64,000 bases of DNA from an uncultured Methanobrevibacter sp. (GCF_946184425.1 NZ_CAMHFP010000006.1:1-64000); one strand, 5' to 3'. Counted from the first letter of the stretch, positions 1 to 64,000 are shown. Made by a program: numbers and translations. The notes: a model not told the origin generated them from the letters alone.

Positions 1-59
1 TGGAACATGTCATGAGCTTGTTTAAAGATGAACAGAGGATTATCGAAGGATTTGAGTAA
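1..59 (+). CDS. 3' end of an unidentified upstream gene (partial)
   Basis: The window opens inside a reading frame that can be read from base 3 to a TAA at 57-59 and encodes about 18 residues ending in KDEQRIIEGFE. The other two forward frames hit stops within about 25 bases. The piece is too short to name a family. A T-rich stretch near 187-195 could be the transcription end of this gene. It lies about 210 bases upstream of argG on the same strand. Confidence 0.5.
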   Translation, partial: EHVMSLFKDEQRIIEGFE

Positions 60-268
60 TAATTCTATTTCGAATGATTAACTTCTGCTTTTGAATAAAA
101 ATTACTTTAGAAAATTTGAAGTTGAATTCTGAAGAGAGAGCATGTTTTCGAAAATCAACAAAGTTTTTGAAAAAGCCCTGTCAACTTTTTTTATTAATTA
201 TAAATACTATTAAAGATATAAATAATCCTTGATATTTCATTTTTATTTAAAATTATTACGGTGATTAT
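60..268 (+). promoter_or_regulatory. Intergenic region with the argG promoter and ribosome binding site
   Basis: This noncoding stretch holds a T-run at about 187-195 that could end transcription of the upstream gene. It is followed by very A/T-rich TATA-like sequence between about 195 and 235. A GGTGA ribosome binding site ends four bases before the argG ATG. That GGTGA-plus-four spacing (equal to GGAGG plus seven) recurs at most SD-led genes here and was used to choose starts elsewhere. I cannot fix a single TATA box with confidence. Confidence 0.5.
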
Positions 269-1447
269 ATGACTGATAAAGTAGTTTTAGCATTCAGTGG
301 TGGACTTGATACCTCTGTATGTGTTAAATTATTAGAAGAAAAATACGATGTCGAAGTTATTACTGCATGTGTAGATGTAGGCCAAGGCGAAGAAGAAATG
401 GAAAAAGCAAAAACCATGGCTTCCAAAATCGGTGGTTTAAAACATTACAACATTGACGCTAAAGAAGAGTTCGCAAATGAATACATTGCACGTGGAATCA
501 AAGCAAATGCAGAATATGAAGGATACCCATTAAGTACTGCTCTTGCAAGACCATTAATTGCTCAAAAAATTATTGAAGTTGCTGAAAAAGAAGGAGCAAC
601 AGCTATTGCACATGGTTGTACCGGAAAAGGAAATGACCAATTCAGATTCGAAGCAGTTATTCTTGCAATGTCTGATTTAGACATTATCGCACCGATCAGA
701 GAAATGAATTTAACAAGAACAGAAGAAAAAGCTTATGCTGAATCTAAAGGAATTGAATTAAGCTATGATAAAATTTACAGTATTGATGAAAATCTCTGGG
801 GAAGAGCAATAGAAGGAGATGTCTTAGAAGATCCTGCAAACGAACCTCCAGAAGATATTTATGAATGGACATCCTCATGGGAAGATGCTAAAGATGAACC
901 TGAAAAAGTGTCCATAGAATTTGAAGAAGGTATTCCAGTAGCCATTAATGGTGAAATGATGCCATTAATAGACCTCATTAAAAAAGCTAATGAAATTGCA
1001 GGAGCACATGGAATTGGTAGAGTAGATACAATCGAAAACAGAATGATTGGTATTAAAAGTAGGGAAATCTACGAAACTCCTGGTGCAAAATTATTAATTC
1101 CAGCTCACCAAGCATTGGAAGAATTAGTTTTAACTACTGATGAACTAAGATTTGCTGAATATATGTCAACATTATACTCCGATTTAGTATACAGAGCACT
1201 CTGGCAAGAACCATTAAGAAACGATCTTGACCAAGCAATTGACAGCATGCAAGAAAGAGTAAGCGGAGAAGTCGTTATGAAAATATTCAAAGGTTCAATC
1301 CAACCTATTGTTAGAAAATCTCCATTCAGCTTACACAGCATCGAACAAATTACCTTTGAAGACAAAGAAACTGACCAAAGGGAAGTTGAAGGTATGATTA
1401 AATACCACGGTCTTCAAGCAGCAAATTATCAAAAATTAAACAGATAG
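269..1447 (+). CDS. argG: Argininosuccinate synthase
   Basis: This cytoplasmic enzyme joins citrulline and aspartate using ATP to make argininosuccinate, the penultimate step of arginine biosynthesis. The N-terminus carries the ATP pyrophosphatase P-loop [10 protein letters not shown] (residues 8-17). Further on are the family blocks [15 protein letters not shown] near residue 114 and [14 protein letters not shown] near residue 170. The 392-residue length fits the family (about 400). The start is an ATG preceded by GGTGA at the standard local spacing. The gene stands alone, and its stop codon lies in the stem of a hairpin followed by a T-tract. Confidence 0.97.
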
Positions 1448-1475
1448 CTTTAATGCTATCACAACTATTTTTTTA
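1443..1475 (+). terminator. Hairpin plus T-tract terminator of argG
   Basis: GATAGC at 1443-1448 and GCTATC at 1455-1460 form a 6-bp stem around a 6-base loop, followed by a run of seven Ts at about 1468-1474. The argG TAG (1445-1447) lies within the left arm of the stem. The T-tract runs into the end of the convergent helicase gene. Confidence 0.65.
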
Positions 1476-3102
1476 TCGCTTCAATGAAATATTCATTGAA
1501 GAACCTTTTATTGAAATCGAATAGATTTATAAAGTCAGAATCGATTATATACATATCACAATAATCATCATTATCCCTAATTCCACGACCATATGCCTGC
1601 ATTAATGCCATGACTGCCTGATAATAATACCAAGAGGTATCCAATTCTTTTCTGTATATGACCTGTTCATTAAGTTGAGGATATGGAACCTTAAAAACAA
1701 TTTGGAAACGACACAAATCGCCTTTAAAATCAACACCATCTTTAATGGAAGCTCCGATGAGAATTACTTTATCCTCATTTTGACTGAAATCCTTCAATAT
1801 ATAATTCCTATCTTCGCCACCGACAAACACTAATGGATAATCTTTTAGATGTTCACAAATCCAAAATGCCTGTTCATTACTTGAAGTATGAATAACACCT
1901 TTTTCATTTTTATATCTATCCAAAATATCCCTTATTTTATCAATTGCTTTTTCATTTTTCCAGTTTGGAATTCCTCTTGTCTTACCACTCATACTTCCGA
2001 CAAAGTCCATGAAAATTGGTCTTTTTTCGACATCAAAAGGGGACTTTTCATAGATATAAAAAGTTTCGTCGGGATTTATATTATTCCATTTGCAGAATTT
2101 ATTTTTATCACCCAATGTCCCTGTTAAAAAAATACGAATATTGCCTAATTTCAATAAGTTTTCAGTATCTTCCGAAACAGAAAAAGGTTTGAATTCCGCT
2201 GAAATATCCATTTTATTACTCAAAATTAAATCAATTTCGGGAAGGTCAATAATTAATTCGTTGCTTTTTAAACCCATTTCTATTAAAACAAAATTTTTCA
2301 TGTCTGTTTCCAATCTTTGCTTTTCAATATAATCACTGCTTGAAAATTTATTTGGGTCACTTTCAAATTCATCTAATGTAACCTGAACATCTCTTTTATG
2401 CACCGCTTCAATTTCCTTAATCTGATTTTTACAAAGATTTGCCAATTCATCACATAATTCTATCCAATAGTTGGAATTTCTTTTTAAATTATGATATGAA
2501 TTAGTATTTTCCATAACAGGCTCAAAAATATCTACACCAAATTTTGTTGAAATATATTCCCTATTCAAATTATGAGAAGATAACATTAACATTTTACGTT
2601 CCAAATTATGTGCCTCATCCAAGATTAATAATTCACGCGGATCAAGCATTTTGTTTGCAACACCCATATAATATATAAAATCATAATTAGTGATTACATT
2701 GTCAGATTCTTTGGCTTTTTTAAAAGCAGTACTAAAATCACAATCATTACATTTCTGTAGATTATATTCCTCTTTGATACAAAAATCACAGTTTCCATTA
2801 TAATTACAAAGATAATTTGCCCTTCCCTTGATTTCTACAAGCATGTCATCAAAATCATCCAAATACTGCTCTTGAAGTTGTTTAGTCATTGTTAAAATAT
2901 ATGAGTCCTCATACATGTTAGCAAGAGTTGTTGCAATGGCAGATTTTCCAGTTCCTGTTCCCGCCTCCAAAATAATATTTTTATATCCTTCACCTATAGC
3001 CCAATTAATTTTATTAATAAGTTTAATTTGACTATTTCTAGGAGTATGACCCTTAAATGACCAAAAAACCATCCAATCAAGATTAGACTTATTATTTTGC
3101 AA
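1465..3102 (-). CDS. XPD/DinG-type Fe-S helicase of superfamily 2
   Basis: This is a DNA helicase related to XPD/Rad3 and DinG, presumably unwinding DNA 5' to 3' in repair. Visible motifs are Walker A EAGTGTGKS near residue 47, the DEAH box LILDEAHNLE near residue 158, and a late AYGRGIRDNDD motif VI near residue 506. Four cysteine positions (C-x5-C-x2-C, then C-x2-C) between motifs I and II, near residues 98-120, fit the Fe-S cluster domain of this family. The start used is a TTG at 3102 with a G-rich GGTGGGG element upstream, but the spacing is not the local standard, so the exact start is uncertain. An ATG ten codons in lacks a ribosome binding site. Confidence 0.88.
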   Translation of the reverse strand: MQNNKSNLDWMVFWSFKGHTPRNSQIKLINKINWAIGEGYKNIILEAGTGTGKSAIATTLANMYEDSYILTMTKQLQEQYLDDFDDMLVEIKGRANYLCNYNGNCDFCIKEEYNLQKCNDCDFSTAFKKAKESDNVITNYDFIYYMGVANKMLDPRELLILDEAHNLERKMLMLSSHNLNREYISTKFGVDIFEPVMENTNSYHNLKRNSNYWIELCDELANLCKNQIKEIEAVHKRDVQVTLDEFESDPNKFSSSDYIEKQRLETDMKNFVLIEMGLKSNELIIDLPEIDLILSNKMDISAEFKPFSVSEDTENLLKLGNIRIFLTGTLGDKNKFCKWNNINPDETFYIYEKSPFDVEKRPIFMDFVGSMSGKTRGIPNWKNEKAIDKIRDILDRYKNEKGVIHTSSNEQAFWICEHLKDYPLVFVGGEDRNYILKDFSQNEDKVILIGASIKDGVDFKGDLCRFQIVFKVPYPQLNEQVIYRKELDTSWYYYQAVMALMQAYGRGIRDNDDYCDMYIIDSDFINLFDFNKRFFNEYFIEAIKK

Positions 3103-3185
3103 AAAACCCCACCATTTAATAACAAGTTGATAATAATAAATATGTCAAATAATTATATTTAAAAGTTTATAACATATAGTAAATC

Positions 3186-3911
3186 ATGTCCAAAATTAAT
3201 CAACTACAGGAAATAATCGACTCATCAGACAACATAGTATTTTTTGGAGGTGCAGGAGTTTCAACAGAAAGTGGAATTCCCGATTTTAGATCTGAAAGCG
3301 GAATCTTCAAAAGTTTAGAAAAATATGGAGATACACCAGAAAATTTAGTTTCCCACTCATATTATATGGACCATACCGAAGAATTTTACAGATACTATAA
3401 AGAAAATCTTGTTTTCACAGATGCTCACCCAAATCCAGCCCACCTAAAGCTGGCAGAATTAGAAAAGACTGGAAAACTCAAAGCCATCATTACACAAAAT
3501 GTAGATGGACTTCATCAAAAGGCAGGAAGTAAAAATGTTTTAGAACTTCATGGAAGTATCCATAGAAACTATTGTCAGATTTGTGGAAAGAAATACGATT
3601 TAGATTATATTCTAAATAGCAAATCAATTCCTAAATGTGAATGTGGAGGAATTATAAAACCAGATGTGGTACTTTATCAAGAACCTTTAAATGATGGAAT
3701 TTTAAGTTTTTCCATTGATTACATTCAAAATGCCGAAACATTACTTATTGGCGGAACATCACTTGTCGTGTATCCCGCTGCAGGTCTAATAAATTATTTC
3801 AATGGAAAAAATCTTGTCTTAATCAATAAAAGTGAAACTCCATACGACAATCTTGCAACATTAGTCATCAACAACGCCATCGGCGAAACATTGTCCCAAA
3901 TCAAAGTCTAA
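3186..3911 (+). CDS. Sir2-family NAD-dependent protein deacylase
   Basis: Sirtuins remove acyl groups from lysines while consuming NAD+; in archaea the chromatin protein Alba is a known target. The protein shows GAGVSTESGIPDFRS (residues 18-32), TQNVDGLH, a catalytic histidine in ELHGS, a zinc-binding CQIC...CECG pair and GTSLVVYPA. The 241-residue length is normal for the short archaeal/bacterial class. A TATA-like TTTATAA lies about 20 bases before the ATG and no Shine-Dalgarno is seen, so the mRNA is probably leaderless or nearly so. The 3' end overlaps the convergent sfsA gene by 51 bases. Confidence 0.95.
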   Translation: MSKINQLQEIIDSSDNIVFFGGAGVSTESGIPDFRSESGIFKSLEKYGDTPENLVSHSYYMDHTEEFYRYYKENLVFTDAHPNPAHLKLAELEKTGKLKAIITQNVDGLHQKAGSKNVLELHGSIHRNYCQICGKKYDLDYILNSKSIPKCECGGIIKPDVVLYQEPLNDGILSFSIDYIQNAETLLIGGTSLVVYPAAGLINYFNGKNLVLINKSETPYDNLATLVINNAIGETLSQIKV

Positions 3912-4577
3912 AGATTCAGGAATTACCTCTATCCCATCCAACTGATTATCACATTTATAGACAAGTATTTCAACACCATTAGCATATGCTTCATTTAAAG
4001 TTTCACTGAAAACCGGGTCATTTTCCCAGTTTGGCCTGAAGAAATTGCCTGCAGGATGCTGGATCAGGAAAAATACAACGCATCGATTGCCTTCTTTTTT
4101 AAGCTTAATTAATTCTTTTAAGTGTTTGACACCTCTTTCAGTTGGTGCATCAGGAAATCTTGCTTCACCATCAATTATCAATGTCACCCCTTTTACCTCA
4201 ACAAAGCAAGAGTCATCATTTGAGTTTTCCAAGTATATATCGATTCTGGAATTATCCACAGTTTTTTCCCTTTGATGACGAGAATAACCTGAAAGTTCTA
4301 TTATTTTACCATCAACTATTGCATCATAAACAATACCGTTAGCTTGCTGAGAGTAAAGTGATACCAAAACACCATTATTTTCAACAAAGTGAAGTGAAAA
4401 TTTAGTTTTACGATTTGGATTATCTGACGGTTTTAACCAGACAACAGCATCCTCAACCAAAAGTTCCCTGCATCTTCCGGTATTCGGCACATGTGCAATT
4501 TCAAGTTGACCCCCAACTTCCACTTCAGCAATGAATCTGTTGGGTCTTGCCTTAAAAATTCCCCTAACATAATCCAT
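3861..4577 (-). CDS. sfsA: SfsA family protein (sugar fermentation stimulation protein homolog)
   Basis: SfsA proteins are OB-fold plus nuclease-like proteins, first described through maltose metabolism in E. coli; their biochemical role remains unclear. Family features visible include the N-terminal RPNRF...V, HVPNTGRC near residue 29, FVEVKGVTL near residue 126, FPDAPTERG and VFFLIQH. The 238-residue length is typical. The start overlaps the 3' end of the upstream NAD(P)HX repair gene by 14 bases on the same strand, so the two are likely cotranscribed and translationally coupled. Its final 51 bases are antisense to the end of the sir2 gene. Confidence 0.93.
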   Translation of the reverse strand: MDYVRGIFKARPNRFIAEVEVGGQLEIAHVPNTGRCRELLVEDAVVWLKPSDNPNRKTKFSLHFVENNGVLVSLYSQQANGIVYDAIVDGKIIELSGYSRHQREKTVDNSRIDIYLENSNDDSCFVEVKGVTLIIDGEARFPDAPTERGVKHLKELIKLKKEGNRCVVFFLIQHPAGNFFRPNWENDPVFSETLNEAYANGVEILVYKCDNQLDGIEVIPESLDFDLGQCFADGVVDD

Positions 4578-6105
4578 TTTTAATCACACTGCCAATATAG
4601 GAAACCAACTCTGTTGCTGAAAATCCATTTCCTTTATCATTATAAACTTCATCTCCCGCAAGACCATTAATAAATGCAGCAAGACTAGCTGAATCAAAAC
4701 TTGACAGACCTTGTGAAAGTAAACTAGTAGCGATTCCGGCAAGTGCATCACCAGTACCTCCAACAGTCATCCCCGCATTACCAGATTTATTGATTTTGAA
4801 TCTTGAACCAGATAAAATTAAATCGTATTGGCCTTTAATAATTACAGATCCCCTGATTTGACGAGTAATTTGTTGAAATTGAGTAATGTTTTCATCAACT
4901 TTAGCAAAATCATATGAATCAATATCCAGTTTCAAATCATCTGTGACTTTGAATACTGATTTGAACTCAAATATATGGGGAGTCAATATAATATCTTCAC
5001 GATTTTTGATTAAAGATATTTCAACCTGTTTCAAACTATCTGCATCCAAAACAATTGGCTTTTTAATCTTAGTCACTAATACATTAAACAATTTAGATGT
5101 CTCCTCATCAATACCTGCACCCGGACCAATCAATACTGCATCAACCTTTTCCGACAAGGATAACAGTTCATCCAAATGATTTAAAGATAAATTATTTCCT
5201 TCAAGAGATTTGACAATCAAATCAGGAGAAGTAGCTTTAATGGCTTCAGCAGCCATTTTAGGAGCAGCAACATAAACCAAATCTGCACCAGCACCAATAG
5301 CCGCCATCCCTGCAATAGCTGGAGCGCCCGAATAATCCTTACTTCCACCAACTACAAGCAAACGTCCATTATTTCCCTTATGAGATGATGCATCACGAGT
5401 ATTGAACCTTAAAAAGTCACCATAATTAACAAAATATTCTGCTTCAAATGGAATACCAATGTCTGCAGTCACAAGACCCCCAACATCTTCTTCTTCAGCA
5501 TTTCTTACACCAGTTTTTATTTTATGAAAACTTATTGTATAATCCGGAACAACAGCCAAATCACTTACTTCCCCAGTTAGAGGGTCCATTCCTGATGGCA
5601 CATCTACACTGATTTTAACACCACTGGATTCATTAATAACTTCAATAGCTCGTTTAATATTAATTTGTAATTTTCCTTTAATTCCAGTTCCCAAAAGTCC
5701 ATCCACTATAACAAATTCTGAGTCCTTGCTTCTGGCAACTTCACATGAATTAATGTCTTCAAGTGTTTTTAAATTAAAAATGTTCAAACGTGACAAACGA
5801 GGTTTCATGTTTTTTAAGATTTCAAAATTAGTTTTTGCATCATTTGAGCGAATATTGTCTTTTAACATGTAAATATCCACATCATAACCTCTGTTTAATA
5901 AATATCTTGCAGCGACAAATCCATCTCCACCATTTCCACCAGAACCTGTAAAAATTACCACTTTTACAGGTTTAGCAAAAGTGTACACTGCAATTTTACC
6001 TACTTCCTCCGCTAGAGATTTCCCTGCGGATTCCATTAAACATAGCCTTGATAAACCTAAATATTCACAATTATAATCTGTAACCATCATATCTATCGGA
6101 TGCAA
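4564..6105 (-). CDS. nnr: Bifunctional NAD(P)HX epimerase / ADP-dependent dehydratase
   Basis: This enzyme repairs hydrated NADH and NADPH. The N-terminal YjeF_N domain (about residues 1-215) epimerises R- and S-NAD(P)HX and shows GSGGNGGDGFVAAR near residue 55 and VDGLLGTG near residue 135. The C-terminal kinase-like domain (about 225-513) dehydrates the S form and shows LIGPGAGID and the GGTGDALAG anion-hole motif near residue 465. The 513-residue fusion is the usual archaeal/bacterial form. The start is a TTG with AGG exactly seven bases upstream, so the unusual start codon is well supported. sfsA follows with a 14-base overlap. Confidence 0.95.
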   Translation of the reverse strand: MHPIDMMVTDYNCEYLGLSRLCLMESAGKSLAEEVGKIAVYTFAKPVKVVIFTGSGGNGGDGFVAARYLLNRGYDVDIYMLKDNIRSNDAKTNFEILKNMKPRLSRLNIFNLKTLEDINSCEVARSKDSEFVIVDGLLGTGIKGKLQINIKRAIEVINESSGVKISVDVPSGMDPLTGEVSDLAVVPDYTISFHKIKTGVRNAEEEDVGGLVTADIGIPFEAEYFVNYGDFLRFNTRDASSHKGNNGRLLVVGGSKDYSGAPAIAGMAAIGAGADLVYVAAPKMAAEAIKATSPDLIVKSLEGNNLSLNHLDELLSLSEKVDAVLIGPGAGIDEETSKLFNVLVTKIKKPIVLDADSLKQVEISLIKNREDIILTPHIFEFKSVFKVTDDLKLDIDSYDFAKVDENITQFQQITRQIRGSVIIKGQYDLILSGSRFKINKSGNAGMTVGGTGDALAGIATSLLSQGLSSFDSASLAAFINGLAGDEVYNDKGNGFSATELVSYIGSVIKNGLC

Positions 6106-6173
6106 ATAATCACCTAAATTAAATATAAGTATCTAATATAAATATAATTATCTTAATACAAGGAAAAAAACTC

Positions 6174-7307
6174 ATGAGAAAAATTACCCTAAAATTATTA
6201 TCAAAACTATCAACTAAATACCTTACAAATGGATTAATACTAATTTTAATTTTATTTGCTTATGGAATAATCGGTTCACATTTCATAATGGGACTGAATT
6301 TTACAGATTCACTTTATTATGCAGTTATTACTATGGCAACTGTGGGTTATGGAGATTACATACCCGTTACAAACCTCCAAAAAATATTTGCAACAACATT
6401 AGCATTGGGAGGAGTTGCATTACTGGCATACGTATTTAATATAATGCTAACAAGTTTCCATGAAAAAATGAAAACATATTCCAAAGGGGCTAAAAAAATG
6501 AATGCAATTGAAAAAATGGATGAATATTACATTCTTTGCGGATACGGAAGAGTGGGAAAAGTGGTTTTGAATGAACTTATCCACAGAAATCAGAATGTAG
6601 TGATTATTGAAAAAAATGAAGAGAATAGTGAAGATATTGAAGAGAACGAATCGGTAGTAGTCATTAATAAAGATGCCACTGAAAATGATTTAATAGCAAA
6701 ATTAGCTGGAGACAAATGTCAAAGTGTAATAATAAGTACCGGAAGTGACGTTACAAATTTATTTATCGTGTTAACAATCAGGGAAACCAATCCTAATGCA
6801 TGGATTGTATCAAGATGCAGCAAACTAGAAAATGAACCTAGACTTATAAAAGCCGGTGCAAACAAAGTCGTATCCCCAGAAATAATTGGGGGCAAAGATC
6901 TTTATTATCAATCAGCAAAACCTCATCTCTTAAGATTAACAGTAAGACATACCTCCGATGAAATCTTTGATGAGTTCAAAATAATCAGCAAACACAAATG
7001 CAACCTTGAAAATATTGACTACCATATTCCTGGAATTGAAACACCCCTACGGCGTAAAATCAATACCATGGAATTATCTGACGGTAAGAAATTTAATGAA
7101 TACTTGAAGTCAAATCCTGATGCTAAAAAATCCTTAGATAACTTATACCACAGTGTTAATAATATTCATTCACATGTAATTTCGGGACCGGACAATGCTA
7201 CTTTCAATGCATTAATAAAAGATTTGGAAAAACAGGAAGAGATTATAGGTAAAAATTTAAACGATAAACAAATAGCTCAAATAACAAAAAAAGAATTAGA
7301 GATGTAG
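6174..7307 (+). CDS. Two-TM potassium channel with RCK (TrkA-N) domain
   Basis: This is a membrane K+ channel of the MthK/Kch type. Two transmembrane helices (about residues 19-38 and 68-92) flank the pore loop, whose selectivity filter TVGYGD is at residues 56-61. A cytoplasmic RCK domain begins with the Rossmann motif YILCGYGRVGKVV near residue 113 and would gate the channel in response to Ca2+ or nucleotides. The C-terminal region after about residue 250 lacks a clear match and is helical. It is transcribed divergently from the NAD(P)HX repair gene. AAGGA lies upstream of the ATG. Its TAG stop lies in the loop of a hairpin shared with the convergent surface-protein gene. Confidence 0.93.
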   Translation: MRKITLKLLSKLSTKYLTNGLILILILFAYGIIGSHFIMGLNFTDSLYYAVITMATVGYGDYIPVTNLQKIFATTLALGGVALLAYVFNIMLTSFHEKMKTYSKGAKKMNAIEKMDEYYILCGYGRVGKVVLNELIHRNQNVVIIEKNEENSEDIEENESVVVINKDATENDLIAKLAGDKCQSVIISTGSDVTNLFIVLTIRETNPNAWIVSRCSKLENEPRLIKAGANKVVSPEIIGGKDLYYQSAKPHLLRLTVRHTSDEIFDEFKIISKHKCNLENIDYHIPGIETPLRRKINTMELSDGKKFNEYLKSNPDAKKSLDNLYHSVNNIHSHVISGPDNATFNALIKDLEKQEEIIGKNLNDKQIAQITKKELEM

Positions 7308-7315
7308 CATCTCTA
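7286..7315 (-). terminator. Hairpin terminator containing both convergent stop codons
   Basis: TAGAGATG at 7297-7304 pairs with CATCTCTA at 7308-7315 around a 3-base loop that is the TAG stop of the plus-strand K+ channel. The right arm contains the TAG stop (7313-7315) of the minus-strand surface protein. On the minus strand the stem is followed by a run of Ts (7286-7292), so it best fits termination of the minus-strand gene. Readthrough protection may work in both directions. Confidence 0.7.
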
Positions 7316-9154
7316 TTTAACTATCAAAATTCTACTAACCCTTGAAATATAAAAGGTATCATATCCTGAGAATATAACAACTTTATGGCTTCCAAGACCT
7401 AGTTTTGAAGTATTAAAACTTATGACCCCATTTACTGCTTTAATTGAGTAAATATAATATTTTGTACCTGTAAAAACTTTTAATTTAACAGTAACTCCAT
7501 TGAGAGGGACATTATTAGCTTTATTTTTAACAGTTACTTTAAATATTTTTGAAGTACCCAAAGATGCATTAATTTGAGGTGCATCGACAATTGTTTGAAT
7601 CTTGTATTTATTAATATATCCAAAGTTATAATAACCCAGATATTTGTTATTTGGAGCCATTGGAAGTATATTTTTACTGAAGAGTCTGTCTTTAAAATAG
7701 ACATTATCTTTCAGATATCCAGTACTTAGACCAACAGTTTTACCATTATCATTAGCGGCATACGCCCTTACCAATGAGGTTGTAGAACCTTCTTTTGTTG
7801 TTGCTTTCCAATGAAATACTGTAATATCACGTCTATTAACTCCATAACTGTCACTAGCACCAATCTTAACGGCAGCAGTTACAGGATTGCTATTGAAACT
7901 AGTCCATTTACCATGACGGAAACAGGATATTGAATTTGGGACAGAAATGTATTCACCAGCTTTCAATGTTCCAAACTTCATTCCACCAGTCCATACTAAA
8001 GCATATCTCCCATTAGGTGCTTTAATAGCAAAATGTCCAATACTAAAACCTAAAGACCTAATATAACTTCTAATAGATTGCAGTTTAGATGTTTGGATAA
8101 CACCAGATTTAACCATTTGTCCAGCAAGGTTTTCAATCGCCTTATTTACACTAGCACCATCTGCTCCACCAGTTCCAATCATCCAACCATCAGCAGTAGT
8201 AATTGAATGGAAAGAATACCCTCCATTAGTTTTATATTGCTTTAAAGCCAATCTTCCATTCCATACCACAGGTTTAATGTTAATGTTCACAGAATAAGTT
8301 GAATCCCTTCTAAATCCTGTTAAACTTTCAGAATAACTTATCTGAAGATAAAATGAACAGCACCCTACCTCCGCTGTTGGTTTGATATTCATTGTGGCTT
8401 TAGAATCTTTATAAATAAAATATTTCTTTTGTTCATTATCACTTAATGAAACATAAACCCGGTATGATCCAACATTCAAATTTTTATTTAAAGAGGCTAT
8501 ACCCGCATTATTTGTAGTTGAATAAAATTTAAATATTTTTTTTCCATAACAAACTTTAAATAAAACTTTAACCCCACTTACCGGTTTTTTAGTAACCTTA
8601 TTAGTTATTTTTGTTTTAAAAAATAAATCTGATTTCCAATAAGTATTAAAATTATTAGTTTTTATTTCTAATGGAGCCTTAATAACTTTAATTATCGCAT
8701 TATATTCACTTGCAGAATAATTTGCATCGCCATTGAATTTAATATTAACGTTGTAAGTATTTGGCTTAAGATTTAAACTTAAAATTATCTTTCCATTTTC
8801 ATTTGTGACTTTTGTGTAAATTTTGCCATTTAAAAAAATTGATAAAGTTTTATTCTGAATCGGTTGATTATTATCATCCCTCAAATAACTTACAAGTTCA
8901 CCTTTTTCCTTATAATATATAGTCGGATTATTAGACTTAATTGAAGTGTTTTTAACCTCAACCGTTTCATCGACATGAGTTTCATTAACAGTGCCAGTTA
9001 AATCAACACCAACATCACTTTGAGAAAAACCAACCGTATCCTGAACATCAATAATATCAGTAATATTATCAGAAGCGGAAACAATGCCGATACTTAAAAA
9101 AAGAACTAATAACATAGAGACAGTGATAAAGTTGAATTTTATTTTTAATTTCAT
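7313..9154 (-). CDS. Exported Ig-like protein with a Cys-Cys central domain, possible N-terminal-nucleophile hydrolase
   Basis: This is a secreted or surface protein of about 613 residues. It has a signal peptide (KLKIKFNF then a hydrophobic core ending at VSAS), two Ig-like repeats (about residues 75-260), a central domain (about 262-516) and a final Ig-like module. The central domain starts GCCSFYLQIS with C265-C266, followed by GFRRDSTYSV, HSITTADGWMIGTGG and several conserved-looking aromatic/glycine blocks. The layout resembles acyl-transferase (C45/AAT-like) or bile-salt-hydrolase-like Ntn enzymes, where a cysteine exposed by self-cleavage is the nucleophile. That is inference from pattern only. 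I chose the ATG at 9154 over an in-frame TTG nine bases upstream; neither has a well-spaced ribosome binding site. Confidence 0.75.
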   Translation of the reverse strand: MKLKIKFNFITVSMLLVLFLSIGIVSASDNITDIIDVQDTVGFSQSDVGVDLTGTVNETHVDETVEVKNTSIKSNNPTIYYKEKGELVSYLRDDNNQPIQNKTLSIFLNGKIYTKVTNENGKIILSLNLKPNTYNVNIKFNGDANYSASEYNAIIKVIKAPLEIKTNNFNTYWKSDLFFKTKITNKVTKKPVSGVKVLFKVCYGKKIFKFYSTTNNAGIASLNKNLNVGSYRVYVSLSDNEQKKYFIYKDSKATMNIKPTAEVGCCSFYLQISYSESLTGFRRDSTYSVNINIKPVVWNGRLALKQYKTNGGYSFHSITTADGWMIGTGGADGASVNKAIENLAGQMVKSGVIQTSKLQSIRSYIRSLGFSIGHFAIKAPNGRYALVWTGGMKFGTLKAGEYISVPNSISCFRHGKWTSFNSNPVTAAVKIGASDSYGVNRRDITVFHWKATTKEGSTTSLVRAYAANDNGKTVGLSTGYLKDNVYFKDRLFSKNILPMAPNNKYLGYYNFGYINKYKIQTIVDAPQINASLGTSKIFKVTVKNKANNVPLNGVTVKLKVFTGTKYYIYSIKAVNGVISFNTSKLGLGSHKVVIFSGYDTFYISRVSRILIVK

Positions 9155-9182
9155 TGCCCCCAATCCCTTAAAAATAAATAAA

Positions 9183-9213
9183 ATAAAAAAAAGAAAAGAG
9201 AGTTATCCTCTCT
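9183..9213 (-). terminator. Hairpin plus T-tract terminator of ftr
   Basis: AGAGAG (9197-9202) and CTCTCT (9208-9213) form a 6-bp stem with a 5-base loop. On the minus strand it is followed by TTTTC and a long T-run. The ftr stop codon (9212-9214) overlaps the stem. Confidence 0.7.
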
Positions 9214-10102
9214 AGAATAATTCGTGTAAGTGCATGATTGCAGAACCTAATTTACCGTCGAAGTTACCTGCACTAATTTCAAGTACACCATCTACAGCAC
9301 AAGCAGCTTCAATACCTGCTTTCATAGCTGCTTTTACAGATTCTTCATCTACACCATCAATAACTATTTCAAATACACCATCAGCATCATCTCTAATATC
9401 AGAGTCAACTTTGTCTTTTAAAGTTACACACATTTTTTCATTAGTGGATGCATTTAAGAATTTGGAGTATTTGTTGGATCCTACTTTAGAACCAGATGCA
9501 ACCATACCTCCAGGGAATGGAGTTATTACACCTTCAACTTCACTAATAGCAGCAACAGCTGCTTGAGCTGCTTCTACACCAGTCATTTGATCTTTTGCTA
9601 AAATGAAGAAGTTTCCACCAGCTACACCATCTTTGTAACCGAATGCAGATTCTACTAAGAAGTCACCAGACATAATTGGGATAGAGTGTATTTTTCTTCC
9701 ATCAATTTCTAATTCAGTTTCGTAACCGTCACCGAAGAATTTTAATTTATTACCAGTTTTTAAAACATCTTCAGATTCGAGACAGTTAAATGCTGCTGCA
9801 GTTGGTGCAGTTAAAATACACATTCCAATTCTTTCCATTAATTCATGATCAAGTGCTTTTTTACCACCTTGACAAATCATGATAACATAACCAGGTCTTC
9901 CATCAGGAGTGTTTTCAGCTGGTACAAAACAATCAATACCTGCTTCTGCAGGACATCCAATAACAGAAGTTCCGTAACCGGTTGCTTCAGTTGCTGCAAT
10001 TTTTGCTAATTCTTCGGTTGCTGCAGTAACTAAAATTCTAGTTACTTTGATTCCGAAACCTTCTGCATAAGTATCTTTAATTTCTACACCGTTAATTTCC
10101 AT
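9212..10102 (-). CDS. ftr: Formylmethanofuran:tetrahydromethanopterin formyltransferase
   Basis: Ftr transfers the formyl group from formylmethanofuran to tetrahydromethanopterin, the second step of CO2 reduction to methane; it is a soluble cytoplasmic enzyme. The N-terminus [19 protein letters not shown], the block [16 protein letters not shown] and the C-terminal [20 protein letters not shown] match the family. At 296 residues it has the standard length. The ATG follows GGTGA with the usual four-base spacer. It appears monocistronic, with its own hairpin terminator. A perfect 20-bp palindrome lies 18-38 bases upstream of the start codon. Confidence 0.98.
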
Positions 10103-10120
10103 AGTTTCACCATAATTTTT

Positions 10121-10140
10121 ACAAAAAATTAATTTTTTGT
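10121..10140. promoter_or_regulatory. Perfect 20-bp palindrome upstream of ftr
   Basis: ACAAAAAATTAATTTTTTGT is identical to its reverse complement. It lies just upstream of the ftr ribosome binding site and downstream of TATA-like sequence at about 10165-10178 (minus strand). It could be an operator for a dimeric regulator or a hairpin in the 5' leader. A-tract symmetry by chance in AT-rich DNA cannot be excluded. Confidence 0.45.
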
Positions 10141-10179
10141 GATAATTAATTTTATGAATATGAATAAAAATAAAGTTTT

Positions 10180-11244
10180 CTATTTATCATTTAGGTCATC
10201 TTCCAAAGCCTCTTCAAGTTCCTCTGAAGATGATGAAAATGAAATTTTATCCAGAACGGATGAACCATAATACGGTAAAATTACCAAACCAATGATAGTT
10301 ACCATCCAAAATGAAATTAATCTTTCAACAACAGTTGCTGCAGCACTTATTGAAGAAGAAATACCCGCAGCTGAGTAAAATATAATCATTACCCCGTCAA
10401 TAGCACCTAAACCCCCCGGAAGAAGAGGAATCATACCAACTAAAGATGCTACAATGAATACTTCACCAATTGTAATTAAACCAACATTGGCTCCAAAAGA
10501 TAGAAATACTAAATAAACCCTTATAATCTCAAAAATCCAAATAACAAAAGACAATGGAATTGTATAATACATGACTTTCTTATTTGAAATTAATATTTTC
10601 ATAGTGTCCTGGAATCCGAAGATTACCTCATGTACTTTCTGCTCGAATTCATCAGTATTTTTCTTGTAGAATCTTCTAACAATACCAATAATCCAACCAT
10701 CAACCCTTTGACCAAATCCAGGATTAATGCACATGTAAATCAAGACCATTAAAACAATTATTATAGCAATTACGGCCAAAACCATAACAATAAGCAACCA
10801 TAAATCAAAATTAAAATATAAAGCCATCGCCGCAATAGTAATAGCTGCAAGAACTACAAATGGAAATGTATCCAATGCCCTATCGGCCACAACAGTTGCA
10901 AATGTTTCTTCCATCAGATAATTTTTCCTTTTTGCTAATATATACGCCCTGACAGGCTCTCCCCCTCCACGTCCGGAAGGAGTAATATTATTTACTGCAA
11001 GACCTACCAATACCATTGGAAGCAAATCTCTGATAGAAACTTCCTTATCTGTGAGTTTATTGAGGATTTGCCATCTTAAAGTATACAAAAAATAAGTAAA
11101 AACTTGAGTAAGAATAGCAAGAACTATTATAACCGGATTAGCTATTGTTAAAGCACTAATAACTTGATCAATACCTACAAACCACAGCATTATAATTAAA
11201 ATACACACACTAAACAACAATAACAAAACAGTTTTCCGGTCCAT
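10180..11244 (-). CDS. Lysylphosphatidylglycerol synthase-like / flippase-like integral membrane protein (UPF0104)
   Basis: This is a multi-pass membrane protein of 354 residues with about eight hydrophobic segments, of the family related to the transmembrane part of bacterial MprF. It carries the typical block [19 protein letters not shown] near residue 84 and a conserved [10 protein letters not shown] near residue 285. In archaea such proteins are annotated as flippases or lipid-linked-glycan handlers, but the substrate is unknown. The C-terminus is acidic and serine-rich ([18 protein letters not shown]). It is read divergently from trkH, whose TATA box is in the short region between. Confidence 0.85.
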
Positions 11245-11324
11245 AATACTACCAACTATTATTTTAATTTAACATTTTATTACTTATAAATTTATATAGA
11301 AATTTATTCAAATTATAACAATGT

Positions 11325-12758
11325 ATGAGGTATATAACGAAAAGTGATTTATTGATTGTTGCAAGAGATTCCGGTTATTTAATGATAGGAATCGGATTAA
11401 TGTGCATTGTTCCATTAATTTTCGATTTAATATATTTTGAGTTTGATGTGATTAGTTTTGTTATACCTGCAGCAATTTCAATCGCCTTAGGGATAGCATG
11501 CATGAAATATTTCGAAAACTCCACAACCAAAAAGATGCGGCTTAAACATGGGATGATGATATCATCATTCGCATGGTTATGGGCAAGTCTTATTGGAGGA
11601 CTTGTTTTTATGCTAGCAACACATATACCCTTTATTGATGCAGTTTTTGAAAGTATGTCCGCTTTGACCGGAACCGGAATTACAATGTTTAAAAATGTTG
11701 AAATATTGCCTCATAGTATCTTATTTTTCAGATCCCTTGAGCAATGGATTGGCGGTTTGGGAGTTGTTGTTATGGTTATTGGAGTCTTAACAAAACCAGG
11801 ATCCGTTTCATCAAAATTATACCAATCTGAAGCTCGAGAAGAAAGAATTAAACCAAGTATCAAAACCACATTAGAAAAAACCTTAGAAATTTATTTAATA
11901 TATACAATTTTTGGATTAATTTTATACCTTTTAGCAGGAATGCCAGCATTTGATTCTTTATGCAATACATTCAGTATTATTTCAACCGGAGGAATGAGCA
12001 TAAAGAATGCAAATATGGGATACTACCACAATGATGTAATTTACCTGATTTCAATAGTTTTAATGATATTGGGTGCTACAAGCTTTTTAGTTCACTATAA
12101 AGTAATTAAAACTAGAGGAAAATCCTTAATTGAGGATTTACAATTCCAAATTATTATTGGAGTAATAGCAATTGTGACTGTCATAATCTACTTTATTTCA
12201 AACATTGTTCCAATAGAAATATTATTTACAGTAGTATCAGCAATAACAACAACAGGAGCAAGTGTTGCGATGCCACAAGTTATGGCAGGCTGGCCTTCAT
12301 TTGTAATCATATGTTTGATGTGTTTAATGTTAACTGGAGGTTCAAACGGATCTACAGTAGGTGCAATAAAACTTGTGAGAATGATTACATTCTTCAAAGG
12401 AATCTACAGACATATCAGAGAAATTTTATCCCCAGAAGGAAGAGTAGTACCAATAAAATTAAATGGACATAAAATTCCTGAAAAGTCAATTTCCCAAGCG
12501 GGAAACTATATTACCTTATACATGATGTTCATTATGTTTACTTGGGCATTATTCTGTTTATTCGGATATGACCCCTTCAAAAGTTTATTTGCAGCAATGT
12601 CTCTCCAAGGTAACAACGGTTTGGAACTTGGAATAATAAACCATACATTAAATCCAATATTAAAAGTTGTAAGTATGTTCGACATGTGGACTGGAAGACT
12701 GGAAATTTATCCAGTATTAATCACCGTAAGAGCATTTTTTGAGATTTTCAAAAGATAA
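11325..12758 (+). CDS. trkH: TrkH-type potassium uptake membrane subunit
   Basis: This ion-translocating subunit of a Trk/Ktr K+ uptake system has 477 residues, with the usual four M1-P-M2 repeats. Pore-loop signatures include ALTGTGITMF near residue 112, FSIISTGGMS near residue 217, ITTTGAS near residue 306 and a final SLQGNNGLELG near residue 426. It pairs with the trkA gene 57 bases downstream on the same strand. A TATA element (AATTTATATAG near 11290) lies about 30 bases upstream and no Shine-Dalgarno precedes the ATG, suggesting a leaderless transcript. Confidence 0.95.
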   Translation: MRYITKSDLLIVARDSGYLMIGIGLMCIVPLIFDLIYFEFDVISFVIPAAISIALGIACMKYFENSTTKKMRLKHGMMISSFAWLWASLIGGLVFMLATHIPFIDAVFESMSALTGTGITMFKNVEILPHSILFFRSLEQWIGGLGVVVMVIGVLTKPGSVSSKLYQSEAREERIKPSIKTTLEKTLEIYLIYTIFGLILYLLAGMPAFDSLCNTFSIISTGGMSIKNANMGYYHNDVIYLISIVLMILGATSFLVHYKVIKTRGKSLIEDLQFQIIIGVIAIVTVIIYFISNIVPIEILFTVVSAITTTGASVAMPQVMAGWPSFVIICLMCLMLTGGSNGSTVGAIKLVRMITFFKGIYRHIREILSPEGRVVPIKLNGHKIPEKSISQAGNYITLYMMFIMFTWALFCLFGYDPFKSLFAAMSLQGNNGLELGIINHTLNPILKVVSMFDMWTGRLEIYPVLITVRAFFEIFKR

Positions 12759-12815
12759 TATTTATAATGTCTTAAAATAAATATTGATTATCAAAAATAT
12801 ATTGAGGCGATTTTA

Positions 12816-13466
12816 ATGTATGTAATCATTATGGGCGGAGGTCGTGTAGGACTTGCACTTGCAAACTTATTAATTGAAGATGGATATGACATTACATTAA
12901 TTGAAAGTGATGAATCATTATGCACAGAAGTTGCAGCTGAACTCGATGCGTTAGTTATTTGTGGAAACGGTACTAGTTCTAAGCTACTTGAAGAAACTAA
13001 CATTGAAGATGCGGATTTCTTTATCGCTACAACAGGAAATGACGAAGCTAATCTATTATCATGTATTTTAGTTAGAAAATATGATGTCCCAAATATTATT
13101 GCTCGTGTAAGTAACCCTGATCACGAAGAAGCATTTAAAGAAGTGGGAATTGATCAGGTAATCAGCCCTGAGATTACCGCAGCAGGTTACTTACAAAAAA
13201 TTGTTACAAGACCAAATGTGGCGGAATTAATTACTCTTGGAGAAGGAGATGCCGAAATTTTGGATATGACCATAACCAATGATAAAGTTGTAGGGAAACG
13301 CTTTAAAGACGTATCTCCAACAAAAGAATACATCATTATTGCCACTTATCAAAATGGAAACTTAGTAATTCCACAACCTGACAATATTATTAGCCGTGGA
13401 GAAAAGGTTTCTGTCCTTGTAAAAAGAGGAAACTTTAAAAAAGTTTCTAAAAAATTAGAGAAGTAA
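12816..13466 (+). CDS. trkA: TrkA regulatory subunit of K+ uptake
   Basis: This cytoplasmic nucleotide-binding subunit gates TrkH. The N-terminal RCK/TrkA-N Rossmann domain opens with [16 protein letters not shown] (residues 4-19), with an acidic residue after the second strand (LIESDE) that fits NAD(H) binding. A TrkA-C domain follows from about residue 135. The 216-residue length is normal for the single-domain form. GAGG lies eight bases before the ATG. The last 12 bases overlap the convergent hydrolase gene. Confidence 0.95.
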
Positions 13467-14069
13467 TGAATAGGACATTCTAATATGTTCTTTCCCATTA
13501 TTTTCTACAGTTGGACCGTGTCCAGGATATATATTTTTAACGTCCAATTTTGTTAATTTCTCAACACTATTTTTCATGTCGTCAAAATTTCCACCGATAT
13601 CCATTCTACCAACACCACCCCCAGCAAAGATAGTGTCCCCAGTAATTAAGTTTTCACCATCCCATAAACAGATTCCACCAGCAGTATGGCCAGGAGTATG
13701 AATTACTTTAAAATTAGCTATTTCATCACCATCTTCAAGCTGAATATCTACTTTTGAATTAGCATCATTTGAAAAAGCAGACATTGAAGTGCCTAAAGAA
13801 TCTTTATTTTTCATAGAAAACGCATCATCCTTATGAACAGCAATTTTAGCATTAGGAAACAAGTAGTTACCACCAATATGGTCAAAATGACAGTGCGTAT
13901 TAATAATCAATTCAATATCATCAGGTTCGACACCATTTTGACGAAGTTTAGAAAATAAATAATCTTTATTGTCCCCTGCACCAGTATCGACCAAAGTATT
14001 TCCATTGACCAAATAACAGTTTGAATCGTAATTATAACCTATAATAAAAATAATATCATTAGAACTCAT
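13455..14069 (-). CDS. Metallo-beta-lactamase-fold hydrolase (glyoxalase II-like)
   Basis: This is a soluble Zn-dependent hydrolase of the MBL fold. The metal motif HCHFDH is near residue 60, with later ligands in [17 protein letters not shown] and the terminal YPGHG. The 204-residue length matches small hydroxyacylglutathione hydrolase-like proteins; the true substrate cannot be told. The start chosen is the ATG at 14069, which gives the N-terminus MSSNDIIF. An in-frame TTG six codons upstream has no ribosome binding site. The 3' end overlaps trkA by 12 bases. Confidence 0.88.
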
Positions 14070-14128
14070 GAAAGATAATATTGTCAATAAAGTAATTAAA
14101 ATTTTTGAAAAATAGATTTGTATAAAAA

Positions 14129-14277
14129 TGGGGTCACAGGGATTTGAACCCCGATCCTGGGATATCTCTTGCCTCAGTACTCCAATTGTTCATCACAACG
14201 GATACTGTTCAGTTACGCGTATATTTTCTTCAAAGACAACTGGAGTCCCAGATGATGCCAGGTTACACCATAACCCC
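14129..14277 (-). tRNA. tRNA-Trp (CCA) with an intron in the anticodon loop
   Basis: The 5' acceptor GGGGTTA pairs with TGACCCC and discriminator A. The T-arm GGGGTTCAAATCCC and the anticodon stem TGGGA/TCCCA are intact. The loop reads C-T-CCA-G before an insert of about 76 bases, so the mature tRNA is about 73 nt with anticodon CCA. Exon 1 is about 14277-14240 and exon 2 about 14163-14129. A bulge-helix-bulge can be drawn at the junction: CTC/GAG between bulges CAG and ATA, then TTG/CAA. The 3' CCA is not encoded. Confidence 0.93.
14164..14239 (-). ncRNA. tRNA-Trp intron with box C/D methylation-guide features
   Basis: On the minus strand the intron contains CTGA (14209-14212), a box C-like GTGATGA (14190-14196) and a second CTGA (14174-14177). 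The 12 bases between box C and the second CTGA include ACAATTGGAG. This pairs with CTCCAGTTGT at the exon-1/intron junction of the same transcript with one G-U. The fifth base upstream of the CTGA is G and faces C34, so the guide predicts 2'-O-methylation of C34. A degenerate box C' (TTTGAAGA) near the intron start could complete a circular arrangement; the second guide's target is unknown. Confidence 0.75.
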
Positions 14278-14333
14278 ACACATAACATACAATAATAAAT
14301 ATATTTTAATAATATATAAAGATTACCCTATAT

Positions 14334-14741
14334 CTAAAATTTCATTTGTTTATCAATTCCAGCAATTTCATCTATTTCAAGGCCTTTTTCTAGAGCATAA
14401 TCTTTTTCAACCTTATAATTTCCATTACGAGTACGTGGAGTATTTTTTGGCTCTAAAAATAACCATTTAGTATATTTAAATCTAACTCCAATATATGGTG
14501 TTGCCCCAAATATTTTTGAAAATTCACAAAGTGCATCAATTTGAGGAGCATCAATATAAACTTTGTCTTTAGTTGTTGTTTTAACTTCAATAGCCAAATA
14601 TAACTTTCCATTTCCAGCCACAACATCAGGTAATGGATTTTTAGTTGCTCCACCAGAAGCCGGAGCCCTCATAGCTGCAAAATTCCTTTCCCAAAGTTTA
14701 TGCACCAAATCTCTTTCTTCAGCCGAACCCTTTTTAGCCAT
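14334..14741 (-). CDS. hjc: Archaeal Holliday junction resolvase Hjc
   Basis: Hjc cleaves four-way DNA junctions during recombination and fork repair. The protein begins MAKKGSAEERDLVHKLW and contains the family block FAAMRAPASGGATK. The catalytic residues of the nuclease core are visible as E9, D39 in LPDVVAGNG, and E52-x-K54 in AIEVKTT. At 135 residues it is the usual length. The ATG follows AAGGTG at the local spacing. The gene sits between tRNA-Trp and tRNA-His on the same strand. Confidence 0.96.
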   Translation of the reverse strand: MAKKGSAEERDLVHKLWERNFAAMRAPASGGATKNPLPDVVAGNGKLYLAIEVKTTTKDKVYIDAPQIDALCEFSKIFGATPYIGVRFKYTKWLFLEPKNTPRTRNGNYKVEKDYALEKGLEIDEIAGIDKQMKF

Positions 14742-14849
14742 GATTACACCTTATGTTAACTAATTTGTTAAAAGACATTATATAAAATAATCGTGAGAGC
14801 ATTTGAAAAGTAATATGAAAATCTTAAAAAAAATAGTTTTATAAAATGG

Positions 14850-14922
14850 GGCCGGAGCCGAGATTCGAACCCGAGTCCCGGGATCCACAGTCCCGGAGGA
14901 TGACCGCCTACCCTACCCCGGC
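14850..14922 (-). tRNA. tRNA-His (GTG)
   Basis: The acceptor GCCGGGG pairs with CTCCGGC with one G-T. The anticodon stem CCGGGA/TCCCGG holds the loop CTGTGGA, giving anticodon GTG. The discriminator is C, as expected for tRNA-His. The base at -1 is T, not G, so the His identity nucleotide G-1 is not encoded. CCA is present in the DNA directly after the discriminator (14847-14849), unlike the neighbouring tRNAs. Confidence 0.93.
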
Positions 14923-14957
14923 ATTTATAAAATATTAAATAAAAAAAATTGTTAAAG

Positions 14958-15040
14958 TGCGGGAGCAGGGATTCGAACCCTGGAAGACCTGCGTCAACAG
15001 GTCCTAAGCCTGTCCCCTTTGGCCTCTCGGGCACCCCCGC
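14958..15040 (-). tRNA. tRNA-Leu (TAG)
   Basis: This class II tRNA has a long variable arm. The acceptor GCGGGGG pairs with CTCCCGC and discriminator A. The anticodon stem ACAGG/CCTGT holds the loop CTTAGGA, giving anticodon TAG. The T-arm is CAGGGTTCGAATCCCTG. CCA is not encoded. It is the fourth gene in a five-tRNA run read from 15353 leftwards. Confidence 0.94.
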
Positions 15041-15097
15041 TTATAAAAAAGAAAGGATACATAGAAACCATTAAAAATCTTAACAAATTTTTTAAAA

Positions 15098-15172
15098 TGC
15101 TCCGACCGGGATTCGAACCCGAGTCTTCGGCTCGAAAGGCCGAAATGATTGGCCGGACTACACCATCGGAGC
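15098..15172 (-). tRNA. tRNA-Glu (TTC)
   Basis: The acceptor GCTCCGA pairs with TCGGAGC and discriminator A. The anticodon stem TCGGC/GCCGA holds the loop CTTTCGA, giving anticodon TTC. T-arm sequence is normal. CCA is not encoded. Confidence 0.94.
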
Positions 15173-15200
15173 ATACTTATACATAAAAGTTTATTTAACA

Positions 15201-15274
15201 TGGGCCCAATGGGGTTCGAACCCATGGCCTTCCGGTTATGAGCCGGACGCTCTACCTGGCTAAGCTATGGGCCC
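15201..15274 (-). tRNA. tRNA with anticodon CAT (elongator Met, or Ile2 if C34 is modified)
   Basis: The acceptor GGGCCCA pairs with TGGGCCC and discriminator A. The anticodon loop CTCATAA sits on the stem TCCGG/CCGGA. The CAT anticodon could be Met, or AUA-decoding Ile2 after C34 is changed to agmatidine. The GGGCCC acceptor resembles archaeal tRNA-Ile, so Ile2 is a real possibility. The gene starts only six bases after the tRNA-Asn 3' end. Confidence 0.88.
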
Positions 15275-15280
15275 TCGAAG

Positions 15281-15353
<73 letters not shown>

Positions 15354-15437
15354 ATATAACAACCCATTTACTCAACCAATAAACCCATGTTTAAAAATCA
15401 AAAGACTTTAAACAGTAATAATAACTATGCATTACAT

Positions 15438-15448
15438 AGTATATAAAT
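15438..15448 (-). promoter_or_regulatory. TATA box for the tRNA cluster
   Basis: On the minus strand the sequence reads AAAAGATTTATATACT, an A-rich BRE-like segment followed by a TATA element. A start about 25 bases downstream (near 15415) would give a leader of about 60 bases to tRNA-Asn. It shares the region with the start of the divergent radical SAM gene. Confidence 0.5.
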
Positions 15449-15547
15449 CTTTTGGTTTTTCTCAACTTTTTGAAAAAAAACAAAGTAATTTCACAATAAT
15501 ACATTATACGAACTAATATATAAACTTTAAGAATCAATATAAAAAAT

Positions 15548-16528
15548 ATGGATTCTAACATATTTGACTTAATAAAAAAAGCGAATGAAATTACATTAAA
15601 GCAACACGGAAACTTAATCACCCTTGAAAGAGCAGTATTCTTATCATGGTGGTGCGATAAAGGAGATTGTGCTTTTTGCTATATGTCAACACAAAAAGAT
15701 AAAATCAAAGATCCAAAAAAAGCAAGACGAAATATCAGCAACATTTATGCGGAAGCAGAAATGTGCAGACGTCTTGATTGGAATATTGAATTTTTATCTG
15801 GAGGATATGAATCTTTTACAACCCAAGAAATTAAAGATATTGCAACAACAATAAAAAACATTACCGGCGATGGTGTCTGGTTAAATACAGGAATTACCGA
15901 CGAATTAAATGAATATGGATCAGAAATTAAAGGAATCACAGGTGCTGTTGAAGTTGCCAATCCCCAAATTCATGAAAAAGTCTGCCCATCTAAAAAATTA
16001 GATGACATAAGTAATATGTTAGATACAGCTGGAGATTACGGATTTAAAAAAGCAATAACCATTATTTTAGGATTAGGTGAAACTTTAGAGGATGTTCAAT
16101 ATATTATTGACTACATCAAAGACCATAACATTGACAGAGTAATATTCTATTCATTGAATCCCCATAAAGAAACCATTTATGCAAATTCATCACAACCAGC
16201 ATCCCTTTATTATGCACAAGTCGTGGCACAGGTAAGACTTGCATTTCCAGATATTGAAATCATTTGCGGAACTTGGATTGATAATTTGGCAAACATAGGA
16301 ATATTAATCTTAAGTGGAGCAAATGGAATAACAAAATTCCCATTATTTAAAATGTTTGGAACAAAATATGGAAAAAGAGTTGAAGAAGAAGTGAAATGGG
16401 CAGGACGTGATTTAAAAGGAACATTTACAGATAAAACTAAGTTAGGACCTAAAAAAAGTGAAGTTTCACCGGATTTAGATAAATTTATAAAAAGATATGT
16501 AAAAGAATCCTTAAAAAATAAATATTAA
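15548..16528 (+). CDS. Radical SAM protein with a C-x4-C-x2-C motif (BioB/HmdB-like)
   Basis: A 326-residue cytoplasmic enzyme expected to bind a 4Fe-4S cluster and S-adenosylmethionine. The cluster motif is C36-x4-C41-x2-C44 (WWCDKGDCAFCYM), not the canonical CX3CX2C. Later blocks FLSGGYESFT, EVANPQIHEKVCPSKK and IILGLGETLEDV fit the TIM-barrel of the BioB/HydE/HmdB branch. HmdB of methanogens is known for a CX5CX2C motif, so a relative in cofactor biosynthesis is possible, but no hmd gene is seen here. A TATA sequence (AATATATAAAC near 15512) lies about 30 bases before the ATG and no ribosome binding site is visible, so the mRNA is probably leaderless. Confidence 0.82.
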   Translation: MDSNIFDLIKKANEITLKQHGNLITLERAVFLSWWCDKGDCAFCYMSTQKDKIKDPKKARRNISNIYAEAEMCRRLDWNIEFLSGGYESFTTQEIKDIATTIKNITGDGVWLNTGITDELNEYGSEIKGITGAVEVANPQIHEKVCPSKKLDDISNMLDTAGDYGFKKAITIILGLGETLEDVQYIIDYIKDHNIDRVIFYSLNPHKETIYANSSQPASLYYAQVVAQVRLAFPDIEIICGTWIDNLANIGILILSGANGITKFPLFKMFGTKYGKRVEEEVKWAGRDLKGTFTDKTKLGPKKSEVSPDLDKFIKRYVKESLKNKY

Positions 16529-16652
16529 TTTTAATAATTTTTTTAAAAACCACTGCCAAAAATACTTTATTTTAATAATCTTTATAAATCTAATAGTTCA
16601 AATATAACTATAATATAAATTATTAAAAAATTATCCTTATGGAGGAATTATT

Positions 16653-18023
16653 ATTAGTGACGATGTTGATATGATGTGTGGACTTGAAATCCACGTACAA
16701 TTAGAAACCGAATCAAAATTATTCTGTGATTGTCCTACCAATTATCAGGATGCACCAATAAATTCAAACATCTGCCCAGTTTGTTTGAATCAACCAGGTG
16801 CTAAACCACATCCAACAAATGAAAAAGCATTAGAAAATGCATTAATGATTGCCCTAATGCTTAACTGTGAAATCGATCAAGATGTTATTTATTTCATGAG
16901 AAAACATTATGATTATCCTGACTTACCATCAGGTTATCAGAGAACTTCAGTTCCAATTGGAATTAACGGAGAATTGAACGGAATCAGAATTAGAGAGATT
17001 CACGCTGAAGAAGACCCTGGTCAATTTAAACCTGACAGAGGTACTGTTAACTTCAACCGTTCAGGAATTCCACTAGTTGAAATTGTTACTGAACCAGATA
17101 TCAAATCACCTGAAGAAGCAAGAAACTTCTTAAAAGAATTAATTCGTGTTTTACAATACAGTGGAGGAGCTCGTGGAGAAGGTACCATGAGAGCAGACGT
17201 TAACATTTCCATCAATGGAGGAAACAGAGTGGAAATGAAAAACGTTAACTCCATCAAAGGTGCTTATAAAGCATTGAAATTTGAACTTGTAAGGCAAAAA
17301 AACCTCATGAAAAGAGGAGTTGAAGTTAAACAAGAAACTCGTGCATATCTAGAATCTCAAATGATTACAGTAGGTATGAGGATGAAAGAGGATGCTGATG
17401 ATTACAGATTCATTACAGATCCAGATTTACCTCCAATGAAGATTTCTGATGAAACCATCCAAAGAATTTTAGATACCATGCCAGAAGCTCCTCACAACAA
17501 AGTGAAAAGATTTGTTGAGGAATATAATATCGACGAAGAATCTGCAAAAGTTTTAACATCAGAACTTGATTTAGCTATTGCCTATGAAGAAGTTGTAAAA
17601 GAAATTGACTCTAAATTTGCTGCAAAAATCATGAGAGATGAACTTAAAAGAGTATTATCATATAATAAACTAGACTTTGCAGACAGCGAAATTACATCTG
17701 AAGATTTAATAGAGTTCTTAAAAATGCTTCAAGACAAAGAGATTACCGCAAAAGCAGGACACAAAATCATAGAACAAATGCCAAACAATGATAAATCTCC
17801 AAAAGCTATTGCTGAAGAATTAGGTTTACTTGGTGTTGTAAAAGATGATGAAGTATTAGCAGCAGTAAAACAAGCTATTGAAGAAAATCCTAAGGCTGTT
17901 GATGACTACTTAGGCGGTCAAAAAGCTTCACTCAATTTCCTTGTTGGGCAAGTTATGAGGATAACCCGTGGAAAAGCGGATCCTGGCGAAACAGTGAAAT
18001 TATTAAAAGAGAATATTGAATAA
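16653..18023 (+). CDS. gatB: Aspartyl/glutamyl-tRNA amidotransferase subunit B, probable ATT start
   Basis: GatB is the kinase/tRNA-binding subunit of GatCAB, which amidates mischarged Asp-tRNA-Asn in archaea. Signatures are MCGLEIHVQLET, the zinc cysteines CDCP and CPVCLNQPGAKP, HYDYPDLPSGYQRT, and a C-terminal helical YqeY-like domain. An ATG at 16671 would give the classic N-terminus MMCGLEIH, but it has no ribosome binding site. GGAGG at 16641-16645 is exactly seven bases before an in-frame ATT at 16653, the spacing used by neighbours, giving six extra residues (start plus SDDVD). The same GGAGG also lies inside an 11-codon ORF (16639-16674) whose stop overlaps the 16671 ATG, so coupled initiation is the alternative. 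Confidence 0.9.
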   Translation: MSDDVDMMCGLEIHVQLETESKLFCDCPTNYQDAPINSNICPVCLNQPGAKPHPTNEKALENALMIALMLNCEIDQDVIYFMRKHYDYPDLPSGYQRTSVPIGINGELNGIRIREIHAEEDPGQFKPDRGTVNFNRSGIPLVEIVTEPDIKSPEEARNFLKELIRVLQYSGGARGEGTMRADVNISINGGNRVEMKNVNSIKGAYKALKFELVRQKNLMKRGVEVKQETRAYLESQMITVGMRMKEDADDYRFITDPDLPPMKISDETIQRILDTMPEAPHNKVKRFVEEYNIDEESAKVLTSELDLAIAYEEVVKEIDSKFAAKIMRDELKRVLSYNKLDFADSEITSEDLIEFLKMLQDKEITAKAGHKIIEQMPNNDKSPKAIAEELGLLGVVKDDEVLAAVKQAIEENPKAVDDYLGGQKASLNFLVGQVMRITRGKADPGETVKLLKENIE

Positions 18024-18037
18024 ATGGAGGATGCAAA

Positions 18038-18844
18038 ATGGCAGGAAAAAAATCATATGTTAAAGATTATATGACAAAGAATGTTATTAATGTTACTCCT
18101 GAAACAAAAACAGATGAAGTTATCAACCTTATGAAAGAAAGTCGTCACAATAGTTATCCCGTTGTTGAAAACGGTAAATTAGTAGGTATGATAACTGCAT
18201 TTGACATCATATCAAAAGAATGGGCAGACACTGTTAGAGATTTAATGACTACCCAATTAGTAGTTGCAAATCAAGATTTAGCAATTAACGATGCTTCAAG
18301 AGTAATGTTTAGAAAAGGAATTTCAAGAATGCCTGTTGTAGATGAAACTGGAGCATTAGTCGGAATTATTACAAACACAGATATGGTCAGATCACACATC
18401 GAAAGGTCAACACCAACAAAAGTAGAATACTTCAAAAAAACCATGGAACAACTGTATGGAATAAAAACTACTTTAAGGCATATGCCTGTTGAAACTAATA
18501 AATTAAGACCTACACAAGATAAGGTTTTTGCTGATGAACTTGAAGGAAGAGCATATGAATTAGAAAAAGGGTTAGCAGAACCAGCTATCGTTGTGAAAAC
18601 TGGAGACCGTTGGATTCTTGTTGATGGGCATCACAGAGCAGTAGCATCCAAACAAAAAGGATATGATACTGTTGATTCATATGTTGTTGACTTAGGTCAG
18701 GACATTAAATTAGGAATGGAAAAAACTGCAGATAGAGCAGGAATTAAAACATTTAATGATATTGAAATCATTGACGATGACAAACATCCATTAATTGCTC
18801 TTACAGAAAGTATCCAAGACCAGGCATCAAAGGATGATGATTAA
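18038..18844 (+). CDS. Tandem CBS domains fused to a ParB/SerK-fold domain
   Basis: Two CBS domains (about residues 8-60 and 66-125) would bind adenine nucleotides or SAM and act as a sensor. They are joined to a ParB/Srx-fold domain (about 150-250) with the motif VDGHHRAVA near residue 200. The same DGHHR motif is found in archaeal ADP-dependent free serine kinase (SerK), so serine phosphorylation is one candidate function; DNA binding as in true ParB is another. The ATG is exactly seven bases after GGAGG and 14 bases after gatB, so the genes are likely cotranscribed. hisE begins on the base after its stop codon. Confidence 0.8.
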   Translation: MAGKKSYVKDYMTKNVINVTPETKTDEVINLMKESRHNSYPVVENGKLVGMITAFDIISKEWADTVRDLMTTQLVVANQDLAINDASRVMFRKGISRMPVVDETGALVGIITNTDMVRSHIERSTPTKVEYFKKTMEQLYGIKTTLRHMPVETNKLRPTQDKVFADELEGRAYELEKGLAEPAIVVKTGDRWILVDGHHRAVASKQKGYDTVDSYVVDLGQDIKLGMEKTADRAGIKTFNDIEIIDDDKHPLIALTESIQDQASKDDD

Positions 18845-19135
18845 ATGGATAATGATAAAATTATTCGTGAAGTATATGAAGTTTTGGAATCAAGAAGAGA
18901 CAATCCTATTGATTCTTATACATCAAATATAATGCAGGACAGTGAAAAAAAAGCTGAAGATAAAATACTTGAAAAAATAGCCGAAGAGGCTGGGGAAGTA
19001 TTGCTCGCTGCAAAAAATGATGAAAACTTAGTATATGAATCTGTGGATTTGATTTTTCACACACTTTTAATTTTAGTTTATAAAGGTGTGGAAATTGATG
19101 AAATTTTTGAAGAATTTTCTCGCAGAAGAAAATAA
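18845..19135 (+). CDS. hisE: Phosphoribosyl-ATP pyrophosphatase
   Basis: HisE hydrolyses phosphoribosyl-ATP to phosphoribosyl-AMP, the second step of histidine biosynthesis. The 96-residue protein is an all-helical MazG-type NTP pyrophosphatase with the metal-binding [12 protein letters not shown] block near residue 46 and a downstream ESVDLIFH acidic motif. The ATG follows directly on the stop of the CBS-ParB gene with no spacer, indicating translational coupling in an operon gatB - CBS/ParB - hisE. Confidence 0.93.
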
Positions 19136-19180
19136 TTTAAATAAATATTTTTTCATAATTAGCTGAATATTGGTAAAAAA

Positions 19181-19948
19181 ATGTTTGATACAGTCGCTGA
19201 AAAGAAGTTTTTATTAAAAGAATTAGTTAAAAAAGATTTAACTGCTAAATATAAAGATTCCGTATTAGGTATTCTTTGGAGTTTCTTTAATCCATTATTA
19301 ATAATGTTAGTATTTACTGCAATTTTTTCAATGTTGTTCGGCAGATCAATTGAAAATTATCCGGTTTACTTTTTATCTGGAAGACTAATTTATGATTTTT
19401 ATAACTCTGCAACAAAAGGTGCAATGGGATCTATCAAAAGACATGGAAATCTGTTAAAAAGGATTTATGTGCCAAAATATATGTTTTCAATTAGTGCAGT
19501 ATGTTATGAATTTGTAAACTTTTTAATTTCCTTTGTAATTCTATTTGGAGTAATGATTATAACCGGAGCAAAGTTCTATTTAACAAGCGTATATGCAATT
19601 ATACCAATACTATTATTAATAATATTAATATTTGGAGTAGGATTGATTCTAGCAGTATGTAATACATATTTTTCAGATATTGGATACTTGTACAATGTAT
19701 TTACATTAATTTTAATGTACGCATCAGCATTATTTTATCCTATAGAAATTGTTCCAGTTACAATCCAAAAGATTTTTTCATTGAATCCTATCTATTCTGC
19801 AATTTCATGCTTTAGGGAAGCAGTGGTTTATGGAGTGGTGCCCGATGCAAGCACATTATCCTATTTAGCCGTTTTTGCATTCACAGTATTCTTCATAGGA
19901 ATTTTATTATTCAGCATATATGATAAAAAATTAGCATTAGAAATATAA
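19181..19948 (+). CDS. ABC-2 type polysaccharide/teichoic-acid export permease (Wzm/TagG-like)
   Basis: A 255-residue integral membrane protein with about six transmembrane helices. The N-terminus VKKDLTAKYKDSVLGILWSFFNPL is characteristic of Wzm/TagG permeases that export lipid-linked surface polymers. It is followed 12 bases later by its ATPase partner. It opens a same-strand run of four genes (19181-23819) with 11-13-base gaps that ends with a TagF-like polymerase. In bacteria this arrangement exports wall teichoic acid or O-antigen; the archaeal substrate is unknown. Confidence 0.92.
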   Translation: MFDTVAEKKFLLKELVKKDLTAKYKDSVLGILWSFFNPLLIMLVFTAIFSMLFGRSIENYPVYFLSGRLIYDFYNSATKGAMGSIKRHGNLLKRIYVPKYMFSISAVCYEFVNFLISFVILFGVMIITGAKFYLTSVYAIIPILLLIILIFGVGLILAVCNTYFSDIGYLYNVFTLILMYASALFYPIEIVPVTIQKIFSLNPIYSAISCFREAVVYGVVPDASTLSYLAVFAFTVFFIGILLFSIYDKKLALEI

Positions 19949-19960
19949 AGGGTAATAAAT

Positions 19961-20764
19961 ATGAGCATATTTGATAAATTTCGAAAAACTAATAAAAATT
20001 CCATACTAAAAGACGGAGATAAGGAAGTTGCTATTGAAGTGACAGACTTGGTAATGGAATTTAAAATTACAAAAGATAAAATTGATACCCTTAAAGAATA
20101 CATAATCCGTACAATAAAAAGAAATAAAAAAGAAAAACAAAAAATCAGAATTCTTGATGGAATTTCATTTAAAGTTTATAGAGGAGAAAGAATGGGGGTT
20201 CTTGGATTTAATGGAGCCGGTAAAAGTACTCTTTTAAGAATAATTTCCGGAATTTATGAACCCACCGAAGGAACAGTTAAAATAAACGGAAAAGTCGCAC
20301 CGTTACTGGCTATCAGTGCAGGTTTTGATAAAAACTATACTGGAAAAAATAATATTTTCTTAAACGGTGCCTATTTAAGTATGGACGAAAAATACCTTAA
20401 GGAAAAATATGATGAAATTGTTGAATTTTCAGAATTAGGGGAATTTATAAATTATCCTGTAAAAAATTATTCCAAAGGTATGCAGGCAAAATTAGGTTTT
20501 TCAGTAGCGACTGCAATAAAACCTGATATCCTAATACTCGATGAAGTATTGGGAGTAGGTGACATTAAATTTAAAAGAAAAAGTTCTGCAAAAATTAACG
20601 AAATGATGAAAGATGGAGTTACTGTTCTTCTTGTTTCTCATTCCATAGGACAAATAAAAAAGATCTGTGACAGATGTATCTGGATTGAAAATGGAAAAAT
20701 TGTAATGGAAGGGGAAGCGAAAAAAGTTTGTGAAGCTTATGTAAAAAGCAGTAAAAAGAAATAA
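19961..20764 (+). CDS. ABC transporter ATPase for surface polymer export (Wzt/TagH-like)
   Basis: This nucleotide-binding subunit powers the adjacent permease. The 267 residues show Walker A GFNGAGKST near residue 86, the ABC signature in NYSKGMQAKLGF, Walker B ILILDEVLGVGD and an H-loop in LLVSHS. The long N-terminal extension before Walker A, rich in Lys, is typical of the Wzt/TagH type. There is no C-terminal carbohydrate-binding domain of the kind in O9a-type Wzt. A GGGT ribosome-binding element precedes the ATG. Confidence 0.94.
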   Translation: MSIFDKFRKTNKNSILKDGDKEVAIEVTDLVMEFKITKDKIDTLKEYIIRTIKRNKKEKQKIRILDGISFKVYRGERMGVLGFNGAGKSTLLRIISGIYEPTEGTVKINGKVAPLLAISAGFDKNYTGKNNIFLNGAYLSMDEKYLKEKYDEIVEFSELGEFINYPVKNYSKGMQAKLGFSVATAIKPDILILDEVLGVGDIKFKRKSSAKINEMMKDGVTVLLVSHSIGQIKKICDRCIWIENGKIVMEGEAKKVCEAYVKSSKKK

Positions 20765-20776
20765 AAAGGTTTAAAA

Positions 20777-21286
20777 ATGGATAAAAGATGGGTATTAATC
20801 ATAATAATTGCAATAATAGGATTAGGGTCAATGTATTTGGTAATAGAAAATTCAACCACAGTTGGTAGTGCAATATCAACTTTCGGAAAAACTACCATAA
20901 CACTACCTGAAGGATTTTCTGTTGAAAAAAGCGATGATGCATCTCTAGAATTATACAATAAACATAGCAACGAAACAATTGACATTTATGATCTTGGAAA
21001 AGAAAATTATCCAAGAGAAGAATTAATAAATTTAACATTACTATATCAAGATATAGAGGATTATGACAAAGTATCCAATATGACTCATAAAAAAATCAAC
21101 AATATAACAGTGTATCAAGTACAAATGAGTAATGAAAATAAAACAGATATACATTCAAGTTTTTATTATCACAATCATGATTACATCGTTTCAATGAACA
21201 ATTATAAAGATATGAAAAAACTTGAAAAGGATTTGGAATTCATAATATGTACAATGCATCCTGATTATAAACAATCACAAAACTAA
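20777..21286 (+). CDS. Small membrane-anchored extracytoplasmic protein of unknown function
   Basis: A 169-residue protein with one N-terminal transmembrane segment (about residues 5-23) preceded by MDKRW. The rest should face outside: it is polar, has several Asn-x-Ser/Thr sites, and holds the run TITLPEGFSVEK then a mixed alpha/beta pattern. I do not recognise the family, although the LPEGFSVE stretch resembles small PsbP/MOG1-fold exported proteins seen in these methanogens. AGG lies seven bases before the ATG. Its place between the export ATPase and the TagF-like polymerase suggests a role in assembling the same polymer. Confidence 0.8.
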   Translation: MDKRWVLIIIIAIIGLGSMYLVIENSTTVGSAISTFGKTTITLPEGFSVEKSDDASLELYNKHSNETIDIYDLGKENYPREELINLTLLYQDIEDYDKVSNMTHKKINNITVYQVQMSNENKTDIHSSFYYHNHDYIVSMNNYKDMKKLEKDLEFIICTMHPDYKQSQN

Positions 21287-21299
21287 AAGAGGAATTAAG

Positions 21300-23819
21300 T
21301 TGAGTGGATTTAAATTTACTATCATTACACGCACCAATAATTCAAAGCAAGATGCTGAAAAAACACTCAACTCAATAATTGGACAGACACTAGATTTTGA
21401 AGAGAATATTGAAATCATCATACTTGAAGATGATTTAGGTGATAGTGAGGACATATGCAAAAAATATGTTGACAAATATCCTCGCAACATAAAATACATT
21501 AAATCTGATTCCGACATCATCAATAATGTCGGACTTGAAAACGCATCTGGAAAATACATTCTTTTTTTAAAAGCTAATGATTATTTAAGTGAACAGACAT
21601 TAGAACATTCATTAACAGTGTTAAATAAGCATGAAGACATTAATCTATTAATATTACCAATTTTCTACCATAAAAATGGAAGAACTGAAAAATATCTAAA
21701 CCATGACATTAAAGATACAAAAATCATTGATTTATATGAACATCCTGAGGCAGTGCAGTTATTAGGTCCTTCCACAATCATTAAAAAAGAATCGATTAAA
21801 GATACCCATTATCTGAATGAATACAATAGCCATGCCACTTTTTTAAATGAGATAACATTGAAAAATTCTAAATTAGGAATCTGTAAAGCAGGACAATATT
21901 ACATTGAAAATATTGAAGAAAAAATTTTGCCTACAGAAGAAATAAGTTTTGATAAAGAGGAATATTCCAAGTTTATAGAAAACAATTTTAATCAATTAAT
22001 AGAAAAAAGCAAAAATAATTCTGAGGAAATTCCAAAATTTGTACAATATGAATTATTAAATCAATTCAAATGGATTTCATTTATTAAAACTTCAAAAGAA
22101 GAATTGAATTTATCCAAATTAAAACATTGCATTACCTACATCGATGATGAACTAATATTAAACAATATTTTAATTGATGAAGACACTAAGATATTTGCAT
22201 TTCTATTGAAATATGGTGAAATTCCAGATGAATTTAAAGAAAAACTGAATCTGAGCACTGTATTCATCGATATTTATGATATTATTGACAATGAATTACA
22301 CATATTAGTCAGTCTGATTAACACAGCCACAAGAAACTTAGATATTTTAATGAATGGGGAAAAAATTAAAACTGAACTGAAAGAATTTCCACAATATGAT
22401 AAATACAGTTTAGGGCATAAATATGCTTCAGAGTATTCCGTTCAAGCAGTAATACCCTTGACAACTGATAAAAAATATGAACTCGAATTTGAATCAGAAA
22501 ATAAAAGGTTGCATATAGATTTCTCAAGACCATGCAATTTCTCTAAAAATGTAGGATATAACAAAACCAAACATTACTTAAGTATTTTGAAAAATTATAC
22601 CATTGTAATTCAGAAAAAAACTGGATTAAAATGGATTAAACAGGAAATTAAGTCATTATTCCATATAGGAATGAAATATAAAGTTGAATTTATAAAAACA
22701 GCCCCATTCAGAATAGCTTATATGTTAGGATATCCATTTTTAAAAAATAAACGAATATGGTTTTATATGGACAGACCAAATGAGTCTGATGACAACGGAC
22801 TGCATCTTTTCAAATATTCCGTCAAACAGGATGAAAATATTGAAAAATACTTCATTTTAGATTCTAAAAATCCTGATTATGAAAATATTAAAAAAATTGG
22901 GAAGGTAATACCGTACAAATCTCTTAAACATAGATTTTTAGGATTATACGTCGAAAATATAATTTCATCACATCCTGACAATGAAATCATATACCCATTT
23001 TGGGGGAGTTATCCATTTTTTGCAGGGCTTTTAAAATCGAATAATATATTTTTACAGCATGGAATACTTAAAGACAATATTTCTGATTGGTTAAATAAAA
23101 AGAACATGAATTTATCTTTCTTTTTAGTTAGTTCAAAAAGAGAATATGAATCAACATTTGCATATCCTTACAACTATGAAAAAGATGTTGTTCAATTACA
23201 GGGCCTACCTAGATATGACAATCTAAAAAATATAGAAGATAAACATGAAATAATTATTATGCCCTCATGGAGAAGATATCTGACTGGGAAATCAAGTGAC
23301 TACATAGAAAAAACTGAATATTTCAAAAAATTTAATAGTTTGATAAACAATGAAAGATTGATTGATAAAGCAAAAGAATACAATTATGAAATTATCTTCA
23401 GACCTCATCCGAATGTGTACAATTTTATAGAGTTATTCGATGAGAATGACTATGTAAAAATAGATTATGAAAAAACTAAATTCCAGACATTGTTTAACAA
23501 CGGATCTTTATTAATTACTGATTATTCTTCAGTGGCTTTTGATTTTGCATATCTATACAAACCAGTGATTTACTATCAATATGGTGAAGATTACCACTTT
23601 AATGTTGAAGAAAGCTTTTTTGATTATGAAACAATGGGAATGGGAGACATATGTAAAAATGAAGAAGAACTTGTGGATCTGATTATAGAATATATTGAAA
23701 ACCACTGTAGAATTAAAGAAAAATATTCCAAAAGAATTGATGAATTCTTCTTATTCAATGACAAAAACAACTGTAAAAGGGTTCACGAAGCAATTAAAAA
23801 AGTTCCTCTAAAGGATTAA
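21300..23819 (+). CDS. GT2 glycosyltransferase fused to CDP-glycerol glycerophosphotransferase (TagF/TagB-like)
   Basis: This is an 839-residue two-part enzyme. Residues 1-110 form a GT-A glycosyltransferase start (FTIITRTNNSKQDAEKTL and ILEDDLGD), followed by a variable middle region. The C-terminal 400 residues match CDP-glycerol:poly(glycerophosphate) glycerophosphotransferase: FLQHGILKDN, LQGLPRYDNL, IMPSWRRYLTG, FRPHPN and LLITDYSSVAFDFAYLYKP. In Gram-positive bacteria this enzyme polymerises teichoic acid on the inner membrane face before TagGH export; here it follows a TagG/TagH pair. The start is a TTG exactly seven bases after GAGG, so it is well supported. The 3' end overlaps the convergent GNAT gene by 12 bases. 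Confidence 0.92.
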   Translation: MSGFKFTIITRTNNSKQDAEKTLNSIIGQTLDFEENIEIIILEDDLGDSEDICKKYVDKYPRNIKYIKSDSDIINNVGLENASGKYILFLKANDYLSEQTLEHSLTVLNKHEDINLLILPIFYHKNGRTEKYLNHDIKDTKIIDLYEHPEAVQLLGPSTIIKKESIKDTHYLNEYNSHATFLNEITLKNSKLGICKAGQYYIENIEEKILPTEEISFDKEEYSKFIENNFNQLIEKSKNNSEEIPKFVQYELLNQFKWISFIKTSKEELNLSKLKHCITYIDDELILNNILIDEDTKIFAFLLKYGEIPDEFKEKLNLSTVFIDIYDIIDNELHILVSLINTATRNLDILMNGEKIKTELKEFPQYDKYSLGHKYASEYSVQAVIPLTTDKKYELEFESENKRLHIDFSRPCNFSKNVGYNKTKHYLSILKNYTIVIQKKTGLKWIKQEIKSLFHIGMKYKVEFIKTAPFRIAYMLGYPFLKNKRIWFYMDRPNESDDNGLHLFKYSVKQDENIEKYFILDSKNPDYENIKKIGKVIPYKSLKHRFLGLYVENIISSHPDNEIIYPFWGSYPFFAGLLKSNNIFLQHGILKDNISDWLNKKNMNLSFFLVSSKREYESTFAYPYNYEKDVVQLQGLPRYDNLKNIEDKHEIIIMPSWRRYLTGKSSDYIEKTEYFKKFNSLINNERLIDKAKEYNYEIIFRPHPNVYNFIELFDENDYVKIDYEKTKFQTLFNNGSLLITDYSSVAFDFAYLYKPVIYYQYGEDYHFNVEESFFDYETMGMGDICKNEEELVDLIIEYIENHCRIKEKYSKRIDEFFLFNDKNNCKRVHEAIKKVPLKD

Positions 23820-24377
23820 CTCCATATTATTCATACCCCTTTCAAAACTTCCGATTTTTACTCTTTTTTTATTGAAAACTTTAAAGCCAATTTTTTCGTA
23901 AAGTGCTTTAGCACCTTCATTTCTAAAATCCGCATCCAATATGACACGTTTATAATTTCTTGATTTTGCATAGTCAATAGCATCTAAAAGTACTTTTTGG
24001 CCCAAACCCTGACCTCTCATATTTTCATCAATTGCAATTTCAGCAATGTAAAAATCATCATCCTCAATATCACATAGCACAAAATAATCTAAAATATCAA
24101 CGATTATCAACCTTAATGATTTTAAATAAAACTTATGAGAAGTTTTTGAAGTATAAATAATTAATATTCCTATGATATTTCTATTATCATCTAAGATAAC
24201 CTTAAAAAAATCATCAGTCTTTTCTTTTTTCAAATCCCGAGCGATAGTCCTTACAGCTTTGGCAGGACTACTAAAAAGCATGTCAAATGTTCTGAAATCA
24301 ACATCATACACCAATTTAGCAACTTTATCCACATCATGAATTTCAGAATCAAACGTCTCATAACCCATTTTAATCAT
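23808..24377 (-). CDS. GNAT-family N-acetyltransferase (RimI-like)
   Basis: This soluble acyltransferase of 189 residues uses acetyl-CoA. The CoA-binding motif A is seen as [14 protein letters not shown] near residue 136, followed by [14 protein letters not shown]. The acceptor cannot be told. It overlaps the 3' end of larB by 8 bases on the same strand, so it is translated from the larB mRNA. A second ATG at 24368 is an alternative start. Confidence 0.88.
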
Positions 24378-25131
24378 TGTTTACAATAGTTAAGGCAAAT
24401 ACTCCAGCCCCAAATCCATTATCTATGTTTACAACTGCAATTCCCGGTGCGCAAGATTGAAGCATCGCATCAAGCGCAACCCTTCCTCCTTCACCGACAC
24501 CATAACCAATAGAAGTCGGAACTCCAATTACAGGAACATCAACTAAACCTGCAACAACAGACGGAAGTGCACCTTCCATGCCTGCGCAAACAATGAATGC
24601 CTTAACCCCCTCTTTTACCATATGTGCAATTTGAGGAAACAGTCTATGAATCCCCGCAACACCAATATCATAAGAGGTGATTGCTTCACATCCCCCCTCT
24701 TCAACAATCACTCTTGCTTCTTCAGCAATCTTAATGTCCGAAGTTCCAGCAGTGATAATTCCTATTTTGGCTTGCGGTTCCTTTTCAATTATTTCCTTCC
24801 GGATTACCAAAATTTGAGCTCTTTTATTATAATCAAAAATAAAGGAATTTTCACCCAAGTCACTTAATATTCTTTCATATCTTTCATTGGATAATTTTGT
24901 TATAATTAAATCCTCATCACTTGTTTGAAGATATTTTTTAATTATTAAAATTAAATCATCATACTCTTTACTTGGAGCAAATACAGCTTCAGGAAAACCT
25001 GTACGATCATTCCGTTTAATATCAAACTTAGCAACATCATCAAATTCTAAAATAGCATCAGCTTTTAAGAGATTTTCAGCTTCTTCAATATTAATTTCCC
25101 CATTGACCAATCTTTCAAGAATCTCTTTCAT
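24370..25131 (-). CDS. larB: LarB-type pyridinium dicarboxylic acid/AIR-carboxylase-like protein
   Basis: LarB carboxylates and hydrolyses nicotinic acid adenine dinucleotide in the first step of the nickel-pincer nucleotide cofactor pathway of lactate racemase and related enzymes. The 253-residue protein has the PurE-like core [45 protein letters not shown] and [13 protein letters not shown]. No larC or larE is in view. The ATG lies about 25 bases from the centre of a palindromic TATA element shared with divergent hypF, and there is no Shine-Dalgarno, so the mRNA should be leaderless. The GNAT gene is cotranscribed. Confidence 0.93.
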
Positions 25132-25147
25132 AGTATTAATTAGGATA

Positions 25148-25165
25148 AAATTTTATATAAAATTT
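25148..25165. promoter_or_regulatory. Symmetric TATA element shared by larB and hypF
   Basis: AAATTTTATATAAAATTT is a perfect 18-bp palindrome centred at 25156.5. The larB start codon begins 25.5 bases to one side and the hypF start codon 27.5 bases to the other. Those are the distances from TATA box to transcription start in archaea, so one element could direct two leaderless mRNAs. Confidence 0.7.
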
Positions 25166-25183
25166 AACTTAAATAATATATTT

Positions 25184-27424
25184 ATGAAAGCTCAAAAGGT
25201 TTTGACACAAGGAATAGTTCAAGGTGTAGGATTTAGACCATATGTATATAGACTAGCAGCTGAGTTAAATCTTAAAGGATATGTTAGAAACCTTGGAAAT
25301 GTTGTTGAAATCATTATTGAAGGCGAAAATACCGAATTATTTATCAAAAGATTACCTGAAGAACTACCCCCAATAGCTAAAATAGATTCCATAATCGTGG
25401 AAGATATTGAAATTAATAACTATTCCGACTTTGAAATCATTGAAAGTGGGGATTCATACTCTGGAATTAGTGTTATTCCACCAGACATTGCAATTTGTGA
25501 TAAATGCCTTGAGGAAATAAGAAATCCTAATGACAGACGTTACAAATATCCGTTCAATGCATGCACTGATTGTGGTCCCCGTTTTACAGTTATTGAAAGC
25601 GTACCTTATGATAGAATAAGGACATCCATGGATGAATTTCCTTTATGTGATGATTGTATTATAGAATACAGAGAGCCATTAAACAGAAGATATCACGGAG
25701 AGGCAATTTGCTGCAGTGAATGTGGACCCCAAATGGCATTTTATGATGGATTGAATAAAGTTAATTGTGAAAATCCGATTAAAATGGGTGCAGACATATT
25801 GGAAAAAGGAAAAATTTTAGCAATAAAAGGAATTGGAGGGACACACCTAGTTGTTGATGCATACAATGACAAAGCAATAAAAGAACTGAGAAATCGTTTG
25901 AACCGACCTAACCAGGCTTTCGCAGTTATGAGCAAAGACTTGGAATCTGTTCAAAGGTATGCCCAATTATCAACTAAAGAAATTGATACAATTACATCAA
26001 ACAAACGTCCTATTGTTATTTTAAAGAAAAATGACAATTATCCGTTTCCCGAATCATTATCTCCCGGACTCCACAATATCGGGGTGATGCTTCCTTACTC
26101 ACCTATGCACTATTTGCTTTTTGATGAAAGCAATATTGACACTTTTGTTATGACTTCCGCAAATACTCCTGGCGAGCCAATGATGATTAAAAATGAAGAC
26201 ATCATCAACGGAGTTAATGATTATTCACTGGTTCATAATCGGCAAATCTTAAACAGATGTGACGATTCAGTTATCAGATTTAGGAATAATGAATTATCAT
26301 TCATTAGACGTTCCAGAGGATATACTCCAGAACCATATAAAATAAATTATGAAGTAAATGACTTGAATGTTTTAGCATTAGGTCCAGAACTTGATGTGAC
26401 ATTTTCCATTGCGAAGGACAATATTGTTTATCCATCACAGCATATAGGAAACACCAACAAGCCAAAGACATTAGAATTCCTAAAAGAAGCTATAAAGAAC
26501 ATGCAGAGAATTACTAAAATCAATGAATTTGATACAATTGCTTGTGATATGCATCCTCATTTTTTTACAACACGCCTAGCATATGATTTAGCTGAAAAAT
26601 ATGGTGCGGAAGTTATACCCATTCAACATCACCATGCACACTCCATTGCACTTGCAAATGATAGTGCAATAAATAAAATGATTGTCATTGCTGCTGATGG
26701 CGTAGGCTATGGAAGTGACGGCACCAGTTGGGGAGGAGAAATTCTCTACACTGATGTGAAAAGCTTTGAAAGATTAGGCCATCTTGAAAGCCAACTTATG
26801 CCCGGAGGAGATATGGCAACCAAATATCCGGCAAGAATGCTTGCAAGCATATTAAAAGATGAAGAATTGATTAAAAATTATTCCAATCATTTCAAATATG
26901 GTGAAATCGAAATTAAAAATATTTTCAAACAACTGAAAGCTGGAATTAATGTCGGCAAAACTACAAGTACAGGAAGAGTTCTTGATTCAATGGCAGTTGC
27001 ACTTGAAGTTTGTGATGAAAGAACATATGAAGGAGAATGTTCCATGAAACTTGAATCTTGCGCTTATTACTCCACAAATGATATTGAAATTCCTTATACT
27101 ATTGAAAATAACATCTTAAATACAACTGAAATTTTAAGGGAAGTTGTAAATTTATATCAAAATGGAGGGAAAAAAGCGGATGTTGCCCGTGCAGGTCAAA
27201 TTGCAATAGCTAAGGGATTAAGTGAAATTGCAATTAATGCAGCAGATTCTAAAAAAGTTGAAAGTATTGGTGCAACTGGAGGAGTATTTTACAATGAGGC
27301 CATTACAGATACTGTTAAAAAATACATTGAAAATAATGGCTATAACTTTATACAACATAAAAACACTTGCGCCGGAGACGGATCAGTATCCCTTGGACAG
27401 GCAATAATTGCTAAAAAAAAGTAA
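25184..27424 (+). CDS. hypF: Carbamoyltransferase HypF, [NiFe]-hydrogenase maturation
   Basis: HypF uses carbamoyl phosphate and ATP to make the thiocarbamate on HypE from which the CN ligands of [NiFe] hydrogenases arise. Domains in order are: acylphosphatase (QGIVQGVGFRPYVYRLA, residues 8-24), two Cys4 zinc fingers (CDKC...CTDCGPRFT and CDDC...CSECGP), a YrdC domain, and a Kae1-like domain with the HHHAH metal motif near residue 485. The start was moved to the ATG at 25184, giving 746 residues with MKAQKVLTQG. The reading frame extends upstream to 25103 inside larB, which is not credible. Confidence 0.96.
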   Translation: MKAQKVLTQGIVQGVGFRPYVYRLAAELNLKGYVRNLGNVVEIIIEGENTELFIKRLPEELPPIAKIDSIIVEDIEINNYSDFEIIESGDSYSGISVIPPDIAICDKCLEEIRNPNDRRYKYPFNACTDCGPRFTVIESVPYDRIRTSMDEFPLCDDCIIEYREPLNRRYHGEAICCSECGPQMAFYDGLNKVNCENPIKMGADILEKGKILAIKGIGGTHLVVDAYNDKAIKELRNRLNRPNQAFAVMSKDLESVQRYAQLSTKEIDTITSNKRPIVILKKNDNYPFPESLSPGLHNIGVMLPYSPMHYLLFDESNIDTFVMTSANTPGEPMMIKNEDIINGVNDYSLVHNRQILNRCDDSVIRFRNNELSFIRRSRGYTPEPYKINYEVNDLNVLALGPELDVTFSIAKDNIVYPSQHIGNTNKPKTLEFLKEAIKNMQRITKINEFDTIACDMHPHFFTTRLAYDLAEKYGAEVIPIQHHHAHSIALANDSAINKMIVIAADGVGYGSDGTSWGGEILYTDVKSFERLGHLESQLMPGGDMATKYPARMLASILKDEELIKNYSNHFKYGEIEIKNIFKQLKAGINVGKTTSTGRVLDSMAVALEVCDERTYEGECSMKLESCAYYSTNDIEIPYTIENNILNTTEILREVVNLYQNGGKKADVARAGQIAIAKGLSEIAINAADSKKVESIGATGGVFYNEAITDTVKKYIENNGYNFIQHKNTCAGDGSVSLGQAIIAKKK

Positions 27425-27429
27425 AAGAA

Positions 27430-27454
27430 ATTGTTTGAAGATAATTCAAACAAT
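27430..27454 (-). terminator. Ten-bp hairpin between convergent hypF and the regulator gene
   Basis: ATTGTTTGAA (27430-27439) and TTCAAACAAT (27445-27454) form a perfect 10-bp stem with a GATAA loop. On the minus strand the stem is followed by TTTC and a T-run, so it fits termination of the regulator gene. It also sits six bases after the hypF stop and may serve both. Confidence 0.65.
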
Positions 27455-27476
27455 CATATTAATGACCACACAACAC

Positions 27477-28052
27477 TTATCTATTTCTAATGGTTCTTTC
27501 AAGAATATATTCTGCTCTTTCCAGAAGATTGCCATATAGTCTTATTTGATTTTTTAACTCATCAATAGCTTCGAGTTGTCCAGCATCAATTCTTTTTTCA
27601 ATATCTAAAAGTTTTGACCATTCGTCACCTGATGGAAGCTGTAATGTATTTAACATGTCATCAGTCAGATTTACATCAAAAGTATTCCTATTAATGGTAA
27701 TATGAATATTTACTTCATTTTGTAAATCATAGTATTTACGTGGGCGTCCCCTTAAAATCTTTTTATAAGAAGAATTTAAGATACCAATATCTTCCATAGC
27801 ACGTAAATGCTCAATAATTGCTTTTTGACCAATATCGAGCTCATTAGATATTTCACTAACAAACATAGGTTCTTCTCTTAAAAGGTTTATAATATCCCTT
27901 CTAGTTTTACAACCCATTACATCAAGTATATCTTCCTTATCAATCTCTCCTAATTGGTCGTTATAGTTTCCTCTAATTTCTATGTGGCCATTAGAAGAAT
28001 TGACATTTCCATGATATTTATCATTTTTATTAATGTCATTACTATTACTCAT
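27477..28052 (-). CDS. Winged-helix (ArsR-like) transcriptional regulator, divergent from grpE
   Basis: A 191-residue DNA-binding protein. After a polar N-terminal tail of about 40 residues comes a winged helix: DVMGCKTRRDIINLLREEPMFV, SEISNELDIGQKAIIEHLRAME, then the basic wing RGRPRKYY. The C-terminal third is helical and probably dimerises. The arrangement, divergent from the grpE-dnaK-dnaJ set, suggests it controls these chaperone genes, as Phr does for heat-shock genes in Pyrococcus; this is inference. A TATA sequence (CTTTAAATATA on the minus strand near 28076-28086) lies about 28 bases upstream of the start codon. Confidence 0.85.
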   Translation of the reverse strand: MSNSNDINKNDKYHGNVNSSNGHIEIRGNYNDQLGEIDKEDILDVMGCKTRRDIINLLREEPMFVSEISNELDIGQKAIIEHLRAMEDIGILNSSYKKILRGRPRKYYDLQNEVNIHITINRNTFDVNLTDDMLNTLQLPSGDEWSKLLDIEKRIDAGQLEAIDELKNQIRLYGNLLERAEYILERTIRNR

Positions 28053-28357
28053 GAATATACATTATATAATACACTATATTTAAAGTATTGTATTTTTATT
28101 ACCCATTGTAAGAAAAAAGTCAAAAAAACGAAAACTTTATATAACCTTTGGTAACTATAATATAATAAGAGAAAGATAACTTTTTGTTACTTTAATATTT
28201 TGGTTCAGAAAAACTTAAAGTAATAACTCTGATTAGATGAACCATTTTCCTATATGTCCATAAATTCCCAAAACCAATGTTAAAGTACTTAAAGAATACT
28301 ATTCTCGATAGAGAGTTATTACACAAGTTTTTCAAAAAACTTGAAAAGGGTGCACGT
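28053..28357 (+). promoter_or_regulatory. Divergent regulatory region of the chaperone genes
   Basis: For grpE, AAAACTTTATATAACC at 28131-28146 is a strong BRE/TATA element, predicting a start near 28164 and a leader of about 190 bases. TTGGTAAC (28148-28155) and the oppositely oriented GTTAC (28186-28190), with GATAAC at 28175-28180, flank that start. TTTA, TGGTAA and A-rich blocks around the start recall the published Phr binding elements. A separate TATA for the regulator points the other way. CAAGTTTTT/AAAAAACTTG (28324-28343) forms a hairpin directly before the grpE ribosome binding site. Confidence 0.6.
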
Positions 28358-28909
28358 ATGACTGATGAAAATAAAAGCGAAACTGAAGTTGAAACTCAAG
28401 ATATTCAAGAAAAATATTACGAACTTCTTGAAGAGTTAGCTCTAAAAGATGAAGAGATAACCCAACTTAAAGAAGATCTTGAAAAACAAGAAAACGAAAC
28501 TCAAGAATACATCGCACTATCTCAAAGACTTCAAGCAGATTTCGAAAATTTCAAAAAAATTACTGACAAACAGAATAAAGAAATTATCAAATTCGCTAAT
28601 GAGAACATCATAAAAGAATTCCTTGATTGTTATGAAGATTTTGGTAGAGCTTTAGAAATTGAAAACGATAAAGACTTGCAAGAAGGAGTAGAACTCATCT
28701 ACAATAAATTTAAAGACATTTTGACAAAAGAAGGAGTGGAAGAAATTCCTGCAAAAGGTGAAAAATTTGACTTGAACAAGCATGAAGCATTGATGGTTCA
28801 AAAGTCAGATGATGTCGAAAACGGATATGTAATAGATGAATTGATGAAAGGATACATGTACAAAGATAAAGTCCTTAAATACTCTAAAGTTATAGTCTGT
28901 AAAAAATAA
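28358..28909 (+). CDS. grpE: GrpE nucleotide exchange factor
   Basis: GrpE releases ADP from DnaK. After an acidic N-terminus (MTDENKSETEVETQ) comes a long coiled coil (about residues 20-75), then LIYNKFKDILTKEGVEEI and a C-terminal beta domain (HEALMVQKSDD, DELMKGYMYKDKVLKYSKVIVCK). The ATG at 28358 has GGG seven bases upstream and gives 183 residues, a normal length. The frame stays open to an ATG at 28277, adding a basic 27-residue segment, but that start has no ribosome binding site. dnaK follows 47 bases later. Confidence 0.93.
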   Translation: MTDENKSETEVETQDIQEKYYELLEELALKDEEITQLKEDLEKQENETQEYIALSQRLQADFENFKKITDKQNKEIIKFANENIIKEFLDCYEDFGRALEIENDKDLQEGVELIYNKFKDILTKEGVEEIPAKGEKFDLNKHEALMVQKSDDVENGYVIDELMKGYMYKDKVLKYSKVIVCKK

Positions 28910-28956
28910 TATTCAAGTTTATTAAATTATTTATAAAAAAAATATAGGTGATAATT

Positions 28957-30834
28957 ATGTCTGATGCTAAAAAAGAAAAAATTATTGGTATTGATTTAGG
29001 AACAAGTAACTCCGCAGCATCTGTACTTGTGGGAGGTAAACCAACTACAATCCCATCTGCAGAAGGTGCAAGTCAATATGGAAAATCTTTCCCAAGTTAT
29101 GTTGCATTTACTGAAGATGGTCAAATGTTAGTAGGGGAACCTGCAAGAAGGCAAGCAGTAACCAACCCCGAAAATACTATAAGTGCAATCAAAAGAAGTA
29201 TGGGTACCGACCACAAAGTAACTGTAAACGGAAAACAATACTCTCCACAAGAAATTTCCGCATTTATCTTACAAAAAATTAAAAAAGATGCAGAATCATT
29301 TTTAGGAGAACCTATCGAAAAAGCAGTTATTACCGTGCCTGCTTACTTTGACGACAACCAAAGGACTGCAACAAAAGATGCAGGAACTATTGCAGGATTA
29401 GATGTTGTAAGACTTGTTAATGAACCAACTGCAGCAAGCCTAGCATACGGTCTTGATAAAGCTGATGAAGATGACATGAACATTATGGTATACGATTTAG
29501 GAGGAGGTACCTTAGACGTAACCATCATGGAATTCGGTGGAGGAGTATTTGAAGTAAGAGCAACCAGTGGGGACACCCAACTCGGTGGTACTGATATGGA
29601 TAATGTATTAATCAAATACTTAGCAGACCAATTCAAAGCTCAAGAAGGTATAGATTTAATGGATAATGATCAAGCAGTACAAAGATTAAGAGAAGCTGCT
29701 GAAAAAGCTAAAATTGAATTGTCCACCACCACAACTACTGAAGTTAACTTACCATTCATCGCAATGGGAACTGATGGAACTCCTAAAAACTTAATTGACA
29801 CAATCAGTAGAGCAAAATTAGAAGAACTCGTTGACCACATTGTTGAAAAATCTGGTAAACCAATGCAACAAGCATTAGATGATGCAAAAATGAACAAATC
29901 AGATATCGATAAAATCATCCTTGTTGGTGGACCTACCAGAATGCCAATTGTACAAAAATATGTTGAAAAATTCATAGGAAAACCTGTTGAACGTGGTATC
30001 GACCCAATGGAATGTGTATCCATGGGTGCTGCTATTCAAGGAGGAGTATTAGCTGGAGAAATTAAAGACATCGTTCTTTTAGATGTAACTCCATTATCTT
30101 TAGGTATTGAAACCTTAGGTGGAGTATCCACTACATTAATTGAAAGGAACACTACTATTCCTACCAAGAAAAGCCAAGTCTTTTCCACAGCTGCAGATAA
30201 CCAACCATCTGTAGACATCAATGTATTGCAAGGGGAAAGAAAAATGGCAGCAGACAATACTTCACTTGGACGTTTCCAACTTGTAGGAATCCCACCTGCA
30301 CCAAGAGGTGTTCCACAAATTGAAGTTACTTTCGATATCGATGCAAATGGTATTATTAATGTAACTGCTAAAGATAAAGGAACAGGTAAAGAACAAGCTA
30401 TTACAATTACCTCATCAACCAAATTATCCGATGAAGAAATCGAACAAAAAATCAAAGAAGCAGAAATGAATGCTGAAGCTGATGCAAAAAGACAAGAAGA
30501 AATTGAAATCAGAAACAATGCAGACTCATTAATTTACACTTCAGAAAAAACCTTAGATGAACTCAAAGATCAAGTATCTGAAGATGAAAAATCTAAAGTC
30601 GAAGGACTTATAGCTGAATTAAGAGAACTTATAGCCGGCGATGACGTTGATGCCATTAAAGCAAAGTCTGATGAATTATCCAATGTAATTCAAGAAATTG
30701 GTGCTAAAATTTATCAACAAGCACAAGCTGAAGCTCAAGCACAACAAGCTCAACAAGAAGCTGCTGGAGATTCACAAACTGGTGCTAAAGACAATGATGA
30801 CACAATTGATGCAGACTATGAAGTAAAAGACTAG
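28957..30834 (+). CDS. dnaK: Hsp70 chaperone DnaK
   Basis: This is an ATP-dependent protein-folding chaperone. The ATPase domain opens [16 protein letters not shown] and shows [19 protein letters not shown] and [10 protein letters not shown]. The linker [17 protein letters not shown] leads to the substrate-binding domain and a lid that ends in a Gln/Ala-rich tail. The 625-residue start at 28957 follows AGGTGAT at the standard spacing; a GTG nine bases upstream is part of that ribosome binding site. The DnaK system in methanogens is generally regarded as acquired from bacteria. Confidence 0.98.
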
Positions 30835-30970
30835 AATTAATAATAATGTTTTATTAGTTGTTAGGAAATACAATAAAAATCAGAATCAGAATCAAACAAT
30901 AAACTAACAATAGATAAAACTATTATTTTTTCTATCTATTTTTTTAAAATTATTATACTAAGGTGAATAA
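30835..30970 (+). promoter_or_regulatory. dnaK-dnaJ intergenic region
   Basis: This stretch contains a repeated CAGAATCAGAATCA and an imperfect inverted repeat (ATAGAT...ATCTAT near 30909-30938) followed by seven Ts, which fits a terminator after dnaK. TATA-like sequence near 30945-30960 and a GGTGA element at standard spacing precede dnaJ. dnaJ may therefore have its own promoter. Confidence 0.45.
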
Positions 30971-32116
30971 ATGGCAGACAAGCGAGATTATTATGAAGTT
31001 CTTGGAGTAGATAAATCTGCAGATGAAAAGACAATTAAAAAAGCTTATCGTAAATTAGCCCGAAAATACCACCCTGATGTTTGTGATGAGCCAGATGCTG
31101 AAGATAAATTCAAAGAAGTAAGTGAAGCATACGCTGTCTTGTCTGATGATGAAAAACGTCAAAGATACGATCAATTTGGTCATGCTGGAATGGACGGATT
31201 TACTGCAGAAGATTTCTATCAGAATGTTAACTTTGAAGACATATTCCAAGGATTCGATATTGGAAACATATTCGAAATGTTCGGTTTTGGTGGAGGAAGT
31301 CGTTCACGTGGCGGAAGAGCTGGTCCACAAAGAGGTTCAGATATATATACTGAAGTCCCAATTACTTTAGAAGAAGCATTTAACGGATGCGATAAAGAAA
31401 TTAAGATTACAAGAAGTGAACTTTGTCCAACCTGTCATGGATCTAAATCCAAACCAGGTGTTGAACCCGAAACCTGTAAAACATGTGGCGGAACAGGACA
31501 AATCAAAGAAGTCAGTAACACAATATTAGGTCAAATGGTTAATGTTAGACCATGTAGGGAATGTGGCGGAACAGGTAAAATCATTACCGAACCCTGTGAA
31601 GACTGTCACGGTAAAGGTAGCAAAAGAAAAACCAAAACAATTAAAATTGAAATTCCAGAAGGAGTCAATGAAGGTAACCACCTAAGAGTTTCCGGTGAAG
31701 GAAACTGTGGTGAAGCAGCAGGCCTTGAAGGAGATTTGATTGTTACTGTACATATTAAAAATAATAAGCAATTTGCTCGTGAAGGAGACCATTTATACTT
31801 CGAACAGCAAATTAGTTTCCCACAGGCAACATTAGGAGATTTAATAAGCATTCCAACAATTGAGGGAAAAGAAGTTGAATTCAAAATCCCTGCAGGAACA
31901 CAAAGTGGAACTGTGTTCAAATTAAGAGGACAAGGAATGACTTCATACAGACATTCAGGCAGAGGTAACATGTATGTTACTGTAACAGTAGTTGTCCCTA
32001 AAAAATTAAACTCCAAACAGAAAAAATTACTCCGTGAATTTGCTGAAGTTAGCGGAGATGAAATTAAACATGTTGAAAAAGGTCTCTTTGACAGAGTCAA
32101 AGATGCTATGAAATAA
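30971..32116 (+). CDS. dnaJ: Hsp40 co-chaperone DnaJ
   Basis: DnaJ delivers substrates to DnaK and stimulates its ATPase. The J domain (residues 4-67) has the HPD triad in [17 protein letters not shown]-rich linker ([19 protein letters not shown]) is followed by four CxxCxGxG-type zinc repeats ([32 protein letters not shown]) and C-terminal substrate domains. At 381 residues it is a complete type I DnaJ. The ATG is seven bases after AGG. TTAGC/GCTAA (32118-32134) with T-rich sequence after the stop forms a weak hairpin terminator. Confidence 0.98.
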
Positions 32117-32134
32117 GTTAGCTATTTTTGCTAA

Positions 32135-32486
32135 TTTATTTTCCCACCATTTACTTAATTCCAGATATTATTAAAACCACACCAACATGATTTATTGTAA
32201 AATAATTATATGTAATGTAATTTTTTTAATATGTAACTTAAAAAAATACTATTTTTAATCAACCAATATAGATAAACAATAATTGTTTTGCTAAAAATTA
32301 ACATTACAAAAATAGGTAACAAAACATTTGAAATTTTATAGGTATTTAATTGGAAATTCGATTAATTAAAAATAAGGTATAGAAATTGAAATCATTTAAA
32401 TTAATCAATGCAATTATTAAAATACATCAACTCAAAAAAACAACAAAACTAATCCACAATATCTACATGAAAAAATAAAAAAAAGT
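32135..32486. other. AT-rich intergenic stretch without recognisable genes
   Basis: About 350 bases between the convergent dnaJ and the 1132-aa adhesin. It is highly A/T-rich with several T-runs on the plus strand (for example near 32221-32228) and A-runs near the adhesin end. I found no ORF of note, tRNA or clear structured RNA in it. Confidence 0.5.
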
Positions 32487-32507
32487 ATAGAGATTAAAAA
32501 TCTCTAT
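32475..32507 (-). terminator. Hairpin plus T-tract terminator of the 1132-aa adhesin
   Basis: ATAGAGATT (32487-32495) and AATCTCTAT (32499-32507) form a 9-bp stem with a 3-base loop. On the minus strand it is followed by ACTTTTTTTTA. The adhesin's TAA (32507-32509) touches the stem. Confidence 0.72.
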
Positions 32508-35500
32508 TATATAGCTCTAATTTTGACAGCTCTTAAAGATGGATTATAGTAACCATTTCCTGCAAATTTGACCAAAGCAGTGAAAGTTCCTTTTTTAGCT
32601 AATTTGGTAATTTTGAAAATAGCTTTACCGTTTGCTTTTGTAACAGCAACATATGTTTTACCATTAACTCTTAAAGTAACTTTAGCTTTCTTAATAACTT
32701 TATTTTTATTGTCTTTTAAAGTCATTACATAATATTTGACTTTAGCTCTGACTTTGTAAACTTTATTTACAGCAATTACTTTGGTTGCTTGTTTAGTGAT
32801 TTTAATAGTTGCAGTAGAAGTACTGCCTACGTAATTATTATCACCAGCGAATTTAATAGTTAATTTTTGTGTTCCGACTTTGGATACTGAAAGTTTATAT
32901 TTAATTACACCCAATTCATCTGTAACATAAGTACTGGTTTTACCATTGAATGTAATTGAAACTGTTTTATTTGCCAACCAGTTATCATTAGTATCTAATA
33001 ATACTATTTTATAATATGATCCTGTTTTAATTGCAGTTAATAAAACGGTAGAAGATGCAGCAGATTTAATGACTGTTCCGGAAGCTTCCACATTTATTGG
33101 AGTGGTGATTTGTTTAGGACCGTACTTGTCATCACCTTCAAATGAAGTTTCAGCAACATAATAACCTGCATCTAAATCCAGAACAAATGCAGCATATCCA
33201 TTCGCATCAGTAGTTTCATTATAAACATTTCCGTTAACTTTAGTGAAAATAGTCATGTTAGCAAGAGGATCACCATTTTCATCCATTGCCATTACAACAT
33301 ATAAAACACCATTTACATACTCAGTATATACTTTTGGAGCTGCTAAGATTATTTTATAACTTGGAGTATTTCTAGAAACAGTTGCATTATCAGATCCTAT
33401 AACGGAAGCACCAGCTACAGCTTTTTTAGCTGCTAAGTAATTATCTTTTACAGTAGCATTATTTCCACTTAAGTCCGCAGCATAATCACCAGTGGTTTGA
33501 ACATTGTTGTTTGTAATAGTAGCATTTCCTTTAAGTACTTTAATACCAGTAGTGTCAGTGCCGAAATTATCCCAAATTGATTCATTACCCACATTAGAAG
33601 CCATTGAAGAAATTTTGTTGTTGTCAATAATTACATTGTCTAAATATGCACCAATACCAATAGTGTGATTACCTTTGATTTCAATGCCGTTATCTTGAAC
33701 TAAAGCATCATTACCACCGAGTTCCACACCTACAACATAATATGCATCAGCAACCATATCATTTCCAGTAACATTAACTGAAACAGGTTGATTGTTCATT
33801 CCGGAATAAATTGGATAAGCAGAATTAACCGCATTGGTAATAATGCCGTTATTGGATATTACACCGGTAGCCGGACCTTCGATATCAACACCATTTGCAT
33901 AATAATTTGAAACCATTGAAATGTTATTGGAGTCAATTATAAAGTTATCACCGGTTAATTTAATACCATAAATATATTTATTTCCAGATCCAGTAATACT
34001 GTTACCTTTAACAGCAGCATTTTTGGAGTTGAGAACATCTACAGCATAAATAGTATCATAGAAACCAATAATTTCACCATATTTTAAATCAATTTTGTTG
34101 TTTTCGAATTTTAAATTATCAGAAGAATCAATTACGATACCTTCACTGATAACTGTACTTGACCAATCAGCAGCATAAACAACATCTGCAGCAGGAATAG
34201 TTATATCTAAAGTATTGTCTGATATTACAACACCATTAGCATCTCCTGAATTTGTAATACGAATAGCATTTGTGATTACATTACCATTAGTTTTTCCGTT
34301 AAATGTTATATTGTTATTAGTAATGTACAAATCATCCATATCATCCGCTAAAATAGCATAATTGCTATAATTACCGACAACATCAACATCGATTACATTG
34401 TCAGTTACATTAATGTTTCCGCCTTGAAGTAAGTTAATACCAGTGGAAGTAGAAGATATATCATTATTTTTGATTAAAGCATTACCTTTGACACTAATAC
34501 CAATACTGTCAGGATGAACAAGTGAATCCCCAGTAGATGCATTACCAACATTAGAACCAGCACTTACAACTACATTATTATCAATAACTGCTTCATCAAC
34601 AGCATTTAATGCCATACCAGTAGTATGATTACCAGTCAAACTAATTAAATTGCCAGAAATAACTGGATTATTTGCAACAACTTCCATACCACATGCAGCA
34701 TAAGCGTTAAGATAAATAAAATTATCATAATAGCTTACATCATCAATAGCGCCAGAATATTGGTAAGAATAAACACCATAAGCACTATTTTGTGAAGCAA
34801 CATCAATTACATTATTACTTACGTTACCTTCAGATGAAGGTCCTTCAACATCTATTCCAGCAGCATAATTATTATCAGATGAAAGAATGACTTTGTTATC
34901 ATTGATTTTGAAATTGTTTGCAGCTAAAAAGATTCCATAGATATAAGAATGACCGTTTGCTTCAATCATATTATCTGAAATTTCAACATTATCACAGACA
35001 TTAGGATAAATAATATCATAATCATCTGTAAATTGGAAGTTAGCATTACCAACGCTTAACACATGAATTGTATCATATGCTCCAACAGCACTTGTGTATT
35101 CGAGAGTTAAATTATTTCCTTTGAAAGTTAAATTTTCACAACCATTGAATACAGCACCCTGAGTGTAAGCTAATGAATTGTAATTTGAATCATAACCCAC
35201 AGCTGAAGAAGGCATTTTAATATCGAATACATTTCCTTCAACTAAAATATTTGAAGATTTTTTAGATCCATCATTTTCAACGCGAATAGCATTGTTAAAG
35301 CTAGAACCAGTAGTATTTCCAACATAATAAACAACATTGTTTAAAAATTTAAAGTTGTCAACATTATTTGCATAAATTGCCATCGCATTTTTATTTTCTA
35401 AGTATTTATAATCAATTACACTGTTGGAAATCACTGCATTAGACACATCGTCTAATGAAATTGCATAAATATCTTTAGTTTGTATTAATTTAAAACCATC

Positions 35501-35905
35501 GACTGTCACATTATCTGCATAAACATTAATAGCTAAATCAGTTAATGTAACATCATTACCAGTCAATTTAATAGGTTTTCCAATAGTTAATTGAGTGAAA
35601 TTTAAACCTGAAAACTCGCCTTCAAAAATTAATTCATCAGAAGTGACATTTTCCATTAATCTACCGTCACTATCAAAATAGTTATTAATTGTAGAATTTG
35701 TTACAACACTGCTTTGTGAAACAACAGTGCTATTTTCTTCAACTACACTATCTTCTCCGACAGTTAAAACATCCTTATTAATAGTTATTTCATCATTCAC
35801 TTCAGAAATAGTTGCATTATCATCACTTGCAGCAAAAGCAACACTTGCTGATAATAAAACTATTGAAAGTAATATTAATGAAATAAATATACTCTTCCCT
35901 TTAAT
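32507..35905 (-). CDS. Adhesin-like surface protein with beta-helix and Ig-like domains, ATT start
   Basis: An exported surface protein of about 1132 residues. The body (about residues 90-830) is a right-handed parallel beta-helix made of short repeats such as NNVIDVAS and ISDNTLDI. It is followed by three Ig-like domains and a C-terminal module containing NGKAIFKITKLAKKG, also present in the 4914-aa protein. The first GTG (35800) would omit any signal peptide. GAGG at 35913-35916 is exactly seven bases before an in-frame ATT at 35905. Reading from there gives KGKSIFISLILLSIV... ending SVAFA, an ideal signal peptide, with no ATG, GTG or TTG in between and a TGA just upstream. An ATT start, or a mutated ATG, is therefore the best explanation. 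Confidence 0.85.
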   Translation of the reverse strand: MKGKSIFISLILLSIVLLSASVAFAASDDNATISEVNDEITINKDVLTVGEDSVVEENSTVVSQSSVVTNSTINNYFDSDGRLMENVTSDELIFEGEFSGLNFTQLTIGKPIKLTGNDVTLTDLAINVYADNVTVDGFKLIQTKDIYAISLDDVSNAVISNSVIDYKYLENKNAMAIYANNVDNFKFLNNVVYYVGNTTGSSFNNAIRVENDGSKKSSNILVEGNVFDIKMPSSAVGYDSNYNSLAYTQGAVFNGCENLTFKGNNLTLEYTSAVGAYDTIHVLSVGNANFQFTDDYDIIYPNVCDNVEISDNMIEANGHSYIYGIFLAANNFKINDNKVILSSDNNYAAGIDVEGPSSEGNVSNNVIDVASQNSAYGVYSYQYSGAIDDVSYYDNFIYLNAYAACGMEVVANNPVISGNLISLTGNHTTGMALNAVDEAVIDNNVVVSAGSNVGNASTGDSLVHPDSIGISVKGNALIKNNDISSTSTGINLLQGGNINVTDNVIDVDVVGNYSNYAILADDMDDLYITNNNITFNGKTNGNVITNAIRITNSGDANGVVISDNTLDITIPAADVVYAADWSSTVISEGIVIDSSDNLKFENNKIDLKYGEIIGFYDTIYAVDVLNSKNAAVKGNSITGSGNKYIYGIKLTGDNFIIDSNNISMVSNYYANGVDIEGPATGVISNNGIITNAVNSAYPIYSGMNNQPVSVNVTGNDMVADAYYVVGVELGGNDALVQDNGIEIKGNHTIGIGAYLDNVIIDNNKISSMASNVGNESIWDNFGTDTTGIKVLKGNATITNNNVQTTGDYAADLSGNNATVKDNYLAAKKAVAGASVIGSDNATVSRNTPSYKIILAAPKVYTEYVNGVLYVVMAMDENGDPLANMTIFTKVNGNVYNETTDANGYAAFVLDLDAGYYVAETSFEGDDKYGPKQITTPINVEASGTVIKSAASSTVLLTAIKTGSYYKIVLLDTNDNWLANKTVSITFNGKTSTYVTDELGVIKYKLSVSKVGTQKLTIKFAGDNNYVGSTSTATIKITKQATKVIAVNKVYKVRAKVKYYVMTLKDNKNKVIKKAKVTLRVNGKTYVAVTKANGKAIFKITKLAKKGTFTALVKFAGNGYYNPSLRAVKIRAI

Positions 35906-36020
35906 AGTTCCACCTCATTTAATTAATATAAAATAAAGAATAGTCCAATAAAATTTAATAAAATACTGACTACAATAAAAAATAGTAATTAATAATATTT
36001 AAAATTTAATAAATAAAACT

Positions 36021-36056
36021 TGAAAAAAAAGTAAAATAAAGGTTAAACCTTTATTT
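36021..36056 (-). terminator. Hairpin plus T-tract terminator of the 1480-aa adhesin
   Basis: AAATAAAGGTT (36034-36044) pairs with AACCTTTATTT (36046-36056), an 11-bp inverted repeat with a one-base centre, followed on the minus strand by TTACTTTTTTTT. The stop codon (36051-36053) lies inside the stem. Confidence 0.72.
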
Positions 36057-39000
36057 TTTAACAGTAATTGTATTATATACTTTACATCCGCCATAAGTTG
36101 AGAGTACGGCAGATTTACCAACTTTCAAATTTTTAATGGATATTATCGCAACTCCATATTTATTGGTTTTTGCAATATAAGCCTTACCATTAACTTTAAA
36201 AATGATTCTTTGATTTTTTAATATTTTACCATACTTATTAACCAATTTAGCTGAAAATTTAATAATTTTCGCTTTTTTCACAATCATATTCTTAGTAATG
36301 ACAGTTGGTTTAAATAGTATTTTACTTGAAACCTTATCCCCATTATATTGGGCTGTTAATGTGTAAATACCCGGATTCAATTTAAAAGATTTTAAAACAT
36401 AACCGTATTTATTTGTTTTAACGGAATAGGTTTTACCATTGACTTTAATGGACACAACTTTGCCGGCACCTACATATTTTCCATCAGCCCCTATAATACG
36501 AAGTTTATATGTTATTGCATTGCCATAATAAACAACATAATTTTTATTGCCAATTATTGCAGGCATTACATTAACTTTAACAGTATTTTTAGATGAATAA
36601 AAGTCTTCATCCCCTGCAAATGATGCATAAACAGTGTATGAACCTCTTGATAAAGTTGGTAAAATAACTTGACCCAATTTATTAGTGGTTAAATTATAAT
36701 CTGCATTACCAATCATCAATCGAAGTTTTTTATTTGCTAAAACAGACCCGTTTTGATCTTTTAATATAGCTAAAACTCCTTTAGGATATACTTTTGAATT
36801 AATTAAAATGCTTGTAGAAATAAGGTTATAAGCATTTAACTTGGAAGTAGCATTTGCTGATTCAAATTCATAATTACCATTTACATCAGCACTGATAGTA
36901 GGATTTTCACCATATATCTGAGGAATTTCCGCATTTAATACGGCCAAACCATTTTCATCACTTGTTGCTTTTCCCAAATATGCAGGATATCCGTCATCAA
37001 TTACAGTAAACTCAACTACCATACCGCTTACAGGATTTCCTAAAATATCCTTAATAATTGCGCTGAATTGAGCACTTCTTGCAATAGGACCGGTTACATC
37101 ATCAATGACAATTATCAAATTACCTTTCAAAATAGATAGGCTGGATTCAAATTCTGTGACCTTATAATTATCCTTAGTGACTTTTGCAGAAATTAGATAA
37201 TCTGCAGGACTGTCTTTAAATTCATAATCGAATTTAGCAATTCCATTATTAATAACAGAAGATCCAACTTTTTCTCCCATTAAACTGAATTCCACAATTG
37301 CACCTTCCATATTCTTATCAGAAGTTGTGAAAGTGAAAGTTCCATTTTCAAGATATTTTATCACAATTGCATCGAATTTTCCAGTAACCAAGTTTGCATA
37401 ATTATCAGATACCACATTATTTGCTGTACTGTTGACAGCATCATTTCCAGTACCGTTTGCGGAATATAAATAATTATTGGAAATATTATTATCTTTTGCG
37501 TCGTTATCAATGATAATTGCGTATCCTTTTAAAGTAGTTATGTTATTGTCTACAATAGAGTTGTTAGTTGAATATGACCTGAGGTATATTCCCGCATCCC
37601 CACCTTCAATGGTGTCAAAATTCTTAAAACCAACATTATCCCCAGCGATATTTAGGAATATGCAGTTTAAGTTAATTTCGTTATTGTCAGAATTGGAAAT
37701 TACAAAACCGTAAGCCTGTTTTGTTATAACATCAAAACTATTATTTTTTATGATATTGTTATCTGAATCAAATGCCTCAAGCCCATATACAAGATCTGAA
37801 TTTAATGTGAATGAATTATATTTAATATCTGATTTTTGAGACATTTCCAGGTTAATACCATAGGATATTTCGCTTGATTTTGCATCAATAACATTTCCAG
37901 TGATTATAGTATTCTCTGAAGAAGAACCAATAATCAATCCTTCGACACAATAACTTCCTTCTACAGCAATATTATTATTGATAAATTGATTATTTTCAGC
38001 ACCCTGACCTTCAGGAGCATACATTGTTGTGTAATAACCTAATACACCCATTCCATAAATATAATTATCATTACCCCAAACATAAACTTCATTGTCTGAA
38101 AATACATTATTATGACTGTTGTAATATAAATCGATACCTACAATGGAATTTGTTGAATTGAACGTGGAATAAGTCTGATTTAATTTTGAGGTTACACGAA
38201 CTTTATTTTGTGAAACAACATTTTCTGAAGAATAAACAATCAAAATACCATAAGTTCTGTATACTTCTTTTAAAACATGACTTCCTAAGTTTGAACTGCC
38301 GTCCGGACATACACTGTTTCCATCAGCACAAACAGAACTTCCATCGGTGCAGACAGTGCTTCCGTCAGTACACACAGAATTACCATCAGTACAAACAGTA
38401 CTTCCGTCAGTACACACAGAATTACCATCAGTACAAACAGTACTTCCGTCAGTACACACAGAATTACCATCAGTACAAACAGTACTTCCGTCAGTGCAGA
38501 CAGTATTTCCTTCTAAGCAATGTTGATTTTCAAATGTATAAACTTGTCCGGTACCATTTGTGAAAATAACATTATTAATAAATCTGCAGTCGGTTACAGT
38601 GTGCGCAAGAATTGTATATGTTAAATAATTACCTTCAGAAGATAAAGTGTTATTTATTACATCAACTTCATTGGATTCAACTACATAAATCGCATAAGCA
38701 GCATTAGGGTCATAAACATCAATTGTACAATTTAAAATTGTAACACCAGTAACCTGATAAACTAAAACACCCCACGCATTAATTCTTTCAGCACGATTAT
38801 TCTTAATATTTAAGTTTTCAATCCAAACACCATCTGAAGATACTCTGAATGTGGTGTTATAAAATGTAGGATTATCACCTGTGATTTTTATAGCTTTATT
38901 TACATAGATAAATTTATTTGAAAATTCTCCTGAAAAACTTAATATATCCCCATCATCAACTGCTGAAGTTAAACCACCATTTTCATCAATATAATCCCCA

Positions 39001-40493
39001 TAATTAGATGGAGTAATCATGTAGGTTTTTCCTTTAAAGTTATAAGCATGTTTAGAAGGATCAAATTCTCCTTCAGGAGTTAGAATTCTTGAATTTTTAT
39101 TTGAAATTTTATTTTTTTCAATAGTCCATGCAGTGGATGCATTTACATCTTTTGCATTTATAGAATATTGATTATTTGTAGAAATTACGTTGTTGATTAT
39201 TGTTATATTTCCTGACATTCTTTTAGAACTAATCTTTTGAATCAAAACACCAATCCCTGATTGACTAGTTATATCATTATCTATTATGGATAAGTTAAAT
39301 AACTGAGAATTAGAAGTTGAAATAGCATGGCCAGTAGTTGTGATAACAGTATTATTTTTAATCATGACATGTGAACCCTGAGGTTTTATTCCAACACCGC
39401 TAAGTAAGACCTGCACATAGTTATCTTCAACAACACATCTGTCAGAAACAGATATTCCAGCACCAGTAGAAATGATTTTTGCTCCAGTTATAATATTATT
39501 TTTAACTAGGGAATTAAGTGATGCAGCAATAGCACCTTCACCACCAGATTCAACTCCAACATGATTAAAATCAGCACCAGTAACATTAATAATCTGATTA
39601 TTGGTAACAATTGCATTGACACCAGCAGAAATACCTAAATATGCACCTATAATCTTATTGGAATCAATAGTGTTATTCCTACCCATTACTTGAATACCAT
39701 ATGCCCATGAGGTAGGCAACACATTGTATTTTATAGTGTTATTATAAATTACATTAAATTTGGAGTCACCTCCTTTTAAAGGACCTCCGGCAAAACTGGA
39801 TAAATAAATAGCATCCGCATCATCACAGTCAATATCATTGCTAGCTATATAATTATAATGAGCACCACTAATAATTAACGGCGGGGTAGACCTAGTTCCA
39901 TGACCATAAGTCTGTCCGTAAGTTGTTAACTTATTATATGTAATGTTGTTATAATTAGCATCATTTGCAATACAAATTGGATAAGAAGATGCTCCAGTAT
40001 TTTTAATTGTACATCCTGTAATCAGACAGTTGCTTGCACCGTTTAAAAATATACCATAATTATAAATTACAGTATTTGCAATATTCAAATTGGATAAATT
40101 ACTACCAGATGCACCTGAATTTAAAGTAAATACACAGTTTTTAAGATTTGAATTACTTCCCACCACATTTATGGGCTTTTCAAAAGTAAAATTCTTTTTA
40201 TTGAATGTACCTTCAATTGTAATGGTATCCCCATCCTTTACGGAAGAAGATATTAACTTACCTGCACTATTAAAGTAAGTGTTATAATTTTCTTCATTTA
40301 CAGTATGTGAAGTTTCGGTTAAAACTTCATCATTTATCGTATCAGCAGATGCAATATTATCTGAGATACTTAACTCATCAGTAGCTTCATTGCTAATACC
40401 AACTGTTTCATTAAAATCATCGGTTGCATTAACTGCACCGATGGTGATTAATAATAGCAATAAAACTAATAAAAAATTAATTTTTTTAACCAT
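36051..40493 (-). CDS. Adhesin-like surface protein with beta-helix, Cys-hexad repeat and Ig-like domains
   Basis: An exported protein of about 1480 residues. The signal peptide (VKKINFLLVLLLLLITIGAVNA) leads into two long parallel beta-helix regions, each introduced by a capping block with FNSAGKL or YIDENGGL. The second helix is interrupted near residues 662-732 by ten tandem hexads of the form VCTDGS/N. The C-terminal third carries at least four Ig-like domains and ends in KVNGKAYIAKTNKYGVAIISIK. The ATG at 40493 is six bases after GAGG; an in-frame TTG four codons upstream includes part of that element. It is flanked by other surface-protein genes on the same strand, each with its own terminator. 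Confidence 0.9.
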   Translation of the reverse strand: MVKKINFLLVLLLLLITIGAVNATDDFNETVGISNEATDELSISDNIASADTINDEVLTETSHTVNEENYNTYFNSAGKLISSSVKDGDTITIEGTFNKKNFTFEKPINVVGSNSNLKNCVFTLNSGASGSNLSNLNIANTVIYNYGIFLNGASNCLITGCTIKNTGASSYPICIANDANYNNITYNKLTTYGQTYGHGTRSTPPLIISGAHYNYIASNDIDCDDADAIYLSSFAGGPLKGGDSKFNVIYNNTIKYNVLPTSWAYGIQVMGRNNTIDSNKIIGAYLGISAGVNAIVTNNQIINVTGADFNHVGVESGGEGAIAASLNSLVKNNIITGAKIISTGAGISVSDRCVVEDNYVQVLLSGVGIKPQGSHVMIKNNTVITTTGHAISTSNSQLFNLSIIDNDITSQSGIGVLIQKISSKRMSGNITIINNVISTNNQYSINAKDVNASTAWTIEKNKISNKNSRILTPEGEFDPSKHAYNFKGKTYMITPSNYGDYIDENGGLTSAVDDGDILSFSGEFSNKFIYVNKAIKITGDNPTFYNTTFRVSSDGVWIENLNIKNNRAERINAWGVLVYQVTGVTILNCTIDVYDPNAAYAIYVVESNEVDVINNTLSSEGNYLTYTILAHTVTDCRFINNVIFTNGTGQVYTFENQHCLEGNTVCTDGSTVCTDGNSVCTDGSTVCTDGNSVCTDGSTVCTDGNSVCTDGSTVCTDGSSVCADGNSVCPDGSSNLGSHVLKEVYRTYGILIVYSSENVVSQNKVRVTSKLNQTYSTFNSTNSIVGIDLYYNSHNNVFSDNEVYVWGNDNYIYGMGVLGYYTTMYAPEGQGAENNQFINNNIAVEGSYCVEGLIIGSSSENTIITGNVIDAKSSEISYGINLEMSQKSDIKYNSFTLNSDLVYGLEAFDSDNNIIKNNSFDVITKQAYGFVISNSDNNEINLNCIFLNIAGDNVGFKNFDTIEGGDAGIYLRSYSTNNSIVDNNITTLKGYAIIIDNDAKDNNISNNYLYSANGTGNDAVNSTANNVVSDNYANLVTGKFDAIVIKYLENGTFTFTTSDKNMEGAIVEFSLMGEKVGSSVINNGIAKFDYEFKDSPADYLISAKVTKDNYKVTEFESSLSILKGNLIIVIDDVTGPIARSAQFSAIIKDILGNPVSGMVVEFTVIDDGYPAYLGKATSDENGLAVLNAEIPQIYGENPTISADVNGNYEFESANATSKLNAYNLISTSILINSKVYPKGVLAILKDQNGSVLANKKLRLMIGNADYNLTTNKLGQVILPTLSRGSYTVYASFAGDEDFYSSKNTVKVNVMPAIIGNKNYVVYYGNAITYKLRIIGADGKYVGAGKVVSIKVNGKTYSVKTNKYGYVLKSFKLNPGIYTLTAQYNGDKVSSKILFKPTVITKNMIVKKAKIIKFSAKLVNKYGKILKNQRIIFKVNGKAYIAKTNKYGVAIISIKNLKVGKSAVLSTYGGCKVYNTITVKK
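38297..38508 (-). repeat. Tandem 18/36-bp coding repeat encoding VC(T/A/P)DG(S/N) hexads
   Basis: Ten consecutive 18-bp units encode VCTDG-type hexapeptides, alternating S-T and N-S junctions so that the near-identical DNA period is 36 bp. The outer units diverge (VCADG, VCPDG), the inner ones are almost identical, as expected from slippage expansion. Every unit contributes one cysteine; a further Cys sits in the flanking HCLEGN. Confidence 0.85.
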
Positions 40494-40616
40494 AATATAC
40501 CTCAATCACATTAAATTCAATTGTATTTATAAAAATTATTAAACAAAAATTGAAAAATAATCTAATATATTGTTATATATGAAATTAAAGTATATTTAAA
40601 AATTACTAAAAAATAA

Positions 40617-40647
40617 AAAAAAGTTGATGATTAATTAATAATCATCA
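40617..40647 (-). terminator. Hairpin plus T-tract terminator of the CobN-like gene
   Basis: TGATGATTA (40625-40633) and TAATCATCA (40639-40647) form a 9-bp stem. On the minus strand it is followed by ACTTTTTTTT. The TAA stop (40635-40637) is in the loop. Confidence 0.72.
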
Positions 40648-43600
40648 TAATCGTCTTTTTGATCTCTTGCATAACCAACTAAGAAAATTGCAATCAAAAT
40701 AATAACTGCAATAATTACAAATATCGGCATGCTAGATTCTGTTGCACTTGCAGATTTAGCAGCTGACTGTTGAGACAACTCATAAGCTTTACTGCCGGCA
40801 TCCCCAGCACCACTTGCTGAAGCGGATGAAGCATCACTAGCAAATTCGGTTGCAGATTTTGCATCACCACTTGGAGAAGCATCAGCACCAAATCCTGTAT
40901 TTCCACCATCACTACTACTTGATTTGTCTTGAGATGTGCCGTTAGCTAATTGCTGTGCATTAGAACTGTCCTGACCTTTGTTATCAGATGATCCGCTGTT
41001 GGAACCAGTATTGTCACCTGAAGTTCCTTCTTCTTCAGGCATTTGATATAATGGGTCAGTGTTTGTTGCTTGAGCCAGGATTTCTGCAAATTTAGCCTTT
41101 TGAGCAGGAGTTAGAGAACTCATTTGAATAATTTTGGCATTGAAAGCCAAGTTCTTACATGTGTGGTGACAACATGCAACACTATATTCAATCACCTGTT
41201 TGATATACTCATCAATCAGTTTTTGAACAGTGCTTGCATCACCGTCCCAAACTCCCTGATCGGCAAGGTAAACCATCCAAAGTAAGGAAGTCTGATAACC
41301 GAATGAAGCAGTTGCCCCATCAATGTATCCACTCATGCCCAACAATTCATTAGACATTTGCTGACCTAATTCCTTACCTAAATGTTCATTAGATACAGTC
41401 AAGCCCCCAAACATGTTCTGGTATCTTGCAGCATATGCATTCATACCAGTTCCGCCACCGGTAATGAGTGGCATGTAATATTTAGGGTTTAGAAGCATTG
41501 TTCTGCTTTCATACTCGATTTCTTCCTGATAGGTTCTTGCAACATATTTATTTTTGTTCCTGATATCTACAAATGCAGTGTCAGGGCGAGGCAATCCGTT
41601 TCTTTCTCTCAATATGTTTGCAGCATTATATAAACCGCCGAACCAGTCATAGTAATCGTCTGAATCGAACAATCTCCATGTACTATCGAAGTTTTGAGTA
41701 ATCAAATCGGTTTTACCAAGAAGATACTTGAAGTTTTCTTTTTGACTTTTAATATCAATATTCCCCTTGTCATCAATAGTCCATGAGAATGAAACTCTTG
41801 AAAGATATATGTCCATCAATACCTCATTAACTGTGGATTTTTCCCAATCTGCAGTGTTAGGTATGAGGGTTGACATACCTGTTCCTTCAAGCACATTACC
41901 TGGAAGACCAAATAAACGGTCAAGCATTGGATTTTCATTGTAATGTTTAATAACATAGTTATTTGTTTCATTTTCGCCTTCTGCGAAGGCCGCAAGTTTA
42001 ACGGCAGTTAGCATCCAGTTAATCCAATCCTTGTTGTTTGTAACGATACTTGCAAACACATCAATCCTAGGTCTGTTTAGAACAGTGCCGTTTGACAGTT
42101 TGACTGTTAAATTTTCCAATGGAAGTTTTTCAACACCTATAACTTTTCCATTATCAGCCCATACCGGTTTGCAACCAAGGAAGTATAAAAATTCCGCAAC
42201 ACCTATTCCTTCAGTTCTTGAGATTTCAGTACCCCATAAGATTAATGAAGTTAATTCAGGCCATTTACCATGTTTTTCATAGTAATTAGCAAGCAGTAAA
42301 TCTACAATTTTTATTGCAGACTCATAAGCTGACTCAGAAGGCATCCTTGTAGGGTCAGATGCATAACCATCATAACCTGTTGGTATTGAGTCCCCATAGG
42401 AAGGGTCTGCAAACAATCCTGCAGGAACATATCCTCCCTGCAATGCAGTGAAAATCGCATTCCATTCATTGTTGTTTTGAATGTTAACAATGACCTGTGC
42501 AGCATATGCGGTTGCATTGTACAATGATGATCCTTTAGGTATATTATATTTACCTGTTAGCTCATCTACAGATGAACCGTTGACCAATTGAGAAATATAA
42601 TTCAACAAGAATTTCTTAATAGCATTAGTCTGATTTAAATATTTAATATTACCTTGAACATCATCATTGAAATTCTTACCTTTCAATTCAGGGTATAAAT
42701 ACTCCATTAGATAATTGTAGATTTTTGTTTGAGAAGATGTAATTGTCATCACTTCTTCTGTTAACTCATTTCCAGTCAATATTTTACCTAAAGTATGTAA
42801 ACCATATGTGATGAAATCATCTTCCATATCTTCCAGATAAAGATGCAAGTCATCTAACCATTCCTGGAAAGTTTCAACTGATCCTGTGAAATTTCTAAAA
42901 CCTAAAGTTGGAGCCAATTTAAGAATCTTTTGCTTATATTCTTCTGCATTTGAGGTTACATTAAGTTTAACTTGGTCTTTATAATAATTAATATAATTAT
43001 TCAATACAGTATAGTTACCATATAAACCAGAAGAAACCATTGCAGGAGTCATGTGAGTAATCAGTAATGCTGAAATTCTATCACGTGCAACCATTGCTTC
43101 ACCAGGGTTAGAAACAATATACGGATAAATTGTTGGATTTAAAGTTAATTCAAAAGTCCAATCTCCCTCAGTAGCACCTAAATTAGTTCCAGGTAACCAT
43201 TCCAAAGTACCGTGAGTTCCCATATTAATAATTGCATTTACTTTAGCGGTTTTATCCAACCATTTGTAATATGATACATAATACTGAGTAGGCGGCAAAG
43301 TTAAATCGTGGTAATTTTCCACAGTTTTCAGTTCTTCCCATCCTCTACTTGGCTGGAAGGTAACAAATACTTTTCCAAACCACATACCAGGAACAACCAT
43401 ATACTGTTGATCAGTTCCATTATACACCATGGACGGACCTAAACCAGATCCCCAGTAATCAGTCATATTCTTGATTAATCTTTGAGGAATATCTTTAATT
43501 AATTGACGGAAATCTTTTGTTGAAATCAGCTGATGATGTTTTACCAACTCATCATAATTATCTTCAACATATTGTTTGAGTAAACCGTAAGCCCATGAAC

Positions 43601-45503
43601 CTTTGTTACCCATTTTAAATATGAGTTCTTCCAATTCACGAGCGGTCATTTTTTTCCTAATATCCCCACCGGTATCATATCCCTGTTCGTATAAGTTAAC
43701 AATTAAATCATATGTGGATTGAGTTACATTCAAATAAGAAGCACCAATTTCCGCTTTACCCGGCGGATAATTATACAATACAATTGCGATTGTTTTATCA
43801 GAATTTTTCAAATCCTTCAAATCAGCCCAACCACAACTTAATTTGACCATTTTATCTACACCAGATTGAATTACATGAGTCTTACCTTCACCATCGAGGT
43901 ATGATAAGATTACAGGACCATATACCCCTTCAAAACTTGGGAATGTAACCGCATATGTCCATTCAATTTGAGGACCTAATTCACTATTATAACTGTATTC
44001 TGAAATTTCGTCAACACCCTTCAAAATTGTCATGTCCATTTCAGATAAATCAGGCTCTGCTGAACCATTAGAATAACTTAAAGACCAACTATATAAGGAA
44101 GTAACGGATGAAATTCCCAATTTTGTAGTATTGGTAATTCTTTTTAATATAGAAGACATAGAAGGAGTAGTACTTGTTTTAAATATATTAAAAGCATGCC
44201 TACCATTCGCTTCATAACTTCTAATTAAAGCATCCACCACATCGCCCCCACAATAGTAAGTTGCAATAGCTATGAGATTTTTATCCGGATTTAATTTAGA
44301 TTTTAAATCATTTTCAAATCTGGCAAACAAATCTGTAGGATTTAAAGTGTGTTCAACCCAATATTCATATTCTTCCTTCATCCAATTTAGACTACCATCA
44401 TTTGTTTTTGTATAACCCGGATTTTGAATAATCCATTTATGAATCAATTCAGCTTCAGGTATAAGGGTATACATGCCCAAATCAGGATGGTAAAAACCAC
44501 ATTCAGGACTCATCAACGGAATTCCCTCATCTTTTAATGTAGGATTGGAATATTTACTTGGATTGATTAAATATCGAATATAATTAAAATAATTTTTCAT
44601 ATTAGATACCAAAACATCAGAATCCTTTATGTCATCAGCTTGGAAATAAGATCCTATATAGGTATTCTCAACAGTATCATAAGTATTGTTTTTTGGATTT
44701 GCTCCCACAATATGCATGCCTGTTGCATTTAAAATTTCCTGAGTATATGTACCAAATGTATATGCTACCTTATAATTTTTGTTAGCTGGAGAATTGGCCA
44801 ACATTTCTTTTAGATAAGAAGAAGTAAACCTTTTATAAGCTGAATTTTCAGCAAACATATCTATATGAATAAAATTAGCAAATTCAGCCAACCACACCCT
44901 TGACTCATCGAAATTTGTAGTACTGATATATGCAATCCTTCTTGACATGTTCATTAGCAAATCTACTTTTTCATTGTGTGAGTTATAATCAACCAATAAC
45001 AATATGTCAGGAACAAACATGAGTCCTTTAATATCAACGGATCCACTTTTTTTGGTAAAATCTATATTATTTAATTTAATAGGTTGATAAGTTGAATAAC
45101 TAATTTCTAAAGAATATTTAGAAGAACCTAAGTTTTTAATAACCGCATTACCTTTGGAATCTGTAGTATGAGTTGATACCAATTTATTTGAAGAGTCATA
45201 GACTTTAATGATTGCCCCTTTTAGATTAAATCCATCTTCATCCCATGTTTTGCCAGTTTCGTTATAAGAATCCTTTACATTAACAACATTAATTATATTA
45301 TTACCTGCTGTTAGTATTTGGTCATCTGATTGCGAAGACTGAGCATGTTGAATTTCTGGAGTTTGGACTACATCATCCAAGTTATCACTAGCACTTATAA
45401 TATCAGATACTGTTTCATTATCTCCTGCAAATACACTACTTATAGAAAACAAAAGCATAATTGTAATAATTAATGCGAATAACAGTCTATTATCTATTTT
45501 CGT
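40635..45503 (-). CDS. Exported, membrane-anchored CobN-like (cobaltochelatase/Mg-chelatase large subunit) protein, ACG start
   Basis: About 1622 residues. A signal peptide is followed by a Cna-B/Ig-like segment (residues about 75-145), then a full-length CobN/ChlH-type region with NMGTHGTLEWLPGTNLGATEGDW, PTIYPYIVSNPGEAMVARDR and FLYFLGCKPVW. After that come a Ser/Gly/Asn-rich stalk and a C-terminal transmembrane helix (FVIIAVIILIAIFLVGYA) with a DDYDDY tail. CobN normally inserts Co2+ into hydrogenobyrinic acid diamide in the cytoplasm with CobS/CobT, which are not seen here. The annotated-style ATG at 45458 lacks a ribosome binding site and basic residues. GGAGG (45511-45515) is exactly seven bases before an ACG at 45503, which yields KIDNRLLFALIITIMLLFS and a proper signal peptide; a TGA lies just upstream. 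Confidence 0.85.
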   Translation of the reverse strand, partial: TKIDNRLLFALIITIMLLFSISSVFAGDNETVSDIISASDNLDDVVQTPEIQHAQSSQSDDQILTAGNNIINVVNVKDSYNETGKTWDEDGFNLKGAIIKVYDSSNKLVSTHTTDSKGNAVIKNLGSSKYSLEISYSTYQPIKLNNIDFTKKSGSVDIKGLMFVPDILLLVDYNSHNEKVDLLMNMSRRIAYISTTNFDESRVWLAEFANFIHIDMFAENSAYKRFTSSYLKEMLANSPANKNYKVAYTFGTYTQEILNATGMHIVGANPKNNTYDTVENTYIGSYFQADDIKDSDVLVSNMKNYFNYIRYLINPSKYSNPTLKDEGIPLMSPECGFYHPDLGMYTLIPEAELIHKWIIQNPGYTKTNDGSLNWMKEEYEYWVEHTLNPTDLFARFENDLKSKLNPDKNLIAIATYYCGGDVVDALIRSYEANGRHAFNIFKTSTTPSMSSILKRITNTTKLGISSVTSLYSWSLSYSNGSAEPDLSEMDMTILKGVDEISEYSYNSELGPQIEWTYAVTFPSFEGVYGPVILSYLDGEGKTHVIQSGVDKMVKLSCGWADLKDLKNSDKTIAIVLYNYPPGKAEIGASYLNVTQSTYDLIVNLYEQGYDTGGDIRKKMTARELEELIFKMGNKGSWAYGLLKQYVEDNYDELVKHHQLISTKDFRQLIKDIPQRLIKNMTDYWGSGLGPSMVYNGTDQQYMVVPGMWFGKVFVTFQPSRGWEELKTVENYHDLTLPPTQYYVSYYKWLDKTAKVNAIINMGTHGTLEWLPGTNLGATEGDWTFELTLNPTIYPYIVSNPGEAMVARDRISALLITHMTPAMVSSGLYGNYTVLNNYINYYKDQVKLNVTSNAEEYKQKILKLAPTLGFRNFTGSVETFQEWLDDLHLYLEDMEDDFITYGLHTLGKILTGNELTEEVMTITSSQTKIYNYLMEYLYPELKGKNFNDDVQGNIKYLNQTNAIKKFLLNYISQLVNGSSVDELTGKYNIPKGSSLYNATAYAAQVIVNIQNNNEWNAIFTALQGGYVPAGLFADPSYGDSIPTGYDGYASDPTRMPSESAYESAIKIVDLLLANYYEKHGKWPELTSLILWGTEISRTEGIGVAEFLYFLGCKPVWADNGKVIGVEKLPLENLTVKLSNGTVLNRPRIDVFASIVTNNKDWINWMLTAVKLAAFAEGENETNNYVIKHYNENPMLDRLFGLPGNVLEGTGMSTLIPNTADWEKSTVNEVLMDIYLSRVSFSWTIDDKGNIDIKSQKENFKYLLGKTDLITQNFDSTWRLFDSDDYYDWFGGLYNAANILRERNGLPRPDTAFVDIRNKNKYVARTYQEEIEYESRTMLLNPKYYMPLITGGGTGMNAYAARYQNMFGGLTVSNEHLGKELGQQMSNELLGMSGYIDGATASFGYQTSLLWMVYLADQGVWDGDASTVQKLIDEYIKQVIEYSVACCHHTCKNLAFNAKIIQMSSLTPAQKAKFAEILAQATNTDPLYQMPEEEGTSGDNTGSNSGSSDNKGQDSSNAQQLANGTSQDKSSSSDGGNTGFGADASPSGDAKSATEFASDASSASASGAGDAGSKAYELSQQSAAKSASATESSMPIFVIIAVIILIAIFLVGYARDQKDDYDDY

Positions 45504-45701
45504 ATTTTCACCTCCTTTTCATTTATTATAACTAACATAGCAATATCGATTAAGATTTACTATAAGTTTAAATTTGACTTGAAAACATATAAACATTACT
45601 AAACTAAATCAAAATTATAATATGCTAAAATACAATTATTTGGGATAAATTTAAATACTTAATCAAATAAATAAAGTGTGCTATTATATAGAGGTGATAA
45701 T
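45504..45701. promoter_or_regulatory. Divergent intergenic region between the CobN-like and DUF1002 genes
   Basis: On the minus side it holds the AAAGGAGGTGA ribosome binding site of the CobN-like gene. On the plus side a TATA-like AAATTTAAATAC near 45647-45658 lies upstream of an AGAGGTGATAAT ribosome binding site for the DUF1002 gene. No other feature is apparent. Confidence 0.5.
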
Positions 45702-46544
45702 ATGCGAAAGATTACTATTGGTATAGTTATTTTATCTATAATCATAATAGGCATGGTTATACCAGCAGGGTTTTCCGGTCAAGCAAATTCAGTTGTTATA
45801 ACTTATGGTGAAACTACTCATGCGAATACAAACTACAAATCTGACGTTGATTCCTTTTTCAAAAGTCAAAGTAATTTGGATTTAGGTAGTGCAGTCGAAA
45901 AAATTATTACAGCTAATGACGTTAACAAAATTGCAAGCTCAATAACTGGAAGAACATACGATTCAAGTCAAGTCTTTTCCTCAGCACTTGTTAACTTAAA
46001 CGATAACGACAATCTAGAAGTTAGTGTGGATAAAGCAAAAATCACCACTATAACTGGAGATATGTACTTATCTGCATTAAAATCAGCAGGAATTACAAAT
46101 GGACATATTTACGTAACAAGTCCAGTAAAAGCTACTGGTGAATCTGCTCTTGCAGGAATTATGAACTGTTACGAAGAAGCAACCAACGTTGAAATTCCAG
46201 AAACTGTAAAAGAAGCAGCAAACAAAGAAATTTACACTCAGGCAGAGGTTGTTCAAGAGTCAAATGTCAGTTCAGATAAGGTATCCAAATTAGTAGACGA
46301 TGTAAAAGAAACTGTAAAACAGGAAAATATTACAGATCATCAAACTATTGTAAATATCATTTACAACTATACTGTAAACAATAACATCAATATTACAAAC
46401 AGTAGTATTGAAAACCTTGCAAACTCCATTGAACAAACACAAAACGTTCAGGGAGATGTTAGCAACTATGAAAATCAAGTAACTGAGGTTCTAAATGGTA
46501 CCAAAGATACTGCAAATGATTTTTTAGGTGGAATATTTGGATAA
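45702..46544 (+). CDS. Exported DUF1002 (YpuA-like) protein
   Basis: A 280-residue protein with an N-terminal signal sequence or anchor (MRKITIGIVILSIIIIGMVIP). The body, VVITYGETTHANTNYK, VSVDKAKITTITGDMYLSALKSAGITNGHIYVTSPVKATGESALAGIMNCYE, fits the DUF1002 family of unknown function found in Firmicutes and methanogens. The C-terminal half is helical with DVKETVKQENIT and NNNINIT repeats. The start is the ATG at 45702, four bases after GGTGA; the GTG eight codons earlier precedes this ribosome binding site. It is the only plus-strand exported gene within the surface island and is divergent from the CobN-like gene. Confidence 0.88.
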   Translation: MRKITIGIVILSIIIIGMVIPAGFSGQANSVVITYGETTHANTNYKSDVDSFFKSQSNLDLGSAVEKIITANDVNKIASSITGRTYDSSQVFSSALVNLNDNDNLEVSVDKAKITTITGDMYLSALKSAGITNGHIYVTSPVKATGESALAGIMNCYEEATNVEIPETVKEAANKEIYTQAEVVQESNVSSDKVSKLVDDVKETVKQENITDHQTIVNIIYNYTVNNNINITNSSIENLANSIEQTQNVQGDVSNYENQVTEVLNGTKDTANDFLGGIFG

Positions 46545-46566
46545 TATTCCACAAAATTCTTTTTTT
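46529..46566 (+). terminator. Hairpin plus T-tract terminator of the DUF1002 gene
   Basis: TGGAATATT (46529-46537) pairs with AATATTCCA (46543-46551), followed by CAAAATTC and seven Ts. The TAA stop (46542-46544) spans the loop and right arm. Confidence 0.72.
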
Positions 46567-46624
46567 GTAAAATTACTTTAACTATTTTATTATAATATAT
46601 TATTAGAAAAACTTTTGTGATTTT

Positions 46625-47632
46625 ATGGAATGGAAAATTGGCAATGTCAGAATAGATAATCAAGTCGTTTTAGCTCCCATGGCAGGAATATGTGAGTTAA
46701 CTTTCAGAAGCATTATCAAATCAATGGGATGTGGACTTATAGAAACTGAAATGGTTTCTGATAGAGGCATCAGTTACGATAATACGCGAACTCAGGACAT
46801 GTTACAGATGAATGACTGTGAACGGCCAATTTCCCAACAGATTTTTGGATCTGAAGTAAAAACCATGAAGGAAGCTTCTACGTACATATATGAACATATG
46901 AAACCTGACATCATCGATATCAATATGGGCTGTCCCGTAAGGAAAGTTGCGGTTAAAGCCAATGCCGGAAGTGCACTTTTAAAAACACCTGATAAGGCAT
47001 ATAAAATAATATGTGAAGTTGTTGATAGTGTCCCAGTTCCAGTAACAGTTAAAATTAGAAGTGGATGGGATAAAGAACATATTAACGCTCTTGAAATAGC
47101 AAAACTTGTTGAAGATGCAGGCGCATCAGCCATTACAGTTCACCCCCGCACCAAGTTTGACACATATGGCGTTGATGCAGACTGGTCCATAATTAAAGCA
47201 GTTAAAGCGGAACTTTCAATACCCGTTATTGGAAATGGAGATATCAGAAGTTGTTTTGATGCTGAAAAAATGATAAATGAAACTCAATGTGATGCCGTGA
47301 TGATTGGAAGAGCAACACTAGGAAATCCATGGATTATAAAGCAATGCATCGAATATTTAGAAGACGGAACACTTCCCCAAAAAGTAACTATTGAAGAAAA
47401 AATGGAAATGTTAAAAAAACATACTGAATTACTTTTTAAATATAAACCTGAAAAGGTAGCTATTTCTAAAATGAGGGTTCATGCAGCATATTACTTGAAA
47501 AATCTGCCAAAAAGTGTTGAAATTAAACCAAAACTATTTAAAACAACCACTCCAGAAGAACTGTTTGAAATAATCGACGAATATTTAAAAACACTTGAAG
47601 AATTTTTTAATAGAAAAAAATCAAATAATTAA
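46625..47632 (+). CDS. dus: tRNA-dihydrouridine synthase
   Basis: This FMN-dependent enzyme reduces specific uridines in tRNA. The 335-residue protein shows VVLAPMAGICELTFR near residue 14, the catalytic-cysteine block DINMGCPVRKVAVKANAGSAL near residue 98, KIRSGWD, ITVHPRTK, IPVIGNGDI and GRATLGNPW. A C-terminal helical domain completes the family layout. It starts at an ATG 80 bases after the DUF1002 stop, has no strong ribosome binding site, and TATA-like sequence lies about 30 bases upstream. It is the only housekeeping gene in the surface island. Confidence 0.95.
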   Translation: MEWKIGNVRIDNQVVLAPMAGICELTFRSIIKSMGCGLIETEMVSDRGISYDNTRTQDMLQMNDCERPISQQIFGSEVKTMKEASTYIYEHMKPDIIDINMGCPVRKVAVKANAGSALLKTPDKAYKIICEVVDSVPVPVTVKIRSGWDKEHINALEIAKLVEDAGASAITVHPRTKFDTYGVDADWSIIKAVKAELSIPVIGNGDIRSCFDAEKMINETQCDAVMIGRATLGNPWIIKQCIEYLEDGTLPQKVTIEEKMEMLKKHTELLFKYKPEKVAISKMRVHAAYYLKNLPKSVEIKPKLFKTTTPEELFEIIDEYLKTLEEFFNRKKSNN

Positions 47633-47735
47633 TAAATCATTGCCAGTGAGAGTAAACTCTATCAAATCAAAATAAACTACCAAAAAACAACCATAAAATA
47701 ATATAAATATAATCTGTTTAAAATTAGTGAAAAAA
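47633..47735. other. Short intergenic gap between convergent dus and the giant adhesin
   Basis: About 100 A/T-rich bases with no gene. A-runs near 47730 provide the T-tract of the giant adhesin's terminator when read on the minus strand. Confidence 0.4.
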
Positions 47736-47768
47736 ATAAAAAGTTAGTGAGATTGATTAATCTCACTA
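47729..47768 (-). terminator. Hairpin plus T-tract terminator of the giant adhesin
   Basis: TAGTGAGATT (47745-47754) pairs with AATCTCACTA (47759-47768), a 10-bp stem with a 4-base loop, followed on the minus strand by ACTTTTTATTTTTTT. The TAG stop (47766-47768) lies inside the stem. Confidence 0.75.
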
Positions 47769-50700
47769 GTTAGTCACTATCATTACTCTTCTAGACGCTG
47801 CATTATAACAACTATTACCCTTATAGCTTATAAGTGCAATAAATTTAGCTTTTTTGGTTAATTTAGTAATCTTAAAGATTGCTTTACCATTAGCATCGGT
47901 TTTTGCACTATAAACAACACCATTAATCTTTAAATTAACACGAACATTCTTAATAGGATGTTTATTATAATCTTTAAATACAGCCACATATTGTTTAACT
48001 TTCAATGCTGCTTTGTAAACCCTATTCTGTGCATATATATAAGAGTTTACTTTAACAACTTTAACTGTAGCGGATGTTGAAGATTTAGTGTATTTGTTAG
48101 TGCCAAGGAATGTTACTTTAGCAGTGTATACTTTTGGAGTCAAACCAACTGTAGTTAATTTAGCTTGACCGTTCTCATCAGCAGTTACAACAGTGGTCTT
48201 ACCATTGATTTCAATTGAAACTTTCTGACCCGCCAACAAATTACCGTATTCATCTTTCATGATAACAAGGATGTTCCTATGTTCATCATTATATAAAACT
48301 CTGAAATTCGGAGAGAAAAGAACTGTTTTCAATTTAACGGAGACATTGAATGCAGCTTGAGTAGAATTACGGTTATACTTGTCATCACCAAGATAATTAG
48401 CAGTGATGTTATACATACCTTCAGGCAATACTCCCATGAATTTTGCAGTACCATTTTCCAATTTAAGGTAAATGCTAGTTTCATTGATGATTAATTCAAC
48501 GAAACCAGTAGCATCTGCTTCAACATTGAAGGTAATATTTACATTATTGCCATCAGTAATTGGAAGTACTGAAATGGAAGTATCTTTTTTAGGTGGAATT
48601 GCTATTTCAAATGTGTTTGATGTAGAATTAGTATTGAACCTATCATCACCCATGTAAGTTGCAATTACTGTGTATTTTCCATTAGGTAAAATATCTTCAC
48701 GAACTGCTTTACCATTTATTACATCAGCATACAAAGTAGAATCTCCAACACCAGACACAACAAATTTAACAAGACCAGTAGCATCAGAATTGATGTTTAC
48801 AGTTAATGTCACATTATTGCCTGCAGTGCCAACATCCAAACTAATTTCAGTGTTTTCTTTAACCGGATCAACAACTGTGAAAACGACTTTAGTACTGTTC
48901 TGGTTGAAATTATCATCACCAAGATAAGTTACATTACCATAATAACTACCAGCCCTCAAATTAGTAACTAAAACTCCAACACCATCAGTTAATTCAATAT
49001 TAACAACAGTACCACCAACAGCTAATTTAACAAATCCAGTAGCATTTTCATCAACATTCACAGTCAAGGTTACCCTGTTACCATTCACATCAGCACGAGC
49101 AGCAATAGGAGTATCCTTCTTAATATGACCCACAACAGTGAAATCTTCAGAAGTAATATTAGTATTAAACCAACTATCTCCCATATAAGTTGCAACTACA
49201 GTGTAATCACCACTTAAAAGAACATATTCAAGAACCGCTTTACCTTTAATTACATCTGCATAGAGAGTATAATCTTCTGGACCAGTTATCTGGAATTTAA
49301 CAAGACCAGATGCAATTTCATCAACAGTAACTGTCATTTTCACATTGTTTTCATCAGTAACGATATCCAAAGAGATTGGAGTATCATCCTTAGCAGGTTC
49401 TACAAGTGTAAATTCACATTTAGTGGAGTTCTTATTGAAGTTTGCATCACCAAGGTAAGTAACATCCAAAGTGTAGCTTCCATAAGGCAAAGTAATTGTC
49501 AAAGTACCTTCACCATTTTCCAATGCAATATTAGATACGCTAACACCAGATTTCACTTCAACAAATCCAGTAGCATTTTCATCAACCTTAACAGTCAATA
49601 AAACTCTGTTTGCATTAGTTTCAACAGTTACCTCAATAGGAGTATCCTTCATCACATGACCAAGGATTTCAACATCCTTAGAAGTAGTGTTAGTGTTGAA
49701 TACTGAATCACCCATATATGTAGCAACAACAGTGTAATTTCCAGGTTCAATGCTGTTAGTAAATGTTTCAACATGACCATCAATAACATCCATATACATA
49801 GTATACTCTTCACCGGTTTCCTTACCTACCATATAGAATTTAACCAAACCAGTTGCAGATTTATCCACATCAACAATAACCAAAGCAGTATCCTCACCAA
49901 CAACAATATTAAGATCAATAGTGGTATTTTTCTTGGAAGCTTCTGTTACGGTAAATGTCAATTTAGTACTGTTCATATTGTAGTTATCATCACCAAGATA
50001 AGTTACATCAACAAGGTAACTGTTTGGAACCAAGGAAGTTGTTAATGTTGCAACACCATCTACCACTTCCATATTAGCAACAGAACCACTAAAGGTCAGT
50101 TTTACAAATCCAGTAGCATTTTCATCAACATTCACAGTTATTGTAACCCTATTACCATTCACATCAGCACGAGCAGCAATAGGAGTATCCTTCTTAATAT
50201 GGCCCACAACAGTGAAATCAGCATAAGTAATATTAGTGTTGAACCTATTATCACCCATATATGTTGCAACTACAGTGTAATCGCCAGTTTCAAGAATATC
50301 TTCAAGAACCGCTTTACCATCAATTACATCGACATAGAGAGTGTATTCCTCTTCACCTGTTACCTGGAATTTGACAAGACCAGATGCAGCTTCATTAACA
50401 ATAGCAGTTATTGCCACATTGTTTTCTTCAGTAACGATATCTAAAGAGATTGGAGTGTTTTCCTTAGCAGGTTCTACAAGTGTGAATTCACATTTAGTGG
50501 AGTTCTTATTGTAGTTCGCATCACCAAGATAAGTAACATCCAAAGTGTAACTTCCATAAGGCAAAGTAATCGCTAATGTACCTTCACCATTTTCCAATGC
50601 AATATTAGATACACTGACACCAGATTTGACTTCAACAAATCCAGTAGCATTTTCATCAACCTTAACAGTTAATGTAACTCTGTTTGCATTAGTTTCAACA

Positions 50701-53700
50701 GTTACATCAATTGGAGTATCCTTCATCACATGACCAAGGATTTCAACATCCTTGGATGTGGTGTTGGTGTTGAATACTGAATCACCCATATATGTAGCAA
50801 CAACAGTGTAATTTCCAGGTTCAATGCTGTTAGTAAATGTTTCAACATGACCATCAATAACATCCATATACATAGTATACTCTTCACCGGTTTCCTTACC
50901 TACCATATAGAATTTAACCAAACCAGTTGCAGATTTATTCAAATCAACTTTAACCAATGCAGCATCTTCATAAACATCAATGTTAAGATCAATAGGAGTG
51001 TTTTTCTTGGAAACCTCAACTATAGTGAATGTCACCTTGGTCTTGTTCATATTATAGTTATCATCACCAAGATAATTAACATCAACAAAGTAACTGCCCG
51101 GAACCAATGTAGTTGTTAATGTTGCAACACCATCAACTACTTCAATATTAGTAACAGTACTGCCAACAATCAGTTTTACAAATCCAGTAGCATTTTCATC
51201 AACATTCACAGTTAATTTAACCCTGTTACCATTCACATCAGCACTAGCAGAAATAGGAGTATCCTTCTTAATATGACCCGCAATAGTGAACTCAGCATAA
51301 GTAATATTAGTATTAAACCTGCTATCTCCCATATATGTTGCAATTACCATGTAATCGCCAGTTTCAAGAATATCTTCAAGAACTGCATTACCGTTAATTA
51401 CATCAGCATAGAGAGTGTATTCTTCCGGACCGGATACTTGGAATTTGACAAGTCCTGTTGCAGTATCATTAACAGTAACAGTCATTGCCACATCGTTTTC
51501 ACCAGTCACGACATCTAAAGAGATTGGAGTGTTTTCTTTAACAGGTTCTACAAGTGTGAATTCACATTTAGTGGAGTTCTTATTGAAGTTTGCATCACCA
51601 AGGTAAGTTACATCCAAAGTGTAGCTTCCGTAAGGCAGTGTAATTGCTAATGTACCTTCACCATTTTCCAATGCGATATTAGATACACTATCACCAGATT
51701 TGACTTCAACAAATCCAGTAGCATTTTCATCAACCTTAACAGTCAATAAAACTCTGTTTGCATTAGTTTCAACAGTTACCTCAATAGGAGTATCCTTCAT
51801 CACATGACCAAGGATTTCAACATCCTTAGAAGTAGTGTTAGTGTTGAATACTGAATCACCCATATATGTAGCAACAACAGTGTAATTTCCAGGTTCAATG
51901 CTGTTAGTAAATGTTTCAACATGACCCTCGATAACATCCATATACATAGTATATTCTTCACCAGTTTCTTTACCTACCATATAGAATTTTACCAAACCAG
52001 TTGCAGATTTATTCAAATCAACTATAATTAAAGCAGTGTCTTCACCAGCAATAATGTTAAGATCAATAGTGGTATTTTCCTTGGAAATTTCTGTTACAGT
52101 AAATGCCACATTAGTACTGTTCATATTGAAGTTATCATCACCTAGATAAGTAACATCAACAAAGTAACTATTTGGAAGTAAATTAGTAGTTAATTTTGCA
52201 ACACCATCAACTACTTCAATATTTGCAACAGTACCACCAACAGCTAACCTTACAAATCCAGTAGCATTTTCATCAACATTCACAGTCACTGTAACCCTGT
52301 ATCCAACCACATCAGCACTAGCAGAAATAGGAGTATCCTTCTTAATGTGACCTCTGATAGTGAAATCTTCATAAGTGATGTTAGTATTGAATCTGTTATC
52401 ACCCATATAGGTTGCGATTACTGTATAATCACCAGTTTCAAGAACATCCTCAAGAACCGCTTTACCATCAATTACATCGACATAGAGAGTGTATTCCTCT
52501 TCACCGGTTACTTGGAACTTGACAAGACCGGTTGCTGCATCATTAACAGTGACAGTCATTGTCACATTGTTTTCTCCAGTTGCGACATCCAATTCAATTG
52601 GAGTGTCCTGTTTATTTACATTGAATGTTGTGGTATTATATGCGCTGTAGTTACCGTCAACAACAGTTACAGAAACAAAAATATCCTTACCAACATTTAA
52701 ATCAGGAATATATTTAACTCCTTCTCCATCATTAACAGATACAGTATAGTTTTCACCTCTAATACTTACAATGTATTCACCGTCAACATCAGACTGAACA
52801 ACAACAGTAGCATTATCACCATAAGTAATATCCTCAACAGAAACAACAACGGAAATCTGTTTACTTGTTACTTCAAATATTGCTTCTTCAAATGCGGAAT
52901 AATTTCCGTCAATTGCAGTTGCATTAACAGTATAACTTCCAACAGTCAAGCCAGGAACTGAAACATTTCCGGTACCGTTTACAACAGTAACTTTATGAGT
53001 TTCATTACCTATGTAAACGAGATATTCGCCGTCAACTTCTGCACCAACAGTAACTACTGCATTTTCGCCGTAGGTTATATTGGATACAGTAATGTTTAAT
53101 TCTACAGTTTTTGGAATGACTAATACTACGCCAGAATAGACTATAGATTTATTGGTGTAGTAGGAATCACCTTCATAAGTACCTGTGACCAGATATTTTC
53201 CAACATTGTCTACAACATACAAATTAGGAACAACAAGTTCTTCGAGACAGGATTGTGTGATAGTGTAAACAGGATTCATATTGGAATCATATACAGTGTA
53301 GGTAATGTTTCCATATGCATTTTCTGGAACTTTCACATGAACAGTTGCATTTTCACCATAATAAATAGTATCGTTAGATAGGTTGAAAATTCCGATATTT
53401 TCATTAACTGTTAAATTAGCATAGCCGTATGCTTCATTATAGTCGTCAGTTTCAATTTTATAAACTTTGATTTCATATTTACCAGGTTTGAAGTTTTTAC
53501 TTGGAACTGTAAATGTTCCGCTGCCGTCAATATACAATGAAACTGCATCATCGTAGCTGTCGTTTATAAATACGGTATAATAATCAGCAACGTCGACTTT
53601 TACATTAATTTCAATATCTTCACCATAGTTAGCTTCAGCATCGCTTACAGTTATGTTTGGAGTGGTTTTGTAAACTTCCACATAAACTGGTATACCGACT

Positions 53701-56700
53701 GGATAGTAGTTTTTATTTCCACCATATGATGCTGCAACTAAATAGTTACCATGGGTCAATGTGAGATTTTCAAGCTGAGTCTTGTTATACCATTTTCCAT
53801 CCAATTGATAGAGAATCTTATCGGTAGCATTATTGACGAGTTCAGCATTAACTTCTAATTTTTCACCCTGAGTAATATTTGATATTGTAACTTTTAATCC
53901 AGGATCTATACGATTGACAGTGAATGTTTTGGTTATTTGATTAAATACGAATGTGTTTGAATCATCGTCTTGTGTATTTAATACCACATCATAGTCTCCA
54001 CCTGTTAGATTGCTTAAAGTGTAGGTGAAGTTATTGTTAGTTACTTTGACCGGATAGACTTTGTTGTTAATGTTTAAATTGACAGTGAAGCCGAAGTTTG
54101 TACCTATGTCAATAGTACCATTAATTATTTCAGTTTGTCCATAGTCAATATCACTAACAGCATAATCAACGTTTGCAGTATCAAAGGTTGTATTGGTAAT
54201 GTTCACATTAGGGTTCTCACTATAGATGTTTCTGCAATCGCCTCCCTTATTGTCTGCAAACATACATTCGTTGACACTAGCATTCACATTTGATCCAATG
54301 AATAATGCACTTTCGCCTGAACGTGGGTTGCCTGAAAGGGTATTGGATAAAAATGTGGATTCTGAAACGGACAGATTTTTGTCTTCACTTAAAACAATAT
54401 AATAACCAGTATTGTTTGTGAATGTACATCCTGAAATACTATTTTGAACATTGTTCCATGATTCAATTATACGGCTAAATGCATTTCCTGTAAATATTGA
54501 ATTTTCAATATTCAATTTTGAATTATCCCTTGCAAAAATACCTTCTCCTTTAGTATTATCGTAAAATTCAGCATTGATGAGAACATCATTACATCTCTCA
54601 ACAGAAATGACTTCACCTGATCCTAATGTGTTTTCAACAAATTCAGTTGATATGACTTTTGCTGAATTCGCATTAGTTATATTAATGAGGCGGCCCCAAC
54701 TGTCGATTGTATTGTTTTCAAATGTTGATTCATTAATGATAATGTCAGATTTACTATTGACGAGGTAAGTGTGGTATATTTTATTGTCATAAAATTCAGA
54801 GTTAACAATATTTAAATTTCCTTCACTGTATATTAATCCTTTAAATGTATTTGCAAAAACATCGTTAACTAAATTATTATTAACAAAGGTACATCCTTCA
54901 AAAGTCAAATTACCTCTATTCCAAAAGACTCCATTGTTTAATCTAGCATGAAATCCAGTGAATGCCACATCAGATATGGTAACATTAGAGCCTTCATTAA
55001 CTAATAAAAACATAAATAGAGTTGAATTCGCATCAAAAATAACCTCTCCAAGTGCATTTATGCTTAATTTTTTGCCTGAAATACTCACTCCAATATTGCT
55101 TTCACCAGTGTAAGTTCCTTCCATAACATAAATAATGTCTTCAGTTGCAGAATTTTCGACAGCTTCAGCCAATGTATCGAATTTTCCACCAGTACTGTTG
55201 ACAATGAAATTGCCTAAATATTCACTTACAGTGAATGTGGTTCCGTTTGCTGCATCGTTATAGTTTTCATCACCTTCACGGACAACCATTATGCTGTAGT
55301 TTCCTTCTCCAACACTGTCCAATGTTATTTCAGCTGTAGTGTCAGCAATAGTGAAAGTTGAAAGCCTATTATTGAACAGAAGCTGGAATGTTCCGTTTTT
55401 ACTTGCGTTGATTTTTAAAACAGGGGTACCAATATCTGAATTTTTAAGGATAAGGTCTTCTACAGTCAGATTTATGTAGACATTCGCCTTATTTACGATA
55501 AGCCTGTCTCTTATTGCTTCACCATAATAAACGTTGCCGTTTTTATCATAAATGACTTCATTTAATATAACGTCATAAGCGCCTTTTGGTAAAATACCGG
55601 TATTATATTCAAATATACCATCTGTAATTGCGACTTCAGCATCTTTATAGTTAACAAATCCAGGTAATATTAATTGAAGGTCCATGTTGAATTGAGGATC
55701 AAGTGTGCCTGTAATTGTTGTAGGAATGCCGTATTCTCCATCCGGTACGTACAATATCACATCATAGAAATCGAATGTGTTATCTCTAAAGTCTTGAACA
55801 TCACCTGCATTGTAAATGTTTGCATACTCGTAAGCGAAGTTAATTCCAAAGAATGATTCTGTAAGTTTCAGGGTTTTGTTGTTGTAGATCGCCCCACCAT
55901 TGCCTGTTGCGGTATTTGCAACTAATGTGGAATTATTCACAATCAGTATATTATTATTGTAAATGGCACCTCCGTCCTTTTCACTGAATCCTCCGCTAAA
56001 TGATGAATTAGCTATGTTTGCTTCACCGTCATTGAAAATTGCACCACCATATCCGTTTGCAGTGTTATCTTCAAAAGTAGAGTTTAAGACTTCTAATGTA
56101 CCTTCATTATAAACAGCTCCGCCATTTATACCTTCATTTTCATTGAAAACTGTGTCTTTAATGGTTAATGAATTTTTGTTATATATTGCACCACCATTTC
56201 CGTTATTGATGTTTTCTGTGAAATTGGAAGCAACAATTTCTGCATTTCCATTGTTGTAGACAACAGAATTTGTATTTATGACATTGCTTGAGAATTCAGC
56301 TCCGTCGATGAATAATTTTCCATTATTTAAAACAATAGCATTATTAATGGAATTAAGTGAAAATACACCGTCTGTTATATTTAAGGAACCGGAATTGTAT
56401 ATGATTTCCTCGGTTTCAAAACCGGTGAAAGAACAGTTTTTAAGTGTTAATCTGCCGTAATTTTCAATTGATGCATGATCTTTTATGCCTCCATCAACAA
56501 ACTCAATGTTTTCAATTACAACATTGCATCCTTCAGCCACTGTAAAGAACCAGTTTGTGCTGTTTCCATCGAAAACAACCATGCGGTCTCTGAAATTGGT
56601 AAGTGTGAAAGATTTGGTAATGTCAATTTCCATATTCTCATCAATATGATAATTTGCATTTGCATAAATAATACCATTATCTGTAACATTGCCAATAGCG

Positions 56701-59700
56701 TCAGTTAAGTTTTCATATACCTCATCTGCGGATATGATGAAGTTTGGCACTCTCATTTCAAATGAAGCATCTTTAAAGATATATGTATTGAGGTCATGGT
56801 CATTCATTACACCTATGGTGTAGTTTCCGCCCATTACGTCCTCGAAAGTGACATTAAATGTTTGGGAACCGTTATTGTAAATTGAGTATAATGGTATATG
56901 ATCGAAGTACAATAAAACGATTGAATCGAAGATATCAGTAGATGTACCGATAACAGTTACTGTCTGGTTGATTTTATCCATTGACCATTTTACTGTATCC
57001 TTAGCGTTAAATATACAAGCTTTCTTAACTATTTCATCAGCAGCATCACCAGCAAAGTAATTCATAGTTCTCTCATCATCTTCACCTTGGTAGTTGTCTA
57101 AAAATGTACATGCGTAAAATGAAGCTGATACGAACTGTTCAAGACCTTCTGAAATATAGATTGCTCCACCTTCAGATCTTGCAATATTGTTTATAAATGT
57201 AGTGTTATATGCAATGACATCTGCATCCTGATCTGAAGTAAGTGAACCAATATATATTACTCCACCATATTCAGCTTCGTTATTGTAGAAATTACAGTTC
57301 AGCAATGTTAAACTACCTGCATCCATTTCGATAACTCCACCATCACTGTTGGCATATCCGTTGATTACGGTAATGTTTTCAAGTGTAATGGTAGGCCCTT
57401 CTGTGGTATATATAATAGGAATAGGTGGAGCTGTCTCAATTATCTCAACTTCAGTATCATATGATAAATACAGGAAGTCACTTTCATGTTGACAGTCAAA
57501 AATAACCTCTTCGCCTGCAAAAGCTCTGATTGTTATTTCTAATTCTCCTTCAATATCAATACCGGCGTTTCCATCTTCGTAATAATAGGTTCCTCCTCTA
57601 ACTGTAATGATTCCTCCCATTAATGAAGCCGCATCTATTGCTTCTTCCAAGGTTTCATAATATTCATAATCTGAATCTTCATCTTCCTGGTATATGAATG
57701 GATAGTTATATTCATCATCATAGTCATCTTCATCCTCGCTGAGAATATTTACATTACTTGCGGACCTCATAATGGATAATGGAGCCATTTTGATATTGCT
57801 GGTTGAATAGTATAAATCATCACCTTCAAATACTGCATTGATTTCATAGTCTCCGTCATCCAAATCGGAAACGATTAAATCGTTTCTGCAGGATTGGGTT
57901 AGGGTTTTAACAATGTTTTTATTTGAATCTGTTATTGTGTATGTGATATTTCCTACTGCATTTTCCGGAGCTGAAACACCGACGATAGCCTCATTTGGAG
58001 ATGTGACTTTATTGGAGGCACTTAATGTGACTACCGGAATATTTTTAGTGACTTTCAAAATAGCCTCAGTGGAATTTGATTTGTAGTTTACACGTTCCTG
58101 TGAAGTGACTTTGATTGTGTAGGTTCCAGGTTCAAATATTTTATCTATTTCAACAGCTCTGCTACCGTTAACATATTTATCAGTTTTGTAATCTCCAATT
58201 TCTATTGTATAGATTGATGGAACATTTGTTTTTATGTTTACAATAACGGTACCATTATCTTCTACTTCCACATCCTCTACAGATATGGTCGGATTGGCTT
58301 TATATACTTCAAAATTGACAGTGGAAGATGAAGGTGCGTAATCGTCATTATTGTAGGTAGCTACTAGAGTATATTTTCCTGCATCTAATTTCAATGATTC
58401 GAGTTCATCTTTTGTGTATCCTTTTCCATTCAATTGATAACTTATTCTACCTGAAGCAGTAGAAGGCAGTGTTTCAACAACTTTCAGGGTTTCACCATAG
58501 GTAATATTGTCAACAGAAACATTTAATTCAATGCCTATATGGTTAACTTTGAAAGTAACACTTATGCTGTCCATCAAGTAGGCATTATTGTTCATATCTA
58601 CAATATTGTTTAAAACAGCTGTATGTTTTCCATGATTCAATACGCCTGCATTATAGGTAAATGCATTGTTTTTAATTTCTGCAGTGACATTTTCACCATC
58701 AACGGTTAAGTTTGCTAATGTGTAGATATTGACACCAGGGTCTACTGTACCTTTGATTATTGAGTTATTACCATATGAAACAGTTGACGCTTTTAAGTTA
58801 GCATCGCTAACTTCAAAAACAGTATCATGGGCCACGGTAAATCCGTTGCTGTAAACATGTCTGTTTTCTCCAGTGTTATTTATAAAAATACACTCTTCAA
58901 TGAGTGCTATAACTTTAGGAGAGGTTGCAACAGCTCCAGTTGTTGCATGGTTATCTGTAAATGAACTGCTATCTATAAGTAATGTGAGTTTTTCATTATT
59001 AGGGTTTTTGATTAAAATTGCAGAACCCAACTTACCGCTATTGTTATTGAAGGTACAGCCTTCAATGAATGCATTTGAACTTCCGTCAAGACATAAGACT
59101 CCTCCGTCCACATCTTTGTTGGCGTTGTTTTCAAAGTTGGATAATCCTATGTCAATTGTTACCTCGGTAGTGTTTCCATTGACATATATTACTCCACCTT
59201 CAAGTTGGGCTTTTTCTCCTAAACTATTTTTGATGTTGTTTTTAACGAAATTAGATAGACTTACAGATGCATATCTTGAATTGTTCCCGACATATATTGC
59301 AGATCCTTTAACAGCAGTATTCTGTTCAAAATCACATGAATAGATTGCTGATTCAAATTGAGCTATGTTTTTAAAGTGAACTGCTCCTCCTTCACGTGCA
59401 GTGTTGTTTATGAATTTGGAATCTGTGATTGAAATATCCTCATAACCCAATGATGTGACTGCTGCAGTACTTACTTTTAAAGGAGCGACATTGTTTATGA
59501 AATTACAGTTGTCAATTTCCAGTGATTCTCCGTCACTAAATATAGCTGCTCCACCATTTCCAGCAAATGATGTTTTTGTAATCTTATTGTCTGTAAAATT
59601 ACATGAATCCAGTGAAAGATATCCGTGATTAACTATGGCTCCATAATTTGTATTTCTGTTGTGAATTCCTCTGAATGCTATACCATAAATATAGACTTCA

Positions 59701-62510
59701 GCATTTTCGTTTACAATTATGAAATTCGCATCGCCGCCCTGAGCATCAAATACCACAGTTTCCAATGCAATAATATCTAAAGTCTTATTGGATATTACTA
59801 TTTTTGTGTCTTTATATGTGCCGTTTTTAACATATATTGTATCTTCATTACCGGAATTGGCTACTGCCTGTGCTAAAGTATCATATTCCACATTTGTACT
59901 TACAACGAGGAAGTTGCTGTAGGTTTTACTTACTGAAAAAGTAGTAAAATTCATGGCGAGATCAAAGTTTTCATCAGCATCGCGCATAGCAACAACTGAA
60001 TAATTACCTAAATCAAGACCGGTCAGCTGCATGCTACCTTTACCGTTTACAACTTCAAGCTTATAATATTTATTTCCGATGAAAATTGTGTAATTATTAT
60101 CCCAATTAGCATAAAGATTTAAAACAGGTATTTCAGGTATTAATACATTTTTTACTTCAAGATTCAATAATATTTTAGCTTTTGCAATAACTACTTTTAG
60201 ATATGCAGGGTTTGTTAGATAGAATTCGTTTCCATTTAAATCAGAATAATATACGTGAGTATAGAAATGGTCATTACTGTCTCCCTGAGTATACATTCCT
60301 TCCATGGCTAATTCATGTGTTCCGCCTGTTAGCACTCCAAGATTTATATTAAATTTGTTATCTTCAACAGTAAGCAAATCTCCGAAAGCATTCTCATCAT
60401 CTATGGTTCCTGATAAAAGAGTAAAAGTATTATTTAAATTTGAACCCCAGTCAAATTTACCATTAAGAATATACTCACTACCATATGAAGCATCTTTTTC
60501 ATTCATTGCTAAATCCAAATCATATTCATTGAACTCTAAATTAAATTTCCTTGTAGGTGATTTGGAGAATATGTTCCTCTGATTAGTTGCAATATTGGAA
60601 TCAAAAACACAAGAGGTAATATTAACGAGACTGTCGCTGCTGTCAGTTATATAAACAGCTCCTCCAGTTTCAGCTGTGTTTAGCATGAATGTAGTGTCTT
60701 CAATTTTAAGATTAGTTGCATATATTGCACCACCTTCAGTTGTTGCATCATTACGGGTAAACTCTGAGTTTGTAACAGTTAAATCTGAAGAAGGATTTGC
60801 ATTAATTGCCCCTCCCTGATTACCGGTATTGTTTGAGAAAATACAATCATCTATAACTGCAACACTGTTTTCTAAGATAATTTGACCATTTAAATCAAAA
60901 GTTGTACCATTAATTTCCAATTTTGAATTATGAGCCTTAATTGGATTTCCCGGTTGATTTTGAGAATTTTTAATATTATTAAATTCACAATCTGTAATTG
61001 AAGACTCCAAATTGCTAGTGAATATTAATGCTGCATTTGAAAATTTACCGGTTATAGTTATATCTTCTAGGATAAGTTGGGCATTAGCACCTACGTCCAA
61101 CAGATAATTTTGAGAATTACCTTCAAAAATGACAGTATCTTCATATTCAGAAATAATTTTAGGCATAATTGTTACTACTTTATTTCTAATCTGTACGTTA
61201 AAATTAGAAGAACCTGTGTAAGTTCCGGCTTCAACAGTAATTACTCCACTTCCACCATTAGGAATAGCATTAACCGCAGCACTTAAAGTTTCAAATACGT
61301 CCTTATCGTCTAAAACAAAATTAGGTTCTATAATAGTAAAAGTATTTCCAGAATATATGTATCTTTTTTCATAATTTTTCATCATGTAAACTGTATAAGT
61401 GCCCGGTTCCAAATCGGAGAAAGTTGCAGTATCTCCATCATTACATGCGGTTCTATAATATTCATCACCATCTTTATATAAAACAGCGTAATTTATATCA
61501 TCTTCAACGTCAGGAGTTATTTCCACTGATTTAGCAGGAGCGTCTACTTCAATTTCAAGGGAACCATGTCCTTTAAATCGGCAGTCGTTAAAAGTCCAGG
61601 TTCCAGATGCTCCACCTTCATTTCCGAAATCGTTTTCTTCTGTGACACTATCTTTAATCTTTTTATTGCCTTCAAAATAACAATTATTAAGTTCAATAGT
61701 ACCATCATCCTCACAGGAGATAGCTCCACCATCATCTTCTGCCCAATTATTTAGGAACTGGCAATTGTTGGCTATAAATGTTCCACCGTCCACACTTACA
61801 GCTCCACCATAATCAAGGGCTTCATTTTCAGTCAGTATACAGTTGTTCAATGTCACTTGTGCATTAGTAACTTCAATAGCACCACCATCAGCTGTTGCAT
61901 GTCCTTTTTTGAATATTATGTTATTAAATGTGACTTTTAAGTCTTCATGGTCTAACCAAAACAGATAATAAATTTTCTCTTTACTACCATCGAAAATAAC
62001 CTGTTGACCATCAAACGGCTGTATTGTAATTGTTGCTGCATCTGTAAAATGAATATATATGTCCCCACAGGTTCCTTTGTCAAGCTCGGTGTATGTACCA
62101 CCGTTAACATATATTGTTCCTGTTTTACTAGAACTATCTTCAATATGGTCCATTGCGTCACGTAAATCTTCGAACCATTCATTATTTTCAGCCCACCAAA
62201 AACAGTTTGAGCTGGCTTTAAGCACATCATCGTTTGAAGCGGAAAGCACTTCAGTTGATTTGGAAGTTACCTTCACCTCATTAGTTGATATTTCATCTCG
62301 ACTGTCAGTTACATTAATTTCAACATCTCCGCCACTTTCACTCTTTTGCGAAATGGCATTGTCCTGTTCAACAACAACAGATGTCGTTGCAATGTCTGTA
62401 TCACTGACTTCCTCCATCAATGTTTCATTTGTATCGGCCGCTGAAATTGCTCCGATACTGATAAACATTACAAGTAGTATCAGCAATACCCCAATCGTTT
62501 TCGTATTCAT
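47766..62510 (-). CDS. Giant adhesin-like surface protein (4914 aa) with beta-helix/Pmp-like and tandem Ig-like domains
   Basis: A single 14.7-kb frame. A signal peptide (MNTKTIGVLLILLVMFISIGAISA) is followed by about six parallel beta-helix domains (roughly residues 100-2900). Each is capped by a motif like FDTLAEAVENS...IIYVMEGTY and contains Pmp-like GGAIYN/GGAVYN and FxxN repeats. Acidic linkers (for example EDEDDYDDEYNYP near 57720) and Ig-like domains separate them. Residues about 2900-4700 are more than fifteen tandem Ig-like domains, including three copies of a four-domain block. The end is two further Ig-like modules with NGKAIFKITKLTKKAK, shared with the 1132-aa protein. The ATG follows a G-run. 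Function is probably wall-attached adhesion or interspecies contact; the ligand is unknown. Confidence 0.92.
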   Translation of the reverse strand: MNTKTIGVLLILLVMFISIGAISAADTNETLMEEVSDTDIATTSVVVEQDNAISQKSESGGDVEINVTDSRDEISTNEVKVTSKSTEVLSASNDDVLKASSNCFWWAENNEWFEDLRDAMDHIEDSSSKTGTIYVNGGTYTELDKGTCGDIYIHFTDAATITIQPFDGQQVIFDGSKEKIYYLFWLDHEDLKVTFNNIIFKKGHATADGGAIEVTNAQVTLNNCILTENEALDYGGAVSVDGGTFIANNCQFLNNWAEDDGGAISCEDDGTIELNNCYFEGNKKIKDSVTEENDFGNEGGASGTWTFNDCRFKGHGSLEIEVDAPAKSVEITPDVEDDINYAVLYKDGDEYYRTACNDGDTATFSDLEPGTYTVYMMKNYEKRYIYSGNTFTIIEPNFVLDDKDVFETLSAAVNAIPNGGSGVITVEAGTYTGSSNFNVQIRNKVVTIMPKIISEYEDTVIFEGNSQNYLLDVGANAQLILEDITITGKFSNAALIFTSNLESSITDCEFNNIKNSQNQPGNPIKAHNSKLEINGTTFDLNGQIILENSVAVIDDCIFSNNTGNQGGAINANPSSDLTVTNSEFTRNDATTEGGAIYATNLKIEDTTFMLNTAETGGAVYITDSSDSLVNITSCVFDSNIATNQRNIFSKSPTRKFNLEFNEYDLDLAMNEKDASYGSEYILNGKFDWGSNLNNTFTLLSGTIDDENAFGDLLTVEDNKFNINLGVLTGGTHELAMEGMYTQGDSNDHFYTHVYYSDLNGNEFYLTNPAYLKVVIAKAKILLNLEVKNVLIPEIPVLNLYANWDNNYTIFIGNKYYKLEVVNGKGSMQLTGLDLGNYSVVAMRDADENFDLAMNFTTFSVSKTYSNFLVVSTNVEYDTLAQAVANSGNEDTIYVKNGTYKDTKIVISNKTLDIIALETVVFDAQGGDANFIIVNENAEVYIYGIAFRGIHNRNTNYGAIVNHGYLSLDSCNFTDNKITKTSFAGNGGAAIFSDGESLEIDNCNFINNVAPLKVSTAAVTSLGYEDISITDSKFINNTAREGGAVHFKNIAQFESAIYSCDFEQNTAVKGSAIYVGNNSRYASVSLSNFVKNNIKNSLGEKAQLEGGVIYVNGNTTEVTIDIGLSNFENNANKDVDGGVLCLDGSSNAFIEGCTFNNNSGKLGSAILIKNPNNEKLTLLIDSSSFTDNHATTGAVATSPKVIALIEECIFINNTGENRHVYSNGFTVAHDTVFEVSDANLKASTVSYGNNSIIKGTVDPGVNIYTLANLTVDGENVTAEIKNNAFTYNAGVLNHGKHTAVLNNIVDMNNNAYLMDSISVTFKVNHIGIELNVSVDNITYGETLKVVETLPSTASGRISYQLNGKGYTKDELESLKLDAGKYTLVATYNNDDYAPSSSTVNFEVYKANPTISVEDVEVEDNGTVIVNIKTNVPSIYTIEIGDYKTDKYVNGSRAVEIDKIFEPGTYTIKVTSQERVNYKSNSTEAILKVTKNIPVVTLSASNKVTSPNEAIVGVSAPENAVGNITYTITDSNKNIVKTLTQSCRNDLIVSDLDDGDYEINAVFEGDDLYYSTSNIKMAPLSIMRSASNVNILSEDEDDYDDEYNYPFIYQEDEDSDYEYYETLEEAIDAASLMGGIITVRGGTYYYEDGNAGIDIEGELEITIRAFAGEEVIFDCQHESDFLYLSYDTEVEIIETAPPIPIIYTTEGPTITLENITVINGYANSDGGVIEMDAGSLTLLNCNFYNNEAEYGGVIYIGSLTSDQDADVIAYNTTFINNIARSEGGAIYISEGLEQFVSASFYACTFLDNYQGEDDERTMNYFAGDAADEIVKKACIFNAKDTVKWSMDKINQTVTVIGTSTDIFDSIVLLYFDHIPLYSIYNNGSQTFNVTFEDVMGGNYTIGVMNDHDLNTYIFKDASFEMRVPNFIISADEVYENLTDAIGNVTDNGIIYANANYHIDENMEIDITKSFTLTNFRDRMVVFDGNSTNWFFTVAEGCNVVIENIEFVDGGIKDHASIENYGRLTLKNCSFTGFETEEIIYNSGSLNITDGVFSLNSINNAIVLNNGKLFIDGAEFSSNVINTNSVVYNNGNAEIVASNFTENINNGNGGAIYNKNSLTIKDTVFNENEGINGGAVYNEGTLEVLNSTFEDNTANGYGGAIFNDGEANIANSSFSGGFSEKDGGAIYNNNILIVNNSTLVANTATGNGGAIYNNKTLKLTESFFGINFAYEYANIYNAGDVQDFRDNTFDFYDVILYVPDGEYGIPTTITGTLDPQFNMDLQLILPGFVNYKDAEVAITDGIFEYNTGILPKGAYDVILNEVIYDKNGNVYYGEAIRDRLIVNKANVYINLTVEDLILKNSDIGTPVLKINASKNGTFQLLFNNRLSTFTIADTTAEITLDSVGEGNYSIMVVREGDENYNDAANGTTFTVSEYLGNFIVNSTGGKFDTLAEAVENSATEDIIYVMEGTYTGESNIGVSISGKKLSINALGEVIFDANSTLFMFLLVNEGSNVTISDVAFTGFHARLNNGVFWNRGNLTFEGCTFVNNNLVNDVFANTFKGLIYSEGNLNIVNSEFYDNKIYHTYLVNSKSDIIINESTFENNTIDSWGRLINITNANSAKVISTEFVENTLGSGEVISVERCNDVLINAEFYDNTKGEGIFARDNSKLNIENSIFTGNAFSRIIESWNNVQNSISGCTFTNNTGYYIVLSEDKNLSVSESTFLSNTLSGNPRSGESALFIGSNVNASVNECMFADNKGGDCRNIYSENPNVNITNTTFDTANVDYAVSDIDYGQTEIINGTIDIGTNFGFTVNLNINNKVYPVKVTNNNFTYTLSNLTGGDYDVVLNTQDDDSNTFVFNQITKTFTVNRIDPGLKVTISNITQGEKLEVNAELVNNATDKILYQLDGKWYNKTQLENLTLTHGNYLVAASYGGNKNYYPVGIPVYVEVYKTTPNITVSDAEANYGEDIEINVKVDVADYYTVFINDSYDDAVSLYIDGSGTFTVPSKNFKPGKYEIKVYKIETDDYNEAYGYANLTVNENIGIFNLSNDTIYYGENATVHVKVPENAYGNITYTVYDSNMNPVYTITQSCLEELVVPNLYVVDNVGKYLVTGTYEGDSYYTNKSIVYSGVVLVIPKTVELNITVSNITYGENAVVTVGAEVDGEYLVYIGNETHKVTVVNGTGNVSVPGLTVGSYTVNATAIDGNYSAFEEAIFEVTSKQISVVVSVEDITYGDNATVVVQSDVDGEYIVSIRGENYTVSVNDGEGVKYIPDLNVGKDIFVSVTVVDGNYSAYNTTTFNVNKQDTPIELDVATGENNVTMTVTVNDAATGLVKFQVTGEEEYTLYVDVIDGKAVLEDVLETGDYTVIATYMGDNRFNTNITYEDFTIRGHIKKDTPISASADVVGYRVTVTVNVDENATGFVRLAVGGTVANIEVVDGVAKLTTNLLPNSYFVDVTYLGDDNFNMNSTNVAFTVTEISKENTTIDLNIIAGEDTALIIVDLNKSATGLVKFYMVGKETGEEYTMYMDVIEGHVETFTNSIEPGNYTVVATYMGDSVFNTNTTSKDVEILGHVMKDTPIEVTVETNANRVLLTVKVDENATGFVEVKSGDSVSNIALENGEGTLAITLPYGSYTLDVTYLGDANFNKNSTKCEFTLVEPVKENTPISLDVVTGENDVAMTVTVNDTATGLVKFQVSGPEEYTLYADVINGNAVLEDILETGDYMVIATYMGDSRFNTNITYAEFTIAGHIKKDTPISASADVNGNRVKLTVNVDENATGFVKLIVGSTVTNIEVVDGVATLTTTLVPGSYFVDVNYLGDDNYNMNKTKVTFTIVEVSKKNTPIDLNIDVYEDAALVKVDLNKSATGLVKFYMVGKETGEEYTMYMDVIDGHVETFTNSIEPGNYTVVATYMGDSVFNTNTTSKDVEILGHVMKDTPIDVTVETNANRVTLTVKVDENATGFVEVKSGVSVSNIALENGEGTLAITLPYGSYTLDVTYLGDANYNKNSTKCEFTLVEPAKENTPISLDIVTEENNVAITAIVNEAASGLVKFQVTGEEEYTLYVDVIDGKAVLEDILETGDYTVVATYMGDNRFNTNITYADFTVVGHIKKDTPIAARADVNGNRVTITVNVDENATGFVKLTFSGSVANMEVVDGVATLTTSLVPNSYLVDVTYLGDDNYNMNSTKLTFTVTEASKKNTTIDLNIVVGEDTALVIVDVDKSATGLVKFYMVGKETGEEYTMYMDVIDGHVETFTNSIEPGNYTVVATYMGDSVFNTNTTSKDVEILGHVMKDTPIEVTVETNANRVLLTVKVDENATGFVEVKSGVSVSNIALENGEGTLTITLPYGSYTLDVTYLGDANFNKNSTKCEFTLVEPAKDDTPISLDIVTDENNVKMTVTVDEIASGLVKFQITGPEDYTLYADVIKGKAVLEYVLLSGDYTVVATYMGDSWFNTNITSEDFTVVGHIKKDTPIAARADVNGNRVTLTVNVDENATGFVKLAVGGTVVNIELTDGVGVLVTNLRAGSYYGNVTYLGDDNFNQNSTKVVFTVVDPVKENTEISLDVGTAGNNVTLTVNINSDATGLVKFVVSGVGDSTLYADVINGKAVREDILPNGKYTVIATYMGDDRFNTNSTSNTFEIAIPPKKDTSISVLPITDGNNVNITFNVEADATGFVELIINETSIYLKLENGTAKFMGVLPEGMYNITANYLGDDKYNRNSTQAAFNVSVKLKTVLFSPNFRVLYNDEHRNILVIMKDEYGNLLAGQKVSIEINGKTTVVTADENGQAKLTTVGLTPKVYTAKVTFLGTNKYTKSSTSATVKVVKVNSYIYAQNRVYKAALKVKQYVAVFKDYNKHPIKNVRVNLKINGVVYSAKTDANGKAIFKITKLTKKAKFIALISYKGNSCYNAASRRVMIVTN
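49370..52600 (-). repeat. Three tandem copies of a 1074-bp (358-aa) four-Ig-domain super-repeat
   Basis: Matching landmarks recur exactly 1074 bases apart: GTAAATGTTTCAACATGACC begins at 49759, 50833 and 51907. In each copy four distinct about-90-residue Ig-like domains follow in the same order: LVKFQVTGEEEY, FVKLAVGGTV, LVKFYMVGKETGEEY and FVEVKSGVSVSN types. The third type is nearly identical at DNA level among copies while flanking types vary. Confidence 0.85.
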
Positions 62511-62810
62511 TTTTAAATACCCCCATTGAATGAGAAATTAATGAAGAATTATTAAAAAAGGAAAATGAGATATGAATTCTCATTGCCTGATTAAGCCACA
62601 ATCTTACAATAAATACAACTGCAAGAGACAAGCAGTTACCACCATTACAAATCCCGTGGCTTTTTAAGTTTCCCTCTTATTAATCCCCCATCCAATACAA
62701 AAATTTTAAGAAAATATTAACAAATAATGTAGATTGTAGATGTCCAATATTTTCCTCATTAAATATTTATCAATTCATTGTTTTATAAAGTTTTTTGTTG
62801 TTTAATGAGC
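62511..62810 (-). promoter_or_regulatory. Promoter and long 5' leader of the giant adhesin
   Basis: On the minus strand AAAAAACTTTATAAAA (62781-62796) is a strong BRE/TATA element. A start about 25 bases downstream, near 62757, leaves a leader of about 245 bases before the ATG at 62510. Within the leader, inverted repeats suggest a folded RNA. A G-run (GGGGGT) 9-14 bases upstream of the ATG serves as ribosome binding element. Confidence 0.6.
62591..62667 (-). ncRNA. Candidate structured leader RNA of the giant adhesin
   Basis: In the minus-strand leader AAGCCAC pairs with GTGGCTT (plus positions 62656-62662 and 62593-62599), enclosing an inner hairpin AACTGC/GCAGTT (62618-62623 and 62632-62637) with an 8-base loop. 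Both stems are perfect and GC-richer than the surroundings. It does not match a riboswitch I recognise. Confidence 0.4.
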
Positions 62811-62848
62811 AAAAACTGTAAAGTTAATAATTTTTTTCAGATATAACC

Positions 62849-62860
62849 GAACGATTGTTC
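62849..62860. promoter_or_regulatory. TetR-type operator-like site 1
   Basis: GAACGATTGTTC is an imperfect inverted repeat (GAACG/TGTTC). It lies 36 bases upstream of a similar site, between the giant adhesin promoter and the first tetR gene. Confidence 0.55.
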
Positions 62861-62884
62861 TTAATATCAATTTTTGACAAAACA

Positions 62885-62896
62885 GAACGTTCGTTC
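62885..62896. promoter_or_regulatory. TetR-type operator-like site 2
   Basis: GAACGTTCGTTC contains the inverted repeat GAACG/CGTTC with a 2-base centre. It abuts TATA-like sequence (CTATATCATTTAATAA, 62897-62912) about 30 bases before the tetR start codon, the position expected for autorepression. Confidence 0.6.
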
Positions 62897-62938
62897 TCTA
62901 TATCATTTAATAACCATAAAATATAAATTATTAAATGT

Positions 62939-63547
62939 ATGAATACAAAACAGTTAATTTTAGAAAAGACTTTAAAATTAATGATTGAAAAGCAAGACTC
63001 CATCATTTCAATTAGACAAATCAGTAACTCATCCGGAATTGCTATCGGCGGAATATATCACTATTTTTCAAATAAAGAAGAAATATATGATGAAATTATT
63101 GAAAGATACTATATGAATTATTACAGATTCAATATAGACAAACTCACAGCGATAAATGGAAATGCAAAAGAGAAAATCCACGATGTCATGGTTGAAATTT
63201 GTAAGCAGAAAGAAACCGGAATCAGGATTGAATCTTTTGAAGAGGAAATAGACTACAGATCAGTATTACTGGTTTTAACCGGAAACGGATTTGCTTATGA
63301 AAATTATAGGGAGTTAACCCACAGTATTCTAAAAGATTTGAAGGAATTTCTCACAGATATTATTAAGGAAGGTCAAAAAAACAGGGAAATCAGACAAGAT
63401 CTCTCAGCCGAAGACATTGTAGAGTCATTAATTATCATGTACATGGGAATTCAATATAAATGGGAAGTATATTTAATTGATGATATGGTTTCAGACTTTG
63501 AAGATAATTTTAATTTGGAATGGGAAAAGATAAGATTCAAAGAATAA
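62939..63547 (+). CDS. TetR/AcrR-family transcriptional regulator
   Basis: A 202-residue regulator. The N-terminal helix-turn-helix reads LILEKTLKLMIEKQDSIISIRQISNSSGIAIGGIYHYFSNKEEIYDEII, matching the TetR signature. The rest is a helical ligand/dimer domain with no identifiable effector. No ribosome binding site precedes the ATG and a TATA-like element lies about 30 bases upstream, so the mRNA may be leaderless. Two palindromic sites upstream suggest self-regulation. The next gene, 21 bases downstream, is a close paralog. Confidence 0.9.
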   Translation: MNTKQLILEKTLKLMIEKQDSIISIRQISNSSGIAIGGIYHYFSNKEEIYDEIIERYYMNYYRFNIDKLTAINGNAKEKIHDVMVEICKQKETGIRIESFEEEIDYRSVLLVLTGNGFAYENYRELTHSILKDLKEFLTDIIKEGQKNREIRQDLSAEDIVESLIIMYMGIQYKWEVYLIDDMVSDFEDNFNLEWEKIRFKE

Positions 63548-63568
63548 CTTAAAAACACGAGTGGTTAG

Positions 63569-64000
63569 ATGAACACCAAAGACTTGATTGTTGAAAAAAC
63601 ACTGAAATTAATATTGGAGAAAGGCTCAATTGATATTTCAATCAGTGAAATTCGAAATTGTACCGGACTGACAACAGGCGGCATATATTATCATTTTTCA
63701 GATAAAAACGACATATTTGAAGCAATTCTTCAAAAGTATATGGTGGATTATATAAAAGTCGATTTTGATAAAATCATCCTTGAAGGTTCATCAAAAGACA
63801 GAATCCATGATACATTGCGTTATATTTTACATCACTACATTAAAGGTGTGGAAATTAAAAGCATCAATGAAAAAATCAATTATGCCAGTGTAATACTTCT
63901 TTTAACATCAATAGGCTATGCAAATGATGACGTTAACAGTATTATTTCACAAACAGGAAATGATGTTAGAAAATTTTTAACAGACCTTGTTGAAGAGGGC
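63569..64000 (+). CDS. Second TetR/AcrR-family regulator (partial, runs off the window)
   Basis: 144 codons are visible with no stop before the window end. The start MNTKDLIVEKTLKLILEKG aligns with MNTKQLILEKTLKLMIEKQ of the preceding regulator. The HTH and YYHFSDKNDIFEAIL follow in register, so the two arose by tandem duplication. The spacing implies one operon. The C-terminal domains differ more, which suggests different ligands or heterodimer formation. Confidence 0.88.
   Translation, partial: MNTKDLIVEKTLKLILEKGSIDISISEIRNCTGLTTGGIYYHFSDKNDIFEAILQKYMVDYIKVDFDKIILEGSSKDRIHDTLRYILHHYIKGVEIKSINEKINYASVILLLTSIGYANDDVNSIISQTGNDVRKFLTDLVEEG

Follow-up and report, generated by a model that had tools for sequence, protein, structure and literature searches.

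A conserved, predicted surface CobN-like protein of Methanobrevibacter and its possible part in releasing metal from tetrapyrroles

The stretch of 64,000 nucleotides of DNA from an uncultured Methanobrevibacter analysed here (the window) belongs to a 74 kb contig of a 2.2 Mb genome in 83 contigs, and carries on its minus strand an intact frame of 1622 amino acids coding for a CobN-like protein, which we call type A. The gene lies between a same-strand neighbour downstream and a divergent one upstream, and the features read at this locus are as follows.

36051..40505, minus strand: secreted right-handed beta-helix protein of 1484 aa, conserved downstream partner (PF13229)
38318..38510, minus strand: array of C-x-[DE]-G repeats in the beta-helix partner, 11 Cys, 7-residue period (TRF)
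40635..45503, minus strand: type A, predicted surface CobN-like protein, 1622 aa from an ACG at 45503 (open frame; PF02514, 1.7e-176)
40668..40727, minus strand: predicted C-terminal transmembrane helix (sequence and hydropathy)
40740..41060, minus strand: Ser/Gly/Asn/Asp-rich stalk, about aa 1482-1588 (sequence)
41157..41174, minus strand: CCHHTC motif, aa 1444-1449, with a C-x4-C common to HmuS and archaeal surface CobNs (alignment)
41406..44540, minus strand: CobN/ChlH class I chelatase region, aa 322-1366 (PF02514 and PDB matches)
41646..41657, minus strand: Asp1283 to Asp1286 (DYYD), CobN-like, in place of His1209/Glu1212 of HmuS (alignment)
43212..43214, minus strand: His764 in MGTHG, the equivalent of the catalytic His538 of HmuS (profile alignment)
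45048..45254, minus strand: prealbumin-like/CarboxypepD_reg-like beta domain, aa 84-152, sub-threshold (Pfam)
45426..45503, minus strand: predicted signal peptide, aa 1-26 (sequence and hydropathy)
45508..45517, minus strand: Shine-Dalgarno sequence AAGGAGGTGA, followed 4 nt on by ACG (45503-45501), the likely start codon (sequence)
45678..46544, plus strand: secreted DUF1002 protein, divergent, with a promoter region common with the CobN gene (PF06207, 2.8e-49)

The Pfam match to CobN-Mg_chel runs from position 27 to 1029 of the 1090 in the profile, and among solved structures the nearest in sequence are CobN (7c6o, 3.2e-68), ChlH (4zhj, 2.6e-65) and HmuS (9d26, 1.6e-58). This bears out the initial annotation, which had placed a full CobN/ChlH-type region (near-full by the Pfam match) between a signal peptide and a C-terminal anchor, with a Ser/Gly-rich stalk and in adhesin surroundings; the gene does sit among adhesin-like genes. 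The added Cna-B/Ig-like domain which it also proposed is likely but weak, as the matches of aa 84-152 fall just under the curated cut-offs (29.8 against 32.3 bits for CarboxypepD_reg and 23.0 against 23.1 for SpaA). At the N-terminus Lys/Arg residues precede a hydrophobic core of about 17 residues that ends at SSVFA|GDN, and at the C-terminus about 20 hydrophobic residues (best 17-residue hydropathy 3.6) are followed by the acidic tail RDQKDDYDDY. CobN/ChlH proteins are usually cytoplasmic and the start codon of type A is non-canonical, so that it might be taken for a cytoplasmic CobN whose terminal hydrophobic stretches have been misread, but both hydrophobic ends, the beta domain and the stalk are kept across the type A clade and the cytoplasmic paralogues have none of them, which makes this extremely improbable. 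Judged from its sequence, type A is almost certainly placed at the cell surface.

Translation appears to begin at a near-cognate codon. An in-frame TGA stands just 5' of AAGGAGGTGA-AAAT-ACG, in which the Shine-Dalgarno sequence is a perfect one, and the first canonical start of the frame, an ATG at 45458, is disfavoured because it lies inside the signal peptide and would leave it too short to function. At the corresponding place 31 orthologues carry ACG (19), ATC (6), ATA (2), ATT (2), TTG (1) or ACA (1) and never ATG; a near-cognate codon is present in 30 of them, and in 29 it is an ACG, ATC, ATA or ATT that follows a Shine-Dalgarno sequence (seven of the ACG orthologues also have an in-frame GTG overlapping it). 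These comparative data support the ACG at 45503 as the start, near-cognate initiation being the simplest reading of them, with low expression perhaps its purpose. No relevant paper on ACG starts in archaea was found in the open literature. The divergent DUF1002 gene has a similar Shine-Dalgarno sequence and an ATG start in the aligned loci, and is kept in 18 of about 20 loci of the genus. The region between the two genes contains blocks conserved across loci, TATA-like stretches among them, and a common operator was sought there and rejected, with no clear palindrome found among the conserved blocks.

Type A is no lone fusion and belongs to a conserved family. Orthologues with 50-87% identity, mostly full length and of the same architecture, were found in 57 of 67 Methanobrevibacter genomes, arguing that this architecture is not due to chance. 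Of the 139 genomes of the family, 106 contain PF02514, and this genome has a single further CobN, "type B" (on contig C50), which is also the other type found in the genus. In a 55-row tree, built by a quick method with SH-aLRT support and without bootstrap, the window protein falls in a clade of 23 rows (SH-aLRT 100), which takes in two other families of Methanobacteriales, reaches down to this genus and mostly follows taxonomy. HmuS and type B lie outside this clade, and the deeper branching order is not relied on because the HmuS branches are long.

A relative of described chemistry is HmuS, which takes iron out of haem in a reaction that requires no ATP and proceeds in vitro with NADH-dependent reduction, and which loses all activity on H538A substitution; its defining features are His538 (essential and superfamily-wide), the His1209/Glu1212 pair, two ligands of an outer haem site (Met79, and His254 of an HGR motif) and a Met-rich insertion (PMC12583661). 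A profile alignment of HmuS with the window protein covers 1075 columns at 25% identity (probability 100) and matches His538 with His764, the invariant superfamily His of the G-[TRK]-H-[GA] loop, which is kept throughout the type A clade. The second axial His1209 of HmuS (LSLDHxxEFMGG) aligns with Asp1283 and Glu1212 with Asp1286, both within FDSDDYYDWFGG; the HGR motif, with its haem ligand His254, has no counterpart in the alignment, the aligned part of which excludes the Met79 head domain, and the Met-rich insertion (about 120 residues, domain IV) is a gap in the window protein. Loss of the metal and tetrapyrrole ligands, which the initial annotation had named as grounds against its own reading, is thus partial, since the superfamily His is retained and the haem ligands specific to HmuS are not. 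Haem binding in the manner of HmuS is therefore unsupported and type A is not filed as an HmuS, although we infer that it is HmuS-like in its mode of action. Two surface paralogues in a different genus do carry an HmuS-like His/Glu pair. An AlphaFold2 model of aa 295-1480, made with 34 HmuS sequences, was too poor for inspection of the site (mean pLDDT 50, pTM 0.46).

Beyond the chelatase region, C1444 and C1449 of the CCHHTC motif are invariant with the 34 HmuS sequences (CSGFVC in HmuS). Within the 55-row set the C-x4-C occurs in nearly all extracytoplasmic members and in 0 of the 4 members that lack transmembrane helices, so that it looks like a sequence signature of the extracytoplasmic class. 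Given the adhesin surroundings, the beta domain and the stalk, type A could have been an inactive chelatase fold turned to a structural or adhesive use at the surface, and the superfamily His has indeed been lost in two distant surface paralogues. Virtually all members of the type A clade keep His764, DSDDYxDW and CCHHTC, which would be unexpected for a mere scaffold, and we consider this explanation quite unlikely.

CobN and ChlH are known as partners of AAA+ motors, and of the motor subunits whose absence had been remarked on, CobS (TIGR01650) was found in 0 of 67 genomes of the genus. The VWA-bearing TIGR02442 model (ChlI/ChlD-like) left this genome unmatched and hit a single fragment of 93 residues among 67 congeneric genomes, while the same search matched in 13 of 14 control genomes. 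One archaeal CobN that is cytoplasmic and has no transmembrane helices does adjoin a protein in which ChlI AAA, AAA-lid and VWA domains are combined. A membrane-anchored extracytoplasmic CobN relative without a motor is not unprecedented, HmuS/BtuS of Bacteroidota being one (PMC12583661, PMC6460266), and a "BchH" with transmembrane helices at both ends has been noted in M. ruminantium (PMC2812497). Homology to the metal-inserting CobN and ChlH leaves room for type A as an outward metal insertase, serving the remetallation of scavenged metal-free tetrapyrroles or a late step of cofactor assembly, but known insertion in this class requires the ATP-driven motor that is absent here, and the genome encodes class II chelatases of the CbiX type, which would serve biosynthesis independently of type A. 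Together with gene contexts that indicate metal uptake, set out in the following paragraphs, this makes insertion very unlikely.

The first of these contexts is at the window's own locus. In all sampled orthologues of the genus with more than 55% identity the beta-helix gene lies directly downstream of type A on the same strand, with a gap of 104-152 bp. Relatives of the partner carry the C-x-[DE]-G array in the same loop with periods of 5, 6, 7 or 14 and units such as CTDGS, CPEGS, CLDGN, CIDGN and CVDGS; because period and flanking residues vary while the Cys, the acidic residue and the Gly are constant, selection appears to have acted on the protein, and DNA slippage alone would not account for the pattern. 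At least two such motifs were found in 17 of 19 orthologous partners (at least three in 13) compared to 0 of 32 other long proteins of the same loci, and in this genome a pair of them occurs in the beta-helix partner and nowhere else. The array may bind metal. An open frame of 125 aa at 38186-38563 on the plus strand was rejected as a gene, being an antisense reading of the Cys repeat.

The second context is a module of ExbB, DUF2149 and DUF2162 genes. At the type B gene the order is CobN-DUF2162-ExbB/MotA-DUF2149, which parallels hmuS-T-U-V of Bacteroides, with 33% identity between HmuU and ExbB (1e-33) and between HmuV and DUF2149 (5e-10); an equivalence of HmuT and DUF2162 was ruled out, the two having no similarity in profile comparison. 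Proteins of the ExbD type have an Asp at the start of their membrane helix, and the archaeal DUF2149 retains the Asp that opens its own (NLVDAMLV), as the archaeal ExbB retains LGLMGTLIPMGP...; the DUF2162 transporter has an invariant APCPCCFG motif. The type A locus of the window has neither this module nor FeoB, so that the association is in trans or by clade: an order similar to hmuSTUV is seen at type B, the paralogue in this genome, and downstream of type-A-clade genes in other genera. In two of the genomes concerned the module follows a type-A-clade CobN directly, in another its first gene does so before the contig ends, and in a fourth it lies three genes on. The window's genome has a second copy, without a CobN, on contig C17, the first gene of which codes for a secreted protein of 598 aa homologous to an FmdE-domain protein whose gene stands, at another locus, ahead of a CobN-module operon; from this arrangement, the C17 module may have lost its own CobN or exported it. 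In five sampled genomes with type A and without type B, the lone module supplies the strong DUF2162 copy; as exceptions to this pattern, several genomes with both types hold only the type B module. In a sample of 96 genomes with a 90% completeness floor, DUF2149 was present in 83 of 84 genomes with a CobN compared to 6 of 12 without (Fisher 7e-6, shared descent being ignored).

The third context involves FeoB. In 8 of 8 genomes of another genus (g19), which we infer to be Methanothermobacter-like, a surface CobN of a different clade is followed on the same strand by a second FeoB (FeoB_N, 7.6e-62). This linkage is the clearest pointer to iron, although eight genomes of one genus may represent a single evolutionary event. 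B. fragilis needs FeoAB to use iron that has been freed from haem, with a contribution from the CobN-like BtuS1 and BtuS2 (PMC6460266); two CobNs of the BtuS type, along with FeoB, vary with the iron and sulfur source in Methanosarcina barkeri (PMC10846266).

These findings bear on whether type A might instead be a receptor for corrinoids (cobamides) or other tetrapyrroles, one that binds the whole cofactor on the outside of the cell and passes it on with its metal kept. Gut methanogens are surrounded by cobamides, and the Asp at the second axial position (DSDDY) is shared with CobN of M. tuberculosis (DSDDYFQY), a corrin enzyme, where the porphyrin enzymes ChlH and HmuS have His. As proof of a corrin substrate this Asp is weakened by the FeoB-linked surface CobN, which carries the same residue, so that Asp here does not exclude iron. 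Since, in addition, the catalytic His is retained, no importer of the BtuCDF type was recognised beside the gene in the loci read, and no riboswitch for B12, Co or Ni was found in the window or in eight related loci, a pure receptor seems unlikely.

We therefore propose a reading, held with about even confidence and resting on sequence comparison and gene context, in which type A is a membrane-anchored, outward-facing protein of the class I chelatase fold that acts as a metallotetrapyrrole de-chelatase, or metal scavenger. A metallotetrapyrrole, most likely haem with corrinoid or F430-type rings also possible, would be bound outside the membrane, and its metal, mainly Fe(II), would be removed in the central cleft around His764, which would serve as axial ligand or acid. 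Once free, the metal might be buffered by the Cys-x-Asp-Gly array of the beta-helix partner before FeoB or DUF2162 takes it into the cell. The ExbB-DUF2149 motor, encoded elsewhere in this genome, might supply the force that in the cytoplasm comes from AAA+ motors. Of the roles suggested initially, capture of tetrapyrroles or of their metal stands, and remetallation is disfavoured relative to metal release by the FeoB, ExbB-DUF2149-DUF2162 and Cys-repeat contexts. Methanobrevibacter do not synthesise haem (PMC8351635, PMC3004389) and make limited use of it, which counts against this reading. If the proposal is true, gut and other methanogens strip haem or corrinoids of their metal at the cell surface, and dietary or host haem would be linked to methane producers.

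A wider generalisation, tentative and rather doubtful, is that the surface chelatases of methanogens and HmuS are all de-chelatases driven by proton-motive force, with ExbB-DUF2149 (HmuU-HmuV) replacing the AAA+ ring and the conserved Cys-x-Asp-Gly neighbour acting with type A as a surface metal store. The role usually given to HmuUV, that of driving HmuR, cannot apply to these archaea, which lack an outer membrane as well as any TonB receptor to power. The occurrence of HmuU and HmuV homologues with a surface CobN in such cells raises the possibility that in Bacteroides too HmuU and HmuV drive HmuS, instead of or besides HmuR.

Compared with known systems, type A resembles HmuS and BtuS of Bacteroidota (9d26; PMC12583661, PMC6460266, PMC13227078), sharing a class I chelatase fold in an extracytoplasmic, anchored protein with no AAA+ partner, the catalytic His, the C-x4-C near the C-terminus and, at the level of the family, linkage with identically ordered ExbB and DUF2149 genes. 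Apart from the residue differences described above, it is distinguished from HmuS by the extra N-terminal beta domain, the long C-terminal stalk, an archaeal envelope without an outer-membrane receptor and a locus that lacks the ExbB module. With the large subunit of CobN cobaltochelatase (7c6o, 9uk9) it has in common the fold, the His of G-x-H-G and DSDDY at the second axial position (7c6o), but CobN is soluble and cytoplasmic and driven by CobS/CobT and ATP, whereas type A has a signal peptide and a transmembrane helix. ChlH/BchH (4zhj) shares the fold and the GTHG His, and differs in being cytoplasmic, in pairing with ChlI/ChlD, in the His at the second position and in having no C-x4-C. Among archaeal CobN-like proteins, the BtuS-type CobNs of Methanosarcina barkeri (PMC10846266) have been reported, and a membrane-anchored "BchH" of M. 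ruminantium with N- and C-terminal transmembrane helices, mru2047, was noted in 2010 (PMC2812497); these helices, and a gene number adjoining those of the adhesins mru2048/2049, indicate that mru2047 is probably orthologous to type A. Those earlier notes on the Methanobrevibacter protein gave no analysis of its family, partners or mechanism, and according to the 2025 HmuS paper it is unclear what purpose the many HmuS/CobN/ChlH homologues of Archaea serve, on which the FeoB, ExbB-DUF2149-DUF2162 and Cys-array contexts now allow testable predictions. Extracytoplasmic relatives of CobN were thus already known, and what appears to be new here is the set of partner modules in archaea, the beta-helix partner with its Cys array, the C-x4-C signature and the pattern of start codons.

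In 29 of the 31 type A CobN genes, that is the surface CobN-like gene of the window and its orthologues (loci L037-L065), ACG, ATC, ATA or ATT stands in place of an ATG start, and this conserved, probable non-ATG start lies at a constant spacing after a perfect Shine-Dalgarno sequence. The DUF1002 gene, which is conserved as the divergent neighbour of surface CobN, starts with ATG; the papers found describe DUF1002 proteins from Gram-positive bacteria.

Window 45501-45517: Shine-Dalgarno sequence and probable non-ATG start of type A CobN
Window 45678-46544: DUF1002 secreted protein, divergent from the surface CobN gene

The window also encodes a 4914-aa beta-helix/Ig-repeat surface protein (47766-62510) with long, near-identical repeat blocks.

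The secreted beta-helix partner protein of type A CobN carries a tandem Cys-x-Asp/Glu-Gly array, the period and sequence of which differ among species while its loop position stays the same.

Window 38318-38510: Cys-x-Asp/Glu-Gly array, inside the partner gene 36051-40505

In one related genus, a second FeoB gene was found directly 3' of surface CobN in all eight genomes. A decaying CobN copy with nine in-frame stops was seen in G151 (C1:985055-987406), alongside intact paralogues.

G144-G151 (L213, L225 and six more genomes): second FeoB behind surface CobN

The window's own genome has an orphan DUF2162-ExbB-DUF2149 module. Its first gene encodes a secreted protein of 598 aa which matched no Pfam family and is homologous to the FmdE-domain protein preceding CobN in locus L208.

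L068 (G000:C17) 6658-10365: orphan DUF2162-ExbB-DUF2149 module
L208:11980-14898: FmdE-domain surface protein, adjoining CobN

This L208 protein gave a sub-threshold match (E 0.006) to a Shr-like haemoglobin-interacting domain.
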